A DNA stretch of 61,225 nucleotides from a virus. Shown one piece after another: positions 1 through 61,225 of the stretch; within the stretch, counting starts at the first letter, position 1, and the number at the start of each line of letters is the position of its first letter. The stretch is taken from the IMG/VR virus record IMGVR_UViG_3300044516_001491, positions 1-61,225 of that record, one strand, 5' to 3'. The notes under the pieces were generated by a model. That model was given only the letters and a program-made list of their open reading frames with translations. It made no database searches and was not told the DNA's origin. The position numbers and the translations under genes are program-made.

Positions 1-61
1 CAACTTGTCTGCCGTCGGAGAAGTCAACGTCGATAGTATCGTGAACCTCTGGTGGGGTCAA
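1..61 (-). CDS. 5' end of a gene running off the left edge
   Basis: A reading frame begins at a TTG that overlaps the stop of the upstream gene (TTGA) and stays open to the window edge. The visible 20 codons read (M)TPPEVHDTIDVDFSDGRQV. A GAGG seven bases before the TTG could be its ribosome site. The four-base overlap matches the coupling seen throughout the minus-strand operons here. Too short to assign a function; the start is not certain. Confidence 0.35.
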   Translation of the reverse strand, partial: MTPPEVHDTIDVDFSDGRQV

Positions 62-480
62 ATGTCATCCTCTTCAATACCGTCAAGTTTGTCCTGCTCT
101 TTAAAGGACTGCTCTATGTCAAGTTGGTGCTTTCGCTGCTGGGGAACGCTCTTCCTTGACTTCGCAAGGTTATCATAGCACCAGTGGCAAACATTGTATC
201 GCTTTTGCCCCTTAGCCCGTGGAACCATTGGCTCTGGGACCAGTTCGTTTTCGTGATGCTGGCCAACTGGCCCTGCCATGATGCCACAAGAAGCGCATTG
301 AGGGTGGGAGCGTTTGAGCTTTTGGTACGTCTCCAGGACCGGGGTAATGGTCTTGTGAAGTCGGATTAGGGCAGAGGCTAGCTCGCGGACCTCTCGTCCG
401 CGCTCTCGTATTTCGTCGCACAGCACGCAGCTAAGCTGCTCGTCGTGCGGCCGGTGTTCAATGTGTTGGTCAATTTCCAT
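58..480 (-). CDS. Cys-rich putative zinc-binding protein
   Basis: A 140-residue protein of unknown function. It has three CxxC-type pairs (CVLC near residue 18, CASC near 61, CHWC near 98) and a His pair (QHH) following the second, so one or two zinc sites are likely. The middle resembles the zinc-knuckle part of HNH-like phage proteins, but I see no complete nuclease motif. The C-terminus is acidic. The ATG has no Shine-Dalgarno sequence: CTCCTT precedes it, and a TAGTAT -10 element ends six bases upstream, so a leaderless message is likely. It is divergent from the capsid protease gene. Confidence 0.6.
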   Translation of the reverse strand: MEIDQHIEHRPHDEQLSCVLCDEIRERGREVRELASALIRLHKTITPVLETYQKLKRSHPQCASCGIMAGPVGQHHENELVPEPMVPRAKGQKRYNVCHWCYDNLAKSRKSVPQQRKHQLDIEQSFKEQDKLDGIEEDDI

Positions 481-486
481 AAGGAG

Positions 487-495
487 ATACTATCA
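487..495 (-). promoter_or_regulatory. Extended -10 promoter, leaderless
   Basis: On the minus strand TGA precedes TAGTAT, giving TGnTAnnnT, and the -10 element ends six bases before the ATG at 480, which would place transcription start at or next to the A of the start codon. No convincing -35 box lies 16-18 bases upstream. The same arrangement recurs elsewhere in the window. Confidence 0.45.
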
Positions 496-643
496 ACAGA
501 ATAATGGGTGGTGTGTGAAATACTGTTGTAGAATATCCATGTATTGTCCGCATGAGGCTTACTTTGGTAAAAAGTAACAATAATCTATCGCCTTCGGGTT
601 GTAGTCTTGGCCCAATTTATTGTTCATAGAGATTAATATCTCA

Positions 644-672
644 TTGACGCAAAGATTCCGCGCCATCAGTAT
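644..672 (+). promoter_or_regulatory. Sigma70-like promoter for head genes
   Basis: TTGACG at 644-649, a 17-base spacer and CAGTAT at 667-672. The predicted start near 680 lies just ahead of GGGAGG and the GTG at 698, which supports that start over the ATG at 671 that the -10 box overlaps. The -35 is near consensus; the -10 is weaker at its first base. Confidence 0.5.
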
Positions 673-697
673 GGCTCGGTACCCTAGGGAGGTAAAC

Positions 698-2494
698 GTG
701 GATTTTAAGGTTTATACGAATGCCCTGAAAGCATACGAGGCGTCAAACGGCGACCTTTATGTTACCGGGACGACATCTTCGACAATCCGTGACCTGCATG
801 GCGATGAGATGACACTCAACGCCATTAAGACCATGGCCGATACGGCCAAGCAGAACATGACGATCTTCCTTAACCACAATTACAACGTACCGCAAGACCT
901 TTTTGGCTCCGTAAAGGACGCCCGCGTCGTAAAGCGCTTTGACGCCGAGACCAACTCCGAAGTTTACGACCTTGACATTGACGTCTTGGTGTGCAAAGAA
1001 GACGAGAACCCAGAGGCTATGCGCGCCTTTAAGGCTATTAAGCGCGGCGTTAAGCTTGGCTTGTCTATTGGTGCCCGGGTAGACCGTGTTTCAAAGAAAA
1101 AGGACGCCAATACCGGCGACGATACATACGTTATTGATTCTGTCAAGCTTATGGAAGCGTCTGTGGTTGGCATCCCGGCCAATCAGCGCTCATACCTTCA
1201 GAATGCCCTCAAGAGCCTAAAGGCTGCCGAGCAAGCTGGCGAAGTTGTGGTTAACCGCAAGGCCGAAGGCCTATCCACGGGTGATTTTGTCTCCTGGGGC
1301 TCAAGCGGCGGAACGGCTCGGGGGAAAATTACCCGCGTTGTTCGAGACGGCAAGATTAATGTGCCTGGCTCTGAATTTACAATTACGGGGACCCCAGAGG
1401 ACCCGGCCGCGCTCATTAGGGTTTACCGAAAGGGCTCTGAGGGCTGGGCTGCAACGGAAACGCTTGTTGGGCACAAATTCTCTACCTTGCGCAAAATTGA
1501 AGCGCTTAAGAGCGCTCTAGATTTTGAGGGCCAGGTTGTTACTGTTTTTGACGATTCTGATGGCGACAGCTCGGATGCCGCCGGGACTAATAATTCCTTG
1601 GAGGAAACTCCTTCAGGAATTGAATCTGCGGCCAACGAGCCGACAGAGATCGACTCCAGCCCAGCAGTTTCGATTGACGCTGTAGAGGTTGTTGATGAAT
1701 ATGAGCAAAAGGGCGATGTGGATAGTTCCGCTAATTCCTTGCTCGCTGAAGGAGAAACTATCGTGGAAAGTGAAAAGGCCACGCGGGTCACCGTCACTGT
1801 CACGCAGAGCGATGACAAGGATAAGGTTAAGCCCGCACAAGAGAACCAGGCCGAAGAGGCCGATGGCGTGGAGGCTGAGGCCGCCGTTGCCAAGTCTGAT
1901 ACTGAGCCCGTAGCGGAACCAGTCGTCGAGGAGCCGGCCGTTGAGCCAGCTGTTGACGAGCCTGCCGCTGACGAGCCTGCCGCTGAAGAGGTCGTTGATC
2001 CGGCCATTGAAGTATTGCAGGCCCTTGGGGCTGTCCTTGTTCGTGCAAGCGCCACTGAGCGCGCGCGAATCATTTCTAAGGTCGCTGAGCTCGCCTCTGA
2101 TGGCGAGCCTGAGGCTGTGGCTGTGGCTGAAGAGCCAACGCCCGAAGTTACGCCTGAGGTTGCGGCGGAGCCAGTTTTGGCCCCTGCGGAGCCTGAGGCG
2201 GAGGTTGCTGTCGAAGCTCCGGCTTCTGACGAGGTGACCGCTATCGCCAAGTCTGCGCTAGATGCAGCCTTTGCCGCTCAGCGGGAGGTCGCAGCCGTCA
2301 AGGCTCAGTTGACCGAACTGCTTAGCCAGAAGGCCACGGTCGAGGCTGATCTTGCAAAGGCACTTGATGTCGTCGGACGCTTGATGGATCTTCCATCCGG
2401 CCGCAAGTCGTATTCAGTTGCTTCAAACAATTCCGGGACGAATGCCCCTTGGCTTTCGCCTGTTATCCAGCGCATGCTGGAAAGTGAGGAGTAA
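698..2494 (+). CDS. HK97-type prohead protease fused to Tudor-like and acidic scaffold regions
   Basis: Capsid maturation protease that should cleave scaffold and capsid protein in the prohead. I chose the GTG at 698 because GGGAGGTAAAC precedes it; an ATG at 671 is the alternative. From the GTG, residues 1-165 are the U35/HK97-like protease, with His60 (FLNHNYN) and the GLSIGA motif (Ser123), followed by EASVVGIPAN. Residues about 190-272 (GDFVSWGSSGG to FSTLRKIE) resemble the Tudor-like DUF2945 domain. A very acidic Glu/Ala/Pro-rich tract follows, then a coiled-coil end near 530-570, suggesting the scaffold is encoded in the same chain. The capsid gene starts four bases downstream. Confidence 0.85.
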   Translation: MDFKVYTNALKAYEASNGDLYVTGTTSSTIRDLHGDEMTLNAIKTMADTAKQNMTIFLNHNYNVPQDLFGSVKDARVVKRFDAETNSEVYDLDIDVLVCKEDENPEAMRAFKAIKRGVKLGLSIGARVDRVSKKKDANTGDDTYVIDSVKLMEASVVGIPANQRSYLQNALKSLKAAEQAGEVVVNRKAEGLSTGDFVSWGSSGGTARGKITRVVRDGKINVPGSEFTITGTPEDPAALIRVYRKGSEGWAATETLVGHKFSTLRKIEALKSALDFEGQVVTVFDDSDGDSSDAAGTNNSLEETPSGIESAANEPTEIDSSPAVSIDAVEVVDEYEQKGDVDSSANSLLAEGETIVESEKATRVTVTVTQSDDKDKVKPAQENQAEEADGVEAEAAVAKSDTEPVAEPVVEEPAVEPAVDEPAADEPAAEEVVDPAIEVLQALGAVLVRASATERARIISKVAELASDGEPEAVAVAEEPTPEVTPEVAAEPVLAPAEPEAEVAVEAPASDEVTAIAKSALDAAFAAQREVAAVKAQLTELLSQKATVEADLAKALDVVGRLMDLPSGRKSYSVASNNSGTNAPWLSPVIQRMLESEE

Positions 2495-2498
2495 AATC

Positions 2499-3725
2499 AT
2501 GAGCGAACTTAACGAAAAGTTGCAGGACGTTCAGAAGGGCCTTGATGCCCTTGCTGATGCCCCGCACCTCGTCGGCCGTGCTGCCGATGAGTCAATCGAC
2601 GTAGCCGATGCTTATGCTACGCAGCGCGAGCTTCGCAAGAAGTTCTCGAAGATGAGCCGCGCCGACCTCGGCGAGGCCCTTGACATTCAGGCTACCCGCG
2701 AAGCGGGCAAGCAGGCTTCGTCCGACATTCTTAACCGCCTTGCGGTTGCGAATCCGAACATTGCCAAGCTGCTCGATGCGAGCGGTGGCGCGGCTCTTAT
2801 CCGACAGGATCTCGAGCCAATTCTTTACGCCTTGTTCGTAAAGAAGTTCCCATTCTTTGAGCGCATCCGCAAGGAGCCGGCAAACGGCCTCGTGCACGCG
2901 TTCAATCAGCAGTCAGCCTTTGGCGATGCAGTCTTCCAGACGGAGACCGGCACCGTTACGGACGACACGAACACCTATGCACGACAGACGACCAACGTGG
3001 CCGTTCTGGCGACCCGCCGTGGTATCACCCTGAAGTCGCAGTTTGCGATTACCCAGGGCGGCGCTCCGGGGCAGCAGGGCCTTTCGACTGAGCTTGAGGG
3101 TGGCGTAACCGCTATCGCCAAGAAGCTTCAGAAGACCCTCTTCCAGGGCAACTCGACGAACACCACCGGTGTGACCACCAACGAGCTCGGCGCATACGAT
3201 GCGAACGGGTTTGACGGTCTCCGCAAGCTCCTTGGATCAGCGGCTGGCACTGCCCAGATCGCAACCAAGGGTACTGCTGCTTATCTTAAGACGATCAACG
3301 AGAACGTCGCCAGCATCTTGAATGCCGGTGGCAGCCCCTCAGCGATCCTCTGCTCGCCTACGGACTACGCCGGTCTTGTGAACGAAGTGACGAACCTTGT
3401 TCGTTACAACGCTCCAGGGCAGTCGGGTAACGTAATGGGTCTTACGCTCGGTTCCGTTGTCACGGCCGCTGGGGAGCTTCCGCTCCTTTCGGTTCCTGGC
3501 GACAGCATCGGGAATTATACCGTGAGCTCGGTTGATAGCCGCGACATGTATGTCATCGACGAGTCAGTCTGGTCGATGCCTTACCTTGGGTCGGACTCGA
3601 TCACCACGCTGGAGATTCCAGTGGGCGTGAACGGTTCCCTTTCCCGTCTTTACATCATGTACTGCATGTACGGTCTTGCAAACAAGGCCCCTCAGTTCAA
3701 TGGAAAGATTCGCGTAGCCGTCTAA
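2499..3725 (+). CDS. major capsid protein (HK97 fold)
   Basis: A 408-residue capsid subunit placed directly after the protease, the canonical order. The ATG at 2499 has AGTGAGGAG in front. Residues 1-100 are charged and helical (MSELNEKLQDVQKGLDAL onward) and probably form a delta-like scaffolding arm removed by the protease. The rest is Gly/Thr/Ala-rich with features of HK97 capsids: a segment around FFERIRKEPANG, an E-loop-like QTETGTVTDDTNTYARQ stretch, and a C-terminal strand ending NGKIRVAV. A very strong terminator follows, consistent with high, separately controlled expression. Family assignment rests on context and pattern. Confidence 0.85.
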   Translation: MSELNEKLQDVQKGLDALADAPHLVGRAADESIDVADAYATQRELRKKFSKMSRADLGEALDIQATREAGKQASSDILNRLAVANPNIAKLLDASGGAALIRQDLEPILYALFVKKFPFFERIRKEPANGLVHAFNQQSAFGDAVFQTETGTVTDDTNTYARQTTNVAVLATRRGITLKSQFAITQGGAPGQQGLSTELEGGVTAIAKKLQKTLFQGNSTNTTGVTTNELGAYDANGFDGLRKLLGSAAGTAQIATKGTAAYLKTINENVASILNAGGSPSAILCSPTDYAGLVNEVTNLVRYNAPGQSGNVMGLTLGSVVTAAGELPLLSVPGDSIGNYTVSSVDSRDMYVIDESVWSMPYLGSDSITTLEIPVGVNGSLSRLYIMYCMYGLANKAPQFNGKIRVAV

Positions 3726-3747
3726 TCTAGGATACCTTCGGGTAAAT

Positions 3748-3784
3748 GAAGAGGGGCGGGGGAGACCCCGTCCCTCTTCTTTTT
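3748..3784 (+). terminator. Rho-independent terminator after capsid gene
   Basis: A 14-pair stem (GAAGAGGGGCGGGG pairing with CCCCGTCCCTCTTC, one G-U) closed by a GAGA tetraloop and followed by five T residues. It ends just before the ribosome site of the next gene, so downstream genes may depend on read-through. Confidence 0.9.
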
Positions 3785-3794
3785 GGAGTCCACT

Positions 3795-4028
3795 ATGGCA
3801 AAACGAAGAAAAAACCGGAAGATTGAGCACCACGAGCTAATGGCAAAGAAGGCAATTGCGTTTGCTATTGCCAACAACCCCTCTTACCTGGTAGAAATTA
3901 CTTGGGAGTTTGGTAACAAAATTATGCTTTCCGACGATTCGGTTCTTGAGTTTAAGAACGGAAGGGCCAAAGTCCCGCTCGCGCTTCTTTCAGAGGTGGA
4001 GCGACACGGGTGCAAGCGCGCCCAATAA
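3795..4028 (+). CDS. small basic protein, function unknown
   Basis: A 77-residue protein that begins with a strongly basic run (MAKRRKNRKIEHH), followed by a helix (ELMAKKAIAFAIANNPS) and a strand-rich half containing VEITWEFGNKIMLSD. The start chosen is the ATG at 3795 with GGAG seven bases ahead. It lies between the capsid terminator and the connectors, so it could be a minor head protein or a DNA-binding protein; I recognise no family. Confidence 0.6.
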   Translation: MAKRRKNRKIEHHELMAKKAIAFAIANNPSYLVEITWEFGNKIMLSDDSVLEFKNGRAKVPLALLSEVERHGCKRAQ

Positions 4029-4040
4029 AAGGAGAAAACC

Positions 4041-4364
4041 ATGGTTGACCTTAATAGCATTCTTGGAAAGTCCGAAGACAAGTCTGAGGAGAAGGCCGTA
4101 GCGGCCGCTGCCCCAGCCGTTGTGGCCCCGGTCGCCGTGGCCCCTGTCGTTTCCACCCCAGTTGTAGCTGCTCCAGTTGGCGACAAGCCAGCAGTTGGCA
4201 GTGGCTGGGAAGTTGCCCCAGGCATTTGGCAGATTGTCGTCCCCGTAACGGGCTCGTTCACTCTTCCGGACGGCCGATGGGTTCGTCCAACTGAGCAGGA
4301 TGGCGTTTCGCGCGCTGCTGTGCCAGTTGAGTGGATTGAATACGTAAAGGCTCTTGGAAAGTAA
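4041..4364 (+). CDS. Ala/Pro-linker head-region protein
   Basis: A 107-residue protein in three parts: a short acidic N-terminus (VDLNSILGKSEDKSEE), an Ala/Pro/Val linker at about residues 20-50, and a compact C-terminal domain starting GSGWEVAPGIWQIVVP with Trp/Pro motifs. AAAGGAGAAAACC gives a good ribosome site. Position suggests a minor capsid or decoration protein tethered by a flexible linker, but no family is recognised. Confidence 0.6.
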   Translation: MVDLNSILGKSEDKSEEKAVAAAAPAVVAPVAVAPVVSTPVVAAPVGDKPAVGSGWEVAPGIWQIVVPVTGSFTLPDGRWVRPTEQDGVSRAAVPVEWIEYVKALGK

Positions 4365-4417
4365 TCGTAGGCGGGACGACGTGGACCGCCGCCATATGAA
4401 AGGCGGATCGTAGCAAC

Positions 4418-5350
4418 ATGGCAAGTCTTGTCAAAATAGGCGTCCCGAATATTATATCCGACATCTCGACGTACAACCGCGTAGAAATTGGCCGTGCCAA
4501 TAACGAAACGGATGCTACGTCGAGAACGGGTACTTGGAGCTCCATTGGCTATCAGGCCCTAGTTGCGAACGTTGGAACATACGATTACGTCGACAATGAC
4601 GGCACATCTGTTTCGTGGTATTCCTATCGTTTGAATAACAGCAGCACCGGCGTAAACGGCTCATACTCGACCCCGGCCCCTGGCCGACACTTTGGATACC
4701 TTGGCGTCGATGAGTTTCGAGAGTACGAACTGGGAGACCTGACAAACCCAGACGGTACAGAGCTTACCGATAATAAGATTCGTCAGGTCATTAAGGTTGC
4801 TAGCTCGCTTGTTGACTCTTACGTTGGCTATACGTTTGACCACCGAAGCTCAACAGAGAAGCATCGCTGGGACCAGAAAACCCGCAGGATTTACCCGGTC
4901 CATCGATCTATTATCTCCGTTGAAAACGTAAGGGTGTACGTGAGCGCTCAGCAGTCTGCTGCATTTACAGTTAATGACATTTTCATTAACTCTGATCGCG
5001 GGTACGTCGAGATTACCTCCCTCGCCAACGTGACCTACTCGCTCTTCCCGGCAATTGTTGCCCTTGGAATGATTGAGCCGGTTGTTGAAATTACCTATAC
5101 CCATGGGGCGTCGGTTCCGCCGCAGGACATCAAAGATGCGACAGCCCTTGTCACTGTTGAGCTTTTGGCCCGCGACAGCCTTGCCAAGCAGGGCCTCCAG
5201 GCAATTAGCCGCCTCCGCGTCGGTGAGATGGAAATCTACTCTAACGAGGCTGGCCAGGGTGGCTCACGAGCAAAGAGAGACCCAGCTGCTGCAATCCCAT
5301 TGGCAGCAACAATGCTGCTAGATCAATACATCAGGCCGGTTATTAAATGA
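4418..5350 (+). CDS. head-tail connector (adaptor) with N-terminal beta domain
   Basis: A 310-residue protein at the adaptor position. Residues about 1-85 (VEIGRANNETDATSRTGTW to GSYSTPAPGRH) look like an Ig/fibronectin-type domain. Residues about 100-310 fit an HK97 gp6-like adaptor: helices (DNKIRQVIKVASSLVDSYVG), a beta region describing a surface, EITYTHG, then KDATALVTVELLARDSLAKQGL and a C-terminal hydrophobic helix ending LLDQYIRPVIK. It overlaps the next gene by four bases (ATGA). The N-terminal domain is an addition to the usual adaptor. Confidence 0.7.
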   Translation: MASLVKIGVPNIISDISTYNRVEIGRANNETDATSRTGTWSSIGYQALVANVGTYDYVDNDGTSVSWYSYRLNNSSTGVNGSYSTPAPGRHFGYLGVDEFREYELGDLTNPDGTELTDNKIRQVIKVASSLVDSYVGYTFDHRSSTEKHRWDQKTRRIYPVHRSIISVENVRVYVSAQQSAAFTVNDIFINSDRGYVEITSLANVTYSLFPAIVALGMIEPVVEITYTHGASVPPQDIKDATALVTVELLARDSLAKQGLQAISRLRVGEMEIYSNEAGQGGSRAKRDPAAAIPLAATMLLDQYIRPVIK

Positions 5351-5670
5351 TTCCAGGCTTCAACAAGATTATCTCGCTTACCCGACCAGGCCTTACCGGG
5401 CAGGACTCAATTGGAAGTCCGGTAATTACTAATGCTGCTGTCTGGACAAAGAACGGTCACTACCAGCAGGCATACCACCAGGAGAACATTGGCCCGGCTG
5501 GACGCTCGGTAAAAGACGTGTACAAGTTCTGGCTGCCGTTTGCTCGCGGTGAATACCGGCCACAGGTCAACGACATTCTTACGGTTGATGGTAAGAACTT
5601 TTCCGTCGTTGAGACTGGCCAGGAGGCCTTGAACCATCACCTTCTAGTGGTAGCCAGGATTACTGAATAA
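5347..5670 (+). CDS. head-closure (stopper) protein
   Basis: A 107-residue protein of the size and position of SPP1 gp16-type stoppers. It is all-beta by pattern: MIPGFNKIISLTRPG, VWTKNGHYQQAYHQEN, an exposed loop (PAGRSVKDVYKFWLPF), DILTVDGKNFSVVETG and LVVARITE. Such proteins bind the adaptor and seal the filled head. It is translationally coupled to the adaptor by ATGA. The assignment is mainly by order and length. Confidence 0.65.
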   Translation: MIPGFNKIISLTRPGLTGQDSIGSPVITNAAVWTKNGHYQQAYHQENIGPAGRSVKDVYKFWLPFARGEYRPQVNDILTVDGKNFSVVETGQEALNHHLLVVARITE

Positions 5671-5671
5671 T

Positions 5672-6355
5672 ATGGCAAAAGGTGAAGTTACTTTTAATAT
5701 CAAATCGGCAGAAGAAAGTCTAAGGAAAGTTAGGAAGGTTCTCACGGAGTCAACAAAAGAACTAGAGCCTGCATTTGCGGGTGCCGCCGTCAAGATCGTT
5801 ACTGATGCGGTATATGGTGGCCCCTCAAGCCTTGCCGGAATGGCCTCCGACCTTGCCCCGGTTGACACTGGCGCATTGGTTGCCGGTCTTGAGTCTCCAG
5901 ACTCCAATGAATCCTTTGATAAAGGCAGAACATCGCAAAGCGTGTTCTCTGTTTCCCCTGTGGGCAAACGTGGCGTTCAATATGTTTCCGTGACATATGG
6001 CACAGATCCGACGGACAAGGACGGAATGCCTTACGCTGAAGCAGCTCCTGGCGACTTTCTTTCTGCTCCAGCAGCAAAATTTCGCGGCCAAATGCAATCC
6101 ATCGGCAACGAAATCTCTCGATCTATTGCGGCTATTATTGCATCAAACCTAAAAGTTGCCACGGCTAAGGGCGGCGGCTACGTTCCAGCCAAAACAAAGC
6201 TAAGCACCTGGGGCGTAGTAAAGCTTATAGAAAAGTTTGGGACCGCGCCCATTGAATCAGCCAGTGGCCGTGGCTACGGCTACCGAAAACTTGCATCAAT
6301 GTCGCGGTCCCGGTACCGGCGCATTATGAGCCAGCGACGCTCCCGGCTTAAGTAA
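5672..6355 (+). CDS. HK97 gp10-like neck / tail completion protein
   Basis: A 227-residue protein. The N-terminus EVTFNIKSAEESLRKVRKVL followed by helices, then DLAPVDTGALVAGLES, is the signature of HK97 gp10-like proteins (xxPVDTGxLRxS). The chain continues with a strand region (VQYVSVTYGTDPTDK) and a second part around KTKLSTWGVVKLIEKFG. The end is strongly basic (SMSRSRYRRIMSQRRSRLK). Its last eight bases overlap the end of the antisense phosphoesterase gene. Confidence 0.75.
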   Translation: MAKGEVTFNIKSAEESLRKVRKVLTESTKELEPAFAGAAVKIVTDAVYGGPSSLAGMASDLAPVDTGALVAGLESPDSNESFDKGRTSQSVFSVSPVGKRGVQYVSVTYGTDPTDKDGMPYAEAAPGDFLSAPAAKFRGQMQSIGNEISRSIAAIIASNLKVATAKGGGYVPAKTKLSTWGVVKLIEKFGTAPIESASGRGYGYRKLASMSRSRYRRIMSQRRSRLK

Positions 6356-7616
6356 GTCGAATCAAATACTCAGCGGTCACGCCGTCCTTGTGCTGGAATA
6401 GCAGCCACTGGCACGGCTCTCCGGCAGAAGCAAGCAGCTCCTGAGCGTAGGTGTTTGAGCTCTCGGTCGAGCCACCGCTCCAGTGGGTAATCCCATTGAG
6501 GTACATGCGTGTCGGGGTGTGGAAGTGGCCAGCTGCGCTGTAATCAAACGGCGCCACGGTCATGTTCCATCCCTGAAGCTTCTTGCCAAAGCCGTACCAG
6601 GGGAAGCCGGCAAATCCGCCGGAGACCTGATCCCCGTGGAACAGGAACCAAGTCTTTCCCTTGACTTCGTCGGTTGCAAACCAGGCGCGCTCGCCCTTGG
6701 CAAGAGTTTCAACCCACTCAACGTTCTTCTGCTCCTTTACGAGCATTGATGCAATCCGGTACATCATCGCGTCAGCGTTTGATTCCGGATGGAACGTTCC
6801 CTTTCGGCCAAGTCGTCCGTGGTTGCCAATGACCCCAACAACCTTGACATGCTCAAAAGAGCCAGCAAGCTTGCGAATCAAGTCGGCAAGGATTTCTCCG
6901 CCGTGGAATACCTGGTTGTACAGGGACGCATCAACCAAGTGAGCCTGCCCAGGGAAAATATCTTCCCCCTCAATCAGGTCTCCAAGGAGGTATACGCGAA
7001 CTTCCTTGACCGGGTGTGCCTTCCGCTGGATTTCAACCAGCTTCTGCACCTTCTCTGCCAACTGCGCAATGCGTTCTGCGCAGACTTCAGAATTGTAGGT
7101 TGGGGTAATCTTGCCAAGCTGCCAATCGGACAAAAGCAACACAGCAACCTCATCTTCGGCCTTTCGGGTGTCCGCCTTTGGCGGAGTAACCGGCTTAAGA
7201 TTCATTGCCGCCGCTGCTTCGTGTGCGGCTTGGTACACCGCCTGAATCAGCTCCTGCTTTGCAAGGTCCCTGTCGTCGAGCTTTCGCAGCGCCTTGCGAT
7301 GGGCTGCCTTAAGGCGCTCAATCTCCGAAGTTGCCTCGTAGGCGGTTACTTCTCGTTCGGCAATTGAGCTAATGATATCAATGTTCTTTGACATTGTCAC
7401 CCTTTCTCGCAGCGTTCCCGGGATTACGCTTGGCTTGCGGCCGTTTGTGATCCTGCGATCAATAAACGTACGCTGACCATTTAGCAATCGGCCCCGCTGG
7501 AGGCTGTAGGAATTAAACGTTCGATCTGGGTAGATCGCAACGAACTCCTCATACTCAAGACGGACTGCGTCTTGCTTCTCTTGGGATGTCCAGTTTCGAT
7601 ATGAAGATGTAGCCAC
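6348..7616 (-). CDS. calcineurin-like metallophosphoesterase
   Basis: A two-metal phosphoesterase carrying all expected motifs in order: LLSDWQLGK, LLGDLIEGED, GVIGNHGRLG, FLFHGDQ and AAGHFHTPT. The substrate is unknown; relatives include nucleases and nucleotide phosphatases. The GTG at 7616 adds about 74 residues (RNWTSQEKQDAVRLEYEEF) that look like a Myb/HTH-type DNA-binding segment. A second in-frame ATG at 7394 is preceded by AGAAAGGGTGACA, a better ribosome site, so a 348-residue short form may also or instead be made. The gene lies antisense between neck and tail genes, five bases after the H1-like gene. Confidence 0.85.
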   Translation of the reverse strand: MATSSYRNWTSQEKQDAVRLEYEEFVAIYPDRTFNSYSLQRGRLLNGQRTFIDRRITNGRKPSVIPGTLRERVTMSKNIDIISSIAEREVTAYEATSEIERLKAAHRKALRKLDDRDLAKQELIQAVYQAAHEAAAAMNLKPVTPPKADTRKAEDEVAVLLLSDWQLGKITPTYNSEVCAERIAQLAEKVQKLVEIQRKAHPVKEVRVYLLGDLIEGEDIFPGQAHLVDASLYNQVFHGGEILADLIRKLAGSFEHVKVVGVIGNHGRLGRKGTFHPESNADAMMYRIASMLVKEQKNVEWVETLAKGERAWFATDEVKGKTWFLFHGDQVSGGFAGFPWYGFGKKLQGWNMTVAPFDYSAAGHFHTPTRMYLNGITHWSGGSTESSNTYAQELLASAGEPCQWLLFQHKDGVTAEYLIRLT

Positions 7617-7621
7617 AGTGA

Positions 7622-7795
7622 CTACTTCTTAGAAACTAGGGTCTTAGCCGGGGCCGCCTTGGTAGGGGCCGCCTTGGTAGGGGCTGCCTTCGCTGGGGCT
7701 GCCTTCTTGGCCTTTGGGGCTGCCTTCTTCGTCTTTGGGGCCGGCTTGCTCTTCTTTGTGCTGAAAAAGCCTTTGAGAGTATTTACAAAGCTCAT
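7622..7795 (-). CDS. histone-H1-like Lys/Ala/Pro-rich protein
   Basis: A 57-residue protein: a short amphipathic N-terminus (MSFVNTLKGFFSTKK) followed by repeats of KAAP and TKAAP, with about one Lys in four residues. This composition matches the disordered tails of bacterial H1-like or AlgP-type proteins, which bind DNA through charge. The ATG at 7795 has AGAAAGGGTAAGA ahead of it. It is first in a two-gene unit with the phosphoesterase and has its own promoter with a 5' hairpin. A role on phage or host DNA is inference. Confidence 0.7.
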   Translation of the reverse strand: MSFVNTLKGFFSTKKSKPAPKTKKAAPKAKKAAPAKAAPTKAAPTKAAPAKTLVSKK

Positions 7796-7821
7796 GTTCT
7801 TACCCTTTCTATGTTCAAAAA

Positions 7822-7854
7822 CCAAGCTTGTGCTTGGCTGATGCGAGCATACCA
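7822..7854 (-). promoter_or_regulatory. Extended -10 promoter with 5'-terminal hairpin
   Basis: On the minus strand TGGTATGCT (7854-7846) is an extended -10 element. About seven bases later the message should begin, and a hairpin CCAAGC-ACAA-GCTTGG (7837-7822) starts there, followed by five T residues and then the ribosome site of the H1-like gene. The hairpin plus T run could also work as an early attenuator. Confidence 0.5.
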
Positions 7855-7927
7855 CACAAATCGTAGGTATGTCCAAATCAGTGTGGTCGCAGATTGCAAA
7901 AACGTAGATTCTTGTTGACTAAAAAGA

Positions 7928-7933
7928 TACTAT
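7928..7933 (+). promoter_or_regulatory. -10 element for tail genes
   Basis: TACTAT ends seven bases before the ATG at 7941, so the tail operon may start leaderless. No ribosome site is visible upstream of that ATG (CCAAAGC precedes it). TTGACT at 7915-7920 is too close to serve as a -35 box. No TG extension here. Confidence 0.35.
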
Positions 7934-7940
7934 CCAAAGC

Positions 7941-8339
7941 ATGAATGGCGTGTACGAAACCTTTTTTAGCACCCTAGGCGGGGACGCCACCCTGCAGACT
8001 CTGCTGGGCGGCACAAACACGGATAAAAAGGTTTATCCAATCAATTTTACGGGTAAAAGCGGCGCTCCAGCCATTCGAGTAGCTATTTTGGGCGGAGGCA
8101 GCGATATTGGGCTTGCCATTGACCGGCCTATTGTAGACATAGTAATCGTGAGCAAATTGAGCGCCGCAGAGATTAATACTATTGGCAACCGGGTCGATGT
8201 GTTGCTTAATAGGAACCGACTGGCGGGCCCAGGTGGGGTTGTTCTCCACCTATCCCATAAAGTTACGCAACGGGACTTTTTCGATGACCCGAGCTTGGAA
8301 TACCGGCGTGTGATCCGGTACAGCGTCATCAAGACATAA
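7941..8339 (+). CDS. tail terminator / tail completion protein
   Basis: A 132-residue protein with the size, place and pattern of tail-terminator proteins (lambda gpU / DUF3168 type): an N-terminal helix around FFSTLGGDATLQTLL, the strand KVYPINF, APAIRVAILGG, VDIVIVS, then a helix (AEINTIGNRVDVLLN) and a final strand pair. Such proteins cap the tail tube and bind the head. It is the first gene of the tail block after the antisense cassette. Confidence 0.65.
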   Translation: MNGVYETFFSTLGGDATLQTLLGGTNTDKKVYPINFTGKSGAPAIRVAILGGGSDIGLAIDRPIVDIVIVSKLSAAEINTIGNRVDVLLNRNRLAGPGGVVLHLSHKVTQRDFFDDPSLEYRRVIRYSVIKT

Positions 8340-8352
8340 GGGAGAAATAAAT

Positions 8353-9015
8353 ATGCTTACACTTGGATCTGGTGTAGTCAAGGTGGCGTTCTGGAAGTCC
8401 GGAGCGGTCATTAATCAGACGAGCACCAACTACTTTGGTACGACCGGTGGCTACAACGCCGCTGGCGAGCTCGTAACGGTTGGCGAAGTCGGCGGCGACG
8501 TCGAGTTCGACATTAACTTCCAGGAGCGAGAGTTCTATGGTCAGTCCAACTTCCCAATTGCCAAGGCGTTCTTCGGCGGTAAGGCCGATATTCGCGCACG
8601 TGGCGTTGAGATTAACTGGGACAACGTAAAGAACCTCTTCCACGTTTCGCTCGGTGAGGGCACCGACCTTAGCTCAACCGTTTATGGCAACGCCCATGAC
8701 GACTTTACCGGTGGCTCGTACTCGGTCAACTTTGACCCAGACGGCGGCCGCCCGAACGCCAGCATTGCAAACGTGACTGCCCTCATGGGCCTGCCACGAC
8801 CGCTGTACGTTAAGTTTGAGCACATTCGCTCGGACGACCCTTCAAAGTCGGTGATTATTCACCTACCGAAGGCATACAGCATGCAGCTCATGATGCCGTT
8901 CACCCGTGAAGACATTGCCCGACAGGACATTGACTTCTCGGCTGTTGTTGACCGCGATTGCGTCACGACCGTTGGTGGTGCTAAGACCCCAGCAGTTGTG
9001 CTGATCTCGGCGTAA
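8353..9015 (+). CDS. major tail tube protein, copy 1
   Basis: A 220-residue tube subunit. It starts MLTLGSGVVKVAFWKSG and contains GEVGGDVEFDINFQEREFYG, NFPIAKAFFGGK, FEHIRSDDPSKSV and MPFTREDIARQDIDFSA, all shared with the following gene. AAGGGAGAAATAA is a good ribosome site. By analogy with siphophage tails it polymerises around the tape measure. I consider it the main subunit because it lacks the extra inserted domain. Confidence 0.75.
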   Translation: MLTLGSGVVKVAFWKSGAVINQTSTNYFGTTGGYNAAGELVTVGEVGGDVEFDINFQEREFYGQSNFPIAKAFFGGKADIRARGVEINWDNVKNLFHVSLGEGTDLSSTVYGNAHDDFTGGSYSVNFDPDGGRPNASIANVTALMGLPRPLYVKFEHIRSDDPSKSVIIHLPKAYSMQLMMPFTREDIARQDIDFSAVVDRDCVTTVGGAKTPAVVLISA

Positions 9016-9038
9016 TAGAAATTTAGGGGGTTACGAAT

Positions 9039-9893
9039 ATGTTTACACTTGGTAGCGGCCGGCTCCAAATCGGTACTTGGATTTCCGGTGGTCTTTATAC
9101 TCAGGTTGCGGGCGTCGCCGTAACCCCCTCAACTGCTAGCGGCTCCGTCCCAGCCGGCACGTACTATGTACGTGTCGCTGGGCGGAACGCTGCCGGTACG
9201 GCAACTCCGTCGGCCCCGCTGACGGCAATCCTTAGCGCAACCGGGAAGCTTGATGTTTCCTGGACCGCGCTTTCCGGCGCCACAACGTACGACGTGTATG
9301 TTGGAACCGTTTACAACTACGAATGGCTTCACACCAACACCGCCTCAACAACGGCCAGCATTACGGCCATTGTTGACCCAGCTAGCGCAGCCCTTGCTCA
9401 GTACCAAGGCATGCAGGACATTGGCGAAATTGGTGGCGACGTTGAGTTTGACATCTCCTTCCAAGAGCGTGAATTCTTTGGTCAGTTTAACTTCCCTATT
9501 GCTAAGGCACACTTTGGTGGCAAGTCAACCATCCGCGTCAGCGGACTTGAGCTTGACCCAATGCGCTTCTCGCGCCTCTTTAGCACTACGCTGACCCATA
9601 ATGGCTCGACAAGCATCTACCCAGGCACGTTGAACTTCCGCGAAAACCTTAACTTTGGTACAGCGGCTGTCAACCCACTTGACTTGTCGATGCTCCGCAA
9701 CCGACCGGTTCGTGCAGTGTTCACGCACATCCGCTCAGATGATCCATCCAAGTCGGTGGAGATCACCGGCCATAAGGTTTGTATCTATCAGCACAACATT
9801 CCGTTTACACGAGAGGACATCATCAAGGTTGACCTTGAGTTCAACCTTCAGTATGATTCCAGCACGGCGCAAATCGTGACAATCACGGCTTAA
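9039..9893 (+). CDS. tail tube paralogue with inserted Ig/Fn3-like domain
   Basis: A 284-residue paralogue of the preceding tube protein. It shares the N-terminal MFTLGSGRLQIGTW, the core GEIGGDVEFDISFQEREFFG, NFPIAKAHFGGK, FTHIRSDDPSKSV and PFTREDI. Residues about 22-125 are unique: VPAGTYYVRVAGRNAAGT, KLDVSWTALSGATTYDVY and related strands form an Ig/fibronectin-like domain. It may be a minor or decorating tube subunit, or a tail-tip ring. No frameshift signal links the two genes. Confidence 0.75.
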   Translation: MFTLGSGRLQIGTWISGGLYTQVAGVAVTPSTASGSVPAGTYYVRVAGRNAAGTATPSAPLTAILSATGKLDVSWTALSGATTYDVYVGTVYNYEWLHTNTASTTASITAIVDPASAALAQYQGMQDIGEIGGDVEFDISFQEREFFGQFNFPIAKAHFGGKSTIRVSGLELDPMRFSRLFSTTLTHNGSTSIYPGTLNFRENLNFGTAAVNPLDLSMLRNRPVRAVFTHIRSDDPSKSVEITGHKVCIYQHNIPFTREDIIKVDLEFNLQYDSSTAQIVTITA

Positions 9894-9939
9894 GCCGCCG
9901 AGCTTTTAGCGGACCCCTCCGGGGGCCAGGAGTGTTCAG

Positions 9940-10233
9940 ATGGCAACCCTTAATCAAGTACGCCCAACGCGCGTACTCACCCTCAACGACCTCGCGGACA
10001 TTGAGGATAAGTTTGGAGGCCTTGACAAGGTCGACCTTACCAAGTTCACTGTACTTCGTTATATCCTTTGGCTTGTCCTTCGCAAGGATGACAACAAGAT
10101 GGATGAGCGCGCGGTAGGTGACAAGTTCTCGCTCGATACAATGCGTGACGAAATCGACAAGGTGCTTCGCTCAAGCGGTCTCATCGGCAACGATGAGGGT
10201 GGCGTTTCCGAGGGAAAAGCTCCGGAGGCGTAA
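9940..10233 (+). CDS. tail assembly chaperone, short form (gpG-like)
   Basis: A 97-residue chaperone in the lambda gpG position, between tube and tape-measure genes. It has a helical core (TLNDLADIEDKFGGLD, FTVLRYILWLVLRKDD, SLDTMRDEIDKVLRS) and an acidic end. Translation normally stops at 10233. A G GGA AAA heptamer lies in frame near the end and permits a -1 shift into the next frame. Confidence 0.8.
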   Translation: MATLNQVRPTRVLTLNDLADIEDKFGGLDKVDLTKFTVLRYILWLVLRKDDNKMDERAVGDKFSLDTMRDEIDKVLRSSGLIGNDEGGVSEGKAPEA

Positions 10234-10496
10234 GCTGGGGGGAGATCGACTGGGGGTCGATCATGGCTTCTTATGCAGATGCCTTTGGTTATACCCCAGC
10301 CGAGTTCATGCAACTTACGCTTCCACAACTTAATGCATACGCAAAGTATGTTGAGAAGCGTGATGAAGCGATGAAGGGCGAAACCAAAAACACCTCCGGT
10401 AAAAATAAGGCGAAATTCGCCGATGGTTCTTCAGGGATGAAAACAGTTGGGTCTCTGGAGCAAATGATTTCGGTCTTCGGAAAGCCGGGGGCCTAG
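9940..10496 (+). CDS. tail assembly chaperone, frameshift product (gpGT-like)
   Basis: After decoding GGA AAA (10213-10218) a -1 slip makes AGC at 10218-10220 the next codon. The new frame is open straight through SGGVSWGEIDWGSIMASYAD to a stop at 10496, giving about 185 residues. The shifted part has the typical gpT-like W-rich start (WGEIDWGSIMASYADAFGYT) and TLPQLNAYAKYVEKRDE. In lambda the equivalent fusion binds the tape measure and recruits tube subunits. The ATG at 10263 within it is unlikely to be a separate start. Confidence 0.8.
10212..10218 (+). other. -1 programmed frameshift heptamer GGGAAAA
   Basis: The sequence reads G GGA AAA in the gpG frame, the X XXY YYZ form needed for tandem slippage. 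The -1 frame downstream is open for 92 codons and encodes a plausible gpT domain. Lambda uses a near-identical heptamer. It sits 15 bases before the gpG stop. Confidence 0.85.
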
Positions 10497-10511
10497 CGGG
10501 GGGTAAAGGCA

Positions 10512-13500
10512 GTGGCCGAGATTGATAATGTAGCACGGGTTGGCATATCGCTTGACTCTGCCGCATTCCAGGACGGTGTAGCCCGTACGCTCCGCGACAT
10601 TGACAGGCTTCTCAGCGGCCTTAAGGCCTTGCAGTCTGCGAACAAGCAAATCTCCCTTGCGTCTGGCGGCCTACTCGGCAGCGGATCGAAGTCCCCCGTT
10701 GCCGGATTTGCAAAAGACATTACTCGCACGGCGATACCGGCTCTGCGCGACATGGAACGCAATGCGATCCGTGTCGGCGGGGCCGTTCGTCGTTCTATGG
10801 AGGAAATGTCCCGACTAGCCGCAGCTTCGGAGCGTGTCCAGCGCCAAGCTCAGCGAGTCTCCTCCCCATCCTCCTCAGGCATAGTTCAAGACGCCAGGAT
10901 TCGCCGTGGCCAAGAGGCAAGCCTACGAGCCTTGATGGCAAAGGCCGAGCGCCAGGGGTTCCGCATTGAAAAGACCAATGGCGGACACTTTGCTGCCTAC
11001 CCGCCAGACAAGTCTAAGCAGATAGTCTTCTTCCCATCTACCGGAGGCGACCGCAGAAACGTTCAGAACATACGCTCGCAGCTGCGTCGATCTGGGTATG
11101 TTGATGACGTGGAGAGCGATAGGCCTGCCCGAGCACCTAAGCGTGCCGCAACACCAACGCCAGTCCCAACCCAAAGCTTTGTTGACCCGCGCAGCACTAG
11201 TGGAAAAATAGAGGCAAGGTATGTTGTTCGGGCACTTGAGGAGCTTGTTACTTCACGATCCAGCGAATACCCACAGTATCTCCAGCCACGTGCCCGTGGT
11301 GGCGCTGGCCGAGCTGAAAGCGTTGCCTCTCGCCAGCTCATTGAGGAGATCTCCGGTCGATTTGACCCAACGCAGATTTTCTTTAAAGGCCCAAACCTTG
11401 CAGAGGGAATTGTTGCAACCGTTCGATCTGAGGCAGCTAAGGCTGCATTGGTTCTTTCTGGCAATGCCCGTACGCTTGGCATGCAGCAACTTGCTTCCAC
11501 CCCGGCAGGTCAGAAGCAAATCAATAAAGCAGTTGCGGAGTTTATCACCGCTAACCCGGAGGCACTTGGCGGTACGGCTGGCGTAGCAAGAGCCCTTAAA
11601 GAAGCTTTAAAGATCAAAGAGTCTGGCAGGACTCCAGTTATAACGCGAGAGCTTGTAACAAGCCTTGAAGGCCTTGGCCCACGCGAGGGCGCACGCCTTG
11701 GCCACATGCTTAACACTGGTACCGGCATGACCGAAGCAGAAACGGCGCAGGCGATTGCTAGGACTATCGCGCGTATCCCTGGCGGCTTTGAGCGCGGAAA
11801 CGTTGGCGCCACAATTCGCAAAGGTGGACCAGCCGTTGAGGAGCTAAAGAAGCTCGTTCTTGCCGAGCTTCCAACGTCGGAGATACGTGCAAAATACCAA
11901 ACCAAGAAGGGGGAAACCTCTAGCCCAGCGATAAATACGCTCATGGAGAGGGTGCTGCTCTCTACGGCATTTGGCAACAACGCCGCAACCGAAAGTATGA
12001 TTGGCAAGATTCTGGAAGGTGAGCGCGGCGGCATTCCAGCGCCGCTACTAAGAGAACTTCACAAGGCGGTTGGGCCACAGCTGCAACTTCGAGGCAGGAT
12101 TGGGGCTGGAGAGATCCCAGCCGGAATGGACCCGATTTACAATGCGCTCCCAGAGGCAATTGAGCTGATCAATGCTGCCCAGGCGGTGGCCGGGGGCGCA
12201 AAGAGGATGGGAAAGGTTGCTGGCAATCTTGCAGAAGCTAGAAAACTTATTTCCGCGCAAACAGCTGCCTTTGGAGAGCCGTCCGCCCAAGGCGTTGAGC
12301 TTGCCTCAAGCATTCTTGCAGCTGGCCGGGGCCTTCCTGCATTCTTTGCCGGCCTTTCTACCTATGGCGGACGCGCAACGTCTGCAACCCAAGGCGGCAT
12401 GGGGCTTGACCCAAGCGCAATCACAGCAGACCCACGTGTCGCATTGCAGATTGCACAAGAGGCAGCCGCCACCATGCTTGCCGGACTCAAGTCCGGCTCG
12501 AGCAAGGGCGCTAAGGGCGTTGAGCGTCTTATCCAAGAGGCCGTTGAGGGCGCAATCCAGGCTTCTGCAGCCCGAGACCCTGGATATCTTGGCTCAGCGC
12601 CTCCAGCTTCTAGCGGCGGCGGCGGATCTGGCGGAGGGAAAAAGCCACCGCGCAGTAGCAGGGGAAATATGGAAGACCCTCCAGAGGAGGAGCCAGAAGA
12701 GCCTATTGCAATGCGCCGCCCAGAAAGCTCGCGCGCCTATCGCCTTAATGAGCGAGCCGTCGGCACTGCTCGCGGCTCAGCAAAGGCCCGAGCAGGCGGA
12801 TATCTTCCATATGAAGAGTCTAGCCCCGCCCGCCAGGCGCAGCTAAATACAAACCTAACCCGGGGATATTTAAAGCTTACCGAGGGTCTTATCAGGGTTT
12901 CTGAGCAGGGAAGCCATCCCTTGGGGGCAACGCATATTGAGGGCATGCTTAAAGAGCTTAATAACGCATACTCCCTTATGGGCTCTCGCGGGCTGCAGGT
13001 TCCAGAACTTTCCCAACACATGGCGATTGTCAGCAGCGTTCTAAAGAAACTTGGGATTGATCCTGAAACTGTTCCAAATTCAGTTTCTGGCGCGGCCATA
13101 CCAGGGTCGGCTGCCGTCACAACAGCCGCCACAACGGCGGCCACAACGGCGGCCACAACGGCGGCCACAACGGCGGCCACAACGTCGGCAACATCCGCTG
13201 CGACCACCGCTGCAAATCAAGTAGCGACAGCAACGGCTGCCACAACGGCTGCTGCAATTGTTGCCAAAACACCTGCAATGCAGCGCTTTGAGCGCCTTAT
13301 GCTCGGTCGTAGCGTCGCCATTGGGCCGCGCACCGCCAACACAAAGTTTATGACAGAGGCCGTTGAAGGCGTACTGCCAGGTATCACCGAGGCGTTTAAG
13401 CCCTTCCTGGAAAAGAACTTTGCATCTCAGATTTTGCAACACTTTAAGGCGTCGTTCCGTGGGCTACCTGGCGAGAGTGAAGGTTTGCAGGGGCAGACAA

Positions 13501-16500
13501 GCACCGGAGCATCTTCCGGGTTCCTGGAGATTGGGAACCTAAACCGAGGCTCGGGAGCCATTCTTCGTACTGCAATCCATGAAATTGCGCACGGTGCATT
13601 TGAGCGGATGAGAGAAGGTGGTTATCAAACGCCGGCCACGACAATGCATTACGGGCCAAAGGGAGAAAAACTTGGAGAAAAGAGCCCGGCGACAATTCTT
13701 GCTGCTGAAGGTGGCAGAGGAATTAGCCATGCTGACCCAATGTTCTACCAACTCCAGGCAGAGATTTCAAAAAGAACCGGTGGCCTCCTTGCCAATCTTG
13801 CATTCCACCAATATGCCCAATCGCGGCCGCAAGGCTTCAATACCCCCGGGCTTGGCGTTGGCATTGCCGCAGCGCAACTCACACCACATCTTCAAGAGCT
13901 AGCATTTAAAACTAAGCCCTCGCTTGTCTCCGCCTCAACCCTCTTTACTGAGTTTGCTACCAAGATTCATGAAACCGCAGCAAAGGTGCAGGGTGGTGGG
14001 GCTCCAATCCAAGAGCTGCTTGCCCAAGTTTCGGCAGGAATTGGAGAGCTTGGCAAGTCTTCCAAGATGTTCCCAAAGACCTCGTTCCTTGAGATTGCTT
14101 CTATCCTTTCTGAAACCATCCGATCATACGGAGAGGGCGGCATTCGGTCTGGGGCTGCCAAGCAATTCCAGGGCCTTAACATGCCGTTTGAACAGGCCCT
14201 GCAGCGTGCGTTTATCCAGGCTACCGGCTCGCTGCTCAAGCCAGGAAGCGAGCTTCGTGGCATAACTGGTATCTCCAATCGAACACCGGAAATGATGGCC
14301 GCGTTCATGGCCAACGCATCAGAGGCCGAGAAGCAGGCTGTTGCCATGGCCATCAACCCAGAAGCATTTGAAAAGATTATCAAGGGGCAAAAGCCCGGAG
14401 TAGCCGCAGATGATCCCGGGGTTCAGCAGCAGCTCAACGAGCTTACAAAGACCATCCTTCAGGCTACCGTTTCACAGATCAATGCCGAAATTGCCCAAAG
14501 TGGCGCGCTAGTACAGAAGGGCAGTCTCGTTGGCATGCCACTGCCAATAACCCGCCGTGGCGGTTTCTTGCCTGCCGGTGCCTACCCAAATGAATCTGGC
14601 CCTCAGTTCCGCCTGCCAGGCGGTGAGCCTGTGTACAACATTCCACCTGGAGGTTCACTTGTGCCGCTCAGCGGCCAACCTATTGATTTTGTTGAGAGGG
14701 CTCGCCAAGAAGCCGAGGCTCGTGCGGCCCGAATGCGAACTGCATCAGCGTACGGGCGCAGTATATTCGAGCGTTTTATCCCAGGTGTTGGGCAATACCG
14801 AGAGGCCCAAATAGAGTACGGCGGCCAGGCATTACGCTCTGCAGAAACCAAGCAGCAAGCGGTTGCGGAGTTCCAAAATAATGCCAAGGCGGCAGAGGCA
14901 GCCAGAGCCGCCAACAGCCGACTTAATCTTGTCATCCAAGATGGTCGCGTTCAATTTGGTCAGCTAGCAAATGTTTTGACCCAGGCAAATACCGGATTGA
15001 CACAATCCGTAACCGGCGTTCTTTCGCTTGGTCTTTCGTTTGCCATTGGCCAGCAGGCAATCTTTGCCTTTGCCGGCGGAATCCAACACCTCATGGGCGG
15101 CATCATTGGCTTTAACGCCATGCTTGAGTCCGCCGGAGTTGGATTTAATACACTTTTCAAGAATGCAGGACGCAGCGTAAGGGAAGCACAGCGGGAAACA
15201 GAATCAACAATTCAAACCCTTAAAGACTTTGCCAACGTCACAAACTTCAGGTTCGGTGACCTTGAGGTTGCAGCCGTCCGCATGCAAGCATTCGGCTTCG
15301 AGGTTGACTCAGTCAAGGCAAAAGCGCAAGGGCAAATGCCGATTCTTGAGGCATTTACAAATCCATACTCAACAAACGGTCTTAAGGAGTTCCGTGGAGC
15401 GCTTGTAAACATTGGAGATGCCGTTGCGGCACTCGGTGCCGAAGACGATAAGCTCCGCCGAGTAACGTACGCACTCGGACAAATGAACTCTGCTGGACGC
15501 GTCTATCAAAACGACATGATGCAGCTGGCAAACGCTGGTATCGCCGGATATGAAATTCTTGCTAACGCTTTGCTTGCGGAGCTTGAGCGAACTGGGCAAA
15601 CCGCTAGCGCAACATACAAGAAACTGCTAAACCCACAGTCCGCCATCGAAGAAATCCGCCGCCTTGCTCGCATCGGCGCCCTTTCCGGCCCCGGCGGCGT
15701 TCAGGCGATCCTGCAGGGGTTGGAGGCAAAATACGGCGGTGGAATGAAGGCATTCTCCAGAACCTTCCAAGGAGCAATGACCACGGTTGCGGATACGTCC
15801 CAGTCGCTTGTTGCAACAGCGTTTAATCCACTGTTCTCGGTTATGCGAGACCTTCTTGCTGGAACAAAGGCTCAAGAGTTTAACGACGGCCTTGCAACAT
15901 TCCTCCAGGGCGAAGAGGCAATAAAAGCATCTCAACTATTCGCACGTTCAGTTAAAACTGTTGCGGAGGCAATCCGATCTGGCCTCCCAGAGGGGCTTAG
16001 TGTCGCCGGCGGCTTTATGGATGCCGTGCTTAAGACACTTGGGGGCATCGGCGGCGCAGTAACGGCCAGCGGGGGTCCTCTAAACGCATTTATTACCTCC
16101 TCGGTTTCTGGATTTAAGGCAATGGCCGAGATCCTCTCTAATGATGTTATCCGCAAGCTTGGCGCATCGATTATTGTTGCCAGGGCCCTGTTTGGATTTA
16201 TCAGTAGCAACCCGCTTGTAGCAACTCTTGGAGCCAGCACGGCCCTTGTTGGGTTCCTTGCTAACGCCTATGAAAATAACCAGTACGGCGTTCGCTCTGC
16301 TTTTGACCGAGCTGCCCCGGGCATCCTTAGCTCAGCGGATTCAATCGCCAATTCGGTAATCCCAGGAGTCTCATCAGCCGCAGCCGCATCAATCGGGACG
16401 CTTGCCGCTACAATTGCCTCGGCACTTTCCACCGCAATGCCAGTCATTGACGGAATCTTGGCCCTCTTTGCTGGGATAATGAAGGTTATTGAGCCTCTTG

Positions 16501-19500
16501 CTCCGCTCTTTGGTGTGCTCTTTGCTGGATTCGTCGGCGGAAAACTTCTGGTTGATGGCCTTGCCCTTGCAATGACAAAGTTTGCAAGCGCTACTGCCAG
16601 GTCCGCAGAAAAAATGGAAAAACTCAAAATCAGCATGTTTGCATTCAAGGCCCTTGGTGCCGTAGAAAGCTATGGCCTGGAGCGTCTTGTTCCTATCCAA
16701 AGGCAAGACCAAGACGGGAACCTTGTCGCATCTGGATTCGGCGTTGACGATACGCCGGGAAAAACCATCACATCTCCGGCGCTTGTGCGCGCCATTGCAT
16801 TCATAGAAGCCCTGGGGGCCTCTAAGGGTGGTCGAGAATTTATTGCGCCATCCGGCGGGGTAGATTCAGTTCTCAATACTGGCGTTGACATAGATTACGC
16901 AGCTCAACGATTGGCGGAACTAAAGAAATACAGCATAGACGACCCAAAGGGATACAATGACTTCCTGGACAGCGTAGGCGCTAGCGAGCGCGCGCAAATT
17001 GAGCAAGCACTTGCCGCAGGACTAGAAAGCGTTACCAACAGAGTTAGGGGTTTTGGAGAAAGACTTTCCGCAGCAAGCGGAAAGCTCGCTAAGCTCGGCA
17101 TTATTATTGATGCAGTTAAGTCTCGCATGGGCATGCTGGGCGGAATCCTAAGCGGTTTGGGCATGTTCGGCAGCATTGCCTCTAACCTTCTCGGTCTTGA
17201 CGAGAGCATTTCTACTGTCTTTAACAATATGATGATGGTTGGAATAGCAATAGAGTCCTTGCACGGCGCTTTCATTGCTCTTACTGCAGCCACAAACGCG
17301 CAGATCGCAGCGCTTACCTTTGGTATTGCTGGTGCGGTCATGGCGTTGGCCTTCCTTACTGGAGAGCTTTCAAAGGCAGCGCAAGCGGCATTTAACAGTA
17401 ACCCAATTAACACAAGGGCAAAAGTTGTTACCGACACAAGGACCCGCCTTGAGGGCCAGGTTGGAAAAGACAAGGCAAAGGAGATGTTCCCGGAGCTCTA
17501 TGCCGAAGAGCGCGGAGTCCTTGATGACCTTGAAACGTGGTTCAGGCGCACAGTTGCCCTCATGGGAGCAAACGCTGACCCTCAGGGCGCTGCTGCCAGA
17601 TACGACACGCAACTTAACAGAGAATTGGTTGCGGACAACGATCCATCACGAGCTCAGCAATGGCTCCGAGACAACCCTGCGTGGTCCATGTCCACAACTG
17701 GCATTATGGGCCAACTGGAACAAGTGCAGCAAGACAAGATCAAGCAAATGCTTCGAGAGGGGTTCTCGCCTGACGAAGTAGCAAAAACTATGAACTTGGA
17801 TCAGGCATATGTTGAAGAGCTCTATGCAAAGTGGTATGGCGCTGGCGATGCCGAGGCAACAAAGTACATCAGCCTGCTTACCAAAGCCCTAGACGCCACC
17901 GGAGAGCTCCTGCAGCAGGCGCAAGAGGCAATGCAGAAGGCAATGGAAGCCTTCCAGACACCGCTCAATCGCCTCATGTCCCGAGCACAAGTCGCCATCC
18001 AGGCACTGTTTGAAGAAGAAAAGAAGCAGCTCGAAAACGAGCGAATGAATGCTCTTGCAAACGTAGAGGTTCTCTACAACGGTGAAATGATCCGCCTTGG
18101 CGTCCTTGAGCAGCAGTACGAGGCGTTGCAAGAGCAAGCAAAGCAGATGGAAAAGCTGCAGCAGCTTGAAGAGTCTAGGACCAAGGCATCAGAGGCCGCC
18201 CTTGACATGTTTGATGCTAGCGTTGATCCGCTGGAGCGCGCCCGCGCCGCGCGAGACGCCGCACGTGAGCTATTCAAAGATGAGCAGCGCGCACGTCTTG
18301 ACTCAATGGGGGCCGCCATCCAGTCCGGCAAGACCAGCTCTGCATACGTTGGGACTACCCAATTCTACGACGAGAAGGCCAGGGCGCTTGAGCTCGATCA
18401 GGCAGAGCGCAGCCGCGTCATGCAGGAGCGCATTGACGACCTGCTTAAGAAGATCCAGGAAGGAAAGATCAGCAAGTCCAAGGCATCTACCGAGCTTAAG
18501 GACATCTTTGGCGACGTTGGCCTTGACCTAGAGGTTGCTTCTGCCCAAGGTTACTCCTTCATGGAATCGTTCTCCTCTGGCTTCATGGCTGCGTTGCAGG
18601 CAAACATTAACTCGACCTTTGCCGCCCTTCCTAAGGCCATTACTGCCGCCCTAAACGTCCTGTCGCAATCTGCTGCGTACAAGAAGGCACAAGACGCGCT
18701 GAACGCCATCATGAACCCAGACTCGGAAACAAGAACCATCAAGGGTCAGACCATGGTGGACTTGCTTAAGGCACGTATTTCTGATGCTAAGAACCTTCAA
18801 ACAAAGCTCCGCGAATACTATGCCCTGGTTAAGCCAGAGGTTGGCGGAAACGACCCAGAGCGGGTAAAGCGCTTTAACCAAATTGGCCAATTCCTTGCGC
18901 AGCTCGAGCGCATGCAGAATGTCTATACCCCGGGCGGCAAGTACACGAGCGGCCAATACGACGATTTGAATACTGGGTTTATGGAGCAGTTCCAGACCCT
19001 CCTTCAAATGGTTATGGCTGGTCTCTCTGGCTATAACCCAGACAGGAATAGGGCTATGGGCGGGTCCCTCTCAAGCGCCACCAGCTATATGGTTGGCGAG
19101 CGCGGACCAGAGATGCTTACCATGTTCCAGCGTGGTGGTGGGTACGTCACCCCGAACCACAAGCTCCCACCGGCCCTTAAGTCGTCCGCTGGCGCCTTGC
19201 GAGCCGGCACATACGGACGCGCGGTTGGTGGCTATGTTGGATGGGGCAAAGGCATCATGCCTCAAGACAGCACCGGAGATCCAACGCCAGGACCAACGCC
19301 GGAGCCATCATGGGAGCCAACCCCGACACCAACACCGACGCCAACTCCTACCGGAACGCCATCCCCGACCCCGACACCAACACCCGGTCCAACGCCAACA
19401 ACCGGCGGCGATCCGTGGGGGCTGTTCCCGTTTAATTTTAGGATGTATACCAAGTGGATCAACTCGGTCATTCCACTTGGCGGCATTGGTCGAATCTACG

Positions 19501-22500
19501 GCGGACCAAATGGCGAGTTCACTGGCTATAACAGGGGCACAACGACTCCGTTTGAGGAAGATGACGCCTTTGCCGTAGTCAAGCGCCCAAGCTGGTGGGA
19601 CCGATTTAAGAACGATATTGGCGTTCGGAAGATTGCCCCATTCAATTGGGAGGGTCCTGGAAATATTAAAACATGGTCGCCGAAGAGCGGCTTTGTTCCG
19701 GGCATAAAGGTTGAAGGCCCTGATGGAAAGATAAAACTTAAGCCTGGCAACGCTATAAGTAAGAGCGCCGCAAACGTTATGGCCCAGGCGTTTAGGGGTA
19801 CCGCCATCCTCAGTACAGGCATGAGTTTCTTTGACATTTTGGGCGCTAGCGAGCGCGGAGAGTCTCCAGCTCGTGCCTGGGTGCGCAATATTGCCATGAA
19901 TGTTGGCGCACTTGCCATGGCAGTTCCAAATGTTGCAGGAGTAGTAGCCAGCGGCGGAATGGCAACCGCAGGAATGTTTGCTGCAAATGCGGCGGTTGCC
20001 ACTGCCCTAGACGCGATTTCTGGCAGTGTCTATGACCTCCTCTTTGGCAACGTCTGGGATGGAAAGCAAACACAGCAGTCTATTGATATGGGCCAAGAGA
20101 GGTCTTTGGGCTTCTTTGGCGACATCTTTAATTACAATAAGGGCTTCAACCCTGCTCCGAAGCCAAGTCTAACACCAGGAAACGAGCTTCTGAATTTGCC
20201 AAGCCCAACCGCAATGCCAAAGATTCGCTTTGGTGGCGGTCGAGCTGATGGCGGACCGGTTGACGTTGGCCGTGGTTACGACGGTAGGATCACGTACCTT
20301 GAGGAATATACCGACCCGGCCACTAGATTTATCCATCAGGTTCTTCAGGGCGGCCAAAGCAACAGCAACCTAGCTCGTTTTGACTTTATTGAAACTTTAA
20401 GCGCGCTTTATGGGGCTGGCTTGAAAACCATTATGCCTGGGCCAGATCTTGCTGACGCGTTGGCCAGGCTTGCTGGCTCTGGAAAACTTCCAGGGCCGCT
20501 TGCGGCATTTGCAAGCGACATGTTTGGGCTGTCTCAGCTTTCTAACGTCACAGCAAAAATGGGCTTGCGAGATACCTACGAGCTTGACCCTGGCCTTGAT
20601 ATTGTCAAGCGTGGAATCTGGGGCCGGGGAAGCAGGCCGTTGTCCACTAGCGTTGTGCGCTCGGTTGCTGGTGGCCTTGCAGGTGATTATGAGCACCTAG
20701 GGGGCATCCTAAGCCAACAACGCGGAAACTCATCTGGAGATGCAACAGGCTTGATGAGCATGGGCGGGGCAGGGGCTCCTATCTCCCTGGTCACCCGGGC
20801 TGGGTATAAGCCGCCCAATGTCACCACTTCATTCAATGACTTCCTGTCCGGCGATTATCACTTCCCATACTTTGCAACTGATCCGGATTCATTCCCCGAC
20901 GGAAAGCGCGGCCTAAGCCTTTCCGGAACGCTTCCACAGGGCGGAGCGGGGGCAAGCAGGCTTTCAGAGTTCCAAATTCCTGGCGGCATTCCAATTGATC
21001 AGATTGAGGCAATTTTTGGCCTAAACACCATGGTCGAAGAAGAGACTGTCCTCAGCAAACCAATTGGCAGGGAGACAACAGGTATCTTCCGCCGACCAAT
21101 GAATGACGCCGAGTTTAAGGCTCGAGCAGCCTTGCTTGCCGAAATGGGCTTTACTGACCTTGGAAATCACGCTGTTGCTACCGACGTCCTTAACCAACAA
21201 ATTGCCGAGTGGAGAAGCTCAACCAGCGCAGATGCAGTTGACCCGGAGACCCTTGCAAAAGCAAAAGCGGAGCTTATTCGCCAGAAAGAAATGGGCCGAA
21301 TCATTGGCACAGAAGATGGCTCAGTAAACCGACACGCGCAAGCAAACTCCCTCCTCCGCGCAGGGGTGTTCACAAGCATTGACGAGGCCGCGCTCTACGC
21401 TGCCACCGCTGATCAGCACTTTAAGAGGGTAGCCGCTAGAAAGGTTGATGCCGAGGCCCAGCGAAGAAGTGCTGCCAGAACAGTTCCGAGGAACCTCTCA
21501 TTTGACGAGAAGCTTGCACAAATCCGCGAACAACTCCTCTTTACGCAGCCAGAACTCTTCCCTGAACTTGGGCCCGTAGACGCCCCAGCGCTCAAAATGC
21601 TACTGGATGATGCGCCGGCAATTCCAAAGGCTGTGGGTGAGCAGCTTGACCTTTTCAAATTAAAGTCGGGTAGCGGATTTGACGTGGAGGATATTGAAGG
21701 GGGTCGACGTGATTCTGTTCGGATGAGGCCGGGCGAAGGTTTGCGTGGCCGCCCAGTTCGAACCGGAACAATCTTAAGGCAACCATCAACATTCCTTGGA
21801 AAGATTTTACACAATCTAGGAGTTTTTGGTAACGCAGGCAGTACAGAGGTTGAGAACCTTGGAGCCGGCCCAAGGCGCGTGGCAATGGGCAAAGATTTCC
21901 CTGGATACCTAGCAGATACTATTAGTTTTGACTGGGGAGATCTGCGAATACCACATGATTATATGGATTATGCAGACATGGGCTCCATTGATGCAATATC
22001 CAGCTCTGCTCGTCTAGCGTTGGCCGCCGCACCATTTGGCATGTTTGACCCTTCTGATCCAAGCAAGCGCCTACTGATTGATATCGTAGATCAAATCGGT
22101 GGAGAACCTTTTGCGGGAAGGGTTACCCGCTCAGATAGCAATTATGTACAGTTGCGTAGGAGCGATCTAAAAGGCGGCGCGCCGGAAACACTTATTCATG
22201 AGATTGGTCATCTTATGCATAATAAAGCATTTGGCCCTCTTAAAGTCCTACGCTCTCTTGTTGATCCCGAAGCTCGTAACCTTTTTTCTTCAAAATATAA
22301 AAAAGTGCTGGGCATTTATGAACATAAGAAAAATCCAGATTACGATGATCAGGGAAGGCCAAGGCATCACCCGGATTATAATCCTAAGCCATACACGATT
22401 AAAGACACATTGTTTGGTCATGTAAGTGCCCTAAAATACGCTTTCTATGAAACTCAAAACCATTTGCAGAATGCGCAACTTATTCGAGCCTACGAACGCG

Positions 22501-23906
22501 CCTTTATCGCTCAGGGATTAAACCCGATCCAAGCTCGAGTTGAGGCTACAAGTCTGGCGCTTAACCATGGCTTGGGGCAGAACTCCAAGGGATATCAGTA
22601 CACCATGCCGAGGGATTTCCCGCGCCCAACCACGTATTCCGGGACAAACATCCACGAACATTTTGCTGAAATTTTCATGGGACACACCATGGAATCTTTG
22701 CCAGATGATATGTTCACGTTCCGAAACCCATTAAGTCAAAACCTTTCCGGAAGGAGTCAAACACATGACTTCCGAACCTTTTCACCCGAGGACCAGGCGA
22801 AGCAAGGCGTACTGCAATCTGCTGGGCAAATGCTTGACCTTGAATACACGAGGGGTGTAGCCGACATAGCATCTGGTGCACTGCCCGACCCAAATGGGTT
22901 TTTGGAACGCGCTCTTGCAGCCAGATCTCAATACCCAAGAGAATTGGCAAGGGAATATGGTTTTAGGGCAATTGCAGACCCTGGTGCGGTTGCTGCGGGG
23001 CTTATGCCGGAGCTATACACCCCTAAATCTCGTAGAGTCCCAGTACCGTTTACTGGCGGCAACCTGAGCCTTAAGGGGATGCAGGCCTGGACCCCAGAAC
23101 AGGGAGGGTTTAAAGGCGGGGCCGCAAAGGCAGATAGTTTTGTCAGTACCAAAAAGGGTAACTTCCTCTCGGGATTCCTTGCAGATGTTGCCATGATGGC
23201 CGTTAGTGGTAACTTTGAGAATTTTGGTCAACTCATTCCATCTCTAGGGTTTAACCTCCTTAGCATCCTTCCAAAGATTGGCGGACCGGCAGCCATGATT
23301 GCAGGGCTTCTGACGACGGGGGCTACCGGCGGCGATATGGGGCGAGCAGTGGCCGGAACCGTCGGCTCGCTGGTTGGCGGCCTCCTTGGCAATTTGATTC
23401 CAATCCCATTTATTGGCGGCATGATCGGCAGCATCCTTGGCGGAATGCTTGGCGACTGGATTTACACTAGCTTCATCAACCCAGAATCCGCAAAGCAGGG
23501 AACCCAAATGATCCAGGCCGGTGGTGGAGCGGTGTACAACGTTGGCCCAAATGCCCCGTTCCCATTTGACGGACCATCAAATGTCCCATTCTCTGGTGAG
23601 CCTACCCGCAAGATTGGTGGGCGTGCCTTTGGTGGTGCCGTTCGGCCTAACGTAGGGTATATGGTCGGAGAGCGCGGCCCAGAGCTTCTGGTTCCAGGCG
23701 GCCTTGGCGGCAGCATTATCCCAAACCACAAGATGCGTGGGCCACAGGGTGTTACCCCCGTGGGCGGCGGCCAGACCGTCAACGCATCTGTAGTAATCAA
23801 CAACCCAAGCGTCTCTAACGCCGGAGATATTGATAAACTAGCCAAGAAGGTAGCAGAGGCGCAAACGCGCGCTCTGCGCTCAGCTGGATATGCAAGGCCC
23901 TCATAA
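10512..23906 (+). CDS. giant tape-measure protein with two zincin motifs
   Basis: A 4464-residue tail length ruler (GTG start). Residues about 138-197 resemble a HicA-like fold (GFRIEKTNGGHFAAYPP). A Thr/Ala repeat lies near 870-905. A zinc-protease motif HEIAH is at 1023-1027. Hydrophobic, Gly-rich segments occur from about 1495 and 1880-2040; a long coiled coil spans about 2455-2600. YMVGERGPEM near 2859 is the usual tape-measure C-terminal motif, yet the chain continues with a Pro-Thr linker (about 2920-2967), a second motif HEIGH (3896-3900) followed by EHFAEIF, a glycine-zipper membrane segment (about 4228-4318) and a second YMVGERGPEL near 4382. At 1.5 Å per residue a fully helical ruler would span roughly 670 nm; folded domains would shorten that. 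Confidence 0.9.
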   Translation: MAEIDNVARVGISLDSAAFQDGVARTLRDIDRLLSGLKALQSANKQISLASGGLLGSGSKSPVAGFAKDITRTAIPALRDMERNAIRVGGAVRRSMEEMSRLAAASERVQRQAQRVSSPSSSGIVQDARIRRGQEASLRALMAKAERQGFRIEKTNGGHFAAYPPDKSKQIVFFPSTGGDRRNVQNIRSQLRRSGYVDDVESDRPARAPKRAATPTPVPTQSFVDPRSTSGKIEARYVVRALEELVTSRSSEYPQYLQPRARGGAGRAESVASRQLIEEISGRFDPTQIFFKGPNLAEGIVATVRSEAAKAALVLSGNARTLGMQQLASTPAGQKQINKAVAEFITANPEALGGTAGVARALKEALKIKESGRTPVITRELVTSLEGLGPREGARLGHMLNTGTGMTEAETAQAIARTIARIPGGFERGNVGATIRKGGPAVEELKKLVLAELPTSEIRAKYQTKKGETSSPAINTLMERVLLSTAFGNNAATESMIGKILEGERGGIPAPLLRELHKAVGPQLQLRGRIGAGEIPAGMDPIYNALPEAIELINAAQAVAGGAKRMGKVAGNLAEARKLISAQTAAFGEPSAQGVELASSILAAGRGLPAFFAGLSTYGGRATSATQGGMGLDPSAITADPRVALQIAQEAAATMLAGLKSGSSKGAKGVERLIQEAVEGAIQASAARDPGYLGSAPPASSGGGGSGGGKKPPRSSRGNMEDPPEEEPEEPIAMRRPESSRAYRLNERAVGTARGSAKARAGGYLPYEESSPARQAQLNTNLTRGYLKLTEGLIRVSEQGSHPLGATHIEGMLKELNNAYSLMGSRGLQVPELSQHMAIVSSVLKKLGIDPETVPNSVSGAAIPGSAAVTTAATTAATTAATTAATTAATTSATSAATTAANQVATATAATTAAAIVAKTPAMQRFERLMLGRSVAIGPRTANTKFMTEAVEGVLPGITEAFKPFLEKNFASQILQHFKASFRGLPGESEGLQGQTSTGASSGFLEIGNLNRGSGAILRTAIHEIAHGAFERMREGGYQTPATTMHYGPKGEKLGEKSPATILAAEGGRGISHADPMFYQLQAEISKRTGGLLANLAFHQYAQSRPQGFNTPGLGVGIAAAQLTPHLQELAFKTKPSLVSASTLFTEFATKIHETAAKVQGGGAPIQELLAQVSAGIGELGKSSKMFPKTSFLEIASILSETIRSYGEGGIRSGAAKQFQGLNMPFEQALQRAFIQATGSLLKPGSELRGITGISNRTPEMMAAFMANASEAEKQAVAMAINPEAFEKIIKGQKPGVAADDPGVQQQLNELTKTILQATVSQINAEIAQSGALVQKGSLVGMPLPITRRGGFLPAGAYPNESGPQFRLPGGEPVYNIPPGGSLVPLSGQPIDFVERARQEAEARAARMRTASAYGRSIFERFIPGVGQYREAQIEYGGQALRSAETKQQAVAEFQNNAKAAEAARAANSRLNLVIQDGRVQFGQLANVLTQANTGLTQSVTGVLSLGLSFAIGQQAIFAFAGGIQHLMGGIIGFNAMLESAGVGFNTLFKNAGRSVREAQRETESTIQTLKDFANVTNFRFGDLEVAAVRMQAFGFEVDSVKAKAQGQMPILEAFTNPYSTNGLKEFRGALVNIGDAVAALGAEDDKLRRVTYALGQMNSAGRVYQNDMMQLANAGIAGYEILANALLAELERTGQTASATYKKLLNPQSAIEEIRRLARIGALSGPGGVQAILQGLEAKYGGGMKAFSRTFQGAMTTVADTSQSLVATAFNPLFSVMRDLLAGTKAQEFNDGLATFLQGEEAIKASQLFARSVKTVAEAIRSGLPEGLSVAGGFMDAVLKTLGGIGGAVTASGGPLNAFITSSVSGFKAMAEILSNDVIRKLGASIIVARALFGFISSNPLVATLGASTALVGFLANAYENNQYGVRSAFDRAAPGILSSADSIANSVIPGVSSAAAASIGTLAATIASALSTAMPVIDGILALFAGIMKVIEPLAPLFGVLFAGFVGGKLLVDGLALAMTKFASATARSAEKMEKLKISMFAFKALGAVESYGLERLVPIQRQDQDGNLVASGFGVDDTPGKTITSPALVRAIAFIEALGASKGGREFIAPSGGVDSVLNTGVDIDYAAQRLAELKKYSIDDPKGYNDFLDSVGASERAQIEQALAAGLESVTNRVRGFGERLSAASGKLAKLGIIIDAVKSRMGMLGGILSGLGMFGSIASNLLGLDESISTVFNNMMMVGIAIESLHGAFIALTAATNAQIAALTFGIAGAVMALAFLTGELSKAAQAAFNSNPINTRAKVVTDTRTRLEGQVGKDKAKEMFPELYAEERGVLDDLETWFRRTVALMGANADPQGAAARYDTQLNRELVADNDPSRAQQWLRDNPAWSMSTTGIMGQLEQVQQDKIKQMLREGFSPDEVAKTMNLDQAYVEELYAKWYGAGDAEATKYISLLTKALDATGELLQQAQEAMQKAMEAFQTPLNRLMSRAQVAIQALFEEEKKQLENERMNALANVEVLYNGEMIRLGVLEQQYEALQEQAKQMEKLQQLEESRTKASEAALDMFDASVDPLERARAARDAARELFKDEQRARLDSMGAAIQSGKTSSAYVGTTQFYDEKARALELDQAERSRVMQERIDDLLKKIQEGKISKSKASTELKDIFGDVGLDLEVASAQGYSFMESFSSGFMAALQANINSTFAALPKAITAALNVLSQSAAYKKAQDALNAIMNPDSETRTIKGQTMVDLLKARISDAKNLQTKLREYYALVKPEVGGNDPERVKRFNQIGQFLAQLERMQNVYTPGGKYTSGQYDDLNTGFMEQFQTLLQMVMAGLSGYNPDRNRAMGGSLSSATSYMVGERGPEMLTMFQRGGGYVTPNHKLPPALKSSAGALRAGTYGRAVGGYVGWGKGIMPQDSTGDPTPGPTPEPSWEPTPTPTPTPTPTGTPSPTPTPTPGPTPTTGGDPWGLFPFNFRMYTKWINSVIPLGGIGRIYGGPNGEFTGYNRGTTTPFEEDDAFAVVKRPSWWDRFKNDIGVRKIAPFNWEGPGNIKTWSPKSGFVPGIKVEGPDGKIKLKPGNAISKSAANVMAQAFRGTAILSTGMSFFDILGASERGESPARAWVRNIAMNVGALAMAVPNVAGVVASGGMATAGMFAANAAVATALDAISGSVYDLLFGNVWDGKQTQQSIDMGQERSLGFFGDIFNYNKGFNPAPKPSLTPGNELLNLPSPTAMPKIRFGGGRADGGPVDVGRGYDGRITYLEEYTDPATRFIHQVLQGGQSNSNLARFDFIETLSALYGAGLKTIMPGPDLADALARLAGSGKLPGPLAAFASDMFGLSQLSNVTAKMGLRDTYELDPGLDIVKRGIWGRGSRPLSTSVVRSVAGGLAGDYEHLGGILSQQRGNSSGDATGLMSMGGAGAPISLVTRAGYKPPNVTTSFNDFLSGDYHFPYFATDPDSFPDGKRGLSLSGTLPQGGAGASRLSEFQIPGGIPIDQIEAIFGLNTMVEEETVLSKPIGRETTGIFRRPMNDAEFKARAALLAEMGFTDLGNHAVATDVLNQQIAEWRSSTSADAVDPETLAKAKAELIRQKEMGRIIGTEDGSVNRHAQANSLLRAGVFTSIDEAALYAATADQHFKRVAARKVDAEAQRRSAARTVPRNLSFDEKLAQIREQLLFTQPELFPELGPVDAPALKMLLDDAPAIPKAVGEQLDLFKLKSGSGFDVEDIEGGRRDSVRMRPGEGLRGRPVRTGTILRQPSTFLGKILHNLGVFGNAGSTEVENLGAGPRRVAMGKDFPGYLADTISFDWGDLRIPHDYMDYADMGSIDAISSSARLALAAAPFGMFDPSDPSKRLLIDIVDQIGGEPFAGRVTRSDSNYVQLRRSDLKGGAPETLIHEIGHLMHNKAFGPLKVLRSLVDPEARNLFSSKYKKVLGIYEHKKNPDYDDQGRPRHHPDYNPKPYTIKDTLFGHVSALKYAFYETQNHLQNAQLIRAYERAFIAQGLNPIQARVEATSLALNHGLGQNSKGYQYTMPRDFPRPTTYSGTNIHEHFAEIFMGHTMESLPDDMFTFRNPLSQNLSGRSQTHDFRTFSPEDQAKQGVLQSAGQMLDLEYTRGVADIASGALPDPNGFLERALAARSQYPRELAREYGFRAIADPGAVAAGLMPELYTPKSRRVPVPFTGGNLSLKGMQAWTPEQGGFKGGAAKADSFVSTKKGNFLSGFLADVAMMAVSGNFENFGQLIPSLGFNLLSILPKIGGPAAMIAGLLTTGATGGDMGRAVAGTVGSLVGGLLGNLIPIPFIGGMIGSILGGMLGDWIYTSFINPESAKQGTQMIQAGGGAVYNVGPNAPFPFDGPSNVPFSGEPTRKIGGRAFGGAVRPNVGYMVGERGPELLVPGGLGGSIIPNHKMRGPQGVTPVGGGQTVNASVVINNPSVSNAGDIDKLAKKVAEAQTRALRSAGYARPS
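13119..13190 (+). repeat. 12-base tandem repeat in the tape-measure gene
   Basis: Six units of ACAACGGCGGCC, the central four identical and the outer two with substitutions. They encode Thr-Thr-Ala-Ala repeats that form a low-complexity linker just before the first zinc-protease domain. Such arrays change length by slippage. Confidence 0.9.
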
Positions 23907-23909
23907 ATC

Positions 23910-26900
23910 ATGAACTACACTGGAACGATAACGGTAAAGATCAAGCCCAAGCTCCTAAACCATACCCCTGTGGGCGATGGTTTCTTTGACATTACCCGGC
24001 GCATCAGTTTCTCGGAAGGCGGGGCGGATAGCTCCTTTACCTTCACCGAGAGCTCAGACGGCTCTTTGGGCGAGGCCAAATTCGACATGTTTACCATGTT
24101 CCCACTCTCGATTACCGACTGGTCCAGCTACTCCGGGGCAACAGTAGATGACAAGGTGCAAAATGCCCTAAACGACCACACCTTCGACTTTGAGATCCCG
24201 CCTCGGACAGAGATTCAAGTCTACGAAGACGCCACCCTGCTCTTTGGCGGGGTAGTGATGGAGGTTGCTAGGGTTCGAGCGGGCGGCACTATTACGACCA
24301 ACGTCACCTGCTCCGACTATACCGCCCTTCTTGACGAGATTGTTATTGACCGGTACAAAGCTCCATTTGAGACATATGACTACCAGCTTATCCGTGGCGG
24401 ATACGAAACAAGCGCCGACAAAAACGGCGTGAAGATCACAAAGATCATCAACGGAAGCAGCGGTGGCGGCAGCCCAACCAGAGTAATTACCGTAACGCTT
24501 GAGGACGCTCATGACCTTATGGTCGGCCAGAAGGTCAACATTGATCAAACAAGCAATTATAACGGCACGTGGACAGTTGCCTCCATTCTTTCACTTATTG
24601 GCTATACCGCAACAAATTCTTCTACCTATGCCGGCCCGGTTTCTGTAACGAACGCGGCAAGAGCTGGCAGCACAGCAACCATTACAGTTGGCACACACGC
24701 ATTTATTGTCGGCGATACAGTTCAGGTTGCTCTTGCAACTGGCCCTACCGGCTATGCGGCCCTCAACGGCACGTACAAGATTACCAGCGTTGTAGCGAAC
24801 ACCTCTATTACCTACACAACCACAACCTCTGGCACGGTTACCTCTGGAGCAGCTACCGGAACGGTTCAAATTCCCGATGAGAAGTCCGGCCGGAGTACGC
24901 CTTGGACTATCTCCTTCTTTGAAGACGTCAACAAGACAGATCCTTATTCTGGGGTTTCAATTGCGCATGGCATTAACTATGACAGCCCAACAAGCACTAC
25001 CGGATACGTGGTTACCGAAGGCAGCGATTGGCGCTTTAGCCCAATCAATTATGTTCCGGATGCCCAGTTCCCAGAAAAGCTAGGGGCAAAGATCTTCCTT
25101 CCATTGTCCGAGGGAAAGTCAGACATCACCAGGGCAGCTGCCGACCCAAGGTCGCTTGACTCAGACGAACGCCTGCGCCTCTATCGACTTGACAATGAAA
25201 TTAAAGAGATGTACGTCCTTACAAGCATTGGCGCGTATGACGCGGCGTCAAATTACCTAGATATTACAACAATCTCTGATCACAATTTTGAGTCGGGGCA
25301 GATTCTTGCTCTTGGAAATGTTGACTATAGCCGAGTGGGGGACTACTCTGCTGGCTTCCGAGCAAACAAACAATCTGAAACCGTTTTGCGTATTGAGACA
25401 AATGTTGACCCGGGCCTTTCGCTGCGGTCGGCAGCAATAACCGGAGCCACGTCTGACGGTACTTTTGCAACGTATACTTGCAACAATACGTTTCTTATTG
25501 GCGACCCGATTGCCGTTAGCGGAATTACAGAGTCGGGGGGAACCACGGGATCTTTTAACGTAAGCTTTACAATTATTGAAGATTCGACGCCAACAACATT
25601 TAAGGTTCGTAACTCCACTGACAGAACATACACTAGCGGCGGGACGGCATACGCGTCGTTTGTGGCCTTGAATCGCGTGCAATCCGTTGGGGCGTTTGAA
25701 AAACGCTTAAAGCTTATTTCCGGCCAGCGATTAGACACAATTACAACACTTTATTACGATAGTGCAACTTCCTATTTTAATGTTGGCGATGTGATTCATG
25801 TAAACGGATCAACTACCTATGATGGAAGATTTACCGTCACGGAGGTTGGCTCTGCTCCTGGAAACTCTGGCGTTCCTATTCGCATTGGGGCGATTACTCG
25901 AACAAACAATGTTGCGCAGGTCTTGCTAACGGATAAAGCCTTGTCAATTTCAAGAGACGCGTCGGCTCATGCTTTTGACCGTGGAGAGGTAGTCGATGTT
26001 ACGCTTCCATCGCCGTACACAAGCTTTTCTGGCACTGCAAAAATTATTACTGGCGTAGGGGCCCCGGGCAGCAACCTAACCGCTTCTAATATTTATTATG
26101 CAAGTACCGGCTCAAATCAAAAATACACAAATCTTACCAAGGCGCAAAAACTAGCATCCTCTATCACATTTGCAGAAAAGACATTGTCGTATGTTAAATT
26201 TATTGACAATAGAGCAGACACGGCAAATTCTCCTATAAGCGTTTCTGCGGGGGCCTATATTTCAATTCCTTATCACTCGTGGGATGCAGTTTCTGGCGGG
26301 TCTAGAACCGCCGCAACGCCAAGCACAAGCTTCATTACTATGCCAAACGACTCTATCGACTACATGGGAGGCAGGCAAAGTGTTGACTTTGAAGCGTCAG
26401 AATTCCAGGGCATTGGGACATCAAAGTACGCTGAAATTGCCTATGTTTCTCGCGCTTCAAATGTTGTAACGATTCGAACAAAAGCGCCTCATGCGTTTAT
26501 TGAGGGAGAGACCGTTACCGTAGCCGCGTCTGCCCCGTATACAAGTCTTAATGGGTCGTACGCAATTTCAGATGCAACTGCGGGAACCTTTACCTTTTCT
26601 CTTGCCGGATCAAACATTACCGAAGCTGCTGCAACCGGCTCTGCAACATCAGTTGGGACAGGATTCTACGCAGCAGGCAGAAAGATGAGCTGTATCTGCG
26701 TCGTTAAACTAGAATCTCTTCCATCATCTGGCGAGTATCGAACCGTCTGGCATCACGGGTCAATTACAACCGGCCAACGCCGAGAGCTGCAAATTAACGA
26801 CGCTGGGGCTATTTGCTTCATGACCATCAATAACGCAGGATCGACTCAGCGATTTACAACTACGCTGTTGCTAACCGTTGGGGAAACAGCAATCATCTTT

Positions 26901-29282
26901 GTGTCATACAACCCAGCCGCACTGCATATGTATCCTGCAGAGAGCGGTTCAGAAACTTTTGCAGGGTCAGGACTGCTAACAATTCAAAAGAATGATGAAA
27001 CCCCACAGACACAAACAGTGTCAACCATAGCAGTCACTGCCTTTGGAAACTTCACTGTTGGTCACGGTTACACAAATGCCGGAGTGGCAACGTCATTCTT
27101 TGACGGGCTGATTGGCAACATCTACGTGCTTGATCGTGTTTTGCGAAACGCCGAGCGTGATCAGCTAGTGTCGTGGATGGCACATTACTTTACGATTTCC
27201 GACCTTTTAAGCGAGGACAACGATTATCGATATCTTGCAGACCATCCTGGAAAGATAGAGGTTAATCGGGCTAAAGAGCCGTTTAATGCAATGACGCTTC
27301 GCCAGGCCATGGACTATATCTGCAAGAAGACTGGATCGCAATACTGGATTGACGCCAACAAGAACCTTCACTACCAGCGAAGAGACGTTAAGAACCTTGT
27401 AGAGAATGCAACTTACGAGGACAAGTTTGGCAATGCTAGCTCAAACGAATGGAACTTTGGCGGCTCGTTTGTCCTAAGCAACCGCTCATCTGGGCCATAC
27501 GGCTACGGCTATGCCGCTACGTGCGCTGGGTCAACGGAGTCAACTGCTAGATCGCAATACTTTACCGTTGCAGCAAATGAAGTGTACTTTGCCTCGGCTC
27601 TAATGAAGACGTCAAACTCAGAAAAAAGCCGTTTGAAAATTCGTTTTTACGATGTTTCTGATGCGCAAGTTGGGTCAGATAAAACTATTGGCGCTGGAGT
27701 AAACCTTAATAACTCCTGGCAGAAGATGTGGGGGATGGTTAAGGTTCCTGGAACTGCAGGAATCGTAAAGGCCGCCTTGATCTTCCACCACACAAGCCAC
27801 AGCAGCTCTTATACCGACTTCTACGCAGACCCAAAGGTTGTAAAGATTACCGCAGAGTACGGATTTGCTGACTATGGTATTGCGCCTGGATCAAGTGTTG
27901 AGATGCTGTTTGATCCTGACCTTAATGCCATCTTGCCAATGAAAACATATGAATCGCCAGAAAACATTAGCCAGGGCGGAACGCAGGCTAACAGGCTTTA
28001 TCTTTACGGCAAGGCCACAACAGTTGACCAATCTAACAGCGTTATCACCCCGTACGTCAAGAGTGGTCAAGTTATCCGGTACACCTTTGACTATGTTCAA
28101 GGGGTTTGGGACACACACGGGAAAATTGTTGAAGCCTCTAAGGCAGATACCGCGCCAGAAAGCGTGGAGGATGCCGTCTTGTCTGCCAGCTCTTTCTGGG
28201 CAGAGAATGGCCAAAGCATCGAGTCATACGAATTCTCTCACTCAAATAACGCTTCAGCCGGCAGGCTTACCGTTGGGTCGATTATTCCATACCTTTGGAG
28301 TGAGGTCGGAATCGTTGAGCCTCTTGTGGTAAAGAGCCAGACCGTTACCATTATTGGCGGGGAAATCTACTACAGCGTGCAACTTGCAGGGGAGCCAGCG
28401 TTCCAAAAGAACGCCATTATCCTTGTGCAAAAAGAATATCTCACAGAAAATCTTGGCACCGGCAAAATTAAATTTATGGCCCCGACTAAACTTCGTAACC
28501 TGGTTGTTCAAACAGTAGATAACGACGGAAAAATAACAACTATAGATCAAAATGTTCAGCTTTCATGGTCTATTGACACTACAAACCCAAGCAACAAAAG
28601 CATTACGGGCTACGAGATTGAGCGGCGAAGGCAAGAGCTAAAAAAGACCTCTTTTAGCAAAACGAACATGAAAGCTGGTGTCACTGTTCTGACGCGAACT
28701 CCCGCTGTGGCTGGTGGAATTTCTGTTGTTTCATTGACGTTTGCTAGCTCAACGGGTATTGACGTTGGTGCATATATTCAAATTAAAGGTGGGCAAATTG
28801 GCAAGCAAACAACAAAAGGCCCTAAGAACCCCTCATTGGCCGGATCACACGAAGTAATCAGCGTAACAAACTCTGGCAAGACTATTAAATTTAACCAATA
28901 TGCTTCGGCAACTCATGGCATTACAGAACTTAAAGCAAAGCAAACAAAGGATATTCCGTCTATAGTTGTCTCCTGGTACGAGAACGTGGCCAAAACCGCT
29001 GAAGCTTGGGCACCGCTTGTTACAACAAGGTCGCAGACTTATACTGATGACGGCGACACCAACACGGCACAGGTTAAAGGCCCTGGCCTTGGCATTAACT
29101 ACCGATATCAGTATCGCGTAAGGGCCGTTTCCTCAGACATAACTACTGGCGTTAAGCTTTCTGGTCCTTGGTCGTATGTTCCACCTGGATACATTAACGC
29201 CTCAGCGCAGTCCGGATGGATCTATATTACCGACAGCCTCATGCTTTCGGGTGTCGTTGAGCCAATAATTGGAGATCAATAA
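23910..29282 (+). CDS. tail hub / baseplate protein with lectin-like inserts
   Basis: A 1790-residue protein following the tape measure, in the place of the tail hub (gp27/Tal type). The hub core shows at the N-terminus (VKIKPKLLNHTPVG to TSDYTALLDE-like strands) and again at about 1120-1160 (MTLRQAMDYICKKTGSQYW, DANKNLHYQRRDV). Between them are about seven repeats of a small beta module (HAFIVGDTVQV..LNGTYKI..). A LamG/concanavalin-like domain lies at about 920-1090 and a CBM-like jelly roll at 1170-1315. Fibronectin-like strands (SITGYEIERRR) end the chain. It probably nucleates the tail tip and binds host glycans. Confidence 0.75.
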   Translation: MNYTGTITVKIKPKLLNHTPVGDGFFDITRRISFSEGGADSSFTFTESSDGSLGEAKFDMFTMFPLSITDWSSYSGATVDDKVQNALNDHTFDFEIPPRTEIQVYEDATLLFGGVVMEVARVRAGGTITTNVTCSDYTALLDEIVIDRYKAPFETYDYQLIRGGYETSADKNGVKITKIINGSSGGGSPTRVITVTLEDAHDLMVGQKVNIDQTSNYNGTWTVASILSLIGYTATNSSTYAGPVSVTNAARAGSTATITVGTHAFIVGDTVQVALATGPTGYAALNGTYKITSVVANTSITYTTTTSGTVTSGAATGTVQIPDEKSGRSTPWTISFFEDVNKTDPYSGVSIAHGINYDSPTSTTGYVVTEGSDWRFSPINYVPDAQFPEKLGAKIFLPLSEGKSDITRAAADPRSLDSDERLRLYRLDNEIKEMYVLTSIGAYDAASNYLDITTISDHNFESGQILALGNVDYSRVGDYSAGFRANKQSETVLRIETNVDPGLSLRSAAITGATSDGTFATYTCNNTFLIGDPIAVSGITESGGTTGSFNVSFTIIEDSTPTTFKVRNSTDRTYTSGGTAYASFVALNRVQSVGAFEKRLKLISGQRLDTITTLYYDSATSYFNVGDVIHVNGSTTYDGRFTVTEVGSAPGNSGVPIRIGAITRTNNVAQVLLTDKALSISRDASAHAFDRGEVVDVTLPSPYTSFSGTAKIITGVGAPGSNLTASNIYYASTGSNQKYTNLTKAQKLASSITFAEKTLSYVKFIDNRADTANSPISVSAGAYISIPYHSWDAVSGGSRTAATPSTSFITMPNDSIDYMGGRQSVDFEASEFQGIGTSKYAEIAYVSRASNVVTIRTKAPHAFIEGETVTVAASAPYTSLNGSYAISDATAGTFTFSLAGSNITEAAATGSATSVGTGFYAAGRKMSCICVVKLESLPSSGEYRTVWHHGSITTGQRRELQINDAGAICFMTINNAGSTQRFTTTLLLTVGETAIIFVSYNPAALHMYPAESGSETFAGSGLLTIQKNDETPQTQTVSTIAVTAFGNFTVGHGYTNAGVATSFFDGLIGNIYVLDRVLRNAERDQLVSWMAHYFTISDLLSEDNDYRYLADHPGKIEVNRAKEPFNAMTLRQAMDYICKKTGSQYWIDANKNLHYQRRDVKNLVENATYEDKFGNASSNEWNFGGSFVLSNRSSGPYGYGYAATCAGSTESTARSQYFTVAANEVYFASALMKTSNSEKSRLKIRFYDVSDAQVGSDKTIGAGVNLNNSWQKMWGMVKVPGTAGIVKAALIFHHTSHSSSYTDFYADPKVVKITAEYGFADYGIAPGSSVEMLFDPDLNAILPMKTYESPENISQGGTQANRLYLYGKATTVDQSNSVITPYVKSGQVIRYTFDYVQGVWDTHGKIVEASKADTAPESVEDAVLSASSFWAENGQSIESYEFSHSNNASAGRLTVGSIIPYLWSEVGIVEPLVVKSQTVTIIGGEIYYSVQLAGEPAFQKNAIILVQKEYLTENLGTGKIKFMAPTKLRNLVVQTVDNDGKITTIDQNVQLSWSIDTTNPSNKSITGYEIERRRQELKKTSFSKTNMKAGVTVLTRTPAVAGGISVVSLTFASSTGIDVGAYIQIKGGQIGKQTTKGPKNPSLAGSHEVISVTNSGKTIKFNQYASATHGITELKAKQTKDIPSIVVSWYENVAKTAEAWAPLVTTRSQTYTDDGDTNTAQVKGPGLGINYRYQYRVRAVSSDITTGVKLSGPWSYVPPGYINASAQSGWIYITDSLMLSGVVEPIIGDQ

Positions 29283-32272
29283 TGTTTGACAAGATTTCTA
29301 GCGGCAAGATTTACGGGAATACTGGGAATCAATTTTCTGCTATTGAGATTGACGGAGACGGCGTTCTTATTAGGAATGCTGCCGACGAGATAGACTCGTC
29401 TGGAAATCTTGTGTCGGCTGGCAGCGACGAGGTGCTTTCCGCTAGCCGATCTACCGGTACTACAATTAATGCCAGCTACATAAAAACAGGCGTGATTGAC
29501 GCCAACCTTATGCGCGCCGGCCTTATCCAGACCGTCCCTTCCTGGAACACCAAGTGGTATGGGGCCCCAGAAGACCATGCCGCAGTGCAGATGGGCTTTA
29601 CCGGCGGCTCAATTGCGGCAACTGCCGTCTCAACCGGCACTGGCACCGTTAGCCTTACGCTCCCTGGCGGGCATGGCCTAATCACCGGCGACTACGTCCG
29701 GGTATCCGGCCTGTACTTCACTACCGGCACCCTGCTAGGCGGCGTTGGCCTTAACCTACCGACCAATGGCCCACTTGACTACGCCGCAGCAACAGTCGCC
29801 ACAAACACCCTGACCTACAGCAAGGCCGACATCACCAGCGGCCTCACTGCCTCTACCGCCTCCATTGTCTATGTTGGCAAGGCGCACACAATCACTGGCG
29901 TTGTTCGCTCCTTTGACGAGCCTGAGAACCCAGCAGAGCTTAGCACTGTGGTCGTGACTACGAGCGCGGCACATGGCTTTTCCGTAGGAGAATATGTCGA
30001 GCTAGTAAATGTCGCCCCGACCATCGACGGCGTGGCATACATTACCGCAGTCACCAGCACCACCTTTACCTTTAAGCAGCGCTTTGGTGCGGACATTGAG
30101 CTTGACCTTGCGGAAGTTGACCCGGTGCTTCCGGACCTTGGCGCCCCAGTGGCCATCAAGGTGCTGAAGTCCTACACCCAGAATGCCGACGGCTCTATTC
30201 ACATTACCTCCGGCACGGTTGACTCCACGCTCATCGTCGGCGAGATTGCAGCCACAGAAATTACAATTGGCTCCGGAGAAGGAGTTGTGCGCGTTGGCAG
30301 CTACCCAGATGCTATCACCCCAACCTTCCAGGGAATTTGGGCAGGAAGTGCCAATCCGTCTACGGCTGAGTTCTCAGCCAATACATCCGGAGCCGTAACA
30401 GCAAGCAACCTCACGGTCACTGGTGGCAGCATCACCATTGGAGATTTTAGTCTTAGCACGGGCGGCCAACTGACTGATGACCTGGTGCTGCAGCAAACAC
30501 GAATTACCAACGATAGCGGCGTAACCATTATTGACACGGATAGCGATGGGGAGAAATCAACGCTATTTGGCGGCGCTGCTTTAAGGGAAATACAAGCTGG
30601 CGTAGCAAATGGCTCATTTGCAGAACCTCCGCCAAGCCCGTATGCAAACGTTGGCGGCGCAAACAAGCTGCCGTATTGGACATTCACCGACGTGAATAGT
30701 GCTGGCGCAATTACCGCCGCGATTGTTGCGGATGCTGGAGCAGCGTCTGGAAATGTGCTGCGATTCACGGTCGCTAGTGGCACGCTGACTGGTAAGAGCG
30801 CAACGCTGACGCGCTATGTGCCTGTCGCATCATCTGCATCTCGCTCCTTCTCGTTTTACGCTGAGGCAACCTTTGACAACGCCACCAACAGCACCCAAGC
30901 CAATGCCAAACTAACTTGCGAGTTCTACAAGTCAGACGGAGTGACAGCAACAGGCACTCCCTTCGAGTCTCTCCTATACGGATTTAATCTGCTGCAAACA
31001 CCGACAGGAATTACTGCTCCAGATTTGTGGGAGACCAGCCCTGACCTTACAGATAGCACCGCCCCTGCCGATGCTGCATATCTGAAGGTCACTATCACTA
31101 TTGCCACGGTTGCAACGCAGTCCGCGAATCGCGTTGTGGACTTGACAGAAGTTCGCGTTGGCAACGGCTTGCCGGAGTTGATCTTGACCGACAAGAGCAC
31201 ACCAACAAACTTGCCTGCTTACATCATCAACGACAACAACGAACTCTCAATGTACAACGGCAGCCAAAGCGGATATGTCATTGTTGGAGACGAGACGCTT
31301 GTGGCTGGGGCTATCAGCGCGACGGTCACAAGCCTAGAAGACGTAATTATTGAGGGTTATGTTGCAACTTCAATCAATTCTGTAATTGGACCAGTCAACA
31401 TTACTGCCGCAACAGCAGTCGACATTACTGCGCCAAGCGGTGTTGACGTCAGCAACAACCTAAACGTTGATGGAACAATCGGCGTTCTTGGCAGCATCAA
31501 CATCGGTGTATCCGACACAAGCACGGTAGGAGACATTACCTTCAAGGGCGGCAACGGCGGCTCCATCCGTGCGTTCAGCGCGACGGCGGGAAACGATAGC
31601 CTAGGAATCTACAACACCGCAGGAACAGACTTCACCAACCTTGTCGCCGAAAGTTTTTTCCCAGGCGGGCAGGGATCATTCCGACTCACGCATGACGGCA
31701 ACTTCGACTTCAACGATACGGTCGACGTGACGGGAAGTATCACCGCTTCGTCCAGCATCGTCGGCTCAAGCTTCCAATCAACAGGTTCCTTGACGGCTCT
31801 GAACGCTTCAGGCGGTGGCGATATTACATTAACTGGAGCAGACACGAGCGTACCCATCAGCGGCAACGGCGAGCTGTTGGCGATTGCGAACACCACTACC
31901 GCAACAACGAACAGCGCACGATGGGTGCTGACCAGCGGCAGCACATACGCGCTGCGCCGCGACTCATCAACTCGCCGCGTAAAAACAAATATTGTTCAGG
32001 CTGATTCAGCAGTGCTGGCGGCAGCTAAAAACCTGCGAGCGGTTCACTACGAAGCACTTGAAAAGGACAATGAGGGGAATGTGGTTCCGAGTGGCAAGCA
32101 CACGCTTGGACTCATCGCCGAAGAAATCGCTGAGGCTGGGCTTGGCTGCGCCGTTACATATGATGGGGAAGGATTGCCGGACGGATACGACGAGCGCGTC
32201 ATTATCGCGGCCCTCCTACACCGGCTCAATGACCTTGAAGCGCGCCTCGCAGAACTCGAAGGCAATGCCTAA
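29282..32272 (+). CDS. tail fibre with S74 intramolecular chaperone
   Basis: A 996-residue fibre. Its ATG overlaps the hub stop by one base (TAATG). The N-terminus (FDKISSGKIYGNTGNQFS) probably attaches to the hub; two modules of the same HGFSVGEYV type follow. The middle contains a jelly-roll-like region and beta-helical repeats (NITAATAVDITAPSG, VTGSITASSSIVGSS). The last 100 residues are an S74 endosialidase-type chaperone: SSTRRVKTNI carries the Ser and Lys expected for self-cleavage, followed by HTLGLIAEEIAEAGL and a C-terminal coiled coil. Such domains fold the trimer and are then released. Confidence 0.85.
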   Translation: MFDKISSGKIYGNTGNQFSAIEIDGDGVLIRNAADEIDSSGNLVSAGSDEVLSASRSTGTTINASYIKTGVIDANLMRAGLIQTVPSWNTKWYGAPEDHAAVQMGFTGGSIAATAVSTGTGTVSLTLPGGHGLITGDYVRVSGLYFTTGTLLGGVGLNLPTNGPLDYAAATVATNTLTYSKADITSGLTASTASIVYVGKAHTITGVVRSFDEPENPAELSTVVVTTSAAHGFSVGEYVELVNVAPTIDGVAYITAVTSTTFTFKQRFGADIELDLAEVDPVLPDLGAPVAIKVLKSYTQNADGSIHITSGTVDSTLIVGEIAATEITIGSGEGVVRVGSYPDAITPTFQGIWAGSANPSTAEFSANTSGAVTASNLTVTGGSITIGDFSLSTGGQLTDDLVLQQTRITNDSGVTIIDTDSDGEKSTLFGGAALREIQAGVANGSFAEPPPSPYANVGGANKLPYWTFTDVNSAGAITAAIVADAGAASGNVLRFTVASGTLTGKSATLTRYVPVASSASRSFSFYAEATFDNATNSTQANAKLTCEFYKSDGVTATGTPFESLLYGFNLLQTPTGITAPDLWETSPDLTDSTAPADAAYLKVTITIATVATQSANRVVDLTEVRVGNGLPELILTDKSTPTNLPAYIINDNNELSMYNGSQSGYVIVGDETLVAGAISATVTSLEDVIIEGYVATSINSVIGPVNITAATAVDITAPSGVDVSNNLNVDGTIGVLGSINIGVSDTSTVGDITFKGGNGGSIRAFSATAGNDSLGIYNTAGTDFTNLVAESFFPGGQGSFRLTHDGNFDFNDTVDVTGSITASSSIVGSSFQSTGSLTALNASGGGDITLTGADTSVPISGNGELLAIANTTTATTNSARWVLTSGSTYALRRDSSTRRVKTNIVQADSAVLAAAKNLRAVHYEALEKDNEGNVVPSGKHTLGLIAEEIAEAGLGCAVTYDGEGLPDGYDERVIIAALLHRLNDLEARLAELEGNA

Positions 32273-32331
32273 CCTTGCCCTATTCCGTATGATGTGCTAG
32301 CCGAGAGGCACATATATGAAAGGGGTACCCC

Positions 32332-33066
32332 ATGAAATTTAAGGTTAAGTCCCAGCTTGATCACGAGGAAAAAGGTGGGATTCTCGACGATTGCGGCCCG
32401 TCTTCTATGGCTGCAGCAGTGTCTTGGGCGTTTAAGTACGCTCCGGGCAAAGATTTTTCCGCCGCAGACGGCATTGCCGCCAAGGCAAAGGCTACCGGCT
32501 TTGTTGAAAAGCAAGGCGTTAGCGATAACGGCTCAACGCTTGCGGACCTTATTAAGACCGCACGGGTTCTTGGTGCCGAAGCCCGCTGGGCAACGGACTG
32601 GAACGACGTCATCAACTCCGCCAAGGCCGGTGCGGCTCTAGGCGTGTGGGTTGAGCAGCCTGCCGGCTATCCTAAGGGCCTAGAAGTTTCCGCGTGGCAT
32701 GCCAAGTGGCAGCGCTGGTGGTGGGTCAAGCAGAAGCAACCTACTCGAACGTACGGCCACATGACTGCGGCTGTCTACGACCCAATCGATGGCTGGCAGT
32801 GGGCGTGCCCAACGCGCTCCGGCAAGGGTGCCGAGCAGTTTGGCGTCAAGATTGATGAGGCAACCCTCAAGATCCTTGCCGACTCAAAGCGCGTAAGCAA
32901 AAAGCACGTTGCACCACCGCATAAGCATGTTATTATCATTTCAGCACCAAAGGGTTGGGTCGCGCCTAAGCCTGCGGCAGCTCCTGTAGCCCCAGCGGCA
33001 CCAGTAGCACCAGCGCCCGTAACGGCGCCCGTCAGTCCGGCAAAGTGCCCGACTTGCGGTAAGTAA
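32332..33066 (+). CDS. C39-like cysteine peptidase endolysin
   Basis: A 244-residue putative peptidoglycan endopeptidase. Cys21 in DDCGPSSMAA, His143 in YGHMTAAVYD and Asp150 match a papain-like C39 catalytic triad. A Trp-rich loop (WHAKWQRWWW) lies between them. After about residue 200 an Ala-Pro linker leads to KCPTCGK, a half zinc ribbon that might bind the wall or dimerise. No signal peptide, so it needs the adjacent holin. AAAGGGGTACCCC precedes the ATG. It is the only clear lysin in the window apart from the RlpA-like protein. Confidence 0.75.
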   Translation: MKFKVKSQLDHEEKGGILDDCGPSSMAAAVSWAFKYAPGKDFSAADGIAAKAKATGFVEKQGVSDNGSTLADLIKTARVLGAEARWATDWNDVINSAKAGAALGVWVEQPAGYPKGLEVSAWHAKWQRWWWVKQKQPTRTYGHMTAAVYDPIDGWQWACPTRSGKGAEQFGVKIDEATLKILADSKRVSKKHVAPPHKHVIIISAPKGWVAPKPAAAPVAPAAPVAPAPVTAPVSPAKCPTCGK

Positions 33067-33080
33067 TAGAAGGAGTACAC

Positions 33081-33476
33081 ATGAGCGCCATTAAGAACGC
33101 AGTTCTATGGATCATGGCTAACACGGGTATCGACGAGATGCTCCTGGAGGCCGCACGCGCCTTTATCGCAACGTCGATTGCCGTTGCGCTTGGTCTTGGC
33201 ATCCCGCTGCTTGATATTTCAGGCGGGGATTTCCGAACCGTAGTATCGGCTGGTCTGGCCGCCTGCTTGCAGGTTGTCGTCCGCGCCCTGAACCCTGAAG
33301 ATGCCAAGTTTGGCGTTGGCAAGGCAAAGGTCGCCCGAGCTGATGAGAAGGCTGCTGCCGAGAGCACGGCTCACATTACCGGTAGCGCAATTGACACTGA
33401 CGGAGATGGAATCGCAGACGAGCTTGCTGGCAGCCTTGCCGGTGAGAACTTTGAGGATGACAGCCGCCAGGGATAA
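33081..33476 (+). CDS. holin-like membrane protein
   Basis: A 131-residue protein 14 bases after the endolysin, with AGAAGGAG as ribosome site. It has two hydrophobic segments: FIATSIAVALGLGIPLLDI and FRTVVSAGLAACLQVVVRAL. The tail is charged and contains a DTDGDGIADE stretch resembling a calcium-binding DxDxDG loop. Size, topology and position fit a phage holin. A strong bidirectional terminator follows. Confidence 0.7.
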   Translation: MSAIKNAVLWIMANTGIDEMLLEAARAFIATSIAVALGLGIPLLDISGGDFRTVVSAGLAACLQVVVRALNPEDAKFGVGKAKVARADEKAAAESTAHITGSAIDTDGDGIADELAGSLAGENFEDDSRQG

Positions 33477-33493
33477 TCGTTATAGGGTAAAAT

Positions 33494-33530
33494 AAAAGAG
33501 GAGGGGCCCCGTGAGGCCCCTCCTCTTTTT
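33494..33530. terminator. Bidirectional terminator between lysis genes
   Basis: A perfect 15-pair stem (AAAAGAGGAGGGGCC / GGCCCCTCCTCTTTT) with a six-base loop CCGTGA and T runs on both strands. It closes the rightward tail-lysis unit and the leftward 35.4-33.5 kb unit. Confidence 0.9.
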
Positions 33531-33546
33531 ATTTGCTAGAAATTAC

Positions 33547-33723
33547 TTAGTCGTCTTCGCGCCAGCGAAGCGGTCCGGTAACAAGCCATGCACCGGAAAG
33601 GGCAAGCAGGATCGAGCCCACTACGTCGCGGGTCTCGCCCTCTGGAAGCACTGCCCAAGCAATGGCCAAGCCAAAGATTGTCCAGCCGCCAGCGATCACA
33701 TCGTTGATTGCGTTTTTAAGCAT
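33547..33723 (-). CDS. 58-residue membrane protein
   Basis: MLKNAINDVIAGGWTIFGLA begins a two-helix membrane protein; the second helix is VVGSILLALSGAWLVTG and the end is acidic (RWREDD). AGGGAGAAACTAA precedes the ATG and the gene starts two bases after the stop of the Pro-Thr-rich surface gene. Being so close to the endolysin, it may be a second holin or antiholin, but the opposite orientation leaves this open. Confidence 0.6.
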   Translation of the reverse strand: MLKNAINDVIAGGWTIFGLAIAWAVLPEGETRDVVGSILLALSGAWLVTGPLRWREDD

Positions 33724-33725
33724 GT

Positions 33726-35189
33726 TTAGTTTCTCCCTCTTTTTCCATTAGAAGACGAGCCACTTGCGCCGCCTCCACCTGAACTACCCGCGCTTGCGGC
33801 CGCCGCAGCTGCGGCTGCAGCTTGGGCTACTTGTGTCACCACGACAGCTGCAACCACGACTGGCGCAGCCTTCTCCCTCTCCTCTGAGCTGAGATCCTTG
33901 CCGAGATTGGTAACCGCAGTGACGGCTTTACCGACGTTTTCTACAGTATCACCGATAGTGCTGGCAATAGCTTCCGCAGCTTCTCCGATTGCCTCGCTTA
34001 CTGCCTCTACTGCAGCGCCCGGATCAATTGGTCCAGGTGTGTCAGTAGGTACAGGGCTGGGATCAACAGAAGGGGCAGGAGAGTCCGTAGGGGTGGCCGT
34101 CGGTTCGGGTGTTGGCTCGGGTGTTGGTTCATTGGTTACCTCCGGGCTAGGGCTGGGACGCGGGGTCGGGGACGGCGTCACAGAAGGCTCTGGCGTGGGT
34201 GTAGGAGCCACGCTAGGGCTTGGTGTTGGTGGTTCTGGTGTCGGCGTAGGGGTTGGCGTAGGCGTTGGCTCTGGGGTCGGCGTTGGGGTTGGCTCAGGTG
34301 TAGGGCTCGGGCTTGGCGGTGGCGGGGCCGGAACAAACACGGAAACCGTTGTTGAGATGGGGGAATAAATGCCTAGCGTGTCGTTGTCAGCCCTGATCCA
34401 AAATGTGTAGGTTTGATCAGTGCCGCCGGTAATGGCAAAGACGTTGCTGCTAATGCCCATATTGGTTTCGCTGGAAGCGGCAGCCCAGCCCGCAAGGTCC
34501 CCGGTGGTCCAGAACACTCCGTACCGCTCAATGTCGGTGCCGCTTGCTTCTGGAGCATTCCACGTCAGATAAACATTCCCATCGGTGTAAACGGTCACCA
34601 TAAGACCGGTTGGCGCGTTCAAATACGGGTCAGGTACCGGGGTAGGGGTTGGCTCCGGAGTCGGGGTTGGCGTTGGCTCCGGAGTTGGCGTTGGTGTGGG
34701 GGTGGGGGTGGGCTGCGGGGTTGGCGTCCATGTTGCTGATGGTGTTCCCGGCGCAAGCTCGGCTGCAAAGTTGCTGATTAGGTAGTAGTGGTTGCCACCA
34801 AAACGGTCGGCCGCTGGGTCGCCGCAGCAGACGCCAGCACGGACTCGATACTCGCCAGCGGGCAGGGAGATGCGAATTGTTGAAGCAAGAGAGTAGCCGC
34901 CAGTGTGCTCGGTAAACGAGTCATCGTTGGCAGTAAGGAGCGTTCCAGTGCCGTCATAAAGCCAGAGCATTGAGTCAACTGTTCCGGGGCACCAGGGTGC
35001 AGTGGTGTCGTCGCACAAGTCGGTCCACAGGTGAAGCTCGCCCTGCTCTGGAAGATTAATCCAGAAATCTTGCGTTCGGTCGACATAGTTGTTTTGACTT
35101 CCAGATGCCGGGCCGGCAACCAGGCCATATGCAAGCGTCGCCAAGATAAGCCACAAAGTGGCGATGGTGGTCATTAGCTTAGTGTTCAT
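33726..35189 (-). CDS. secreted Pro-Thr-rich protein with PPC-like and Fn3 domains
   Basis: A 487-residue exported protein. Residues 1-27 form a signal peptide or anchor ([17 protein letters not shown]). Residues about 30-145 ([16 protein letters not shown] to [18 protein letters not shown]) resemble a pre-peptidase C-terminal beta domain. TPTPTPEP repeats separate this from a fibronectin-like domain ([18 protein letters not shown]) and continue to about 390. A helical stretch and a hydrophobic Ala/Val segment ([17 protein letters not shown]) with a basic tail (NGKRGRN) end the chain, as in a wall- or membrane-anchored protein. It looks bacterial and may remodel or coat the host surface. Confidence 0.75.
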
Positions 35190-35371
35190 TTTGCCTGCCC
35201 TGACATCCAGGCCATAAGGCCGCTAATGCCGGTTAGCCCAAGAATGCCAAGGACAAACTTGGCAAGTCGATATGCGCCACGAGTCTCTGCCATTTCAACG
35301 CGCATAGCAGTGATCTCTTCTTCAATTTTTTCAAGACGCTGGAGAATTTGTTGGGATTGGTTGGCAGTCAC
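35186..35371 (-). CDS. small coiled-coil membrane protein
   Basis: A 61-residue protein with a GTG start preceded by GAGGTACAGAT. Residues 5-30 form a coiled coil ([20 protein letters not shown]) and residues 36-55 a membrane helix ([20 protein letters not shown]). The layout is that of the haemolysin-XhlA-like accessory lysis proteins. It overlaps the surface-protein gene by four bases, so the two are probably made together. Confidence 0.65.
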
Positions 35372-35415
35372 ATCTGTACCTCAAACATTTAGCGCAAGCA
35401 GGGGTTGACGTACAC

Positions 35416-35444
35416 AATATACATAATGAAAACGTAACGAACAA
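35416..35444 (-). promoter_or_regulatory. Sigma70-like promoter for surface/lysis unit
   Basis: On the minus strand TTGTTC (35444-35439), a 17-base spacer, and TATATT (35421-35416). It reads into the coiled-coil membrane gene whose GTG is about 45 bases downstream. Confidence 0.45.
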
Positions 35445-35445
35445 C

Positions 35446-35480
35446 AAATAAAAAGTCTGCCGGCAAAAACCGACAGACTC
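35446..35480 (-). terminator. Terminator of the fibre cassette
   Basis: On the minus strand AGTCTGtCGG / CCGgCAGACT forms a nine-pair stem with one mismatch and a six-base loop, followed by TTTTATTT. It lies just beyond the last gene of the 39.3-35.5 kb fibre unit and immediately upstream of the next promoter. Confidence 0.8.
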
Positions 35481-35503
35481 TTTAATACAAAACGATGAAC
35501 TAA

Positions 35504-35680
35504 TTAATCGCTGATGCTGTTAAAGCTCACCGTTGTTGTTGGATGAACATGTTCTTCTGGCTTTGGAAGAGCTGCGACTTGCTTCTGCAGCTGCTCGATC
35601 TGCGCGCGCAAGATATCGTTTTCTAGCGTGAGCGCGCCAATCTTGTAAATCAACTGCTCGGTTGTGATTCGCTGGTCCAT
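35504..35680 (-). CDS. 58-residue coiled-coil protein
   Basis: The ATG at 35680 has AAAGGAGTAATT ahead of it. The protein is a leucine-zipper-like helix (TEQLIYKIGALTLENDILRA, then QIEQLQKQVAAL) followed by a Pro/His segment (PKPEEHVHPTTTV). Last gene before the terminator. Similar short coiled-coil proteins are common in phages; function unknown. Confidence 0.65.
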   Translation of the reverse strand: MDQRITTEQLIYKIGALTLENDILRAQIEQLQKQVAALPKPEEHVHPTTTVSFNSISD

Positions 35681-35693
35681 AATTACTCCTTTA

Positions 35694-35834
35694 CTATTCT
35701 GGCTTTGCATACACTGTGTTGCAACCGCCGCACTCTGCTTCGTTTTCAGAAATAGGAAAACTGATTCCAGCAAGTTCGCAGCCATCCGTAGAGCAATTTA
35801 CGTACCAGAAATTGATCTCAACAGCTTCACTCAT
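35694..35834 (-). CDS. 46-residue zinc-ribbon protein
   Basis: MSEAVEINFWYVNCSTDGCE starts a tiny protein with two Cys pairs (CSTDGC and CGGC), as in a rubredoxin-like zinc ribbon. The ribosome site AAGGAGAGAAT is excellent. It sits between the coiled-coil gene and the C1q-like fibre gene. Function unknown. Confidence 0.6.
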   Translation of the reverse strand: MSEAVEINFWYVNCSTDGCELAGISFPISENEAECGGCNTVYAKPE

Positions 35835-35843
35835 ATTCTCTCC

Positions 35844-36374
35844 TTAGGCGCTCATGTTGCCCATATAGACTACCGAGCATCCAGAAATCCTTGATCCACC
35901 AATGGTCTTGGATGACGATGAGGCGGATACCCGGAAAATCAATGCGTCTGCTGCGGTTAGGTACTGAATTGTAGAGATTGCTGGGGTGTCGTTGTTAGTG
36001 TTTGCCTGTGCCTGGGTTTCATTCCTTGCAACCACGGTTCCGTTTACCAAGACATATAGCCTGAATGCAAAACCAGTACCAAGACCGCCGCCGCTGGCCA
36101 GATGGCAGGTGATGCTGTACCAGCCGGTCAATGGGATGGTAATTGTTGACCCAGAGGACCAGTATGCATAGAGGGCAGTGTTCTTTACGGCGCTAGACCA
36201 GGTAATTGCCGTTGCAGATGCGTCAGTAGATGTGTTTACGGTTAGAGTTGTTGTTCTCTGAAGGGTAATTCCATGAACCAAATCGGTTGTGACCCCGTCT
36301 CCAGTAATTGCGCCAGCAACCGTTAGGTCGTCCGTTGTTGCCGGGAGCACAAGGTCGCTAAGAATTCTTACCAT
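35844..36374 (-). CDS. C1q/TNF-like fibre tip protein
   Basis: A 176-residue protein with a short N-terminal shaft region (LSDLVLPATTDDLTVAGAIT) and a jelly-roll domain typical of trimeric C1q-like phage receptor-binding heads: TLTVNTSTDASATAITWSS, IPLTGWYSITCHLASGG, RLYVLVNGTVVARNE, and a C-terminal ISGCSVVYMG. No ribosome site is visible; TAAGAT ends six bases before the ATG, which may mean an internal leaderless start. Likely a receptor-binding head attached to the fibre encoded just upstream. Confidence 0.65.
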   Translation of the reverse strand: MVRILSDLVLPATTDDLTVAGAITGDGVTTDLVHGITLQRTTTLTVNTSTDASATAITWSSAVKNTALYAYWSSGSTITIPLTGWYSITCHLASGGGLGTGFAFRLYVLVNGTVVARNETQAQANTNNDTPAISTIQYLTAADALIFRVSASSSSKTIGGSRISGCSVVYMGNMSA

Positions 36375-36383
36375 GGGGGTATC

Positions 36384-38159
36384 TTACCCTAGAACGACGA
36401 CTCGGTATGTCCCGGCCAGGCTGATTGTGACGGTCAGGGTGTTTGTGGTTGCTGTTACCACGTCACAGAGCACCGCAGCATCGCCAGAATCGTACACGGA
36501 AACAACCACTGCCTTCGTCCCAAGGCTGTGGGTGACCGTCTTGGCCTCTCCGGCCGTCCAGGTAGCGCTGGTGTTATAGCGGAGTGCTCCACCGTAGGTT
36601 GAGGCAATAGCAGTGCCCTGCCAGGTGCCAGCAGAGATTGTGCCGACGGTTGTAATGCTGTCATCGCCGCTGTATGTTCCGCCAGCTACTGCGGCCAGGG
36701 TTGCGTTGTATGCCTGAACGTCCGTGCCAATCGCAAGTCCAAGGGCCGTGCGGGCATCGCCAGCGCTGGTCGAACCAGTACCACCGCTTGCAATAGCAAT
36801 CGCGGTGCCGTTCCACACGCCGGTGGCGATTGTGCCAACCGAGGTCAGGCTTGATCCGGTGACTCCGCTGCCAAGGGTTGTTGCATTGAGGACGCTTGTT
36901 CCAGCAATCTTGTAGGCCTTGCCAGTAAGAAGGTTAAAGTCTTCTGACGAGGTCCATGCGTCTGTTGCGTCAACCCAGTTAAGCGTCTTGTCGGTGGTGC
37001 CTTTAAGAGTAATACCGCCGCCATCAGCGGTTGCGTCACTTGGCGTGGCTACCGATCCAAGCTCAATGTTCTTGTCGTCTACCGTGAGGGTAGTTGAGTT
37101 GATGGTGGTGGTTGTTCCGTTGACCGTCAGGTCACCAGAAAGCACAAGGCTTGTACCAGTTGCTGCGCCAATGTTTGGCGTGACAAGGGTTGGCGTGTTC
37201 GCGAATACAAGTGCGCCACTGCCTGTCTCGTCAGAGATAACGCCAGCAAGTTCTGAGGATGACGTTGCGGCAAAAGCGCTAAGCTTGTTTCCAGTAAGCG
37301 CAACCGTGCCAGAAGCATCTGGAAGGTTAATTGACCTGTCGGCAGTTGGATCAACAACATTAAGGAACGTTTCGAAGTCGTTAGCCGTTGTTCCTTCGAA
37401 ATAAATTCCGTGCGTTTCTGGAAGGTAGATACCGTGAATTGTCGGCGTCTGCCCTGTGGCAGTGATGGTTGCGCCGTTAAGTGTTGGCGTATTGGCAAAG
37501 ACTAGGGCGCCGCTTCCGGTTTCTCCCGTTACAGCGCTGGCAAGATTTGCAGACGATGGGGTTGCAAGGAAATCTGCAACACCAGTTCCCAGGCCAGAGA
37601 CGCCCGTGCTGATCGGAAGGCCGCTTGCATTTGTAAGGGTGGCGCTTGATGGCGTCCCAAGTGCGGGAGTAACAAGCGTTGGGCTGTTGGCAAACACCAG
37701 AGCGCCTGTGCCGGTCTCGTCAGAGATAACGCCAGCAAGCTCGGCAGAAGAGGTTGCCGCAAAATCACCTAGCTTGTTTGAGGTGCTTGCCTTGCTTGCG
37801 GCCAGGTCGTAAGCAGACTTGACGGACGCTGGGACAGCGGCCGTAGTCGTTGAGGTGCTGGAGGTGGAGTTTTCAAGCTGTACGGCACCCTTTTGGCTGG
37901 TCGTGCCGTCCTGGATAGTAATGTTTGGCGTATTGCCGCCGGAAGAGGCGAGCGGGCTGGAGGCGGTTACAGAGGTAACGGTGCCACCGCCAGTTGCAAG
38001 CGTGACCCACGCAGCTCCGTCATAAACCTTGATGGCGTCAGAGACGGTGTTGTAATAAATCTGACCCTGAACTGGCGATGCCGGGTCGGTGGCAAGGTTC
38101 TGTAGCGTGGCGTTCTGCAGCTCATTTTTCTGAAGGTCAAGATTGGTTAAGAACTTCAT
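36384..38159 (-). CDS. long repetitive tail fibre
   Basis: A 591-residue fibre. The N-terminal motif QGQIYYNTVSDAIKVYDGAA is a common phage fibre attachment or repeat module. Repeats of SSAELAGVISDETGTGALVF and FANTPTLVTPxxG recur at least three times, followed by DKNIELGSVATPSD-type stalk repeats. The last 80 residues (KTVTHSLGTKAVVVSVYDSG to SLAGTYRVVVLG) form a compact tip domain. AAGGGGGAAGC precedes the ATG. Encoded opposite to the main tail operon, so likely a side fibre. Confidence 0.8.
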   Translation of the reverse strand: MKFLTNLDLQKNELQNATLQNLATDPASPVQGQIYYNTVSDAIKVYDGAAWVTLATGGGTVTSVTASSPLASSGGNTPNITIQDGTTSQKGAVQLENSTSSTSTTTAAVPASVKSAYDLAASKASTSNKLGDFAATSSAELAGVISDETGTGALVFANSPTLVTPALGTPSSATLTNASGLPISTGVSGLGTGVADFLATPSSANLASAVTGETGSGALVFANTPTLNGATITATGQTPTIHGIYLPETHGIYFEGTTANDFETFLNVVDPTADRSINLPDASGTVALTGNKLSAFAATSSSELAGVISDETGSGALVFANTPTLVTPNIGAATGTSLVLSGDLTVNGTTTTINSTTLTVDDKNIELGSVATPSDATADGGGITLKGTTDKTLNWVDATDAWTSSEDFNLLTGKAYKIAGTSVLNATTLGSGVTGSSLTSVGTIATGVWNGTAIAIASGGTGSTSAGDARTALGLAIGTDVQAYNATLAAVAGGTYSGDDSITTVGTISAGTWQGTAIASTYGGALRYNTSATWTAGEAKTVTHSLGTKAVVVSVYDSGDAAVLCDVVTATTNTLTVTISLAGTYRVVVLG

Positions 38160-38168
38160 GCTTCCCCC

Positions 38169-38621
38169 TTAGTTTAGGTATGCCTTACCGCCAAAGGCGG
38201 CAACGAACGTAAGCCGCAGGCTGTTGCTGTCAAGATACTCAATGTTGCCGTAAACGACACTACCAGCTGAATCTACAACCATGACAGACGGAAAACAATT
38301 CAAATTGTGCGTAACGCTCCAGGTAGACGAGGCAGTGTTTTGGCTGTGCGTATAGGTGGTGTGAGAAGCTCCGGTTCCCTGCGGACCTTGCGGTCCGGTT
38401 GCGCCCTGTGCGCCCTGTGGGCCCTGCGGGCCCTGTGGGCCGTCTGATCCAACAAAGCCATCATCGCCTTTTGGTCCCTGCAGCCCAAGGGTTCCTACCG
38501 TGACGCTATTGGTTGTCTGGTTGGCCGTAATTGAATTTGTTGACGGAGATACGGTAACAGTATTATCTGTAGCCGCTGTAATCGTTAAATTTATGTCTAC
38601 TACGTCGACGTCTGGGCTCAT
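38169..38621 (-). CDS. collagen-like fibre protein
   Basis: A 150-residue protein: an N-terminal beta segment ([20 protein letters not shown]), a collagen-like Gly-X-Y run at about residues 49-83 ([20 protein letters not shown]), then a C-terminal domain ([19 protein letters not shown]). The C-terminal domain with [15 protein letters not shown] resembles the tip of the neighbouring long fibre. It overlaps the gene upstream by four bases. Probably a trimeric appendage. Confidence 0.75.
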
Positions 38622-38965
38622 CTCGTTACTTCTCCGGTGACAATAAAGTCTCCGGAGATAAGCCTGACAACGACACCGGCTCCAGAGATAAGCTCAAGAT
38701 CGTAAACGTAATTGCCTGCCGGTACCGAGGCAAGCGTCGCGGCAGAGATGGCAATCGCAACCGTTCCAGCAGCCCCACCAAGCGTGATGCCAGAGGCATT
38801 AGTCAGCGACAAATACGGAGTTTCAGAGCCAAGGGTCTTCCGCACCTGCATCCTGGCGGTATAGCCAGTAATGTTAATCAGCACGTTTGAGCTGTCCCTA
38901 TAGGTCAGCGTAGCGTTGTAGTTTGCTCCCTGTTCAGCGGTGATGTCGTACACAGAACTTGCCAT
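38618..38965 (-). CDS. Ig-like appendage protein
   Basis: A 115-residue all-beta protein ([60 protein letters not shown]). This pattern is found in baseplate or fibre-adaptor proteins of many phages (BppU-like N-terminal beta domain). AGGATATACC precedes the ATG. It leads the fibre cassette and may anchor it to the virion. Confidence 0.6.
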
Positions 38966-38995
38966 GGTATATCCTATTGTTACACGATAACCGGA

Positions 38996-39337
38996 TTAGC
39001 CGGTAAGGCCAGACCGCAGCCTTTTGAGGTTTTCAACTGCATTTTCGAACGCCTTGACCTGGTTGTCAATAGCTTCCAGCAATTTCTTATTGGCAACCTG
39101 CACCCCAAGCATGGCCGTTGCCTCTTCTTGCTCCATTTGCATGAGGCGGGCACGGATCTTGTTATATGCTTTACTGCGTCTTGGCACGCCTGAGGAGGCG
39201 TAGCACCGCATTGTCTCTGCGGTTAGGCCAAATACCGGCCCAGCAGCCGCGCAGGCGTCCTTAATAGACTTAAATTGCGGGTAGTCGCGTGCCAGCATAC
39301 GCTGTAGGTCCCCGCCGTCAATCGGAACTCGATGCAT
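38996..39337 (-). CDS. HTH-like DNA-binding protein
   Basis: A 113-residue protein. SIKDACAAAGPVFGLTAETM, continuing RCYASSGVPRRSKAYNKI, reads as a helix-turn-helix, followed by a long helix (MLGVQVANKKLLEAIDNQVK). The ATG at 39337 follows GAGGTGGCT. It stands between the terminase promoter region and the fibre cassette, so it may regulate either. A distant resemblance to terminase small subunits cannot be ruled out. Confidence 0.55.
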   Translation of the reverse strand: MHRVPIDGGDLQRMLARDYPQFKSIKDACAAAGPVFGLTAETMRCYASSGVPRRSKAYNKIRARLMQMEQEEATAMLGVQVANKKLLEAIDNQVKAFENAVENLKRLRSGLTG

Positions 39338-39344
39338 AGCCACC

Positions 39345-39581
39345 TCAATAATAGTCGGAACAGGAGGCAAAATAGCCACATTCACAAATAAGCTTGCACT
39401 TAAACTCTTGCATTCTTGCTCCACAGTTGGCGCATTGCAGCACTACAAGCTCAGAAGCCGTGTCGCAAGGATAGCAAAGTTCGGGCTCCGCTGCATGGTT
39501 TTGACAGCGTTTAAACGTAGTTTTACATAGCCTGCATGTACGTTCATTAGAAATCTCGCAGGTGTCGCAGATACTGATCAT
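39345..39581 (-). CDS. multi-CxxC zinc protein
   Basis: A 78-residue protein with six Cys pairs (CDTC, CRLC, CQNH, CYPC, CANC, CECG), enough for three zinc sites. AAAGGAAATCTGC precedes the ATG. It is divergent from the terminase small subunit gene, with just 27 bases between the two starts. No family recognised; likely nucleic-acid or protein binding. Confidence 0.6.
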   Translation of the reverse strand: MISICDTCEISNERTCRLCKTTFKRCQNHAAEPELCYPCDTASELVVLQCANCGARMQEFKCKLICECGYFASCSDYY

Positions 39582-39593
39582 GCAGATTTCCTT

Positions 39594-39602
39594 TGGTATA
39601 CT
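39594..39602 (+). promoter_or_regulatory. Extended -10 promoter, leaderless terminase start
   Basis: TGGTATACT ends six bases before the ATG at 39609, so transcription should begin at or near the start codon. TATACT overlaps its own near-complement; on the minus strand TAGTAT (39604-39599) could serve the divergent zinc-protein gene, whose leader would be about 10 bases. Confidence 0.5.
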
Positions 39603-39608
39603 ACAACT

Positions 39609-40133
39609 ATGGCAAAGCGTGGGCGCGTTGGCGCTGAACAACTGGGCGTACTTCGAGAAAAGATTAAAGGCCTGCACCTGCAGGGGGTTCCGATGCCGGA
39701 AATCGCCACTGCCGTAGACCTTTCGCCCGAAACTGTCCGGAAACATATCTATGCTATCAGAAAACAATGGTCTGAGGAAGGTCCGGACGCTGCTTCTAGC
39801 CGGATTGAGCTAATCCAGCGGGCAAACCTTATTGGCAAAATGGCCGCCGGAGGAGCCGCCCGCGCCCGTGGCTCAAAGGAGGAGGCAACTTTCCTTAAGC
39901 TGCAGCTTGAAGTGGTTGATCGACTTGCCAAACTTACGGGTGCCTATGCCCCAGAAACATCTTCCAGGCCAGGGCAGACAAACGTGGCCATTCAGATCAA
40001 CACCGTTCACGAGATTGACAACCTTCCCCCAGCAGAGCTTGCAAAAAGGCTGCAAATGTGGGCAAGCGAAGTTACGGACAGCCTCAAGATAATTGAAGGG
40101 ACGGCCACAGAAGATGACAGCGACGGTCAATAA
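39609..40133 (+). CDS. terminase small subunit
   Basis: A 174-residue protein that should recognise phage DNA for packaging. An N-terminal HTH (MPEIATAVDLSPETVRKHIY) resembles small-terminase DNA-binding domains. A helical middle (SRIELIQRANLIGKMAAGGA, FLKLQLEVVDRLAKLTGAYA) would form the oligomer, and an acidic C-terminus contacts the large subunit. It overlaps the large-subunit gene by 20 bases. No ribosome site; leaderless start inferred. Confidence 0.75.
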   Translation: MAKRGRVGAEQLGVLREKIKGLHLQGVPMPEIATAVDLSPETVRKHIYAIRKQWSEEGPDAASSRIELIQRANLIGKMAAGGAARARGSKEEATFLKLQLEVVDRLAKLTGAYAPETSSRPGQTNVAIQINTVHEIDNLPPAELAKRLQMWASEVTDSLKIIEGTATEDDSDGQ

Positions 40134-41535
40134 CAACTACCGGGAGTGGCTTAGGGTCAAAGCCCAAACTTCCGACGCTGCCTTTGCTGAGTATGTTAGC
40201 GGGCTGGTCTTTCCAAGGCATCTGCGCGAGATGGAGCAGTTTCTTGACGAGAACGAGCGCGGACTGGTGCTCATGCCCCGTGGCCACGCTAAGACTACGC
40301 AGTTGATTCATCGCGCCGCCCGCATGGTTGGCGTAACAAAGGGCAAGGTGCGCATTGGCGTTCTTACCGCAGTCATGTCTGACGCCCTGGCACGATCTAG
40401 GGCAATTAAGGTCATCATTGAGTCCCCGTACTTTGCCGAAGTTTTTCCCTGGGCGCAAGAAGGCGTTATTGGCTCCAAGTGGACCGACGAAGTGTGGACA
40501 GTGAAGGGGGCAAACCTGGGCAAGGACTCAACGTGCTTTGCCGACGGACTTGGCTCTATTAAGCCCGGAGCTCGACTTGACATTCTTTTTGCGGACGACA
40601 TGGTGGGCATGAAGGAAAACGCTACTGCTGTTCAGCGCCAGAAGGCAAGTGAAACGTATTGGCAGGTTGTCGACCCCATGCTTGTGCCCAAGGCAAAGCG
40701 TTGGTACATCGGCACGCGCTGGCACGAAGATGACTTTTACGCCGAGCTTATTAAGAAGAACGTGCCGCACTATCAGCGACGAGCGCTCGAGGAAGACGCT
40801 GTTCTCTGGCCGGAAATGTACACCGTTGCCGACATGGAGCAAAAGAAGATGGAGCTTGGCACGCCAATCTTTATGTTGCAGTTCCAAAACGATGTTACCT
40901 CAATGGGCGGCAACATCTTTAGGTATGAAAACTTTCAGCGTGTCGACAAGGTCCCAGAAGGATCACGCCGCCTAGGCGTAGACCTTGCATCCTCAGCCTC
41001 CCAGAGAAGCGACTACACCGCTGCTGTGGAGATTGTGGTAGACGACCAGCACAACATTTACATCATCGGCAGCTGGAAGTCTCGGTTGCAGGAAGGGCAC
41101 AGGGCTTGGTTGACCGGCATTGACGGCCAGGGAAACCTTGACTACGACTCTGGGCCCCGCGCACTATGGCCACAACGACTCGTTGGCCTCAAGGGGCTTG
41201 ACCCGGAGCTCGACGATGCTCGCTTCTTTGAGTCGGTCAACATTGAGGCCGTTCAACATCAGAGTACGTTCGTTCGAGAGATCTTGTCCACCACAACCCT
41301 GCCGGCAAGGCCGATTCGCCCGGACCGAGATAAGGTCACGCGCTCCAGGGCTCTTGCGGCAAGGTATGAGGCCGGTAAGGTCTTCCACGTAAACAACGCC
41401 CCTGGCATTGATGACCTTGAGATGCAGCTGCTTGCATTCCCAAACGGGTCACACGACGACGTTGTTGATGCGCTAGTGTACGCAGCCGATCTTGGCGGAG
41501 ACGGCTTTTACTTCACTGCAGCTAAGCGCTACTAG
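40114..41535 (+). CDS. terminase large subunit
   Basis: A 473-residue packaging motor. The ATPase has a Walker A variant MPRGHAKTT (residues 54-62) and Walker B LDILFADD (155-162), with a TRWHEDD coupling motif near 201. The nuclease domain shows Asp290 in GVDLASS and HDDVVDAL (447-454) near the end, the expected RNase H-like acidic residues. It starts at the ATG at 40114 inside the small-subunit gene. Its stop codon shares CTAG with the convergent subtilisin gene. It stands about 39 kb from the capsid genes. Confidence 0.95.
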   Translation: MTATVNNNYREWLRVKAQTSDAAFAEYVSGLVFPRHLREMEQFLDENERGLVLMPRGHAKTTQLIHRAARMVGVTKGKVRIGVLTAVMSDALARSRAIKVIIESPYFAEVFPWAQEGVIGSKWTDEVWTVKGANLGKDSTCFADGLGSIKPGARLDILFADDMVGMKENATAVQRQKASETYWQVVDPMLVPKAKRWYIGTRWHEDDFYAELIKKNVPHYQRRALEEDAVLWPEMYTVADMEQKKMELGTPIFMLQFQNDVTSMGGNIFRYENFQRVDKVPEGSRRLGVDLASSASQRSDYTAAVEIVVDDQHNIYIIGSWKSRLQEGHRAWLTGIDGQGNLDYDSGPRALWPQRLVGLKGLDPELDDARFFESVNIEAVQHQSTFVREILSTTTLPARPIRPDRDKVTRSRALAARYEAGKVFHVNNAPGIDDLEMQLLAFPNGSHDDVVDALVYAADLGGDGFYFTAAKRY

Positions 41536-42494
41536 CACATCCACCAATCATCCGTGCAAAGATCCGGGGCAAACTCATCCCCTGAGAACATTTGCAGCAA
41601 AGCCTTGGTGGTCTTGAGCCTCTGGGCAATGGTCATGCTGCTAGAAGTCGCCTCCATCACCATATTCAATGCCTCTTCGGTAGTGACACCGTTTTCTGCT
41701 GCGTAGGCTGCAATTGCCCCCGACACATACGGAGCTGAGAACGACGTTCCGCTTACCAACCTCTCGTCGGTTGGGCCCATGGCCAATACGTTGGCGCCCG
41801 GGGCATACAGCCAGACGCAATCTCCGTAGTTTGACTTAGTCCACGGAAGATCCAGCCACGTGCTTGCGGCTACCGCAACCATCAGTCCGTCGCCACAGCC
41901 CATTCGGGATGGTGAATACTTAGCAGCGTTTGCTCCATAGTTGCCGGCGGCAATGATTACTGGAATCCCAAGGTCGCTAATGGCCTCTACGGCCTTGTCT
42001 ACTGCCTTGTCAGCCTTTCCGCCAAAACTAATATTTACAACAGAGGTGTCTGGGCTTGCATTAGTTGCAATCCACTTAAGTCCAGCCAGGATTGCCGCCC
42101 TCGTGCCACCTCCACTGCAATTAAGCACACGCACGGGAACAATGGTTGCAGCCTCGGCTACGCCATAGCCGGCTCCGGCAATAAGAGACGCCACAGAAGT
42201 TCCGTGGCCCTTAGCGCAATCAAGGGTGTTCTTGCCAAAGCTATGAAAGCCAGGGGCAAGGTTTTCAATAAGCCCGTTGTCGGCAATACCAGTATCTACA
42301 ACGTATACCGTGATTCCAGCACCCTTACCGGCACCGCTCCAGACAAAACCGTCACGAACGTAGCCGCCACGCCAAAAATTATCTGGCTCAAGGATGCGGT
42401 CTCGGGCCCAGTCGTCTTCTGCTTGCGCAAAATACTCTGGGGCCGGAGAGCAGGGGACAATAATGAGCGCTAGCGCAATAATGAAGTTAAGCAT
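41532..42494 (-). CDS. secreted S8 subtilisin-like serine protease
   Basis: A 320-residue subtilase with the full triad: Asp67 (VVDTG), His97 (GHGTSVAS) and Ser251 (GTSFSAP), plus Asn185 (AAGN) for the oxyanion hole. Residues 1-18 form a signal peptide (NFIIALALIIVPCSPA), possibly a lipoprotein or cleaved export signal. The propeptide is very short compared with bacterial subtilases. Cys pairs (C93/C126, C200/C226) could form disulphides outside the cell. It ends the 47.0-41.5 kb operon. Likely acts on host surface proteins or on virion proteins during release. Confidence 0.9.
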   Translation of the reverse strand: MLNFIIALALIIVPCSPAPEYFAQAEDDWARDRILEPDNFWRGGYVRDGFVWSGAGKGAGITVYVVDTGIADNGLIENLAPGFHSFGKNTLDCAKGHGTSVASLIAGAGYGVAEAATIVPVRVLNCSGGGTRAAILAGLKWIATNASPDTSVVNISFGGKADKAVDKAVEAISDLGIPVIIAAGNYGANAAKYSPSRMGCGDGLMVAVAASTWLDLPWTKSNYGDCVWLYAPGANVLAMGPTDERLVSGTSFSAPYVSGAIAAYAAENGVTTEEALNMVMEATSSSMTIAQRLKTTKALLQMFSGDEFAPDLCTDDWWMC

Positions 42495-42497
42495 TGG

Positions 42498-42818
42498 TTA
42501 CGCCTCGATCTGTTCGGCGTTTTCCCCTAAGCTTGCATACACCGGCATGCCCGGCTGAAAGTACGCACCTTCAACATTAAACGAGATGTACTCGTCAGCC
42601 TCAAGATACGGGTCAGAGTCTTCTGCCTGATCCTGATCGATGCTCTGCTCCTGCTCAATAATCTCTTGAGCCATCTTCTTGACCATCTTATCTCGGTCAT
42701 AAATTGCTACCGTAAGCTGTCCGTCAGATCCATGAAAGATGTTTCCGTGTCCAATAAGGCAATCGTCCCATCCGTCGGCGTACAAAACGCCTTCGATCTT
42801 TTCAGTTACTGAGGCCAT
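42498..42818 (-). CDS. conserved phage protein (acidic)
   Basis: A 106-residue acidic protein. The start LYADGWDDCLIGHGNIFHG, followed by LTVAIYDRDKMVKKM and FNVEGAYFQPGMPVY, is a pattern seen in small hypothetical proteins of many actinophages. The ATG at 42818 follows GGAGTTGAAA. No known activity. It lies just before the subtilisin gene in the operon. Confidence 0.6.
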   Translation of the reverse strand: MASVTEKIEGVLYADGWDDCLIGHGNIFHGSDGQLTVAIYDRDKMVKKMAQEIIEQEQSIDQDQAEDSDPYLEADEYISFNVEGAYFQPGMPVYASLGENAEQIEA

Positions 42819-42820
42819 TT

Positions 42821-43183
42821 TCAACTCCTAAATACAAAGACCTGCCTTTTCTTGCAGGAAATACAGTACGTTGAAGCATGTAGCTCTGACAACGTATTGG
42901 ACCTGACTGAATCCTTAGCCTCAATCCTGCCACAGCGGGAACAAATCCATCCCCCGCTGATCGTTTTCTTATCTACAACAACGAGCTTGTACTGCCAAGA
43001 CTTGCGCTTTGGGTCTACGTTCTGCTGGTGATCAATAACATGACCAGCAGTCCTGAGCTCTGCAATCAGAGCACCAAATCGCTCCCCCTCAGGAAGCTCG
43101 TTCTGAACCAGCTTGGCATCAACCCAGCTGTTTTGATAGCGCTGCAAAATGGCCAGAACTGCTTTCGCGTTCTTGCTAATCAC
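42821..43183 (-). CDS. winged-helix plus zinc-ribbon protein
   Basis: A 120-residue protein. The first 60 residues (AVLAILQRYQNSWVDAKLVQ, FGALIAELRTAGHVIDH) look like a winged helix. The second half carries CSRCG and CISCKK, a zinc ribbon. This is a typical layout for small phage DNA-binding regulators. It overlaps both neighbours by four bases or nearly so. Confidence 0.6.
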   Translation of the reverse strand: MISKNAKAVLAILQRYQNSWVDAKLVQNELPEGERFGALIAELRTAGHVIDHQQNVDPKRKSWQYKLVVVDKKTISGGWICSRCGRIEAKDSVRSNTLSELHASTYCISCKKRQVFVFRS

Positions 43184-43512
43184 TTTGCACGAACCATCTT
43201 ATTAATAAAGGTGTGGTTCGCCCAAGCGTATACAAAAAGCTGAAGGTCCTCCACATCACTGCCGTTGTAGGTCGTTGCAACGCGGTCGTTTGGGACGTGC
43301 ATTGACACGTGGGCTCGAATCTTCTGCGTCTTGCGATCCCTGGCGATAAAGCAAAACCCTTCGTAGTCGGCGTCCTTGCCGCCAAGAACCGGCGCAAGCT
43401 TCTTGGAAACCGTAGTCAAGTACTCTGCCAGCTCGTCGGAAAGGTCAAGCATGATTGCGCGCTCGGCCAAGGGGCTAGGAGTACTCTTTGGCTTTGGCAT
43501 CTTGCTGCTCAT
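43180..43512 (-). CDS. hypothetical protein
   Basis: A 110-residue protein of unknown function. Its middle contains MLDLSDELAEYLTTVSKKL and GGKDADYEGFCFIARDRKTQ, then IRAHVSMHVPNDRVATTYNG, a mixed alpha/beta pattern. Overlaps neighbours by four bases at both ends, showing it is an integral operon member. Confidence 0.55.
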   Translation of the reverse strand: MSSKMPKPKSTPSPLAERAIMLDLSDELAEYLTTVSKKLAPVLGGKDADYEGFCFIARDRKTQKIRAHVSMHVPNDRVATTYNGSDVEDLQLFVYAWANHTFINKMVRAK

Positions 43513-43688
43513 TCGGCACCCCCTACCAGCTTATTGACCAATTGTTCCGCATGCTCTGCGGCAGTATCCGTCTGATTTGAAAGGCCTTGGCCGAGCACAA
43601 CTCGTTGCACCCGGTCAATTACTGCCCAGAATACCACGCTATGCTCTCGGTCGTTTTCTAGGACGATCCAGAGGTCATCCCTATTCAC
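43509..43688 (-). CDS. small hypothetical protein
   Basis: A 59-residue protein read from a GTG at 43688, chosen because AGGAGG stands seven bases before it. The sequence NRDDLWIVLENDREHSVVFW, then DRVQRVVLGQGLSNQTDTA, suggests a small alpha/beta fold. The gene begins inside the end of the preceding gene (eight-base overlap). Confidence 0.55.
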   Translation of the reverse strand: MNRDDLWIVLENDREHSVVFWAVIDRVQRVVLGQGLSNQTDTAAEHAEQLVNKLVGGAE

Positions 43689-44133
43689 CTTTGGCCTCCT
43701 GCTTTGGCGGGTATTGGGTAAACTCAACAAGTGGGCAGCCGCTGTCCCAGCAGAATCCGCCCTCTTCAATTGTTGCTCCGGCGCAGTTTAGGCACATCAT
43801 ATCTACAGCCTTTTGCATCCTGGTGACCATCTTGCTTTCTGCAAGAACGACACGCTTTGCTCTCGTTGGGCTTTCGGTAATTGCTAACTTCTGCAGAAGC
43901 TCACTGCTATCTTTGCCGCTCTTTAGGCAATAGAAGTCAACAAACCTGGAAATGAACTGAGGCACAATCCTGCGGTGCCCGTAGACGTAAGCTGCGATTG
44001 TCCGGTGACTGTACCCGCCCATCTCTTCAGCTAGCTTCTTGGCCGCTTCGCCTCGATTAAAGCCCGGGTACATCTTTTCAAGTTCGTCTTCGAGCTGACG
44101 GTACGTCATCACCACAGACTCGCGCAACGACAC
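43681..44133 (-). CDS. HTH protein with zinc-ribbon tail
   Basis: A 150-residue protein starting at a GTG with GCGGAGGACCGTTA in front. GEAAKKLAEEMGGYSHRTIA and AAYVYGHRRIVPQFISRFVD form a helix-turn-helix similar to Cro/CI-type or resolvase HTHs. Near the C-terminus CLNCAGA and CWDSGC could bind zinc. It may be a regulator of the operon in which it lies. Confidence 0.6.
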   Translation of the reverse strand: MSLRESVVMTYRQLEDELEKMYPGFNRGEAAKKLAEEMGGYSHRTIAAYVYGHRRIVPQFISRFVDFYCLKSGKDSSELLQKLAITESPTRAKRVVLAESKMVTRMQKAVDMMCLNCAGATIEEGGFCWDSGCPLVEFTQYPPKQEAKGE

Positions 44134-44522
44134 TAACGGTCCTCCGCAAGCAAGCTTTCTTCAAGTGGCCTGCCCCAGAGCCCGCGCCGGAGCGCAACGG
44201 CAATCAAGGCGTAGTTTGCAATGTCGAGCAGGGTATCCTCAAGCGACTCCTCGGTGCTGTAGTCCATGTCGCTAAGAACAACCTTCCCGTCAATCACCCT
44301 GCCATTCATAAACTTCAGGGCGCGAGAAACCTTGTCGAAGGAGATGCGGCCAATCACGCCGTACAGCCCCAGGTGCTGAATGTTTGCGTCTCCGTACCGG
44401 CGCTGCTTCTCAACCAAGAGAGAGAACGCCTCTGAGTAGATCCTTTGAAACTCGGACTCAAACGATCCCTCTACAAAAAGATCTGGGATTGCGGTGAGCT
44501 GGTGGTCCTTTGTGTCGCTCAA
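44133..44522 (-). CDS. DUF1599 / Nmad1-like nucleotide-modification-associated protein
   Basis: A 129-residue all-helical protein. The pattern KQRRYGDANIQHLGLYGVIG, RISFDKVSRALKF and TEESLEDTLLDIANYALIAV matches DUF1599, a family linked by genome context to phage nucleotide modification (Nmad1). Its EDTLLDIANYA element resembles MazG-like metal-binding helices, so a nucleotide pyrophosphatase or a structural role is possible. It starts at a TTG with AGGAGGTAAC. Next to a sugar epimerase and glycosyltransferases. Confidence 0.6.
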   Translation of the reverse strand: MSDTKDHQLTAIPDLFVEGSFESEFQRIYSEAFSLLVEKQRRYGDANIQHLGLYGVIGRISFDKVSRALKFMNGRVIDGKVVLSDMDYSTEESLEDTLLDIANYALIAVALRRGLWGRPLEESLLAEDR

Positions 44523-44523
44523 G

Positions 44524-45399
44524 TTACCTCCTTGCGTTTAGTGCTCGCTTGATTCCAGTCTCAAGATCGACTTTCGGTGTGTATACCTTTAGCATAGAGG
44601 AAATGTCTGCTACGCGCCAGTTTACGCCCTCTGGCTTGTCTGTTAGAAACTGAAACTTCGGGAAGTACCCTTCCGCCTTGGCAACCATTTCTCCCAGCTC
44701 GCGGAAGCTTGTACCGTGTCCGGTGCCAATGTTGAGCGGCCCACGGTAGTCTTGCTTCACTGCCGCGTCAACGCAGCCAACGACATCGCTAATGTGCACA
44801 AAGTCCCTGGTCTGGGTTCCGTCGCCCCAAATAACAAATGGGTTTTCTCGATTACGTCCCCGCTCGATGAACGATGGGAACGGATAGTCTAGGGCCTGGT
44901 CTTCTCCGTACCCGGAGAATGGGCGGAACACGTGCGTGCGCACACCCTCTGCCTCGGCAAATTGCGCAAGGTACTCTCCCGTAAGCTTTGACCAGCCGTA
45001 GGTAAGGTCTGGGTTGCGGATATTACTAAGGTTAATGTCTGCCTCTGTAAGCTTCTTGTGTGACTGCTTGGTCTGCAGCTCGATTGGATATGCTGCCGAA
45101 GAAGAGAAGTAAACGACTCTTGGTTGCCTGGTGCGGATAGCCCACTGCCACATTTCCGCGTCGATAGAGAGGTCAACGGCCACAGAGAGGGGGTTCCCTT
45201 CAATCTTTGCCCGGCCACCGACTACGGCCGCTAAATGAATTACCAGGTCAAACTTCGTGTGATTTGCCAGGGAGAAGAATTTACGCACGTCCATTGAGTC
45301 AACGATGTCAACGCCAAGAATCGTGTGCCCCTGGCTTTCGTAAAACTTCTGAAAGTGCCGACCGACAAACCCTCGGTGCCCAGTAATTAAAATGTTCAC
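44524..45399 (-). CDS. NAD-dependent sugar epimerase/dehydratase (extended SDR)
   Basis: A 291-residue extended short-chain dehydrogenase. MNILITGHRGFVGRHF is the NAD(P)-binding Rossmann motif, VIHLAAVVGG and VYFSSSAAYP follow, and YGWSK holds the catalytic Tyr/Lys. GDGTQTRDFVHISDV and LNIGTGHGTSFREL are typical of NDP-sugar epimerases and GDP-L-fucose synthases. Substrate unknown. GTG start overlapping the stop upstream by one base. It likely supplies an activated sugar to the neighbouring glycosyltransferases. Confidence 0.85.
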   Translation of the reverse strand: MNILITGHRGFVGRHFQKFYESQGHTILGVDIVDSMDVRKFFSLANHTKFDLVIHLAAVVGGRAKIEGNPLSVAVDLSIDAEMWQWAIRTRQPRVVYFSSSAAYPIELQTKQSHKKLTEADINLSNIRNPDLTYGWSKLTGEYLAQFAEAEGVRTHVFRPFSGYGEDQALDYPFPSFIERGRNRENPFVIWGDGTQTRDFVHISDVVGCVDAAVKQDYRGPLNIGTGHGTSFRELGEMVAKAEGYFPKFQFLTDKPEGVNWRVADISSMLKVYTPKVDLETGIKRALNARR

Positions 45400-46148
45400 T
45401 AGTAAGCCTCCAGTAGCTCAAGGTCATATTCAAACTTGCCAATTCCGCCATTCTTAACGGACAGGCTTTCATCTTCCCAGATGACAAAATAATCGTTCTC
45501 GTCTAGCGCTGCGCCGACGTGATTTGCAGGATTCTCAAGTTCAACTGGGAACTTCTTGGTAACGCTTGGCGCTGTTACCTTTGTGCCAAAAAAGCTGTCG
45601 TGAATCATGCAGCTTTTCTCCACCCTTACCCAAACCCTCCGTGACAAAAACTTTTGGTCGGATAGGTATGGGTCTCTGTCGGTTTCCTCCTGCATAAACA
45701 TGCCCATCATTGTGGCAAGATTTCGAAGCTTATCTGCGTAGCCGCCCCACATCCCTGCGCTCATCGGCCATTTCTTGTGACCAATCTCGTGATCTTTCAT
45801 TACATGGAAGTCTAGGCCGCTATCAAGCCATTCTTCGTAGGCTCGGCGCTCTCGGACGGTCAGGCGCGCATCAATATCCCTAATCAGTACAACATCGACT
45901 TCTCGGTCGGAAAACGCAAGAAATCTCCAGGCATTCGCAAACCATTGGTTTCCGGCTGGTGCAATCTTAATTTCCACATTGGAAAACTTCTTTAACTCTT
46001 CTACGGCCCATGCGGGAACTCCGTGCGCGATATAGATGCGCATTACAAAGTCCGGGTAAATCTTTTTTGCCAGGATTGCGTTAATAAACGCTCCGACAAT
46101 GTATCGCCTGTTGTTTCCGTAGAGAACAAAGGAGAGAACGTTTTTCAC
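45399..46148 (-). CDS. glycosyltransferase-like protein
   Basis: A 249-residue protein with a GT-A pattern: MRIYIAHGVPAWAVEELKKF in the nucleotide-sugar domain, and VVLIRDIDARLTVRER carrying a DxD-like metal site (RDIDAR). GHKKWPMSAGMWGGYADKLR resembles the acceptor region of sugar transferases. GTG start overlapping the stop upstream. Cytosolic by sequence. Acceptor unknown (DNA base, virion protein or lipid). Confidence 0.65.
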   Translation of the reverse strand: MKNVLSFVLYGNNRRYIVGAFINAILAKKIYPDFVMRIYIAHGVPAWAVEELKKFSNVEIKIAPAGNQWFANAWRFLAFSDREVDVVLIRDIDARLTVRERRAYEEWLDSGLDFHVMKDHEIGHKKWPMSAGMWGGYADKLRNLATMMGMFMQEETDRDPYLSDQKFLSRRVWVRVEKSCMIHDSFFGTKVTAPSVTKKFPVELENPANHVGAALDENDYFVIWEDESLSVKNGGIGKFEYDLELLEAY

Positions 46149-46801
46149 TTGTTAAGGATTTTTTGGAGATCATGAGCAAACCGATCTCGAAGATATCGGT
46201 CAAAGGCAACTACGTCCTTGGTATAAATCTCTGGGCTATTGACCTCGATATACCCGGCATCATTCTGTGACTTCCCAGCCAGTGGGTGCAGGTGCTCAAT
46301 GATGACGTCGCTACGGTAAATGAGGTGGCCAAGATCCTGTCCAAGCGCCTTCCAAAAATTATCCATGTACATATGGATAAGCTCCGGCGGCGCCATGTAC
46401 CCAATAGCCCGAACGATTGATGCCGACATCATTACGGCGGTAGGAAGATTCTGACCCTGGAAAAGGTCGTTTCCGTATGCCACGCCGTCCCGGTCGCCAA
46501 TTTCTTTTGCAAGCTCTGTGTCCCAGCCCTTGGTCATGGGCCGGTGATCGTCGCCCATAAATGCAAGGTACTCATAGTCGTTGGCATGCTTGACGGCAAG
46601 AAGGTTCAGCGTTCCGCACATTCGCAGGCGCGGGTTCACAGACGCAAGGGCCATCACCTCGTCCGAGTACGGGGAGAAGTCGTCCTCGTCAATTCCGAAC
46701 AAGATGTCGCAATCTTCAGACGTTTCACGAAATTGCTTTAGCAAAGCGTCGCACGATGCTGGCCGGTGCCTGGTCGGCACGATCAAGAGTGTCTTAGCCA
46801 T
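46145..46801 (-). CDS. glycosyltransferase family A-like protein
   Basis: A 218-residue GT-A fold. TLLIVPTRHRPASCDALLKQ is the classical family-2 start, DILFGIDEDD follows, and YEYLAFMGDDHRPMTKGWD holds the metal-binding DD site. IYRSDVIIEHLHPLAGKSQN near the end supplies a conserved His. It overlaps the gene upstream by eight bases. Paired with the DxD protein encoded next to it, so the two may act in sequence. Confidence 0.75.
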   Translation of the reverse strand: MAKTLLIVPTRHRPASCDALLKQFRETSEDCDILFGIDEDDFSPYSDEVMALASVNPRLRMCGTLNLLAVKHANDYEYLAFMGDDHRPMTKGWDTELAKEIGDRDGVAYGNDLFQGQNLPTAVMMSASIVRAIGYMAPPELIHMYMDNFWKALGQDLGHLIYRSDVIIEHLHPLAGKSQNDAGYIEVNSPEIYTKDVVAFDRYLRDRFAHDLQKILNK

Positions 46802-47015
46802 TTTTCACCGCCGATTTCATGGTAATAAGCCACTGGGCCTCTTCTTCATTGAGTCTCACAAAATCCTCCGCTTGAATGTTTTCTGGAAAATGCACCGCGT
46901 ATGGGTCGGTGTCGTTTGTCCACCTTGGAGAGTACGCCAAGGCAATGTTAAACGACGAAGACCATAGATACCAAATTGCCGCAACTTTAGGGCTTGGTGG
47001 CGGTGTTTTGCTCAT
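46794..47015 (-). CDS. small operon-leading protein
   Basis: A 73-residue protein; the start at 47015 is the ATG that follows TATAGT by six bases, with no ribosome site, hence probably leaderless. PKVAAIWYLWSSSFNIALAY is followed by FPENIQAEDFVRLNEEEAQW. It is the first gene of the eleven-gene minus-strand operon that ends with the subtilisin. Function unknown. Confidence 0.55.
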   Translation of the reverse strand: MSKTPPPSPKVAAIWYLWSSSFNIALAYSPRWTNDTDPYAVHFPENIQAEDFVRLNEEEAQWLITMKSAVKNG

Positions 47016-47021
47016 GGCAGG

Positions 47022-47030
47022 ACTATAACA
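47022..47030 (-). promoter_or_regulatory. Extended -10 promoter, leaderless, of the sugar operon
   Basis: On the minus strand TGTTATAGT, then CCTGCC and ATG. The -10 element ends six bases before the ATG. No -35 box. The same TGTTATAGTCC string recurs at 50718-50710 on the same strand. Confidence 0.5.
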
Positions 47031-47111
47031 CACCATGAGTAGATTTTCACAGGATTGCGCTTGTAACCAAGTCGCCACTATCTTGTGTTACTGCCCCTTT
47101 ATCCGGGGAGT

Positions 47112-47128
47112 GGCGCCCCCTGGGCGCC
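47112..47128 (+). promoter_or_regulatory. Leader hairpin before 47147 gene
   Basis: GGCGCCC-CCT-GGGCGCC forms a seven-pair GC stem six bases before AAAGGAGG. It may stabilise the message or modulate ribosome access. A weak TTGCGC (47055) / TATCTT (47079) promoter, 18-base spacer, may lie upstream. Confidence 0.5.
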
Positions 47129-47146
47129 TGGAAGAAAGGAGGCATT

Positions 47147-47371
47147 ATGGCAGGCAAAACGAACACAAAGCTTACGCTTAAGGCAACCCCAAAGCCGGCG
47201 CACCTGACTGGCATAGCTTGCTATACATGTTCCAATAACATTATGTCAAATGAGATAAGCACCTGGAAGCACATCTGGTTCCCAGAAGGCGCAGCTAGGC
47301 GCTCAGTATTTCGACAGTATCACAAGAAGTGTGGCCCAACAATTTCCGCAGACGCAGGTAAAAAGAAATGA
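47147..47371 (+). CDS. small zinc-binding protein
   Basis: A 74-residue basic protein with AAAGGAGG as ribosome site. CYTCSNNI and the later HKKCGP, plus HIWFPEGAARRSVFRQY between them, suggest a single zinc site of C2HC type. First of three rightward genes in a divergent pair with the sugar operon. Function unknown. Confidence 0.6.
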   Translation: MAGKTNTKLTLKATPKPAHLTGIACYTCSNNIMSNEISTWKHIWFPEGAARRSVFRQYHKKCGPTISADAGKKK

Positions 47372-47541
47372 TCGACCTGCTCGCCCCGTTCCCCGAAGAT
47401 GAGAACACTGAGGAAGAGTGCGGTGATTTATGCGGGGCTGCGCTTGCTGAGCGGGTATGTGACGCATGCGATGAAACATTCGTTGCATGCTATGACCACG
47501 AAACCTATGTGATGCTTTGCGAGATCTGTCGTGAAGTCTAG
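47368..47541 (+). CDS. 57-residue acidic Cys-rich protein
   Basis: Starts with ATGA overlapping the stop upstream. The sequence has CGDLCG, CDACDE and CEICRE, with His at CYDHE, giving a zinc-ribbon pattern in an acidic protein (PFPEDENTEEE). Translationally coupled to both neighbours. Function unknown. Confidence 0.6.
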   Translation: MIDLLAPFPEDENTEEECGDLCGAALAERVCDACDETFVACYDHETYVMLCEICREV

Positions 47542-47989
47542 AAAAAAGGATCGCAATGAAGAAATCGCACGTCTGTTCCTGGATGGCTACACGGCCAACG
47601 AAATCGGAAGGATGCATGGCATCAGCAAGCAGCGCGTCTCTTTTATCCTCCACAAGCTTGGCATCAGGGCTGAAGAGTCGTTTACAACAGTTACCCTTCC
47701 TGACCCCTACGTTGTTGCGTTGGATTTCGGGGATATTGCCAGTAGGGTGATGCTTGATTGGTCTGCCGCAAAAATATTGCCAAAGTTTGATTGCGTCATA
47801 ACCTCAACCCCGGACACTGCTCATGTTGACTTGCGCCAATTTAGCAATCGAGAACACGTCTTGGCCTATGTTCCAAAGCTAGAAGGGGCAGAAATTCCAG
47901 GTAGGGAGATCCGTTCTAACTGGTTGATGTACGCCTACCCGCTTGAGGAGTCCCGGTTTAGTCCCTTTTCGCAGGCGGAACGTACTTAA
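47531..47989 (+). CDS. HTH regulator-like protein
   Basis: A 152-residue protein from a GTG that overlaps the preceding gene by 11 bases. NEEIARLFLDGYTANEIGRM and HGISKQRVSFILHKLG form a canonical helix-turn-helix of the LuxR/resolvase type. The rest is uncharacterised (ITSTPDTAHVDLRQFSNREH). It ends inside the convergent glycosyltransferase gene (32-base overlap). May regulate the divergent sugar operon. Confidence 0.6.
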   Translation: MKSRKKDRNEEIARLFLDGYTANEIGRMHGISKQRVSFILHKLGIRAEESFTTVTLPDPYVVALDFGDIASRVMLDWSAAKILPKFDCVITSTPDTAHVDLRQFSNREHVLAYVPKLEGAEIPGREIRSNWLMYAYPLEESRFSPFSQAERT

Positions 47990-48770
47990 GCTTACTGACG
48001 GCAGCAGCATCAAACCGGTAGTCCAAAAATCCAGCGTGTCCGGTCCTGGCGTCAATCTTTGCCTTGACCTCGACCCCTGACTTTTTTGCCAGCCTGCAAA
48101 ATGATACGTCTTCACCGGCGTATTGCGTGCACTTCACCCCATCAATGACAATCTGCTGATGCTCGTAGCGGAAAAATTGATGAATAGCCCTTTTGTCAAA
48201 TTCAACCTTGTCTTCAGGGTTTGCTGCGATGATCTTCATAAGCGAAGCTCGTGATGCAAGCATTGCACCGGTGCCAATCCAGTCGACAGTCGCAAGCCCG
48301 TAGTCATCGGTGTGCATAATTCCGCTTTCTGGGATAGAGAAGTTTGCGTCAGACAAAATTGCCGGAATGTCTTTTGGGGCAAAGTCTGGGTTGTTTCGAA
48401 CAGTTTCGGCAATCCGGTCCCATTTTGCAAACTTTTTGCAGCAAGGAAAGCCAACAATTGTGTTTTCAAGGTGCGGTAAGCACGCCAACACATCGCCTGG
48501 CTCGTAGTTAATGTCAGAGTCAACCATGAAGATCCAGTCTGCATCTGTCTCTAGGAAGCGATCCACAAGATAGTTTCTTGCCGAGGGAAGAATCGAGTTG
48601 CCGGTAAGGAAGTCAACCTTGCAGTTGATCTTTTGCTGGAAAAGCGCAGACTTTAGATTGTCGTATGAGTGCATGTACTCCGACGAGACTCGGCCATCTA
48701 GCGTTGGCGTCGAGACCCAAAGCTTTGGGAACCTCTTTGTCGGCGCTGATTGAATCCTTGGCTCTGGCAT
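47958..48770 (-). CDS. glycosyltransferase, paralogue A
   Basis: A 270-residue GT-A protein: LWVSTPTLDGRVSSEYMHSY, FLTGNSILPSARNYLVDRFL, WIFMVDSDINYEPGDVL (DSD metal site), KKFAKWDRIAETVRNNPDFA and DWIGTGAMLASRASLMKI. The same motifs in the same order are in the gene at 48996-49814, so this is a duplicated pair. YAGEDVSFCRLAKKSG gives the conserved ED. Its start overlaps the stop of the membrane-protein gene (TAATG). Acceptor unknown. Confidence 0.75.
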   Translation of the reverse strand: MPEPRIQSAPTKRFPKLWVSTPTLDGRVSSEYMHSYDNLKSALFQQKINCKVDFLTGNSILPSARNYLVDRFLETDADWIFMVDSDINYEPGDVLACLPHLENTIVGFPCCKKFAKWDRIAETVRNNPDFAPKDIPAILSDANFSIPESGIMHTDDYGLATVDWIGTGAMLASRASLMKIIAANPEDKVEFDKRAIHQFFRYEHQQIVIDGVKCTQYAGEDVSFCRLAKKSGVEVKAKIDARTGHAGFLDYRFDAAAVSKLKYVPPAKRD

Positions 48771-48994
48771 TAGTTGGCCTTGCGCTTTGCGCCAATAGGT
48801 TCAGGCATCTTTCGCTTGTTCTCCTCTTCGTGCCACTTTGTATGCTCGCGCTGCAGGTTGATAAAGACGCCAATAGCTTCCCCCCACGCCCTGCGCTCGC
48901 CCTCCGCGACTTTCATTGCCATTCCCCCGGCAAGCAAAAGCGCGCTGATCAAAAACCCAACAACAAATCCAAGAAGCAATGCCGCAAAGTCCAT
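48770..48994 (-). CDS. small membrane protein between glycosyltransferases
   Basis: A 74-residue protein with one N-terminal membrane helix (FAALLLGFVVGFLISALLLA) and a charged cytoplasmic helix ending in a basic tail (EPIGAKRKAN). The ATG at 48994 follows AAGGAGAAAAGTAAC; it lies one base after the stop of the gene upstream. It could tether a partner to the membrane. Confidence 0.65.
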   Translation of the reverse strand: MDFAALLLGFVVGFLISALLLAGGMAMKVAEGERRAWGEAIGVFINLQREHTKWHEEENKRKMPEPIGAKRKAN

Positions 48995-48995
48995 G

Positions 48996-49814
48996 TTACT
49001 TTTCTCCTTCAAGCGCGTGTAGCGCAGCTAGATCGTACTTCAGCGCAAGTGAGGCGCTGTGCCGAGTATGGCCATCAACCTTGACCCACACTTCTCCACC
49101 GATTGCTCGGAACTCATCGCAGAAGTTGTAATCCTCTCCGATAAAATAATTTTCCCTCCGACCGTAGCGAAAATACTCAACAGTTCTTATCTGCTTTTCA
49201 TCCATTAGCTCAATATACCATCGGTCCGGATAGGCCTTCTGGAAGCGTTCGAAGGCGCTTCTCTGGACAATCATACACCCCGTTCCGGCATGTGTGGCAC
49301 GCATTAAGCCAAGAGCTGCTTCTTGCTCGTTGGGCGCCGGTGCCGAATTGTCTAAGACAAAGTTTGGCCTACCAAGCACGGCCTCAATGGCCTCCGCTGG
49401 AACCTCAGGGCGCTTTCTCACAAGATCTACTGCCCGGTCCCAACGAATTTGCCGCTTGATGCACGGCAATGCAACAATTTCTTTTCCTGCCGCAATGGCA
49501 TACATCACGTCTTCCCAGTCAACCGTGATGTCGGCGTCAAGCATGAGGATGTGTGTTGCTGTGGACTCTTGCATGAACTTGGCAACGCATCGGTTTCGCG
49601 CTACCGGGAGCATTGAGCTGCCAACAACAAAACTCCAATGAAAATCAATCCCTACTTGGAGACACGCCCGTTGGATGCTCAACAGCGAATGCGTATAGCC
49701 GTGGTCCACCTTACCGTCGATGATCGGCGTAATGGCAATCAGTGAAATTTTCTCCGGCTGGGGGGCCGTAGTTTTCACAAAGCTTGCCGCTCGACGCTGC
49801 TTTTTCTTGCTCAT
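48996..49814 (-). CDS. glycosyltransferase, paralogue B
   Basis: A 272-residue GT-A protein starting at the ATG at 49814, which has AAGGAGAACCC. Motifs parallel the other paralogue: LIAITPIIDGKVDHGYTHSL, FVVGSSMLPVARNRCVAKFM, HILMLDADITVDWEDVM (DAD), RQIRWDRAVDLVRKRP, HAGTGCMIVQRSAFERF and FIGEDYNFCDEFRAIGGEVW. The N-terminus is basic (SKKKQRRAASF). First gene of the three-gene unit driven by a TGGTATCTT promoter. Confidence 0.8.
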   Translation of the reverse strand: MSKKKQRRAASFVKTTAPQPEKISLIAITPIIDGKVDHGYTHSLLSIQRACLQVGIDFHWSFVVGSSMLPVARNRCVAKFMQESTATHILMLDADITVDWEDVMYAIAAGKEIVALPCIKRQIRWDRAVDLVRKRPEVPAEAIEAVLGRPNFVLDNSAPAPNEQEAALGLMRATHAGTGCMIVQRSAFERFQKAYPDRWYIELMDEKQIRTVEYFRYGRRENYFIGEDYNFCDEFRAIGGEVWVKVDGHTRHSASLALKYDLAALHALEGEK

Positions 49815-49834
49815 GGGTTCTCCTTCGTGGATGG

Positions 49835-49843
49835 AAGATACCA
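49835..49843 (-). promoter_or_regulatory. Extended -10 promoter of the glycosyltransferase unit
   Basis: On the minus strand TGGTATCTT; the predicted start is about 14 bases before the ATG, with the leader holding only the AAGGAG site. No -35 box is visible. Confidence 0.45.
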
Positions 49844-49871
49844 CACTTTTTGCCCGTTTGGTGACGATTTT

Positions 49872-49930
49872 GGGGAAGGGGGGGAGAACCTTTAAGGAGA
49901 GGGGGGGATGGGGCTCCAGAGATCCGGGGG
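49872..49930 (+). other. G-run tract, possible G-quadruplex
   Basis: Five runs of four to seven G residues on the plus strand (49872-49875, 49878-49884, 49901-49907, 49910-49913, 49926-49930) within a non-coding gap between divergent genes. The pattern permits an intramolecular G-quadruplex. Position between two promoters suggests a regulatory or replication role. Confidence 0.5.
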
Positions 49931-49973
49931 TCTGGGCTAATACTTCTTTTGTAGTTAGAACACAGAATTGAAC

Positions 49974-50002
49974 TTGACGGGAGTATCCGGGGGGCGTATG
50001 AT
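49974..50002 (+). promoter_or_regulatory. Consensus sigma70-type promoter
   Basis: TTGACG (49974-49979), 17-base spacer, TATGAT (49997-50002). Transcription would begin near 50009 and read into the gene at 50069. Confidence 0.6.
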
Positions 50003-50068
50003 CGCAATCCTTCCTGGGGGGGATGGGGCGACGGAGTGACGGGGCGACGGGCTGATACCGGAGGTCGA

Positions 50069-50428
50069 TTGACTGGAAAAGATTTACAGCTGGTGAACGA
50101 GAAGGCAGAGTGCTTGCATTCGGCGGCAATCATTCTTGGGCCAGAGGGAACCAAGGCATACGGATTACCAACAGATGTTGAAAAGTGCCTAGATTGTGGA
50201 TGGCGGGCATTTGAGCAAGCTTGTGGTAAGCGGGTCGAGCTTCCAGCGGTGCAGATTGTTTGGTGGGAGAAGACCGAGAAGCGCGAAGCACATTGGATTG
50301 TTGAATGCTTTCCTGGAGATCTTGTCCCAGACGAAGCCAGCATCATTGGTCGCGGAGAAAATCCGGGCGAGGCAATGCACAACTTGGCTAAGGAGATTAC
50401 TTCTTGTCTGAGGGGTCAGCGCCAATAA
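50069..50428 (+). CDS. hypothetical protein with Cys pair
   Basis: A 119-residue protein. I start it at the TTG at 50069 because GGAGG lies four bases ahead; a GTG at 50036 in frame is the alternative. Features include SAAIILGPEGTKAYGL, KCLDCGWRAFEQACGK (a zinc-like CxxC) and a C-terminal helix (GRGENPGEAMHNLAKEITSC). It has its own strong promoter. The last 32 bases overlap the convergent FmdB-like gene. No function known. Confidence 0.5.
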   Translation: MTGKDLQLVNEKAECLHSAAIILGPEGTKAYGLPTDVEKCLDCGWRAFEQACGKRVELPAVQIVWWEKTEKREAHWIVECFPGDLVPDEASIIGRGENPGEAMHNLAKEITSCLRGQRQ

Positions 50429-50621
50429 CGAGGTGGGTTTCTTGCGGAATTTTTTCCTGCCAGGCCCAACCAGATCCCTTGTAGGTAATCTTCGGGGTGT
50501 TGAATACAACGCTCATCTCGCCGTTGCACACAAGGCATAGCTCCTTAGAGTCGTCGCTCATCTTGCGCACGGTCTCACGGACGATGTCGCACTTCTTGCA
50601 CTTGTAGTCGTAAGCTGGCAT
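50397..50621 (-). CDS. FmdB-like zinc-ribbon protein
   Basis: A 74-residue protein with the FmdB-family pattern: MPAYDYKCKKCDIVRETVRK, then CLVCNGEMSVVFNTPK and ITYKGSGWAWQ. The CKKC and CLVC pairs bind zinc. FmdB-type proteins are putative regulators and are common in phages. AAAGGAGAAGGA precedes the ATG. Confidence 0.8.
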   Translation of the reverse strand: MPAYDYKCKKCDIVRETVRKMSDDSKELCLVCNGEMSVVFNTPKITYKGSGWAWQEKIPQETHLVIGADPSDKK

Positions 50622-50643
50622 TCCTTCTCCTTTGGTGGAGCCG

Positions 50644-50718
50644 GGCGGGAGTTACACCCGCCGTTACCCTCAGGCATGATGACCTTTGGCGTTTACTCGG
50701 CCCCAGGGGACTATAACA
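50644..50718 (-). promoter_or_regulatory. Extended -10 promoter and leader hairpin of FmdB-like gene
   Basis: On the minus strand TGTTATAGT (50718-50710) followed by CCCCTGGGG at the likely start. An 80-base leader carries a hairpin GGCGGG-TGTAACT-CCCGCC (50662-50644) just before the ribosome site. Confidence 0.5.
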
Positions 50719-50720
50719 CG

Positions 50721-51092
50721 CTATAGCCCGAGCGTCACCTCTCCAGGCATTGCGTTGTCGCGGCGAGCCTGATCTTCTTGGACCTTCCACTTCTTGGCAA
50801 TCTTTCGGACAGCCCAAGAAGATCGAAGAAGGCTTCGGGCGCGCTCTCGTTGCATGTTCGACCACGCCTCAAGCTCCTCAGAGCTGGTGGCGAGGTAGAT
50901 CCCGGCCGGGGCGTCGGATGCCGAACAAATCGGCTGCTCCCAAACATTCCGCAACTCTTCAACCGCCAGCTGGATTGCCCGGCTGTTCCACCGGGTGCGC
51001 TGGGAAAGGTCTTTATACGTAATGGCGTTCTTGCGGCCCACGCTAATCTGGGAAAGAATAAATACAAGCTCTGGGCCCATCTTGGTTTCCAT
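50721..51092 (-). CDS. winged-helix DNA-binding protein
   Basis: A 123-residue regulator-like protein. ITYKDLSQRTRWNSRAIQLA, then VEELRNVWEQPICSASDAPA and GIYLATSSEELEAWSNMQRE, is a winged helix of the type found in phage repressors and replication organisers. The C-terminal helix is basic (RKIAKKWKVQEDQARRD). AAGGAGGATTAGC precedes the ATG. It has its own consensus promoter, suggesting early regulation. Confidence 0.65.
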   Translation of the reverse strand: METKMGPELVFILSQISVGRKNAITYKDLSQRTRWNSRAIQLAVEELRNVWEQPICSASDAPAGIYLATSSEELEAWSNMQRERARSLLRSSWAVRKIAKKWKVQEDQARRDNAMPGEVTLGL

Positions 51093-51131
51093 GCTAATCC
51101 TCCTTACTGGGTGATGCTCTTCAACTACACA

Positions 51132-51160
51132 ATACTACGCTCATCCTAGCAAGGCGTCAA
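51132..51160 (-). promoter_or_regulatory. Consensus promoter of the winged-helix gene
   Basis: On the minus strand TTGACG (51160-51155), 17-base spacer, TAGTAT (51137-51132). The -35 box is next to the stop codon of the RlpA-like gene upstream. Confidence 0.6.
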
Positions 51161-51859
51161 CTAGGGGATAAAGCGAACCTCAATGGTGTTCTTAAATCCT
51201 GGGGTTGTGTTGGCGTACGGCCATCCAGGAATCTTCTCGTTCTTGTACGCCCCCAGGGCCGCCCACACTTGTGGGCTCAGGTCGATCAGGCTGTCGTCTC
51301 GCGTGCCTTGCTTCCTGTCTGCACCGTGGCAGGCGCAATAGTCGGCGATCCAGACCTCAACGGACTTACCTGTGTGCGTTGAGACGATAAGTAATTTTTG
51401 GGTAGGGATTGTGTGCCACGATGGAATATTGAGGTGCTCGCGCAATCGCGGACCAAGCGCGGCGTACATGTTCTTCAAGGTAGTCTTCCATGGGCGCACG
51501 TTTGCATACCAGCCACCCATGTTGCGGCGATAGCACTTCCACTCTGGGCGGGCAGCGCACTCTTTCTTGTTTGCATACACCCACGTCTTTGGGGAGTCGT
51601 ACCAAGAGCGAGCATGCTGGTAGGCGTCATAGCGAGTCCCGAAGCCGTTTACCCGGATAGCATTGTCCCACTTCTGGTCCCAGCTTTGAGGTCTGCTGGT
51701 GGGAACGGCTGGCTGGTCGGCAAAAACCTCTCTCGGTGGCTCCTGGACGGGTTCTGGCGGATTCCAGAAGCCCATTGGGAAGAGGAGGCCCGTAGCCACG
51801 GCCAACGCAACGAGCACTGTCCAAAATCGTCGGTGAGCCCTGTGTGCCGGTAGCTTCAT
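51161..51859 (-). CDS. exported RlpA-like double-psi beta-barrel protein
   Basis: A 232-residue protein with a signal anchor (FWTVLVALAVATGLLFPMG) after a basic start, then a Pro-rich spacer. The C-terminal third holds a DPBB-type pattern: KSVEVWIADYCACHG, DDSLIDLSPQVWAALGAYKN. The Asp after the strand and IDLS are the usual RlpA/expansin features. RlpA-type proteins act on peptidoglycan, so a role in lysis or wall modification is possible. Four more Cys residues may form disulphides. GAAGGGAGGTACCT precedes the ATG. Confidence 0.65.
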   Translation of the reverse strand: MKLPAHRAHRRFWTVLVALAVATGLLFPMGFWNPPEPVQEPPREVFADQPAVPTSRPQSWDQKWDNAIRVNGFGTRYDAYQHARSWYDSPKTWVYANKKECAARPEWKCYRRNMGGWYANVRPWKTTLKNMYAALGPRLREHLNIPSWHTIPTQKLLIVSTHTGKSVEVWIADYCACHGADRKQGTRDDSLIDLSPQVWAALGAYKNEKIPGWPYANTTPGFKNTIEVRFIP

Positions 51860-51873
51860 AGGTACCTCCCTTC

Positions 51874-51916
51874 GACAAGCCTAGCACCCTTCCGGGCTCT
51901 TGTCTAGATGATACCA
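51874..51916 (-). promoter_or_regulatory. Extended -10 promoter with 5'-terminal hairpin
   Basis: On the minus strand TGGTATCAT (51916-51908). The message should begin near 51901, and GACAAG...CTTGTC (51904-51874, six-pair stem with internal pairing) starts there and ends at the ribosome site GGGAGG of the RlpA-like gene. Confidence 0.45.
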
Positions 51917-52028
51917 GACTTCATTAGTATTTTTGTTACATAGAAAACAGCGCCCCGTTGTTTGGCGCGAGTTCCTCAGGTAGGATGCAAACGCGGCACT
52001 TGCCAGCAAAAATCACCCTGGAGGAAGC

Positions 52029-52484
52029 ATGGAAATCAGCATTGAACCGGTAGATAAGCTCGCGCTTCACCCGGAGAACGCTCGAGAGGGTGATATTGGG
52101 GCTATTGTTACCAGTATTAAGAAGAATGGGTGGTTCGGCACCATTGTGGCCCAGACTTCTACCGGGTACGTGCTTGTTGGCAATCACCGGCTCCAGGCCG
52201 CTCGCATCTGCGGCATCAAGGAAGTTCCGGTGTTCTGGGTTGACTGCGATAACGAGCGGGCAAAAGCAATTTTGCTTGCGGACAATAAAACCTCTGAGCT
52301 TGCGAGCTGGAATGACCATGCGCTTCTTGAGCTGCTCCAAGAGGCAGACGCTAACGACTACCTTCTTGACACTGCATTTGACCAGGATGATATCCAAAAG
52401 CTCCTAGCAAAACTAAACGGCTCGGAGTCTGACGATGGGGAAGTTTGTCCAACGTGCGGTTCAAAGCGCAAAAAGGGCCGATAA
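52029..52484 (+). CDS. ParB-like (ParB/Srx) nuclease-domain protein
   Basis: A 151-residue protein. PVDKLALHPENAREGDIGAI, SIKKNGWFGTIVAQTSTGYV and LVGNHRLQAARICG are the ParB N-terminal motifs; GNHRLQAA corresponds to the CTPase/nuclease box. The C-terminus ends in a zinc ribbon half (CPTCGSKRKKGR). Phage homologues include DNA modification and nuclease proteins. GGAGGAAGC gives a strong ribosome site. It is immediately followed by the metalloprotein gene. Confidence 0.8.
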   Translation: MEISIEPVDKLALHPENAREGDIGAIVTSIKKNGWFGTIVAQTSTGYVLVGNHRLQAARICGIKEVPVFWVDCDNERAKAILLADNKTSELASWNDHALLELLQEADANDYLLDTAFDQDDIQKLLAKLNGSESDDGEVCPTCGSKRKKGR

Positions 52485-52922
52485 ATGAAGTGGTACGCCG
52501 ATCTTCCTTTTGAGCTCGTTGTCCCGGTCACTATGCCGAAGTCAGAGCTACCCAAGTGGAGAGAGGCCATTGAGGTCATTGCAGATTCCTGCAAGACATT
52601 TAAGTCAGGCGTGCAGCTGGTTCGATTGCACCATCACGAAAGAGAACGCAAAACATACGGGTATCATCACCCTATGGGCATATCTATCTCCGAAGAACAC
52701 GAGATTATTCTTTGCGCCAAAGACATTGACACGGCCATCCACGAGGCGGCCCACGTAAAGTCCAATGAGAACCACACGCCAAAATGGGCAAGGATCTATG
52801 TGAAGATGGCTCGGCACTACATGACGGATGAGTTTTTACGCACGTCTATGAAGAACGCTTGCAAACATTATCGGCCAGTCCGGCCACTTGTTCGCAAGCT
52901 CGGGATCTTAGCGCAAGGCTGA
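52485..52922 (+). CDS. SprT/zincin-like metalloprotein
   Basis: A 145-residue protein with HEAAHVKSNENHTPKWARIY, an HExxH motif plus a third His, typical of SprT-like or other small gluzincin-type proteases. SprT/Spartan proteins degrade DNA-bound proteins, which would fit a neighbour with a ParB-like domain, but the family is not certain. AAAGGG precedes the ATG, directly after the stop upstream. The last 15 bases overlap a convergent small gene. Confidence 0.7.
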   Translation: MKWYADLPFELVVPVTMPKSELPKWREAIEVIADSCKTFKSGVQLVRLHHHERERKTYGYHHPMGISISEEHEIILCAKDIDTAIHEAAHVKSNENHTPKWARIYVKMARHYMTDEFLRTSMKNACKHYRPVRPLVRKLGILAQG

Positions 52923-53063
52923 GATAATCGCCTCAATGCATTGATAGCAGATCGCGTGTTCTTTTCCCCGAACTGGCTCCCCGTATTCCCACACACGTGA
53001 GACCGTTCCGCAGTGATTGCAAATGCCAAGTGGACCGGTGCCGCGCAGCACTCGAGCTACCAC
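52908..53063 (-). CDS. 51-residue zinc-ribbon protein
   Basis: Read from a GTG at 53063 that overlaps the end of the gene upstream, with GAGG seven bases ahead. The protein carries CNHCG and CYQC pairs (GICNHCGTVSRVWEYG, HAICYQCIEAIISAL). It ends the 60.5-52.9 kb leftward island. Function unknown. Confidence 0.55.
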   Translation of the reverse strand: MVARVLRGTGPLGICNHCGTVSRVWEYGEPVRGKEHAICYQCIEAIISALR

Positions 53064-53482
53064 GGGGTGGCCTCAGCTGCAAACTCGGGGCTGGCAGACT
53101 CGTCATACTGCCACGGGAACGTCTCTGCGCCGATAACGTATCGTCCGCAGCAAGGCGTTTGGACGCACTGCTCAAACGCGAGCTCAGACGCCGTCTCTGA
53201 CAAGCGGATAATCCAAAAGCTCTTCTCGTGGACGTCCTCAACGATCAAAGTCCCGTTAGGCCAGAAGGTCATTGCCTGCTTGGCTAGCCACGCGCCGATC
53301 CTTCGAACAGCAACGTCGCTAAACGAGCAGACGCGGAAACCGTCAGAGTCCGGCTCACGAAGCTCACGGGCGTAAAAGATTGGAGCCTTTGCATGTAGGG
53401 TTACAAATGCCGCCTGGCTCGTCTCTGGGTCGCAAAAGTCGCAGACAATCTGCTGCTCTGGAATATTAATATCGTCAGTCAT
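53057..53482 (-). CDS. zinc-binding protein, paralogue of 56605-57027
   Basis: A 141-residue protein from the ATG at 53482, which has AAGGAGCAAGA. CDFCDPETSQAAFVTL near the start and TPCCGRYVIGAETFPW near the end match CTYCDPATSTEIKVTL and TPCCMRYDIGAMNW in the gene at 56.6 kb, so the two are paralogues. The Cys pairs likely bind one zinc ion. Function unknown. Confidence 0.65.
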   Translation of the reverse strand: MTDDINIPEQQIVCDFCDPETSQAAFVTLHAKAPIFYARELREPDSDGFRVCSFSDVAVRRIGAWLAKQAMTFWPNGTLIVEDVHEKSFWIIRLSETASELAFEQCVQTPCCGRYVIGAETFPWQYDESASPEFAAEATPW

Positions 53483-53768
53483 TCTTGCTCCTTGCATCAT
53501 CGAGTCCGGCAATGTATGCCCAGATCAGGTTGTAAAACTCGCGCTTGCTCGTTGTCTGAAGCTTTAACACAGACCGGTGACCACCACGGTCATTGGTTGT
53601 GCAGACCAACTTTAAGCCCGCATCGTACCAAGAGTGGTAGAAACCAACCTTTGATACCTGCTTGCCGTCGATGTTTTCCCAGAGCTTTGTGCCCGGCGGG
53701 AACCCTGCCCGGCGGTTCAGGGCGTCAATGGCGTCCTGAATATCCTTCTTGGTAAAGGTATAGCTCAC
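53475..53768 (-). CDS. small hypothetical protein
   Basis: A 97-residue protein starting at a GTG with AAGGGGAAGAA. The sequence FTKKDIQDAIDALNRRAGFP, then KVGFYHSWYDAGLKLVCTTN and REFYNLIWAYIAGLDDAR, suggests an alpha/beta fold with a C-terminal helix. No family recognised. Overlaps both neighbours. Confidence 0.55.
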   Translation of the reverse strand: MSYTFTKKDIQDAIDALNRRAGFPPGTKLWENIDGKQVSKVGFYHSWYDAGLKLVCTTNDRGGHRSVLKLQTTSKREFYNLIWAYIAGLDDARSKND

Positions 53769-53893
53769 TTCTTCCCCTTCTTGGCAAAGGCCGTTCGGGC
53801 CTCAGGGCTCTGTGATCGCAAAAACCGGCGGTACTGCGAAATGCCGGTGACGACCATGGCCAGTACGAAAATACCCAAATAGATCAAACCCAT
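53765..53893 (-). CDS. 42-residue membrane protein
   Basis: MGLIYLGIFVLAMVVTGISQ is a single membrane helix, followed by a basic tail (YRRFLRSQSPEARTAFAKKG). AAGGAGTTGTT precedes the ATG and the gene overlaps the next by four bases. One of several one-helix proteins in this island; function unknown. Confidence 0.6.
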   Translation of the reverse strand: MGLIYLGIFVLAMVVTGISQYRRFLRSQSPEARTAFAKKGKK

Positions 53894-53905
53894 AACAACT
53901 CCTTG

Positions 53906-53992
53906 CTAACGCAATCCAACGGCTGAAACCAGCAACCAGATTAACCCACCGACCAAAGCGGTGATAGTCAGATCATACACCCTCTCACTCAT
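53906..53992 (-). CDS. 28-residue one-helix membrane protein
   Basis: MSERVYDLTITALVGGLIWL begins a mini-protein with one membrane helix ending LVSAVGLR. GGAGGATGCGACG, inside the upstream gene, serves as its ribosome site. Very small but with good start signals and coupling. Confidence 0.5.
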   Translation of the reverse strand: MSERVYDLTITALVGGLIWLLVSAVGLR

Positions 53993-54194
53993 CGTCGCAT
54001 CCTCCGGCGCACCAGTCGCTGCCGCACCCGGGGCATAGCCCCTGCTCACGCGCAGACTGCTGCAGCTCGTAGACGTTTACCTTTACTTCGTCAAGGAATG
54101 CATTACAGCAACTACAGGCAGAGTACACGGTCGCCCCGGCGCTATCTTCGCAGTCAACGTGAATGTGGCCCTCGATGTGGTTGCTATGCGCCAT
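53985..54194 (-). CDS. Cys/His-rich zinc protein
   Basis: A 69-residue protein. HSNHIEGHIHVDCEDSAG is His-rich; CSCC, CPGC and CAGGC pairs follow. It may bind two zinc ions. The ATG at 54194 has only a weak GGCGGA site, so translation may be coupled to the gene upstream whose stop it overlaps. Confidence 0.55.
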   Translation of the reverse strand: MAHSNHIEGHIHVDCEDSAGATVYSACSCCNAFLDEVKVNVYELQQSAREQGLCPGCGSDWCAGGCDDE

Positions 54195-54531
54195 GAATTT
54201 CCGCCGCAAAGATCTTTACCTTCAGCCGTGCCGCCCTGGCAACAACATATCCGGTCGCTCGTTCTGCGGTATCGTGAAGCTCAATCACATCATTCTGCAG
54301 CAGGAACGCAACAAACGGCTCGTTTTCGCTCCAGTGCTTCAGCCAAAACCATCCAGCCGGGGGGCTTTCATCCAGCTCGGCACTTAACCGGCAATACGGC
54401 TCATGTGTTTGAGCAACCTCTCCAGAGCACTTGCTGGCCCACTGGTGCAGCCGGATCATATCGCCATTGTACTCAACGGTTCGAAAGATTTCCGGAGGAA
54501 GCTCAGAAAGCCTGTCTAGCATTCCAATCAC
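54184..54531 (-). CDS. hypothetical protein
   Basis: A 115-residue protein. I start it at the GTG at 54531, one base after the preceding stop and eight bases after GAGGG; an ATG at 54522 is almost as good. LDRLSELPPEIFRTVEYNGD, WASKCSGEVAQTHEPYCRLS and GWFWLKHWSENEPFVAFLLQ show a mixed fold. No family recognised. Confidence 0.5.
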   Translation of the reverse strand: MIGMLDRLSELPPEIFRTVEYNGDMIRLHQWASKCSGEVAQTHEPYCRLSAELDESPPAGWFWLKHWSENEPFVAFLLQNDVIELHDTAERATGYVVARAARLKVKIFAAEIHGA

Positions 54532-54532
54532 C

Positions 54533-54829
54533 CTAGATTCCCTCGTGTTCACAGCAATTCCCCTCAGAGCAGCCAACGCATGCGCACACATCGCATGGAG
54601 CAAATGCCGGGGGCTCAATCCGTACGGGCTCTTCAATAAAGGCCAGGCTCATAACTCGTCGCCACTCGTGGTGGTCTGAGTTAAAGCAGTTGAACCCGTC
54701 TGAGTTTCCGCACTCACACATGGCGCTACTGCTAAACCAAAGCGCTTCTCCCGGCCCAAGAAGGCCGACGCGGTACTGGTACCAAGCTGCCTCTAGGCTA
54801 AGAGTAGAGATGCTATCCCTTTTTGCCAC
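54533..54829 (-). CDS. Cys-rich protein with CxxCxCxGC...CCEH motif
   Basis: A 98-residue protein read from a GTG at 54829 with GGAGG six bases ahead. CECGNSDGFNCFNSDHH lies in the middle and CDVCACVGCSEGNCCEH at the end. The latter motif recurs in the 56039-56590 protein (CELCSCAGCLDKRCCEH), so both carry the same small metal-binding module. Function unknown. Confidence 0.55.
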   Translation of the reverse strand: MAKRDSISTLSLEAAWYQYRVGLLGPGEALWFSSSAMCECGNSDGFNCFNSDHHEWRRVMSLAFIEEPVRIEPPAFAPCDVCACVGCSEGNCCEHEGI

Positions 54830-55028
54830 GCTTTTCCTCCCAGTTTTTGTTAAACCCCTCACGGAAGAAATGATCTGCCGTGTGATCAACCATTGCTACA
54901 ATACCAAAGATTTGGAAAACTGCTGCCACTAGCCAGCCAAACCAATATTCGTGCGTGATTGCGTGCCAGAATATTACATTCCCGAAGATAACAAATACAA
55001 ACCATTGGGCAAGGCCTGCTGCAAACAT
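54813..55028 (-). CDS. small two-helix membrane protein
   Basis: A 71-residue protein with two hydrophobic segments (LAQWFVFVIFGNVIFWHAIT, WLVAAVFQIFGIVAMVDH) and a charged tail (FNKNWEEKRGKKG). The ATG at 55028 lies one base after the stop of the previous membrane-protein gene. Function unknown. Confidence 0.6.
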   Translation of the reverse strand: MFAAGLAQWFVFVIFGNVIFWHAITHEYWFGWLVAAVFQIFGIVAMVDHTADHFFREGFNKNWEEKRGKKG

Positions 55029-55029
55029 C

Positions 55030-55188
55030 TTATCCCCGCCGAGTGTCGGCATAGAGGGTTGCAATGCCAAACAGGAAAAACAAACCGGCGATAACAATGT
55101 TGATCGGCTCCTTAGAGAGAACGCCGCTAATCATGAGAAGGGCGCCCCCTCCAACAATTACCAAGTCCTGCATGATGTTGTACTTCAT
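55030..55188 (-). CDS. 52-residue two-helix membrane protein
   Basis: MKYNIMQDLVIVGGGALLMI and INIVIAGLFFLFGIATLYAD are membrane helices. The ATG overlaps the upstream stop (ATGA) with GAGGAGG ten bases ahead. It pairs with the next gene, also a two-helix protein. Confidence 0.6.
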   Translation of the reverse strand: MKYNIMQDLVIVGGGALLMISGVLSKEPINIVIAGLFFLFGIATLYADTRRG

Positions 55189-55511
55189 TCTTGTCCAGCC
55201 TCCTCGATATAATGTTTTGCAATCTCATACCACTCAACCTTTGGCAAGTAGCTATGGTAGATGGCATCCGCCACAGGCCCCTTGATGTCATCCTTGTTGA
55301 GGTGACCAAGATACACCTCTTCGGCAAAGTCGCGCAACCAGCTTGCCAACGATGACGTTGCTTCGTGCACATTGACCACTTCATCGTCGGTAAAGTCAGC
55401 AATTTCTTCCCGGGCCTGAAGCAAGATGTGCTCTCCGTCGTGGTCTTCACCAATCCAGAGCGCCATGTTCCAAGTTTCCCAGTTAGCCCAACCGTTGTAT
55501 TCGCTACACAT
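55185..55511 (-). CDS. conserved phage protein (NGWANWETWN family, DUF7249-like)
   Basis: A 108-residue protein from the ATG at 55511, with AGGGATACG ahead. YNGWANWETWNMALWIGED is a signature shared by a widespread group of phage proteins of unknown function (DUF7249-like). It is acidic and helical (SLASWLRDFAEEVYLGHL, then WYEIAKHYIEEAGQ). Also found near ssDNA and recombination genes in other phages. Confidence 0.65.
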   Translation of the reverse strand: MCSEYNGWANWETWNMALWIGEDHDGEHILLQAREEIADFTDDEVVNVHEATSSLASWLRDFAEEVYLGHLNKDDIKGPVADAIYHSYLPKVEWYEIAKHYIEEAGQE

Positions 55512-55518
55512 CGTATCC

Positions 55519-55695
55519 CTACTTTTCTGCGAGCCAGCAAAGCTCGCAATCCTTGGTGCCCGGAAGATAAAAGTCTTCACACCTATGCTCTTGCACCGCA
55601 TTGTTAAAACAATCGTTGCAGTGCCAGGCAAATGACTCACTACTAAACACTTTCGGGTCATGTTGGTAGCAAGGGTTAAAAACTACTTCTACCAT
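55519..55695 (-). CDS. 58-residue Cys/His zinc protein
   Basis: MVEVVFNPCYQHDPKVFSSE starts a small protein with CNDC, CEDF and CELC motifs and several His. AAAGGTATA precedes the ATG, which overlaps the stop upstream by one base. It is likely a zinc-binding partner protein. Confidence 0.55.
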   Translation of the reverse strand: MVEVVFNPCYQHDPKVFSSESFAWHCNDCFNNAVQEHRCEDFYLPGTKDCELCWLAEK

Positions 55696-56021
55696 TATAC
55701 CTTTACGCGCTGCCGGGCAATGTACGCCGCCTGGCGCTTGTTTGATGTCGGGTCAACCTGATACCGATGCCATTCCAGCACAGCAACGCCCCCAATCTCG
55801 TCTAGGCCCAGCAGCCCCTTCGCCACGAGCCCGTCAATCGCCTTGCTGTAGCGACTGCCAATGCACGCCTTGAGGTGGTTCCGGCTCTTAAAGAGGCCGC
55901 CACTGCGGATCTGCTTTGCCTCACTAATCGCCGTGATAAAGGCGCGGAACTCCGTGTCGGTCAGCGACGCAATCTTGTCGTCCTTATGGGCATTAGCGTC
56001 CCACTTGATCCAGAGCCCCAC
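55695..56021 (-). CDS. phage replication-organiser-like winged-helix protein
   Basis: A 108-residue protein from a GTG at 56021 with GGGAGGTAAC. LWIKWDANAHKDDKIASLTD and TEFRAFITAISEAKQIRSGG, then DGLVAKGLLGLDEIG, match the N-terminal domain of phage replisome organisers/DnaT-like proteins. The end is basic (NKRQAAYIARQRVKV), consistent with DNA binding. The C-terminal half of typical organisers is absent. A possible replication protein in the window. Confidence 0.6.
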   Translation of the reverse strand: MGLWIKWDANAHKDDKIASLTDTEFRAFITAISEAKQIRSGGLFKSRNHLKACIGSRYSKAIDGLVAKGLLGLDEIGGVAVLEWHRYQVDPTSNKRQAAYIARQRVKV

Positions 56022-56038
56022 GTTACCTCCCCTCCCCA

Positions 56039-56590
56039 TCAGAACGGAAGGTCTGCAGAGACATGCTTGTGTCCGCAGCACTCCGGTACCTTTTCGTAGC
56101 CGTGCCTCTTTGCCTCATTGTTATACACAGCCCTGAGGGCGGCCAAGCACTTGTTGCACCGGCACGCTTCGCAAAGGTACGCTTCCTTTGCAAACAGTCG
56201 CCAAACATGAGCAACGTCGTGCTCAAGCGCAGTCTTCATGACGTGAATAAATGCTTTTGCCGGGTGCATGTGAGACTTCCCCAAGCTGTCAAGCGCAAGA
56301 TCGCAAGCGGCCCCAAGGTATTCAATGTGCTTGTTGAGCTTGGCAATTACAGCATCTCGATTCTTAATTTCTTGAACGAGCCGGTCAAGCTGATACCGCG
56401 CAGGCTGGCCATGCTCGTTATCCCAATATGCCAGATGCTCGCAGCAACGCTTATCAAGGCATCCCGCGCACGAGCACAGCTCGCAATTGCTTACTGGCTC
56501 CTTCTTAACCTCTACGTCGTAAGAATCACCCATCTCCTCGTCGTACTTACGAATGGTGATGGTCTCAGTTACTTCCTTCTTCTTCGCCAT
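56039..56590 (-). CDS. Cys-rich zinc-finger protein with coiled coil
   Basis: A 183-residue protein from an ATG with AGAAGGAGAAATC. CELCSCAGCLDKRCCEH at about residues 36-52, a coiled coil (LVQEIKNRDAVIAKLNKHIE), then CEACRCNKC and CCGHKH near the end. The first motif is shared with the 54533-54829 protein. A His pair near the coil (LEHDVAHVW) may join metal binding. Function unknown. Confidence 0.6.
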   Translation of the reverse strand: MAKKKEVTETITIRKYDEEMGDSYDVEVKKEPVSNCELCSCAGCLDKRCCEHLAYWDNEHGQPARYQLDRLVQEIKNRDAVIAKLNKHIEYLGAACDLALDSLGKSHMHPAKAFIHVMKTALEHDVAHVWRLFAKEAYLCEACRCNKCLAALRAVYNNEAKRHGYEKVPECCGHKHVSADLPF

Positions 56591-56604
56591 GATTTCTCCT
56601 TCTA

Positions 56605-57027
56605 TCAGACTGGTACGGGGATTGTTGCCGTAAACTCCGGCTCATCTCCCATCTCAGGCATATCTTCTACCCACGTCCAGTTCATTGCGCCAATATCATA
56701 GCGCATGCAGCACGGCGTGGCGTTAATCTCCACAAGCTCGTCATCAAACGAGCGGCCACCACCGCTCATCACGAACGTACCGTACCGGGCGTTATACGAA
56801 GCAAACTCCACCATGTCGCCATGGTCGCCTTCTTCGGTGGCCTCTGAGGCGAGGATGTGGGTGTCCGCCGCAACACGCAGGGCGGTCTTGAAATCGAATG
56901 CTGGGCAGAGCCAGCCGTTCCACCGGTAGTCGGTGCGGACTCGGGCCGTGTAGACGCCCATAGTGCCTTCACCAAGAGTGACCTTAATCTCTGTGCTTGT
57001 TGCCGGATCGCAATACGTGCAGCTCAT
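56605..57027 (-). CDS. zinc-binding protein, paralogue of 53057-53482
   Basis: A 140-residue protein. CTYCDPATSTEIKVTL and TPCCMRYDIGAMNWTW parallel the gene at 53.1 kb. The middle (GYTARVRTDYRWNGWLCPAF-like) differs more. GTAGGAGGTAGTAA precedes the ATG. It has its own promoter and leader hairpin, so it leads the transcription unit that runs leftwards to 52.9 kb. Confidence 0.65.
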   Translation of the reverse strand: MSCTYCDPATSTEIKVTLGEGTMGVYTARVRTDYRWNGWLCPAFDFKTALRVAADTHILASEATEEGDHGDMVEFASYNARYGTFVMSGGGRSFDDELVEINATPCCMRYDIGAMNWTWVEDMPEMGDEPEFTATIPVPV

Positions 57028-57047
57028 TTACTACCTCCTACTCTAGA

Positions 57048-57096
57048 GCGGGAAACCCCGCCAACACATCCTAAGGCATCGGTATTCGCCTGTCAA
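57048..57096 (-). promoter_or_regulatory. Consensus promoter with 5'-terminal hairpin
   Basis: On the minus strand TTGACA (57096-57091), 17-base spacer, TAGGAT (57073-57068). The start should fall near 57061, exactly where the hairpin GCGGG-GTTT-CCCGC (57061-57048) begins; AGTAGGAGG follows. A nearly identical promoter with TAGGAT occurs at 61139-61167. Confidence 0.65.
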
Positions 57097-57650
57097 ATCC
57101 TCCGCGTTGAGTCGCACGCCCAGGCCTGGTACCTGTACCCCAGGTTAAGAATCTGGAAGGTGGAAAATGCCTTTGGGGTAAAGCCGGAGGCTAAAAGCAT
57201 TTCCCGCACACCGTCGCTGTCCCAGCCCCAATAGTGCTCTTTATTATTGTTGTCAATCTCTCCATCTGGGGTCGTAAGGATTAAGTGCTTTGCCTTCTTG
57301 CTGATCTCCACTAAAACCTCATCTGGGTTGTCAAGGTGTTCGATGGTCTCAGAGCAGATAAACAAATCGACCTCAGGGATCTCGTGGATGGTTTTTTCAA
57401 TTGGTCCTACAAATTGATACGAAGGGGCAAAGTCTCCGATGTACCTTGTATCCGCCGGCAGAGCGCTGATGATCGTTGCGTCCCCGGCAGATAGATCAGC
57501 AATAGTCTTAACATTAGGAAAATACGAAGCTAGCGCAATGGTCATCTTTACCCTGAGAATGTGGTCTTCCCACTGCCTATGCTGATGCGGTGTCTGGTAA
57601 ATCTCTGCTAGCCGAGCATCTGAGTGTTTTTGGCGAAGTCGAATCCTCAC
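57093..57650 (-). CDS. class I SAM-dependent methyltransferase
   Basis: A 185-residue Rossmann methyltransferase: TIADLSAGDATIISALPADT is motif I, YIGDFAPSYQFVGPIEKTIH leads to VDLFICSETIEHLDNPDEVL (UbiG-like), and KHLILTTPDGEIDNNNKEHY follows. Substrate unknown; UbiG-type enzymes methylate small molecules or sugars. GTG start overlapping the upstream stop by four bases. In the context of many glycosyltransferases, methylation of a glycan is possible. Confidence 0.8.
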   Translation of the reverse strand: MRIRLRQKHSDARLAEIYQTPHQHRQWEDHILRVKMTIALASYFPNVKTIADLSAGDATIISALPADTRYIGDFAPSYQFVGPIEKTIHEIPEVDLFICSETIEHLDNPDEVLVEISKKAKHLILTTPDGEIDNNNKEHYWGWDSDGVREMLLASGFTPKAFSTFQILNLGYRYQAWACDSTRRI

Positions 57651-57880
57651 GAGTTAATGCCTTTGGACTTCTTCATCGCTGCGGCCATTGCCTTTACGGG
57701 GTCTGGGTTGATTGGCCGAAGGAACTTCATCTCTGCCAGCCGGTCGTCAAGAAGCTCGTCCATCGAAGTCCTCTCAACCCTAAGCGCCAGCTGCTCACAC
57801 CCCGTGCTGCAGCAGCGGCTTTCAGTCGGTTGCTCCATGGGGTTGCCGCAATAGAAGCAGCATCGTCCGCTTTCGGTCAT
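57647..57880 (-). CDS. small Cys-rich protein
   Basis: A 77-residue protein with CCFYCGNPME and CCSTGCEQL, a typical small zinc ribbon, then a charged helical tail (ELLDDRLAEMKFLRPINPD, KAMAAAMKKSKG). Coupled to the sigma gene by ATGA and to the methyltransferase gene by GTGA. Possible partner of the sigma fragment. Confidence 0.6.
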   Translation of the reverse strand: MTESGRCCFYCGNPMEQPTESRCCSTGCEQLALRVERTSMDELLDDRLAEMKFLRPINPDPVKAMAAAMKKSKGINS

Positions 57881-58293
57881 GGCTGCTTACCGGTGCCATC
57901 GGAGTACGGCCGCATTTTACGCATTCTGCTTGGGTGCCGCAGCGTTTTCATGGCGGCGTTCTCAATCTGGCGAACACGCTCACGGGAGAGGCTAAACTCT
58001 GCGCCGATCTCTTCCATGGTCATCGGGCGGGGAAAACCAATGCCGTATCGCATGGACAGGATCTGCCGGTCACGCGAAGGCAGGGAGTCAAGAACCGAGT
58101 GAACCGCCTCTACCATGGCGTTCCTCATGGCCTCGGTCAGTGGGTCGGCTGCGTGCTCATCTTTGAGAAAATCTCCAAAGGAGCTGTCGCTCTCCTCAGA
58201 CACCGGCGCATCTAACGAGGTAAGGTACTCTGTGTCTAGGAGCTTTTTGAGCTCGCGCACATCTTCAGCTGTGACAATTTTCTTTCGGGTCAT
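57877..58293 (-). CDS. truncated sigma factor: finger (3.2) plus region 4
   Basis: A 138-residue protein that aligns with the C-terminal part of primary sigma factors. Residues 24-51 (LTSLDAPVSEESDSSFGDFL, then KDEHAADP) match region 3.2, the sigma finger. Residues 64-123 match region 4: VLDSLPSRDRQILSMRYGIG, TMEEIGAEFSLSRERVRQIE and a LRHPSR end. Regions 1, 2 and 3.0, which melt the -10 element, are missing, so it cannot act alone. It could displace host region 4 on the flap, or work with a separate region-2 subunit as in the SigO/RsoA pair of Bacillus. Confidence 0.85.
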   Translation of the reverse strand: MTRKKIVTAEDVRELKKLLDTEYLTSLDAPVSEESDSSFGDFLKDEHAADPLTEAMRNAMVEAVHSVLDSLPSRDRQILSMRYGIGFPRPMTMEEIGAEFSLSRERVRQIENAAMKTLRHPSRMRKMRPYSDGTGKQP

Positions 58294-58496
58294 GACTGGG
58301 CCTCCCTCTGCTTCTTTCGCGCTTGATATGCGCGTTGATATTCCCTCCGGCGAGCCATGTGCTCAGGGGTGCGGTATTTCCGCCACTCTTGACTCTCGCT
58401 TTCGCAGGCGATGCACTTTGGCGATTCGGGTGTTTTATAAAATTCAGTATCCGTTGGCCAATCTTCCTTGCAGCGCACGCACACCTTCATTCGCAT
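58290..58496 (-). CDS. small zinc-binding conserved phage protein
   Basis: A 68-residue protein. CVRCKEDWPTDTEFYKTPES and KCIACESESQEWRKYRTPEH carry two Cys pairs, and the rest is a basic helix (MARRREYQRAYQARKKQREA). Similar N-terminal modules occur in phage endonuclease VII-like proteins. TAATG overlap with the gene upstream; it precedes the sigma gene and overlaps it by four bases. Confidence 0.6.
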   Translation of the reverse strand: MRMKVCVRCKEDWPTDTEFYKTPESPKCIACESESQEWRKYRTPEHMARRREYQRAYQARKKQREAQS

Positions 58497-58672
58497 TAGT
58501 CTTCCTTTGCGTACTTAACCCGGTAGGCCGCCTCGCGTGCGCGGACGCAAGGATCGCACAGGGGGATGTTGCCGTCATTATCGCACCAGAGCGCCCTAGC
58601 TTGCCCATCGCAGTCGGTGCAGTCTAGCGTTGTTTTTAGTTCTTCGTCCCTGCGGAAAACGAATGGCTTCAC
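58496..58672 (-). CDS. 58-residue zinc-ribbon protein
   Basis: Read from a GTG at 58672 overlapping the preceding stop (GTGA). The sequence has CTDCDG and CDPC pairs in LDCTDCDGQARALWCDNDGN, IPLCDPCVRAREAAYRVKYA. A classic small phage zinc ribbon. Function unknown. Confidence 0.6.
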   Translation of the reverse strand: MKPFVFRRDEELKTTLDCTDCDGQARALWCDNDGNIPLCDPCVRAREAAYRVKYAKED

Positions 58673-58890
58673 GCTGGCGTACCGCAATTCACCGCAACCG
58701 CGTTTCCGGCAATGTCGATGCCGTTTGGAGCAGGGTTCGGATAGACACTGACCTCATACCCGCATTTCTCGCACTGGGCATGGCTGGCAAGATCCCAGCC
58801 GGCACCCATCAGGTGGGTGAACTTGGTGAGCTGGTGGCCGCGAGTCTTGGCGACCTTTCGGGCGGTTTTTCTAAGTTCTCGAGTCTTCAT
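58669..58890 (-). CDS. small basic zinc protein
   Basis: A 73-residue protein with a basic N-terminus (MKTRELRKTARKVAKTRGHQ) and CEKCGYEVSVYPNPAP. AGTAGGAGGGAACC precedes the ATG, with a leader hairpin further up. It begins the sub-cluster zinc protein - zinc protein - zinc protein - sigma. Likely nucleic-acid binding. Confidence 0.6.
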   Translation of the reverse strand: MKTRELRKTARKVAKTRGHQLTKFTHLMGAGWDLASHAQCEKCGYEVSVYPNPAPNGIDIAGNAVAVNCGTPA

Positions 58891-58914
58891 GGTTCCCTCC
58901 TACTAAGGTATCGG

Positions 58915-58938
58915 GAGGCGGGGTAGGAGTCCCGCCTC
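58915..58938 (-). promoter_or_regulatory. Leader hairpin before 58890 gene
   Basis: GAGGCGGG-(8-base loop)-CCCGCCTC with eight perfect pairs, 10 bases upstream of TAGTAGGAGG. No T run, so a leader structure is more likely than a terminator. The stretch up to 59083 is otherwise non-coding and no clear -10 box was found. Confidence 0.5.
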
Positions 58939-59083
58939 AACCGACACAAGTGCCCCACCGGGTTATGGCGAACCGTTCTACTTCCGAGAGCAGAGACTCG
59001 CATCTCTTTTCCCCGGTTGTTGATGTTCCCCGGCGGGTACAAGAGGAACGGTATCAGGCCGCAAACAGACTGTCAAATCGGGG

Positions 59084-59197
59084 TTATCGCCGCTTATTCT
59101 TACGGGACTCTTTGATCTCGTACCGAGCCTGTTCCACAATGATGAGCACGCCCATGGCTATGGCAACCACCCATGCCCAATCCCCAAAATCACTCAT
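59084..59197 (-). CDS. 37-residue membrane protein
   Basis: MSDFGDWAWVVAIAMGVLII is one membrane helix, followed by a charged tail ending in KESRKNKRR. AAGGAGAAGGCCAA precedes the ATG, which overlaps the upstream stop. Function unknown. Confidence 0.55.
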   Translation of the reverse strand: MSDFGDWAWVVAIAMGVLIIVEQARYEIKESRKNKRR

Positions 59198-59847
59198 TTG
59201 GCCTTCTCCTTATTTTGCGTTGGCTCATATGTCCACGAGTCTTCGTCACCTAGGCCCCAACGGCCACCCTCAGCCGAGAACTCTTTGGTGCTGACCTTAA
59301 AGTTCGGCATCTTTGGCTCCTTTGCCACAATAGCCTCATCAAGCCACAGCACCCGGTTGTTTGGCTGGGCGGCAAATTGCCCGTTGTCTAGGCGGATAAA
59401 GTTATAGGACTTATGCTCAGAGGGGACACGCGCCCAGTTTGCGTCGATCTCGTTCGGTTCAGTATGTACCATGTCAACGGTAAAGAGGTAGTGCCCCTCT
59501 CCCCATGTGCCCGCCGGGGTTCGGAACTTACACCGCATATTCTTAAGCACGGCCTTTTCGATCACGCTCAGCTGGGGGGAGATAGCGTCCCAGAGCTGCA
59601 GGTCACCCAGCTTCAAGTCAGGGCTTGGGGTCTCCGGCTTCCAGACAAAGGCGCTGATCGGCAGCTTGTCATAGAGCGCACCGTACTCCGGAAGGAACGC
59701 TTCGATATACAAGGCGCGGTGGCGGATTGCCTTGACGGTTACCCAATAGGCAGGAGTGAATTCTCCGTGGCTGTCTTGCAAGTCGCGCAGGTACTCCTTG
59801 CGGACGTAGCAGGCAATTGGCGGGATATTTGCAATGACGTATGACAT
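59194..59847 (-). CDS. hypothetical protein
   Basis: A 217-residue protein of unknown function. VIANIPPIACYVRKEYLRDL, YWVTVKAIRHRALYIEAFLP and YDKLPISAFVWKPE suggest an all-beta N-terminal half; DLQLWDAISPQLSVIEKAVL and TWGEGHYLFTVDMVHTEPNE follow. AAGGGGAAGAT precedes the ATG. Related proteins are common in phages, with no activity assigned. Confidence 0.55.
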   Translation of the reverse strand: MSYVIANIPPIACYVRKEYLRDLQDSHGEFTPAYWVTVKAIRHRALYIEAFLPEYGALYDKLPISAFVWKPETPSPDLKLGDLQLWDAISPQLSVIEKAVLKNMRCKFRTPAGTWGEGHYLFTVDMVHTEPNEIDANWARVPSEHKSYNFIRLDNGQFAAQPNNRVLWLDEAIVAKEPKMPNFKVSTKEFSAEGGRWGLGDEDSWTYEPTQNKEKAK

Positions 59848-59856
59848 ATCTTCCCC

Positions 59857-60423
59857 TTACAACAAGATGATGGGAATTGTGACCATTAGGCCAATGCCAA
59901 CCACCCACAGGACTGCGGCAAACGCCACAAGGTAGGAGGCGTTCTTCCGGCTTTTCATCGGAGAGGTGACACCCAGGGCAAACAGGGCAACGGCAAAGAT
60001 ACCCGTAAGTACCTGCAGTCGGTTGCTGTAGCCGCCTTCAAGCTCAGAGAGCGCAAGGAATTCGTCTCCGCTGTTATACATCTCGTTATATGGGCCATAC
60101 ACGGCGTCCATATACTCCGCGCAGTCTGGCAGTTGGGTCGCGGGGAAGATTTTGGTCTGGCACGGCACCGCGTACACGCTGAACTCATATGAGCCACCAA
60201 GGCCGGTGTCCCAGGCCAGCAGGTCGGCCCGGTACTTGACCTCTGCCGTAATCCACAGGTTATTCGCGTCAGCGATAATCAGCTGGTAGTCGCCATAGGC
60301 GGCAGACGACGCATTGTTGTGGAATGAGGCCTGGATCGCTGTCCAGGCGGTGGTGGTCGACACAAGGCCGATCAGCAGGACTACGATCAGTTCCTCAGAG
60401 AACTTGCGCAATATGTATGCCAT
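59857..60423 (-). CDS. multi-helix membrane protein with outside loop
   Basis: A 188-residue protein. One membrane helix at the N-terminus (LIVVLLIGLVSTTTAWTAIQ), a large extracytoplasmic loop (about 30-130) with two Cys, then helices VLTGIFAVALFALGVTSP and LVAFAAVLWVVGIGLMVTIP. CTAGGAGATACACT precedes the ATG. Could be a superinfection-exclusion or holin-associated protein, but no family is recognised. Confidence 0.6.
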   Translation of the reverse strand: MAYILRKFSEELIVVLLIGLVSTTTAWTAIQASFHNNASSAAYGDYQLIIADANNLWITAEVKYRADLLAWDTGLGGSYEFSVYAVPCQTKIFPATQLPDCAEYMDAVYGPYNEMYNSGDEFLALSELEGGYSNRLQVLTGIFAVALFALGVTSPMKSRKNASYLVAFAAVLWVVGIGLMVTIPIILL

Positions 60424-60433
60424 AGTGTATCTC

Positions 60434-60547
60434 CTAGCTTGCTAGCGCCAGCACGCAGCCGATGACAATGCCGGCAAGCGTAGATGCTACCAACACGGGG
60501 TTCTCATCGAAGACTTCTCTCATGTATTCAACCATATGCTTTTCCAT
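60434..60547 (-). CDS. 37-residue membrane protein
   Basis: MEKHMVEYMREVFDENPVLV and ASTLAGIVIGCVLALAS form an amphipathic segment followed by one membrane helix. No ribosome site; TGGTAGAAT ends six bases before the ATG, so a leaderless message is likely. Leads the leftward membrane-protein unit. Confidence 0.5.
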   Translation of the reverse strand: MEKHMVEYMREVFDENPVLVASTLAGIVIGCVLALAS

Positions 60548-60553
60548 CTAGAC

Positions 60554-60562
60554 ATTCTACCA
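60554..60562 (-). promoter_or_regulatory. Extended -10 promoter, leaderless
   Basis: On the minus strand TGGTAGAAT, GTCTAG, ATG. The -10 box ends six bases before the ATG at 60547. No -35 box detected. Confidence 0.5.
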
Positions 60563-60603
60563 CCGTCGTATTATTGCGCAGCTCTGTGGTTGTCTACGCC
60601 AGT

Positions 60604-60671
60604 GAGCCTCAGGCTCGGCCCGAAGACGCCGAAGGCGGCTGAGTCGTGAGAGGAGGGTCACGGTGCCGTGA
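60604..60671. other. Three tandem small hairpins in non-coding stretch
   Basis: GAGCC-TCA-GGCTC (60604-60616), CGCC-GAA-GGCG (60627-60637) and TCACGG-TG-CCGTGA (60658-60671) lie in the gap between divergent genes (60548-60744). Could be a structured leader RNA or a protein-binding region. The rest of the gap shows no gene. Confidence 0.45.
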
Positions 60672-60744
60672 GGCAGGCGCCGTATACGCTCCATAGGGAA
60701 GGAGAAACACTAAGAGATCGTAGAGAGAGCAAAGAGGTTCGATC

Positions 60745-60873
60745 ATGGCTGATTCGTTCTGTGCTGGGGACTGTTATCCCTCTCTGCGCTATGACCTGAT
60801 CTTCCCGGTGCTGGGCATTTCTTTTTGCTGGTGGTGGGTTGGTGGTGATTTGGTGAAGGAATCTTATAGATGA
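60745..60873 (+). CDS. 42-residue hypothetical protein
   Basis: MADSFCAGDCYPSLRYDLIF starts a small protein with a hydrophobic, Trp-rich stretch (VLGISFCWWWVGGDLVKES). AGAGG seven bases before the ATG and an ATGA overlap with the next gene support it. Function unknown. Confidence 0.45.
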   Translation: MADSFCAGDCYPSLRYDLIFPVLGISFCWWWVGGDLVKESYR

Positions 60874-61079
60874 TAAAAGAGTGGTGGGTTGGGATGCTTG
60901 CATACCTGGGCAGGGCAGCCAGGCCGTTTTTCCCTCACTTCACAACTAATACCTACAGTGTTATTCCCGCAGTTATTCGCACCGGAGTTATTACCACAGC
61001 TATTATTCTGGCCAGTTATTCGGGTTATTCCAGTTATTCCATCGTGTTATTCCTGGTGGGCATTGTTAAGGCGTCTTAA
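60870..61079 (+). CDS. 69-residue membrane protein
   Basis: Coupled to the gene upstream by ATGA, with AAGGA ahead. MIKEWWVGMLAYLGRAARPF is followed by membrane segments VITTAIILASYSGYSSYSIV and LFLVGIVKAS. The second half is encoded by the GTTATTC repeats described separately, so the protein may be partly a by-product of them. Confidence 0.45.
   Translation: MIKEWWVGMLAYLGRAARPFFPHFTTNTYSVIPAVIRTGVITTAIILASYSGYSSYSIVLFLVGIVKAS
60960..61052 (+). repeat. GTTATTC iteron-like array
   Basis: Seven copies of GTTATTC/A (60960, 60972, 60987, 61015, 61024, 61033, 61046) and one ATTATTC (61002), all on one strand, spaced 9-15 bases. Such direct repeats often bind a replication or regulatory protein. 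They coincide with a small reading frame. Confidence 0.6.
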
Positions 61080-61138
61080 CACAACAGGCCAGCGCAGGGC
61101 ACGAATAGAAAGTTAAGATTCCTTATCGTGCTGGGTGG

Positions 61139-61187
61139 TTGACAGCGTGATAGTCAGGCCTTAGGATTAGGGATGCCCCACTTGGGG
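61139..61187 (+). promoter_or_regulatory. Consensus promoter with 5'-terminal hairpin
   Basis: TTGACA (61139-61144), 17-base spacer, TAGGAT (61162-61167). The start should be near 61174, where CCCC-ACTT-GGGG (61176-61187) begins; TAGGAGG and ATG follow. It mirrors the 57096-57048 promoter in sequence and layout. Confidence 0.65.
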
Positions 61188-61208
61188 TGTGTAGTAGGAG
61201 GTACCGGT

Positions 61209-61225
61209 ATGGCAGATGGCCAGAA
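61209..61225 (+). CDS. 5' end of a gene running off the right edge
   Basis: ATGGCAGATGGCCAGAA begins a gene (MADGQ...) behind TAGGAGGTACCGGT and the consensus promoter just described. Only five codons are visible. A strong promoter pointing out of the window suggests a rightward operon continues there. Confidence 0.55.

What the first reader, a model, noticed from the sequence alone, without database searches (positions are those of the whole stretch)
6348..7854. Antisense phosphoesterase and H1-like protein inside the head-tail operon
The pair is read against all neighbours, has its own promoter with a terminator-like leader hairpin, and joins a metal phosphoesterase (with an added DNA-binding-like N-terminus) to a tiny histone-H1-like protein. 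It may be a late-acquired module acting on DNA.
Basis: partly seen in the sequence, partly recalled or inferred. Interest (0 to 1): 0.5.

Follow-up and report, generated by a model that had tools for sequence, protein, structure and literature searches.

The report
Antisense Mre11-like nuclease in phage operon
A phage carries, backwards inside its particle-building genes, a gene for a probable DNA-cutting enzyme with its own promoter and a small positively charged partner; its relatives keep such a gene, reversed, in the same slot, so it looks like a long-standing part of these phages rather than a recent arrival.

Summary
On the minus strand, 6348-7616 encodes a 422-aa metallophosphoesterase (MPE) and 7622-7795 a 57-aa Lys/Ala/Pro protein, opposite to the head-tail genes. 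The MPE belongs to PHROG 284 ("exonuclease", called MRE11 in actinophages). Its metal motifs are invariant in 35 aligned sequences, motif I being DWQ. Its fold is closest to the archaeal PolD DP1 exonuclease and to Mre11/SbcD. SbcC was found in 0 of 11 related records. Activity is untested.

"Late-acquired" is not supported. Of 21 fetched contigs that hold both flanking genes, 21 have an antisense MPE between them: 20 of the window's subfamily, one of another PHROG 284 subfamily (25% identical). Composition is ordinary and the MPE is strongly constrained (dN/dS 0.03-0.05).

The leader hairpin is real. It recurs just after the -10 with different arms in six clades, weakly in two, and mostly without a U-tract, so it is a 5' stem-loop rather than a terminator. 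The N-terminus is a family-specific three-helix domain without a significant structural match; most named relatives examined have a separate overlapping small gene there instead.

Best reading: a Rad50-independent DNA nuclease module, probably early, kept antisense to late genes. Timing is inferred. New variant of a known kind.

The parts
7846..7875 (-). promoter: -35-like TGGACA (7875-7870), 18-nt spacer, extended -10 with TATGCT at 7851-7846
   Evidence: scan; TATGCT, TATACT or TATAGT found upstream of the gene in 23 of 23 regions examined, 15 distinct leaders (I searched for these three hexamers, so their identity is partly by construction)
7820..7839 (-). 5' leader stem-loop at the expected transcription start
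   Evidence: -10.9 kcal/mol, z -2.76; stem-loops 2-9 bases after the -10 with different arms in six clade representatives, summed score reached by 0 of 5000 shuffles; U-tract not conserved
7803..7810 (-). Shine-Dalgarno-like AGAAAGGG of the small gene
   Evidence: read from the sequence
7622..7795 (-). 57-aa Lys/Ala/Pro-rich basic protein (16 K+R, 0 D+E), hydrophobic N-terminus MSFVNTLKGFF
   Evidence: similar first gene in L002-L005 and L007-L013, pN/pS 0.18-0.61 in six pairs; no room for it in L014-L020, where the MPE starts 38-41 bases after the -10; K/A/P-rich ORF also in L106, L109, L111
6348..7616 (-). 422-aa metallophosphoesterase, PHROG 284 'exonuclease'
   Evidence: phrog_284 E 1.4e-49; D164, Q166, D213, N265, H266, H327, H364, H366 invariant in 35 aligned sequences; fold match to PolD DP1 and Mre11
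7431..7616 (-). N-terminal domain (residues 1-62), predicted helices 11-19, 22-28 and 34-47 (34-56 when folded alone)
   Evidence: block pLDDT 88-92 for residues 11-40, folded alone; dN/dS 0.13-0.15 in three close pairs; no Pfam match for the window row, no PDB match with E <= 0.001
7209..7382 (-). long helix, coil-like (residues 79-136)
   Evidence: AlphaFold model, lower confidence
6351..7151 (-). metallophosphoesterase domain (residues 156-422)

Best explanation
It is a resident DNA-metabolism module of this phage family. A Mre11/PolD-DP1-type, metal-dependent DNA nuclease (PHROG 284) works without a Rad50/SbcC partner. A small extra domain fused to its N-terminus, in place of the separate small upstream protein of many relatives, probably brings it to DNA, and in many members a small basic protein is encoded first, probably on the same transcript. 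It is read from its own host-type promoter, opposite to the late head-tail genes, with a 5' stem-loop that probably protects the mRNA. I infer that it acts early, processing DNA ends during replication, recombination or attack on host DNA, and that late transcription across it later lowers its expression. Shown from sequence: gene order, orientation, family, motifs, fold, promoter and hairpin conservation, selective constraint. Inferred: nuclease activity, DNA targeting, co-transcription, role of the basic protein, early timing, shut-off.
For: PHROG 284 at 1.4e-49. Metal-site motifs invariant in 35 sequences. Best solved folds: PolD DP1, a 3'-5' exonuclease subunit (Foldseek 1.4e-9, Z 16.2), and Mre11/SbcD (Z about 14-15). 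SbcC_Walker_B in 0 of 11 records, while 12 of 14 control genomes ring. Antisense placement in 21 of 21 two-flank contigs. A small gene overlapping the MPE start in 7 of 8 named phages examined, labelled helix-turn-helix in P104A and Marav. MPE-domain dN/dS 0.03-0.05 in five pairs. Hairpin and promoter conserved. In a near-identical longer contig SSB, RusA and a PD-(D/E)XK nuclease are also on the minus strand. Hammy gp34 is PHROG 284 (E 3e-101) and its overproduction nearly abolishes M. smegmatis growth (PMC10700055, passages read).
Against: No biochemical data. Motif I has Gln where Mre11 has His (recalled), which could alter catalysis. Other, non-DNA MPEs (VPS29, LpxH) score close to the DNA enzymes. 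The portal gene is also on the minus strand, so strand alone does not show early expression. Some PHROG 284 relatives sit in the sense direction among structural genes (Gilgamesh; after a baseplate gene in L060), which does not fit a necessarily early role. In L109 and L106 the genes after the MPE are also on the minus strand, so there it sits at a strand switch, not inside a plus-strand block. In L141-L144 the tail gene has no such MPE upstream.
Confidence: 0.5

Rival explanations
1. The nuclease mainly attacks host DNA or shuts the host down (takeover function), and the basic protein shields or compacts phage DNA.
For: Overproduction of the PHROG 284 protein Hammy gp34 is highly toxic to M. 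smegmatis (PMC10700055, passages; family); a strongly basic K/A/P-rich protein is encoded first.
Against: Three other DNA enzymes in that screen (gp58, gp68, gp69) were as toxic; the basic gene is absent in L014-L020, so shielding is not a general need.
Confidence: 0.2
2. It serves late DNA processing: trimming or debranching DNA for packaging, with the helper domain contacting the packaging machinery.
For: Position among head-tail genes; sense placement between the major capsid and head-to-tail adaptor genes in Gilgamesh and after a baseplate gene in L060; the overlapping upstream gene in DSL-LC01 is annotated terminase small subunit.
Against: In the window family the gene has its own promoter and is read against the head-tail genes; in P104A and Marav the pair lies among replication genes.
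Confidence: 0.15
3. The enzyme acts on a small molecule or RNA (cyclic or signalling nucleotide, RNA end), for instance against host defence, and is not a DNA nuclease.
For: VPS29 and LpxH score close behind the DNA enzymes; Pfam Metallophos is below its cut-off; unusual motif I.
Against: The top fold match and the PHROG and weak NCBIfam leads point to DNA exonuclease / polymerase small subunit.
Confidence: 0.12
4. A moron: a recently inserted, independently expressed cargo gene.
For: Own promoter, opposite orientation, between genes of a structural operon.
Against: Present in 21 of 21 fetched two-flank contigs, no convincing own terminator, ordinary GC, PF00589 and PF07508 integrases in 0 of 11 records.
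Confidence: 0.03

Closest known systems
PHROG 284 phage exonuclease, annotated MRE11 double-strand break endo/exonuclease in several Mycobacterium and Streptomyces phages
   Same: Profile match E 1.4e-49 over residues 89-413; same metal motifs, D-x-Q in motif I also in P0003, P0004 and Hammy gp34.
   Different: Fused N-terminal domain; antisense in the head-tail operon with its own promoter; only 25% identical over 200 residues to the P0003 subfamily, to which Hammy gp34 is closer (29% over 380 columns).
Mre11/SbcD
   Same: MPE fold (Z 14-15) and metal motifs.
   Different: Gln for His in motif I, Rad50/SbcC partner in 0 of 11 records, different N-terminus.
Archaeal PolD small subunit DP1 (3'-5' exonuclease)
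   Same: Best fold match (8ppt_A E 1.4e-9; 6t8h_A Z 16.2 over 220 residues); weak NCBIfam hit, E 0.00093, 18.2 bits against a cut-off of 445.
   Different: About 13-17% identity; DP1-specific parts and the DP2 partner were not tested.
Histone-H1-like, K/A/P-rich bacterial proteins
   Same: Composition and repeat style (recalled comparison).
   Different: No Pfam or PHROG match; hydrophobic terminal segment; DNA binding not tested.

Membership tests
PHROG 284 exonuclease | profile match over most of the protein | tested here: met
   E 1.4e-49, residues 89-413
metallophosphoesterase superfamily | metal/catalytic motifs and fold | tested here: met
   D164/Q166, D213, N265-H266, H327, H364/H366 invariant in 35 sequences; fold Z up to 16.2. 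Against: Pfam PF00149 scores 14.4 under its cut-off of 21.5.
Mre11/SbcD | motif I D-x-H | tested here: not met
   D-W-Q in all 35 aligned sequences; that Mre11/SbcD carry His here is recalled
Mre11/SbcD | Rad50/SbcC partner gene | tested here: not met
   PF13558 in 0 of 11 virus records, 12 of 14 controls ring; the records may be incomplete
Mre11/SbcD | Mn-dependent DNA exo/endonuclease activity | not testable with these tools
   needs purified protein
PolD DP1 | MPE fold plus DP1-specific domains and DP2 partner | tested here: inconclusive
   alignment covers essentially the MPE part of the model (residues 138-422); DP2 not searched
moron element | own promoter | tested here: met
   sequence and conservation only
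moron element | own terminator | tested here: not met
   minus-strand candidates near the 3' end lie inside the MPE coding sequence and are weak
moron element | absent from the site in close relatives | tested here: not met
   antisense MPE in 21 of 21 fetched two-flank contigs
moron element | atypical composition | tested here: not met
   MPE GC 0.543, small gene GC 0.557, window 0.532
intrinsic terminator (leader hairpin) | stem followed by U-tract | tested here: not met
   five T after the stem in window and L002 types, four T then C in L003; interrupted in L004 and L005, none in L007-L011 and L014-L020
histone H1 | globular domain or family profile match | tested here: not met
   57 aa, no Pfam or PHROG match
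helix-turn-helix/SANT (N-terminal domain) | profile or significant structural match | tested here: inconclusive
   no Pfam match for the window row; SANT domain 2cu7 only at E 6.6

The most novel reading that the evidence does not exclude
The head-tail operon of these phages keeps a fixed antisense slot for a DNA nuclease, filled by distant PHROG 284 subfamilies, because late transcription through it silences the nuclease just when DNA must be packaged: a timer built from gene orientation.
Probability: 0.15. Interest if true: 0.6.

Novelty: new variant of a known kind. Interest (0 to 1): 0.42.

Why it matters
Proteins similar to this one or to the second subfamily occur in 537 and 1045 of 50,697 phage records, and those listed are named by homology or not at all. 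Among the papers seen here, one reports toxicity of a PHROG 284 member on overproduction (PMC10700055) and one calls the function of a phage phosphoesterase, not shown to be PHROG 284, unclear (PMC8024684). This family offers a clean test of how such enzymes work without Rad50 (fused domain against separate small protein) and of whether antisense placement inside a late operon controls timing.

Tried and rejected
Late acquisition / moron: rejected. Internal ATG at residue 75 with a good ribosome site as the true start: rejected, because the N-terminus is conserved in frame (dN/dS 0.13-0.15 in three close pairs; dS saturated for L007 and L009) and that Met is absent from the aligned rows L008, L010, L011, L013-L015 and L018-L020. 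Leader as terminator/attenuator: rejected. N-terminal domain as a relative of the separate small upstream proteins: hhalign gave probabilities of 0.1 and 0.4 percent, so the parallel is positional only. N-terminal fold search: best E 5.1. Cluster K upstream genes (Chris gp34, Hammy gp33) align poorly with the P0005 type and are not counted as helix-turn-helix. P0005 in the phage collection: no match at 1e-3. Genome contigs: no relative of P0001 by its patterns.

Hairpin limits: MAFFT misaligned the leaders of L018 and L020, so no pair-count test was made. The test uses single-base shuffles, six representatives of clades that I named by similarity out of 11 typed leaders, and the last hexamer match upstream. 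Without the position rule, p was 0.11-0.20 for the L008, L014, L015, L017, L019 and L020 leaders, about 0.06 for L018 and 0.03 for L010. Fold z-scores of L014, L015 and L018 are near -1.

Synteny limits: the adaptor and tail-gene profiles were built from the window and MPE-bearing loci, so near relatives are favoured; several contigs are near-identical (L011/L012, L015/L016, and L021 to the window). SbcC and integrase absences rest on contigs that may be incomplete. The K/A/P-rich ORF was looked for in five second-subfamily loci and seen in three (L106, L109, L111; not L139, L140). I lowered the novel case from 0.18 to 0.15 on rechecking, since in L109 and L106 the MPE sits at a strand switch.

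Papers: search searches found none; some gave listings; passages were read in PMC10700055 and PMC8024684; a term search in PMC10202952 found none of the terms. 5' stem-loops as mRNA stabilisers, the D-x-H norm of Mre11 and the general notion of a moron are recalled.

Full report
What is there. The minus strand holds two ORFs between the plus-strand genes 5672-6355 and 7941-8339: 7622-7795 (57 aa) and 6348-7616 (422 aa). The larger ORF overlaps the end of its neighbour by 8 bases, and its start codon lies five bases after the stop of the small ORF. The two flanking genes match no family; 'head-tail' rests on their place between a head-tail adaptor (PHROG 442) and major head protein (PHROG 752) and the tape measure gene (PF20155). 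A promoter-like element with an extended -10 lies at 7875-7846. The contig is a virus record of 61,225 bases that IMG/VR classes.

Is it more than chance? Conservation is the argument. In 23 of 23 upstream regions examined (15 distinct leaders) one of TATGCT, TATACT or TATAGT is found (I searched for these three), and a stem-loop begins 2-9 bases after it. The arms differ: CCAAGC/GCTTGG here, CCAGGC/GCCTGG in L005, TGCCC/GGGCA in L007, GGCC/GGCC in L008, CGGC/GCCG in L014, GGCAG/CTGCC in L018. For six clade representatives the summed stem score is 65, against a null mean of 14.9 and a maximum of 48 in 5000 shuffles. Against this, L014, L015 and L018 fold little better than their shuffles (z near -1). 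A run of T after the stem is kept only in the window and L002 types and, shorter, in L003; in L007-L011 the stem runs into the ribosome-binding site. It is thus a 5'-terminal stem-loop; mRNA protection is my inference.

The enzyme. PHROG 284 'exonuclease', E 1.4e-49; Pfam Metallophos is below its cut-off; NCBIfam's best is the archaeal DNA polymerase II small subunit at E 0.00093, far below that model's cut-off. In an alignment of 35 sequences (the window's and 34 relatives) the metal-motif residues are invariant and motif I is always D-W-Q. D-x-Q is also read in P0003 and P0004 and in Hammy gp34, so it may be a family trait; that Mre11 has D-x-H is recalled. The AlphaFold model (mean pLDDT 70.9, pTM 0.63) matches PolD DP1 best (Foldseek E 1.4e-9; VIA Z 16.2) and Mre11/SbcD at Z 14-15; VPS29 and LpxH score similarly, so the fold does not prove a DNA substrate. 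SbcC_Walker_B was found in 0 of 11 virus records, with 12 of 14 control genomes positive. MPE-domain dN/dS is 0.030-0.050 in five pairs, with dS near or above 1.8 in two of them.

The N-terminus. Residues 1-62 form three predicted helices. They are conserved in the window's family (16 sequences), have no Pfam match in the window row (one of 16 rows hits DUF7815 at E 0.27) and no significant PDB match. In relatives outside the family a separate small gene overlaps the MPE start: in 7 of 8 named phage records examined (Dagobah, DSL-LC01, Chris, Gilgamesh, P104A, Marav, Hammy; not CCUG48898T-2). Two of these are annotated helix-turn-helix (P104A gp27, Marav gp46) and one terminase small subunit (DSL-LC01). 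Five marine-type loci have an ORF of 83-93 aa directly upstream, and myophage-type loci a different fused N-terminus. One helix-turn-helix-like type, P0005, recurs beside both MPE subfamilies: L023, L080 and L081 (3 of 80 loci searched), and L106, L109-L112, L139 and L140 (L107 and L108 end inside the MPE). No profile similarity links P0005 or the marine-type ORF to the fused domain. So the helper role is a positional argument, and DNA binding is inferred.

The small protein. It has 16 K+R and no D+E in 57 residues. L002-L005 and L007-L013 have a similar first gene, with pN/pS 0.18-0.61 in six pairs, the closest pair resting on three differences. In L014-L020 the MPE follows the leader directly. 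A K/A/P-rich minus-strand ORF also precedes the small gene and MPE in L106, L109 and L111, its hydrophobic stretch at the other end.

History. I fetched relatives of the head-tail adaptor and of the gene 8353-9015 without using the MPE as query. Reducing loci to contigs, 21 contigs hold both flanks and 21 of 21 have an antisense MPE between them. Twenty carry the window's subfamily, all twenty also found by the adaptor search; one (L140) carries a second PHROG 284 subfamily, 25% identical over 200 residues. Of one-flank contigs, six more have the first subfamily and eight (L106-L112, L139) the second, all antisense to the flank; but in L106 and L109 the following genes are also on the minus strand, so the MPE there sits at a strand switch. 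Without a detected MPE: L084, L113-L115 and L118, whose contigs end at or before the slot, and L141-L144, where neither adaptor nor MPE is found beside the tail gene (in L141 a minus-strand large-terminase-like gene lies there, read by eye). GC and GC3 are ordinary. PF00589 and PF07508 were found in 0 of 11 records, with 14 and 3 of 14 controls positive. The module looks old and resident in this family.

Setting. In a near-identical longer contig (186 of 188 bases in the overlap checked) the minus strand left of the window carries SSB, RusA, a PD-(D/E)XK nuclease and a cytosine methylase, but also the portal, so strand does not equal timing. Relatives lie among replication genes in P104A and Marav, after an amidase in L053 and after a baseplate J gene in L060, and between the major capsid and head-to-tail adaptor genes in Gilgamesh.

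Function. Overproduction of Hammy gp34, annotated MRE11, caused near complete abolition of M. smegmatis growth, as did three other DNA enzymes (PMC10700055, passages). Hammy gp34 is PHROG 284 (E 3e-101) and 29% identical to P0003. A phosphoesterase of phage MEP301 has no known function (PMC8024684, passages); I did not test its family. The best reading is a Rad50-independent DNA nuclease made from its own promoter, probably early; catalysis and timing remain untested.

Noticed in passing
window 58-480 (-): A conserved 140-aa cysteine-rich (CxxC...CxxC, zinc-ribbon-like by eye) protein on the minus strand, kept in relatives at 44-100% identity, without a PHROG, Pfam or NCBIfam match; in the longer contig it heads the minus-strand block with the portal.
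   Followed up: partly
window 10512-23906 (+): A 4464-aa tape measure protein (PF20155 E 1e-7, below its cut-off) with two HExxH-type, metalloprotease-like motifs read by eye (HEIAH, HEIGHLMH) and a weak ParB-like stretch (PF18763 E 0.0012).
   Followed up: partly
window 41532-42494 (-): A subtilase-family protease (PF00082 E 3.3e-21) convergent with the large terminase gene.
   Followed up: no
window 59194-59847 (-): Strong match to PHROG 3704, labelled ferredoxin (E 4.6e-87), but no Pfam match at 0.01: the label looks doubtful.
   Followed up: no
L151 5775-7946 (-) (longer contig G001): The portal gene is read opposite to the protease/capsid genes, a split of the head genes over two strands; the 723-aa protein also has weak HAD/LNS2-like hits after the portal domain, below their cut-offs.
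   Followed up: no
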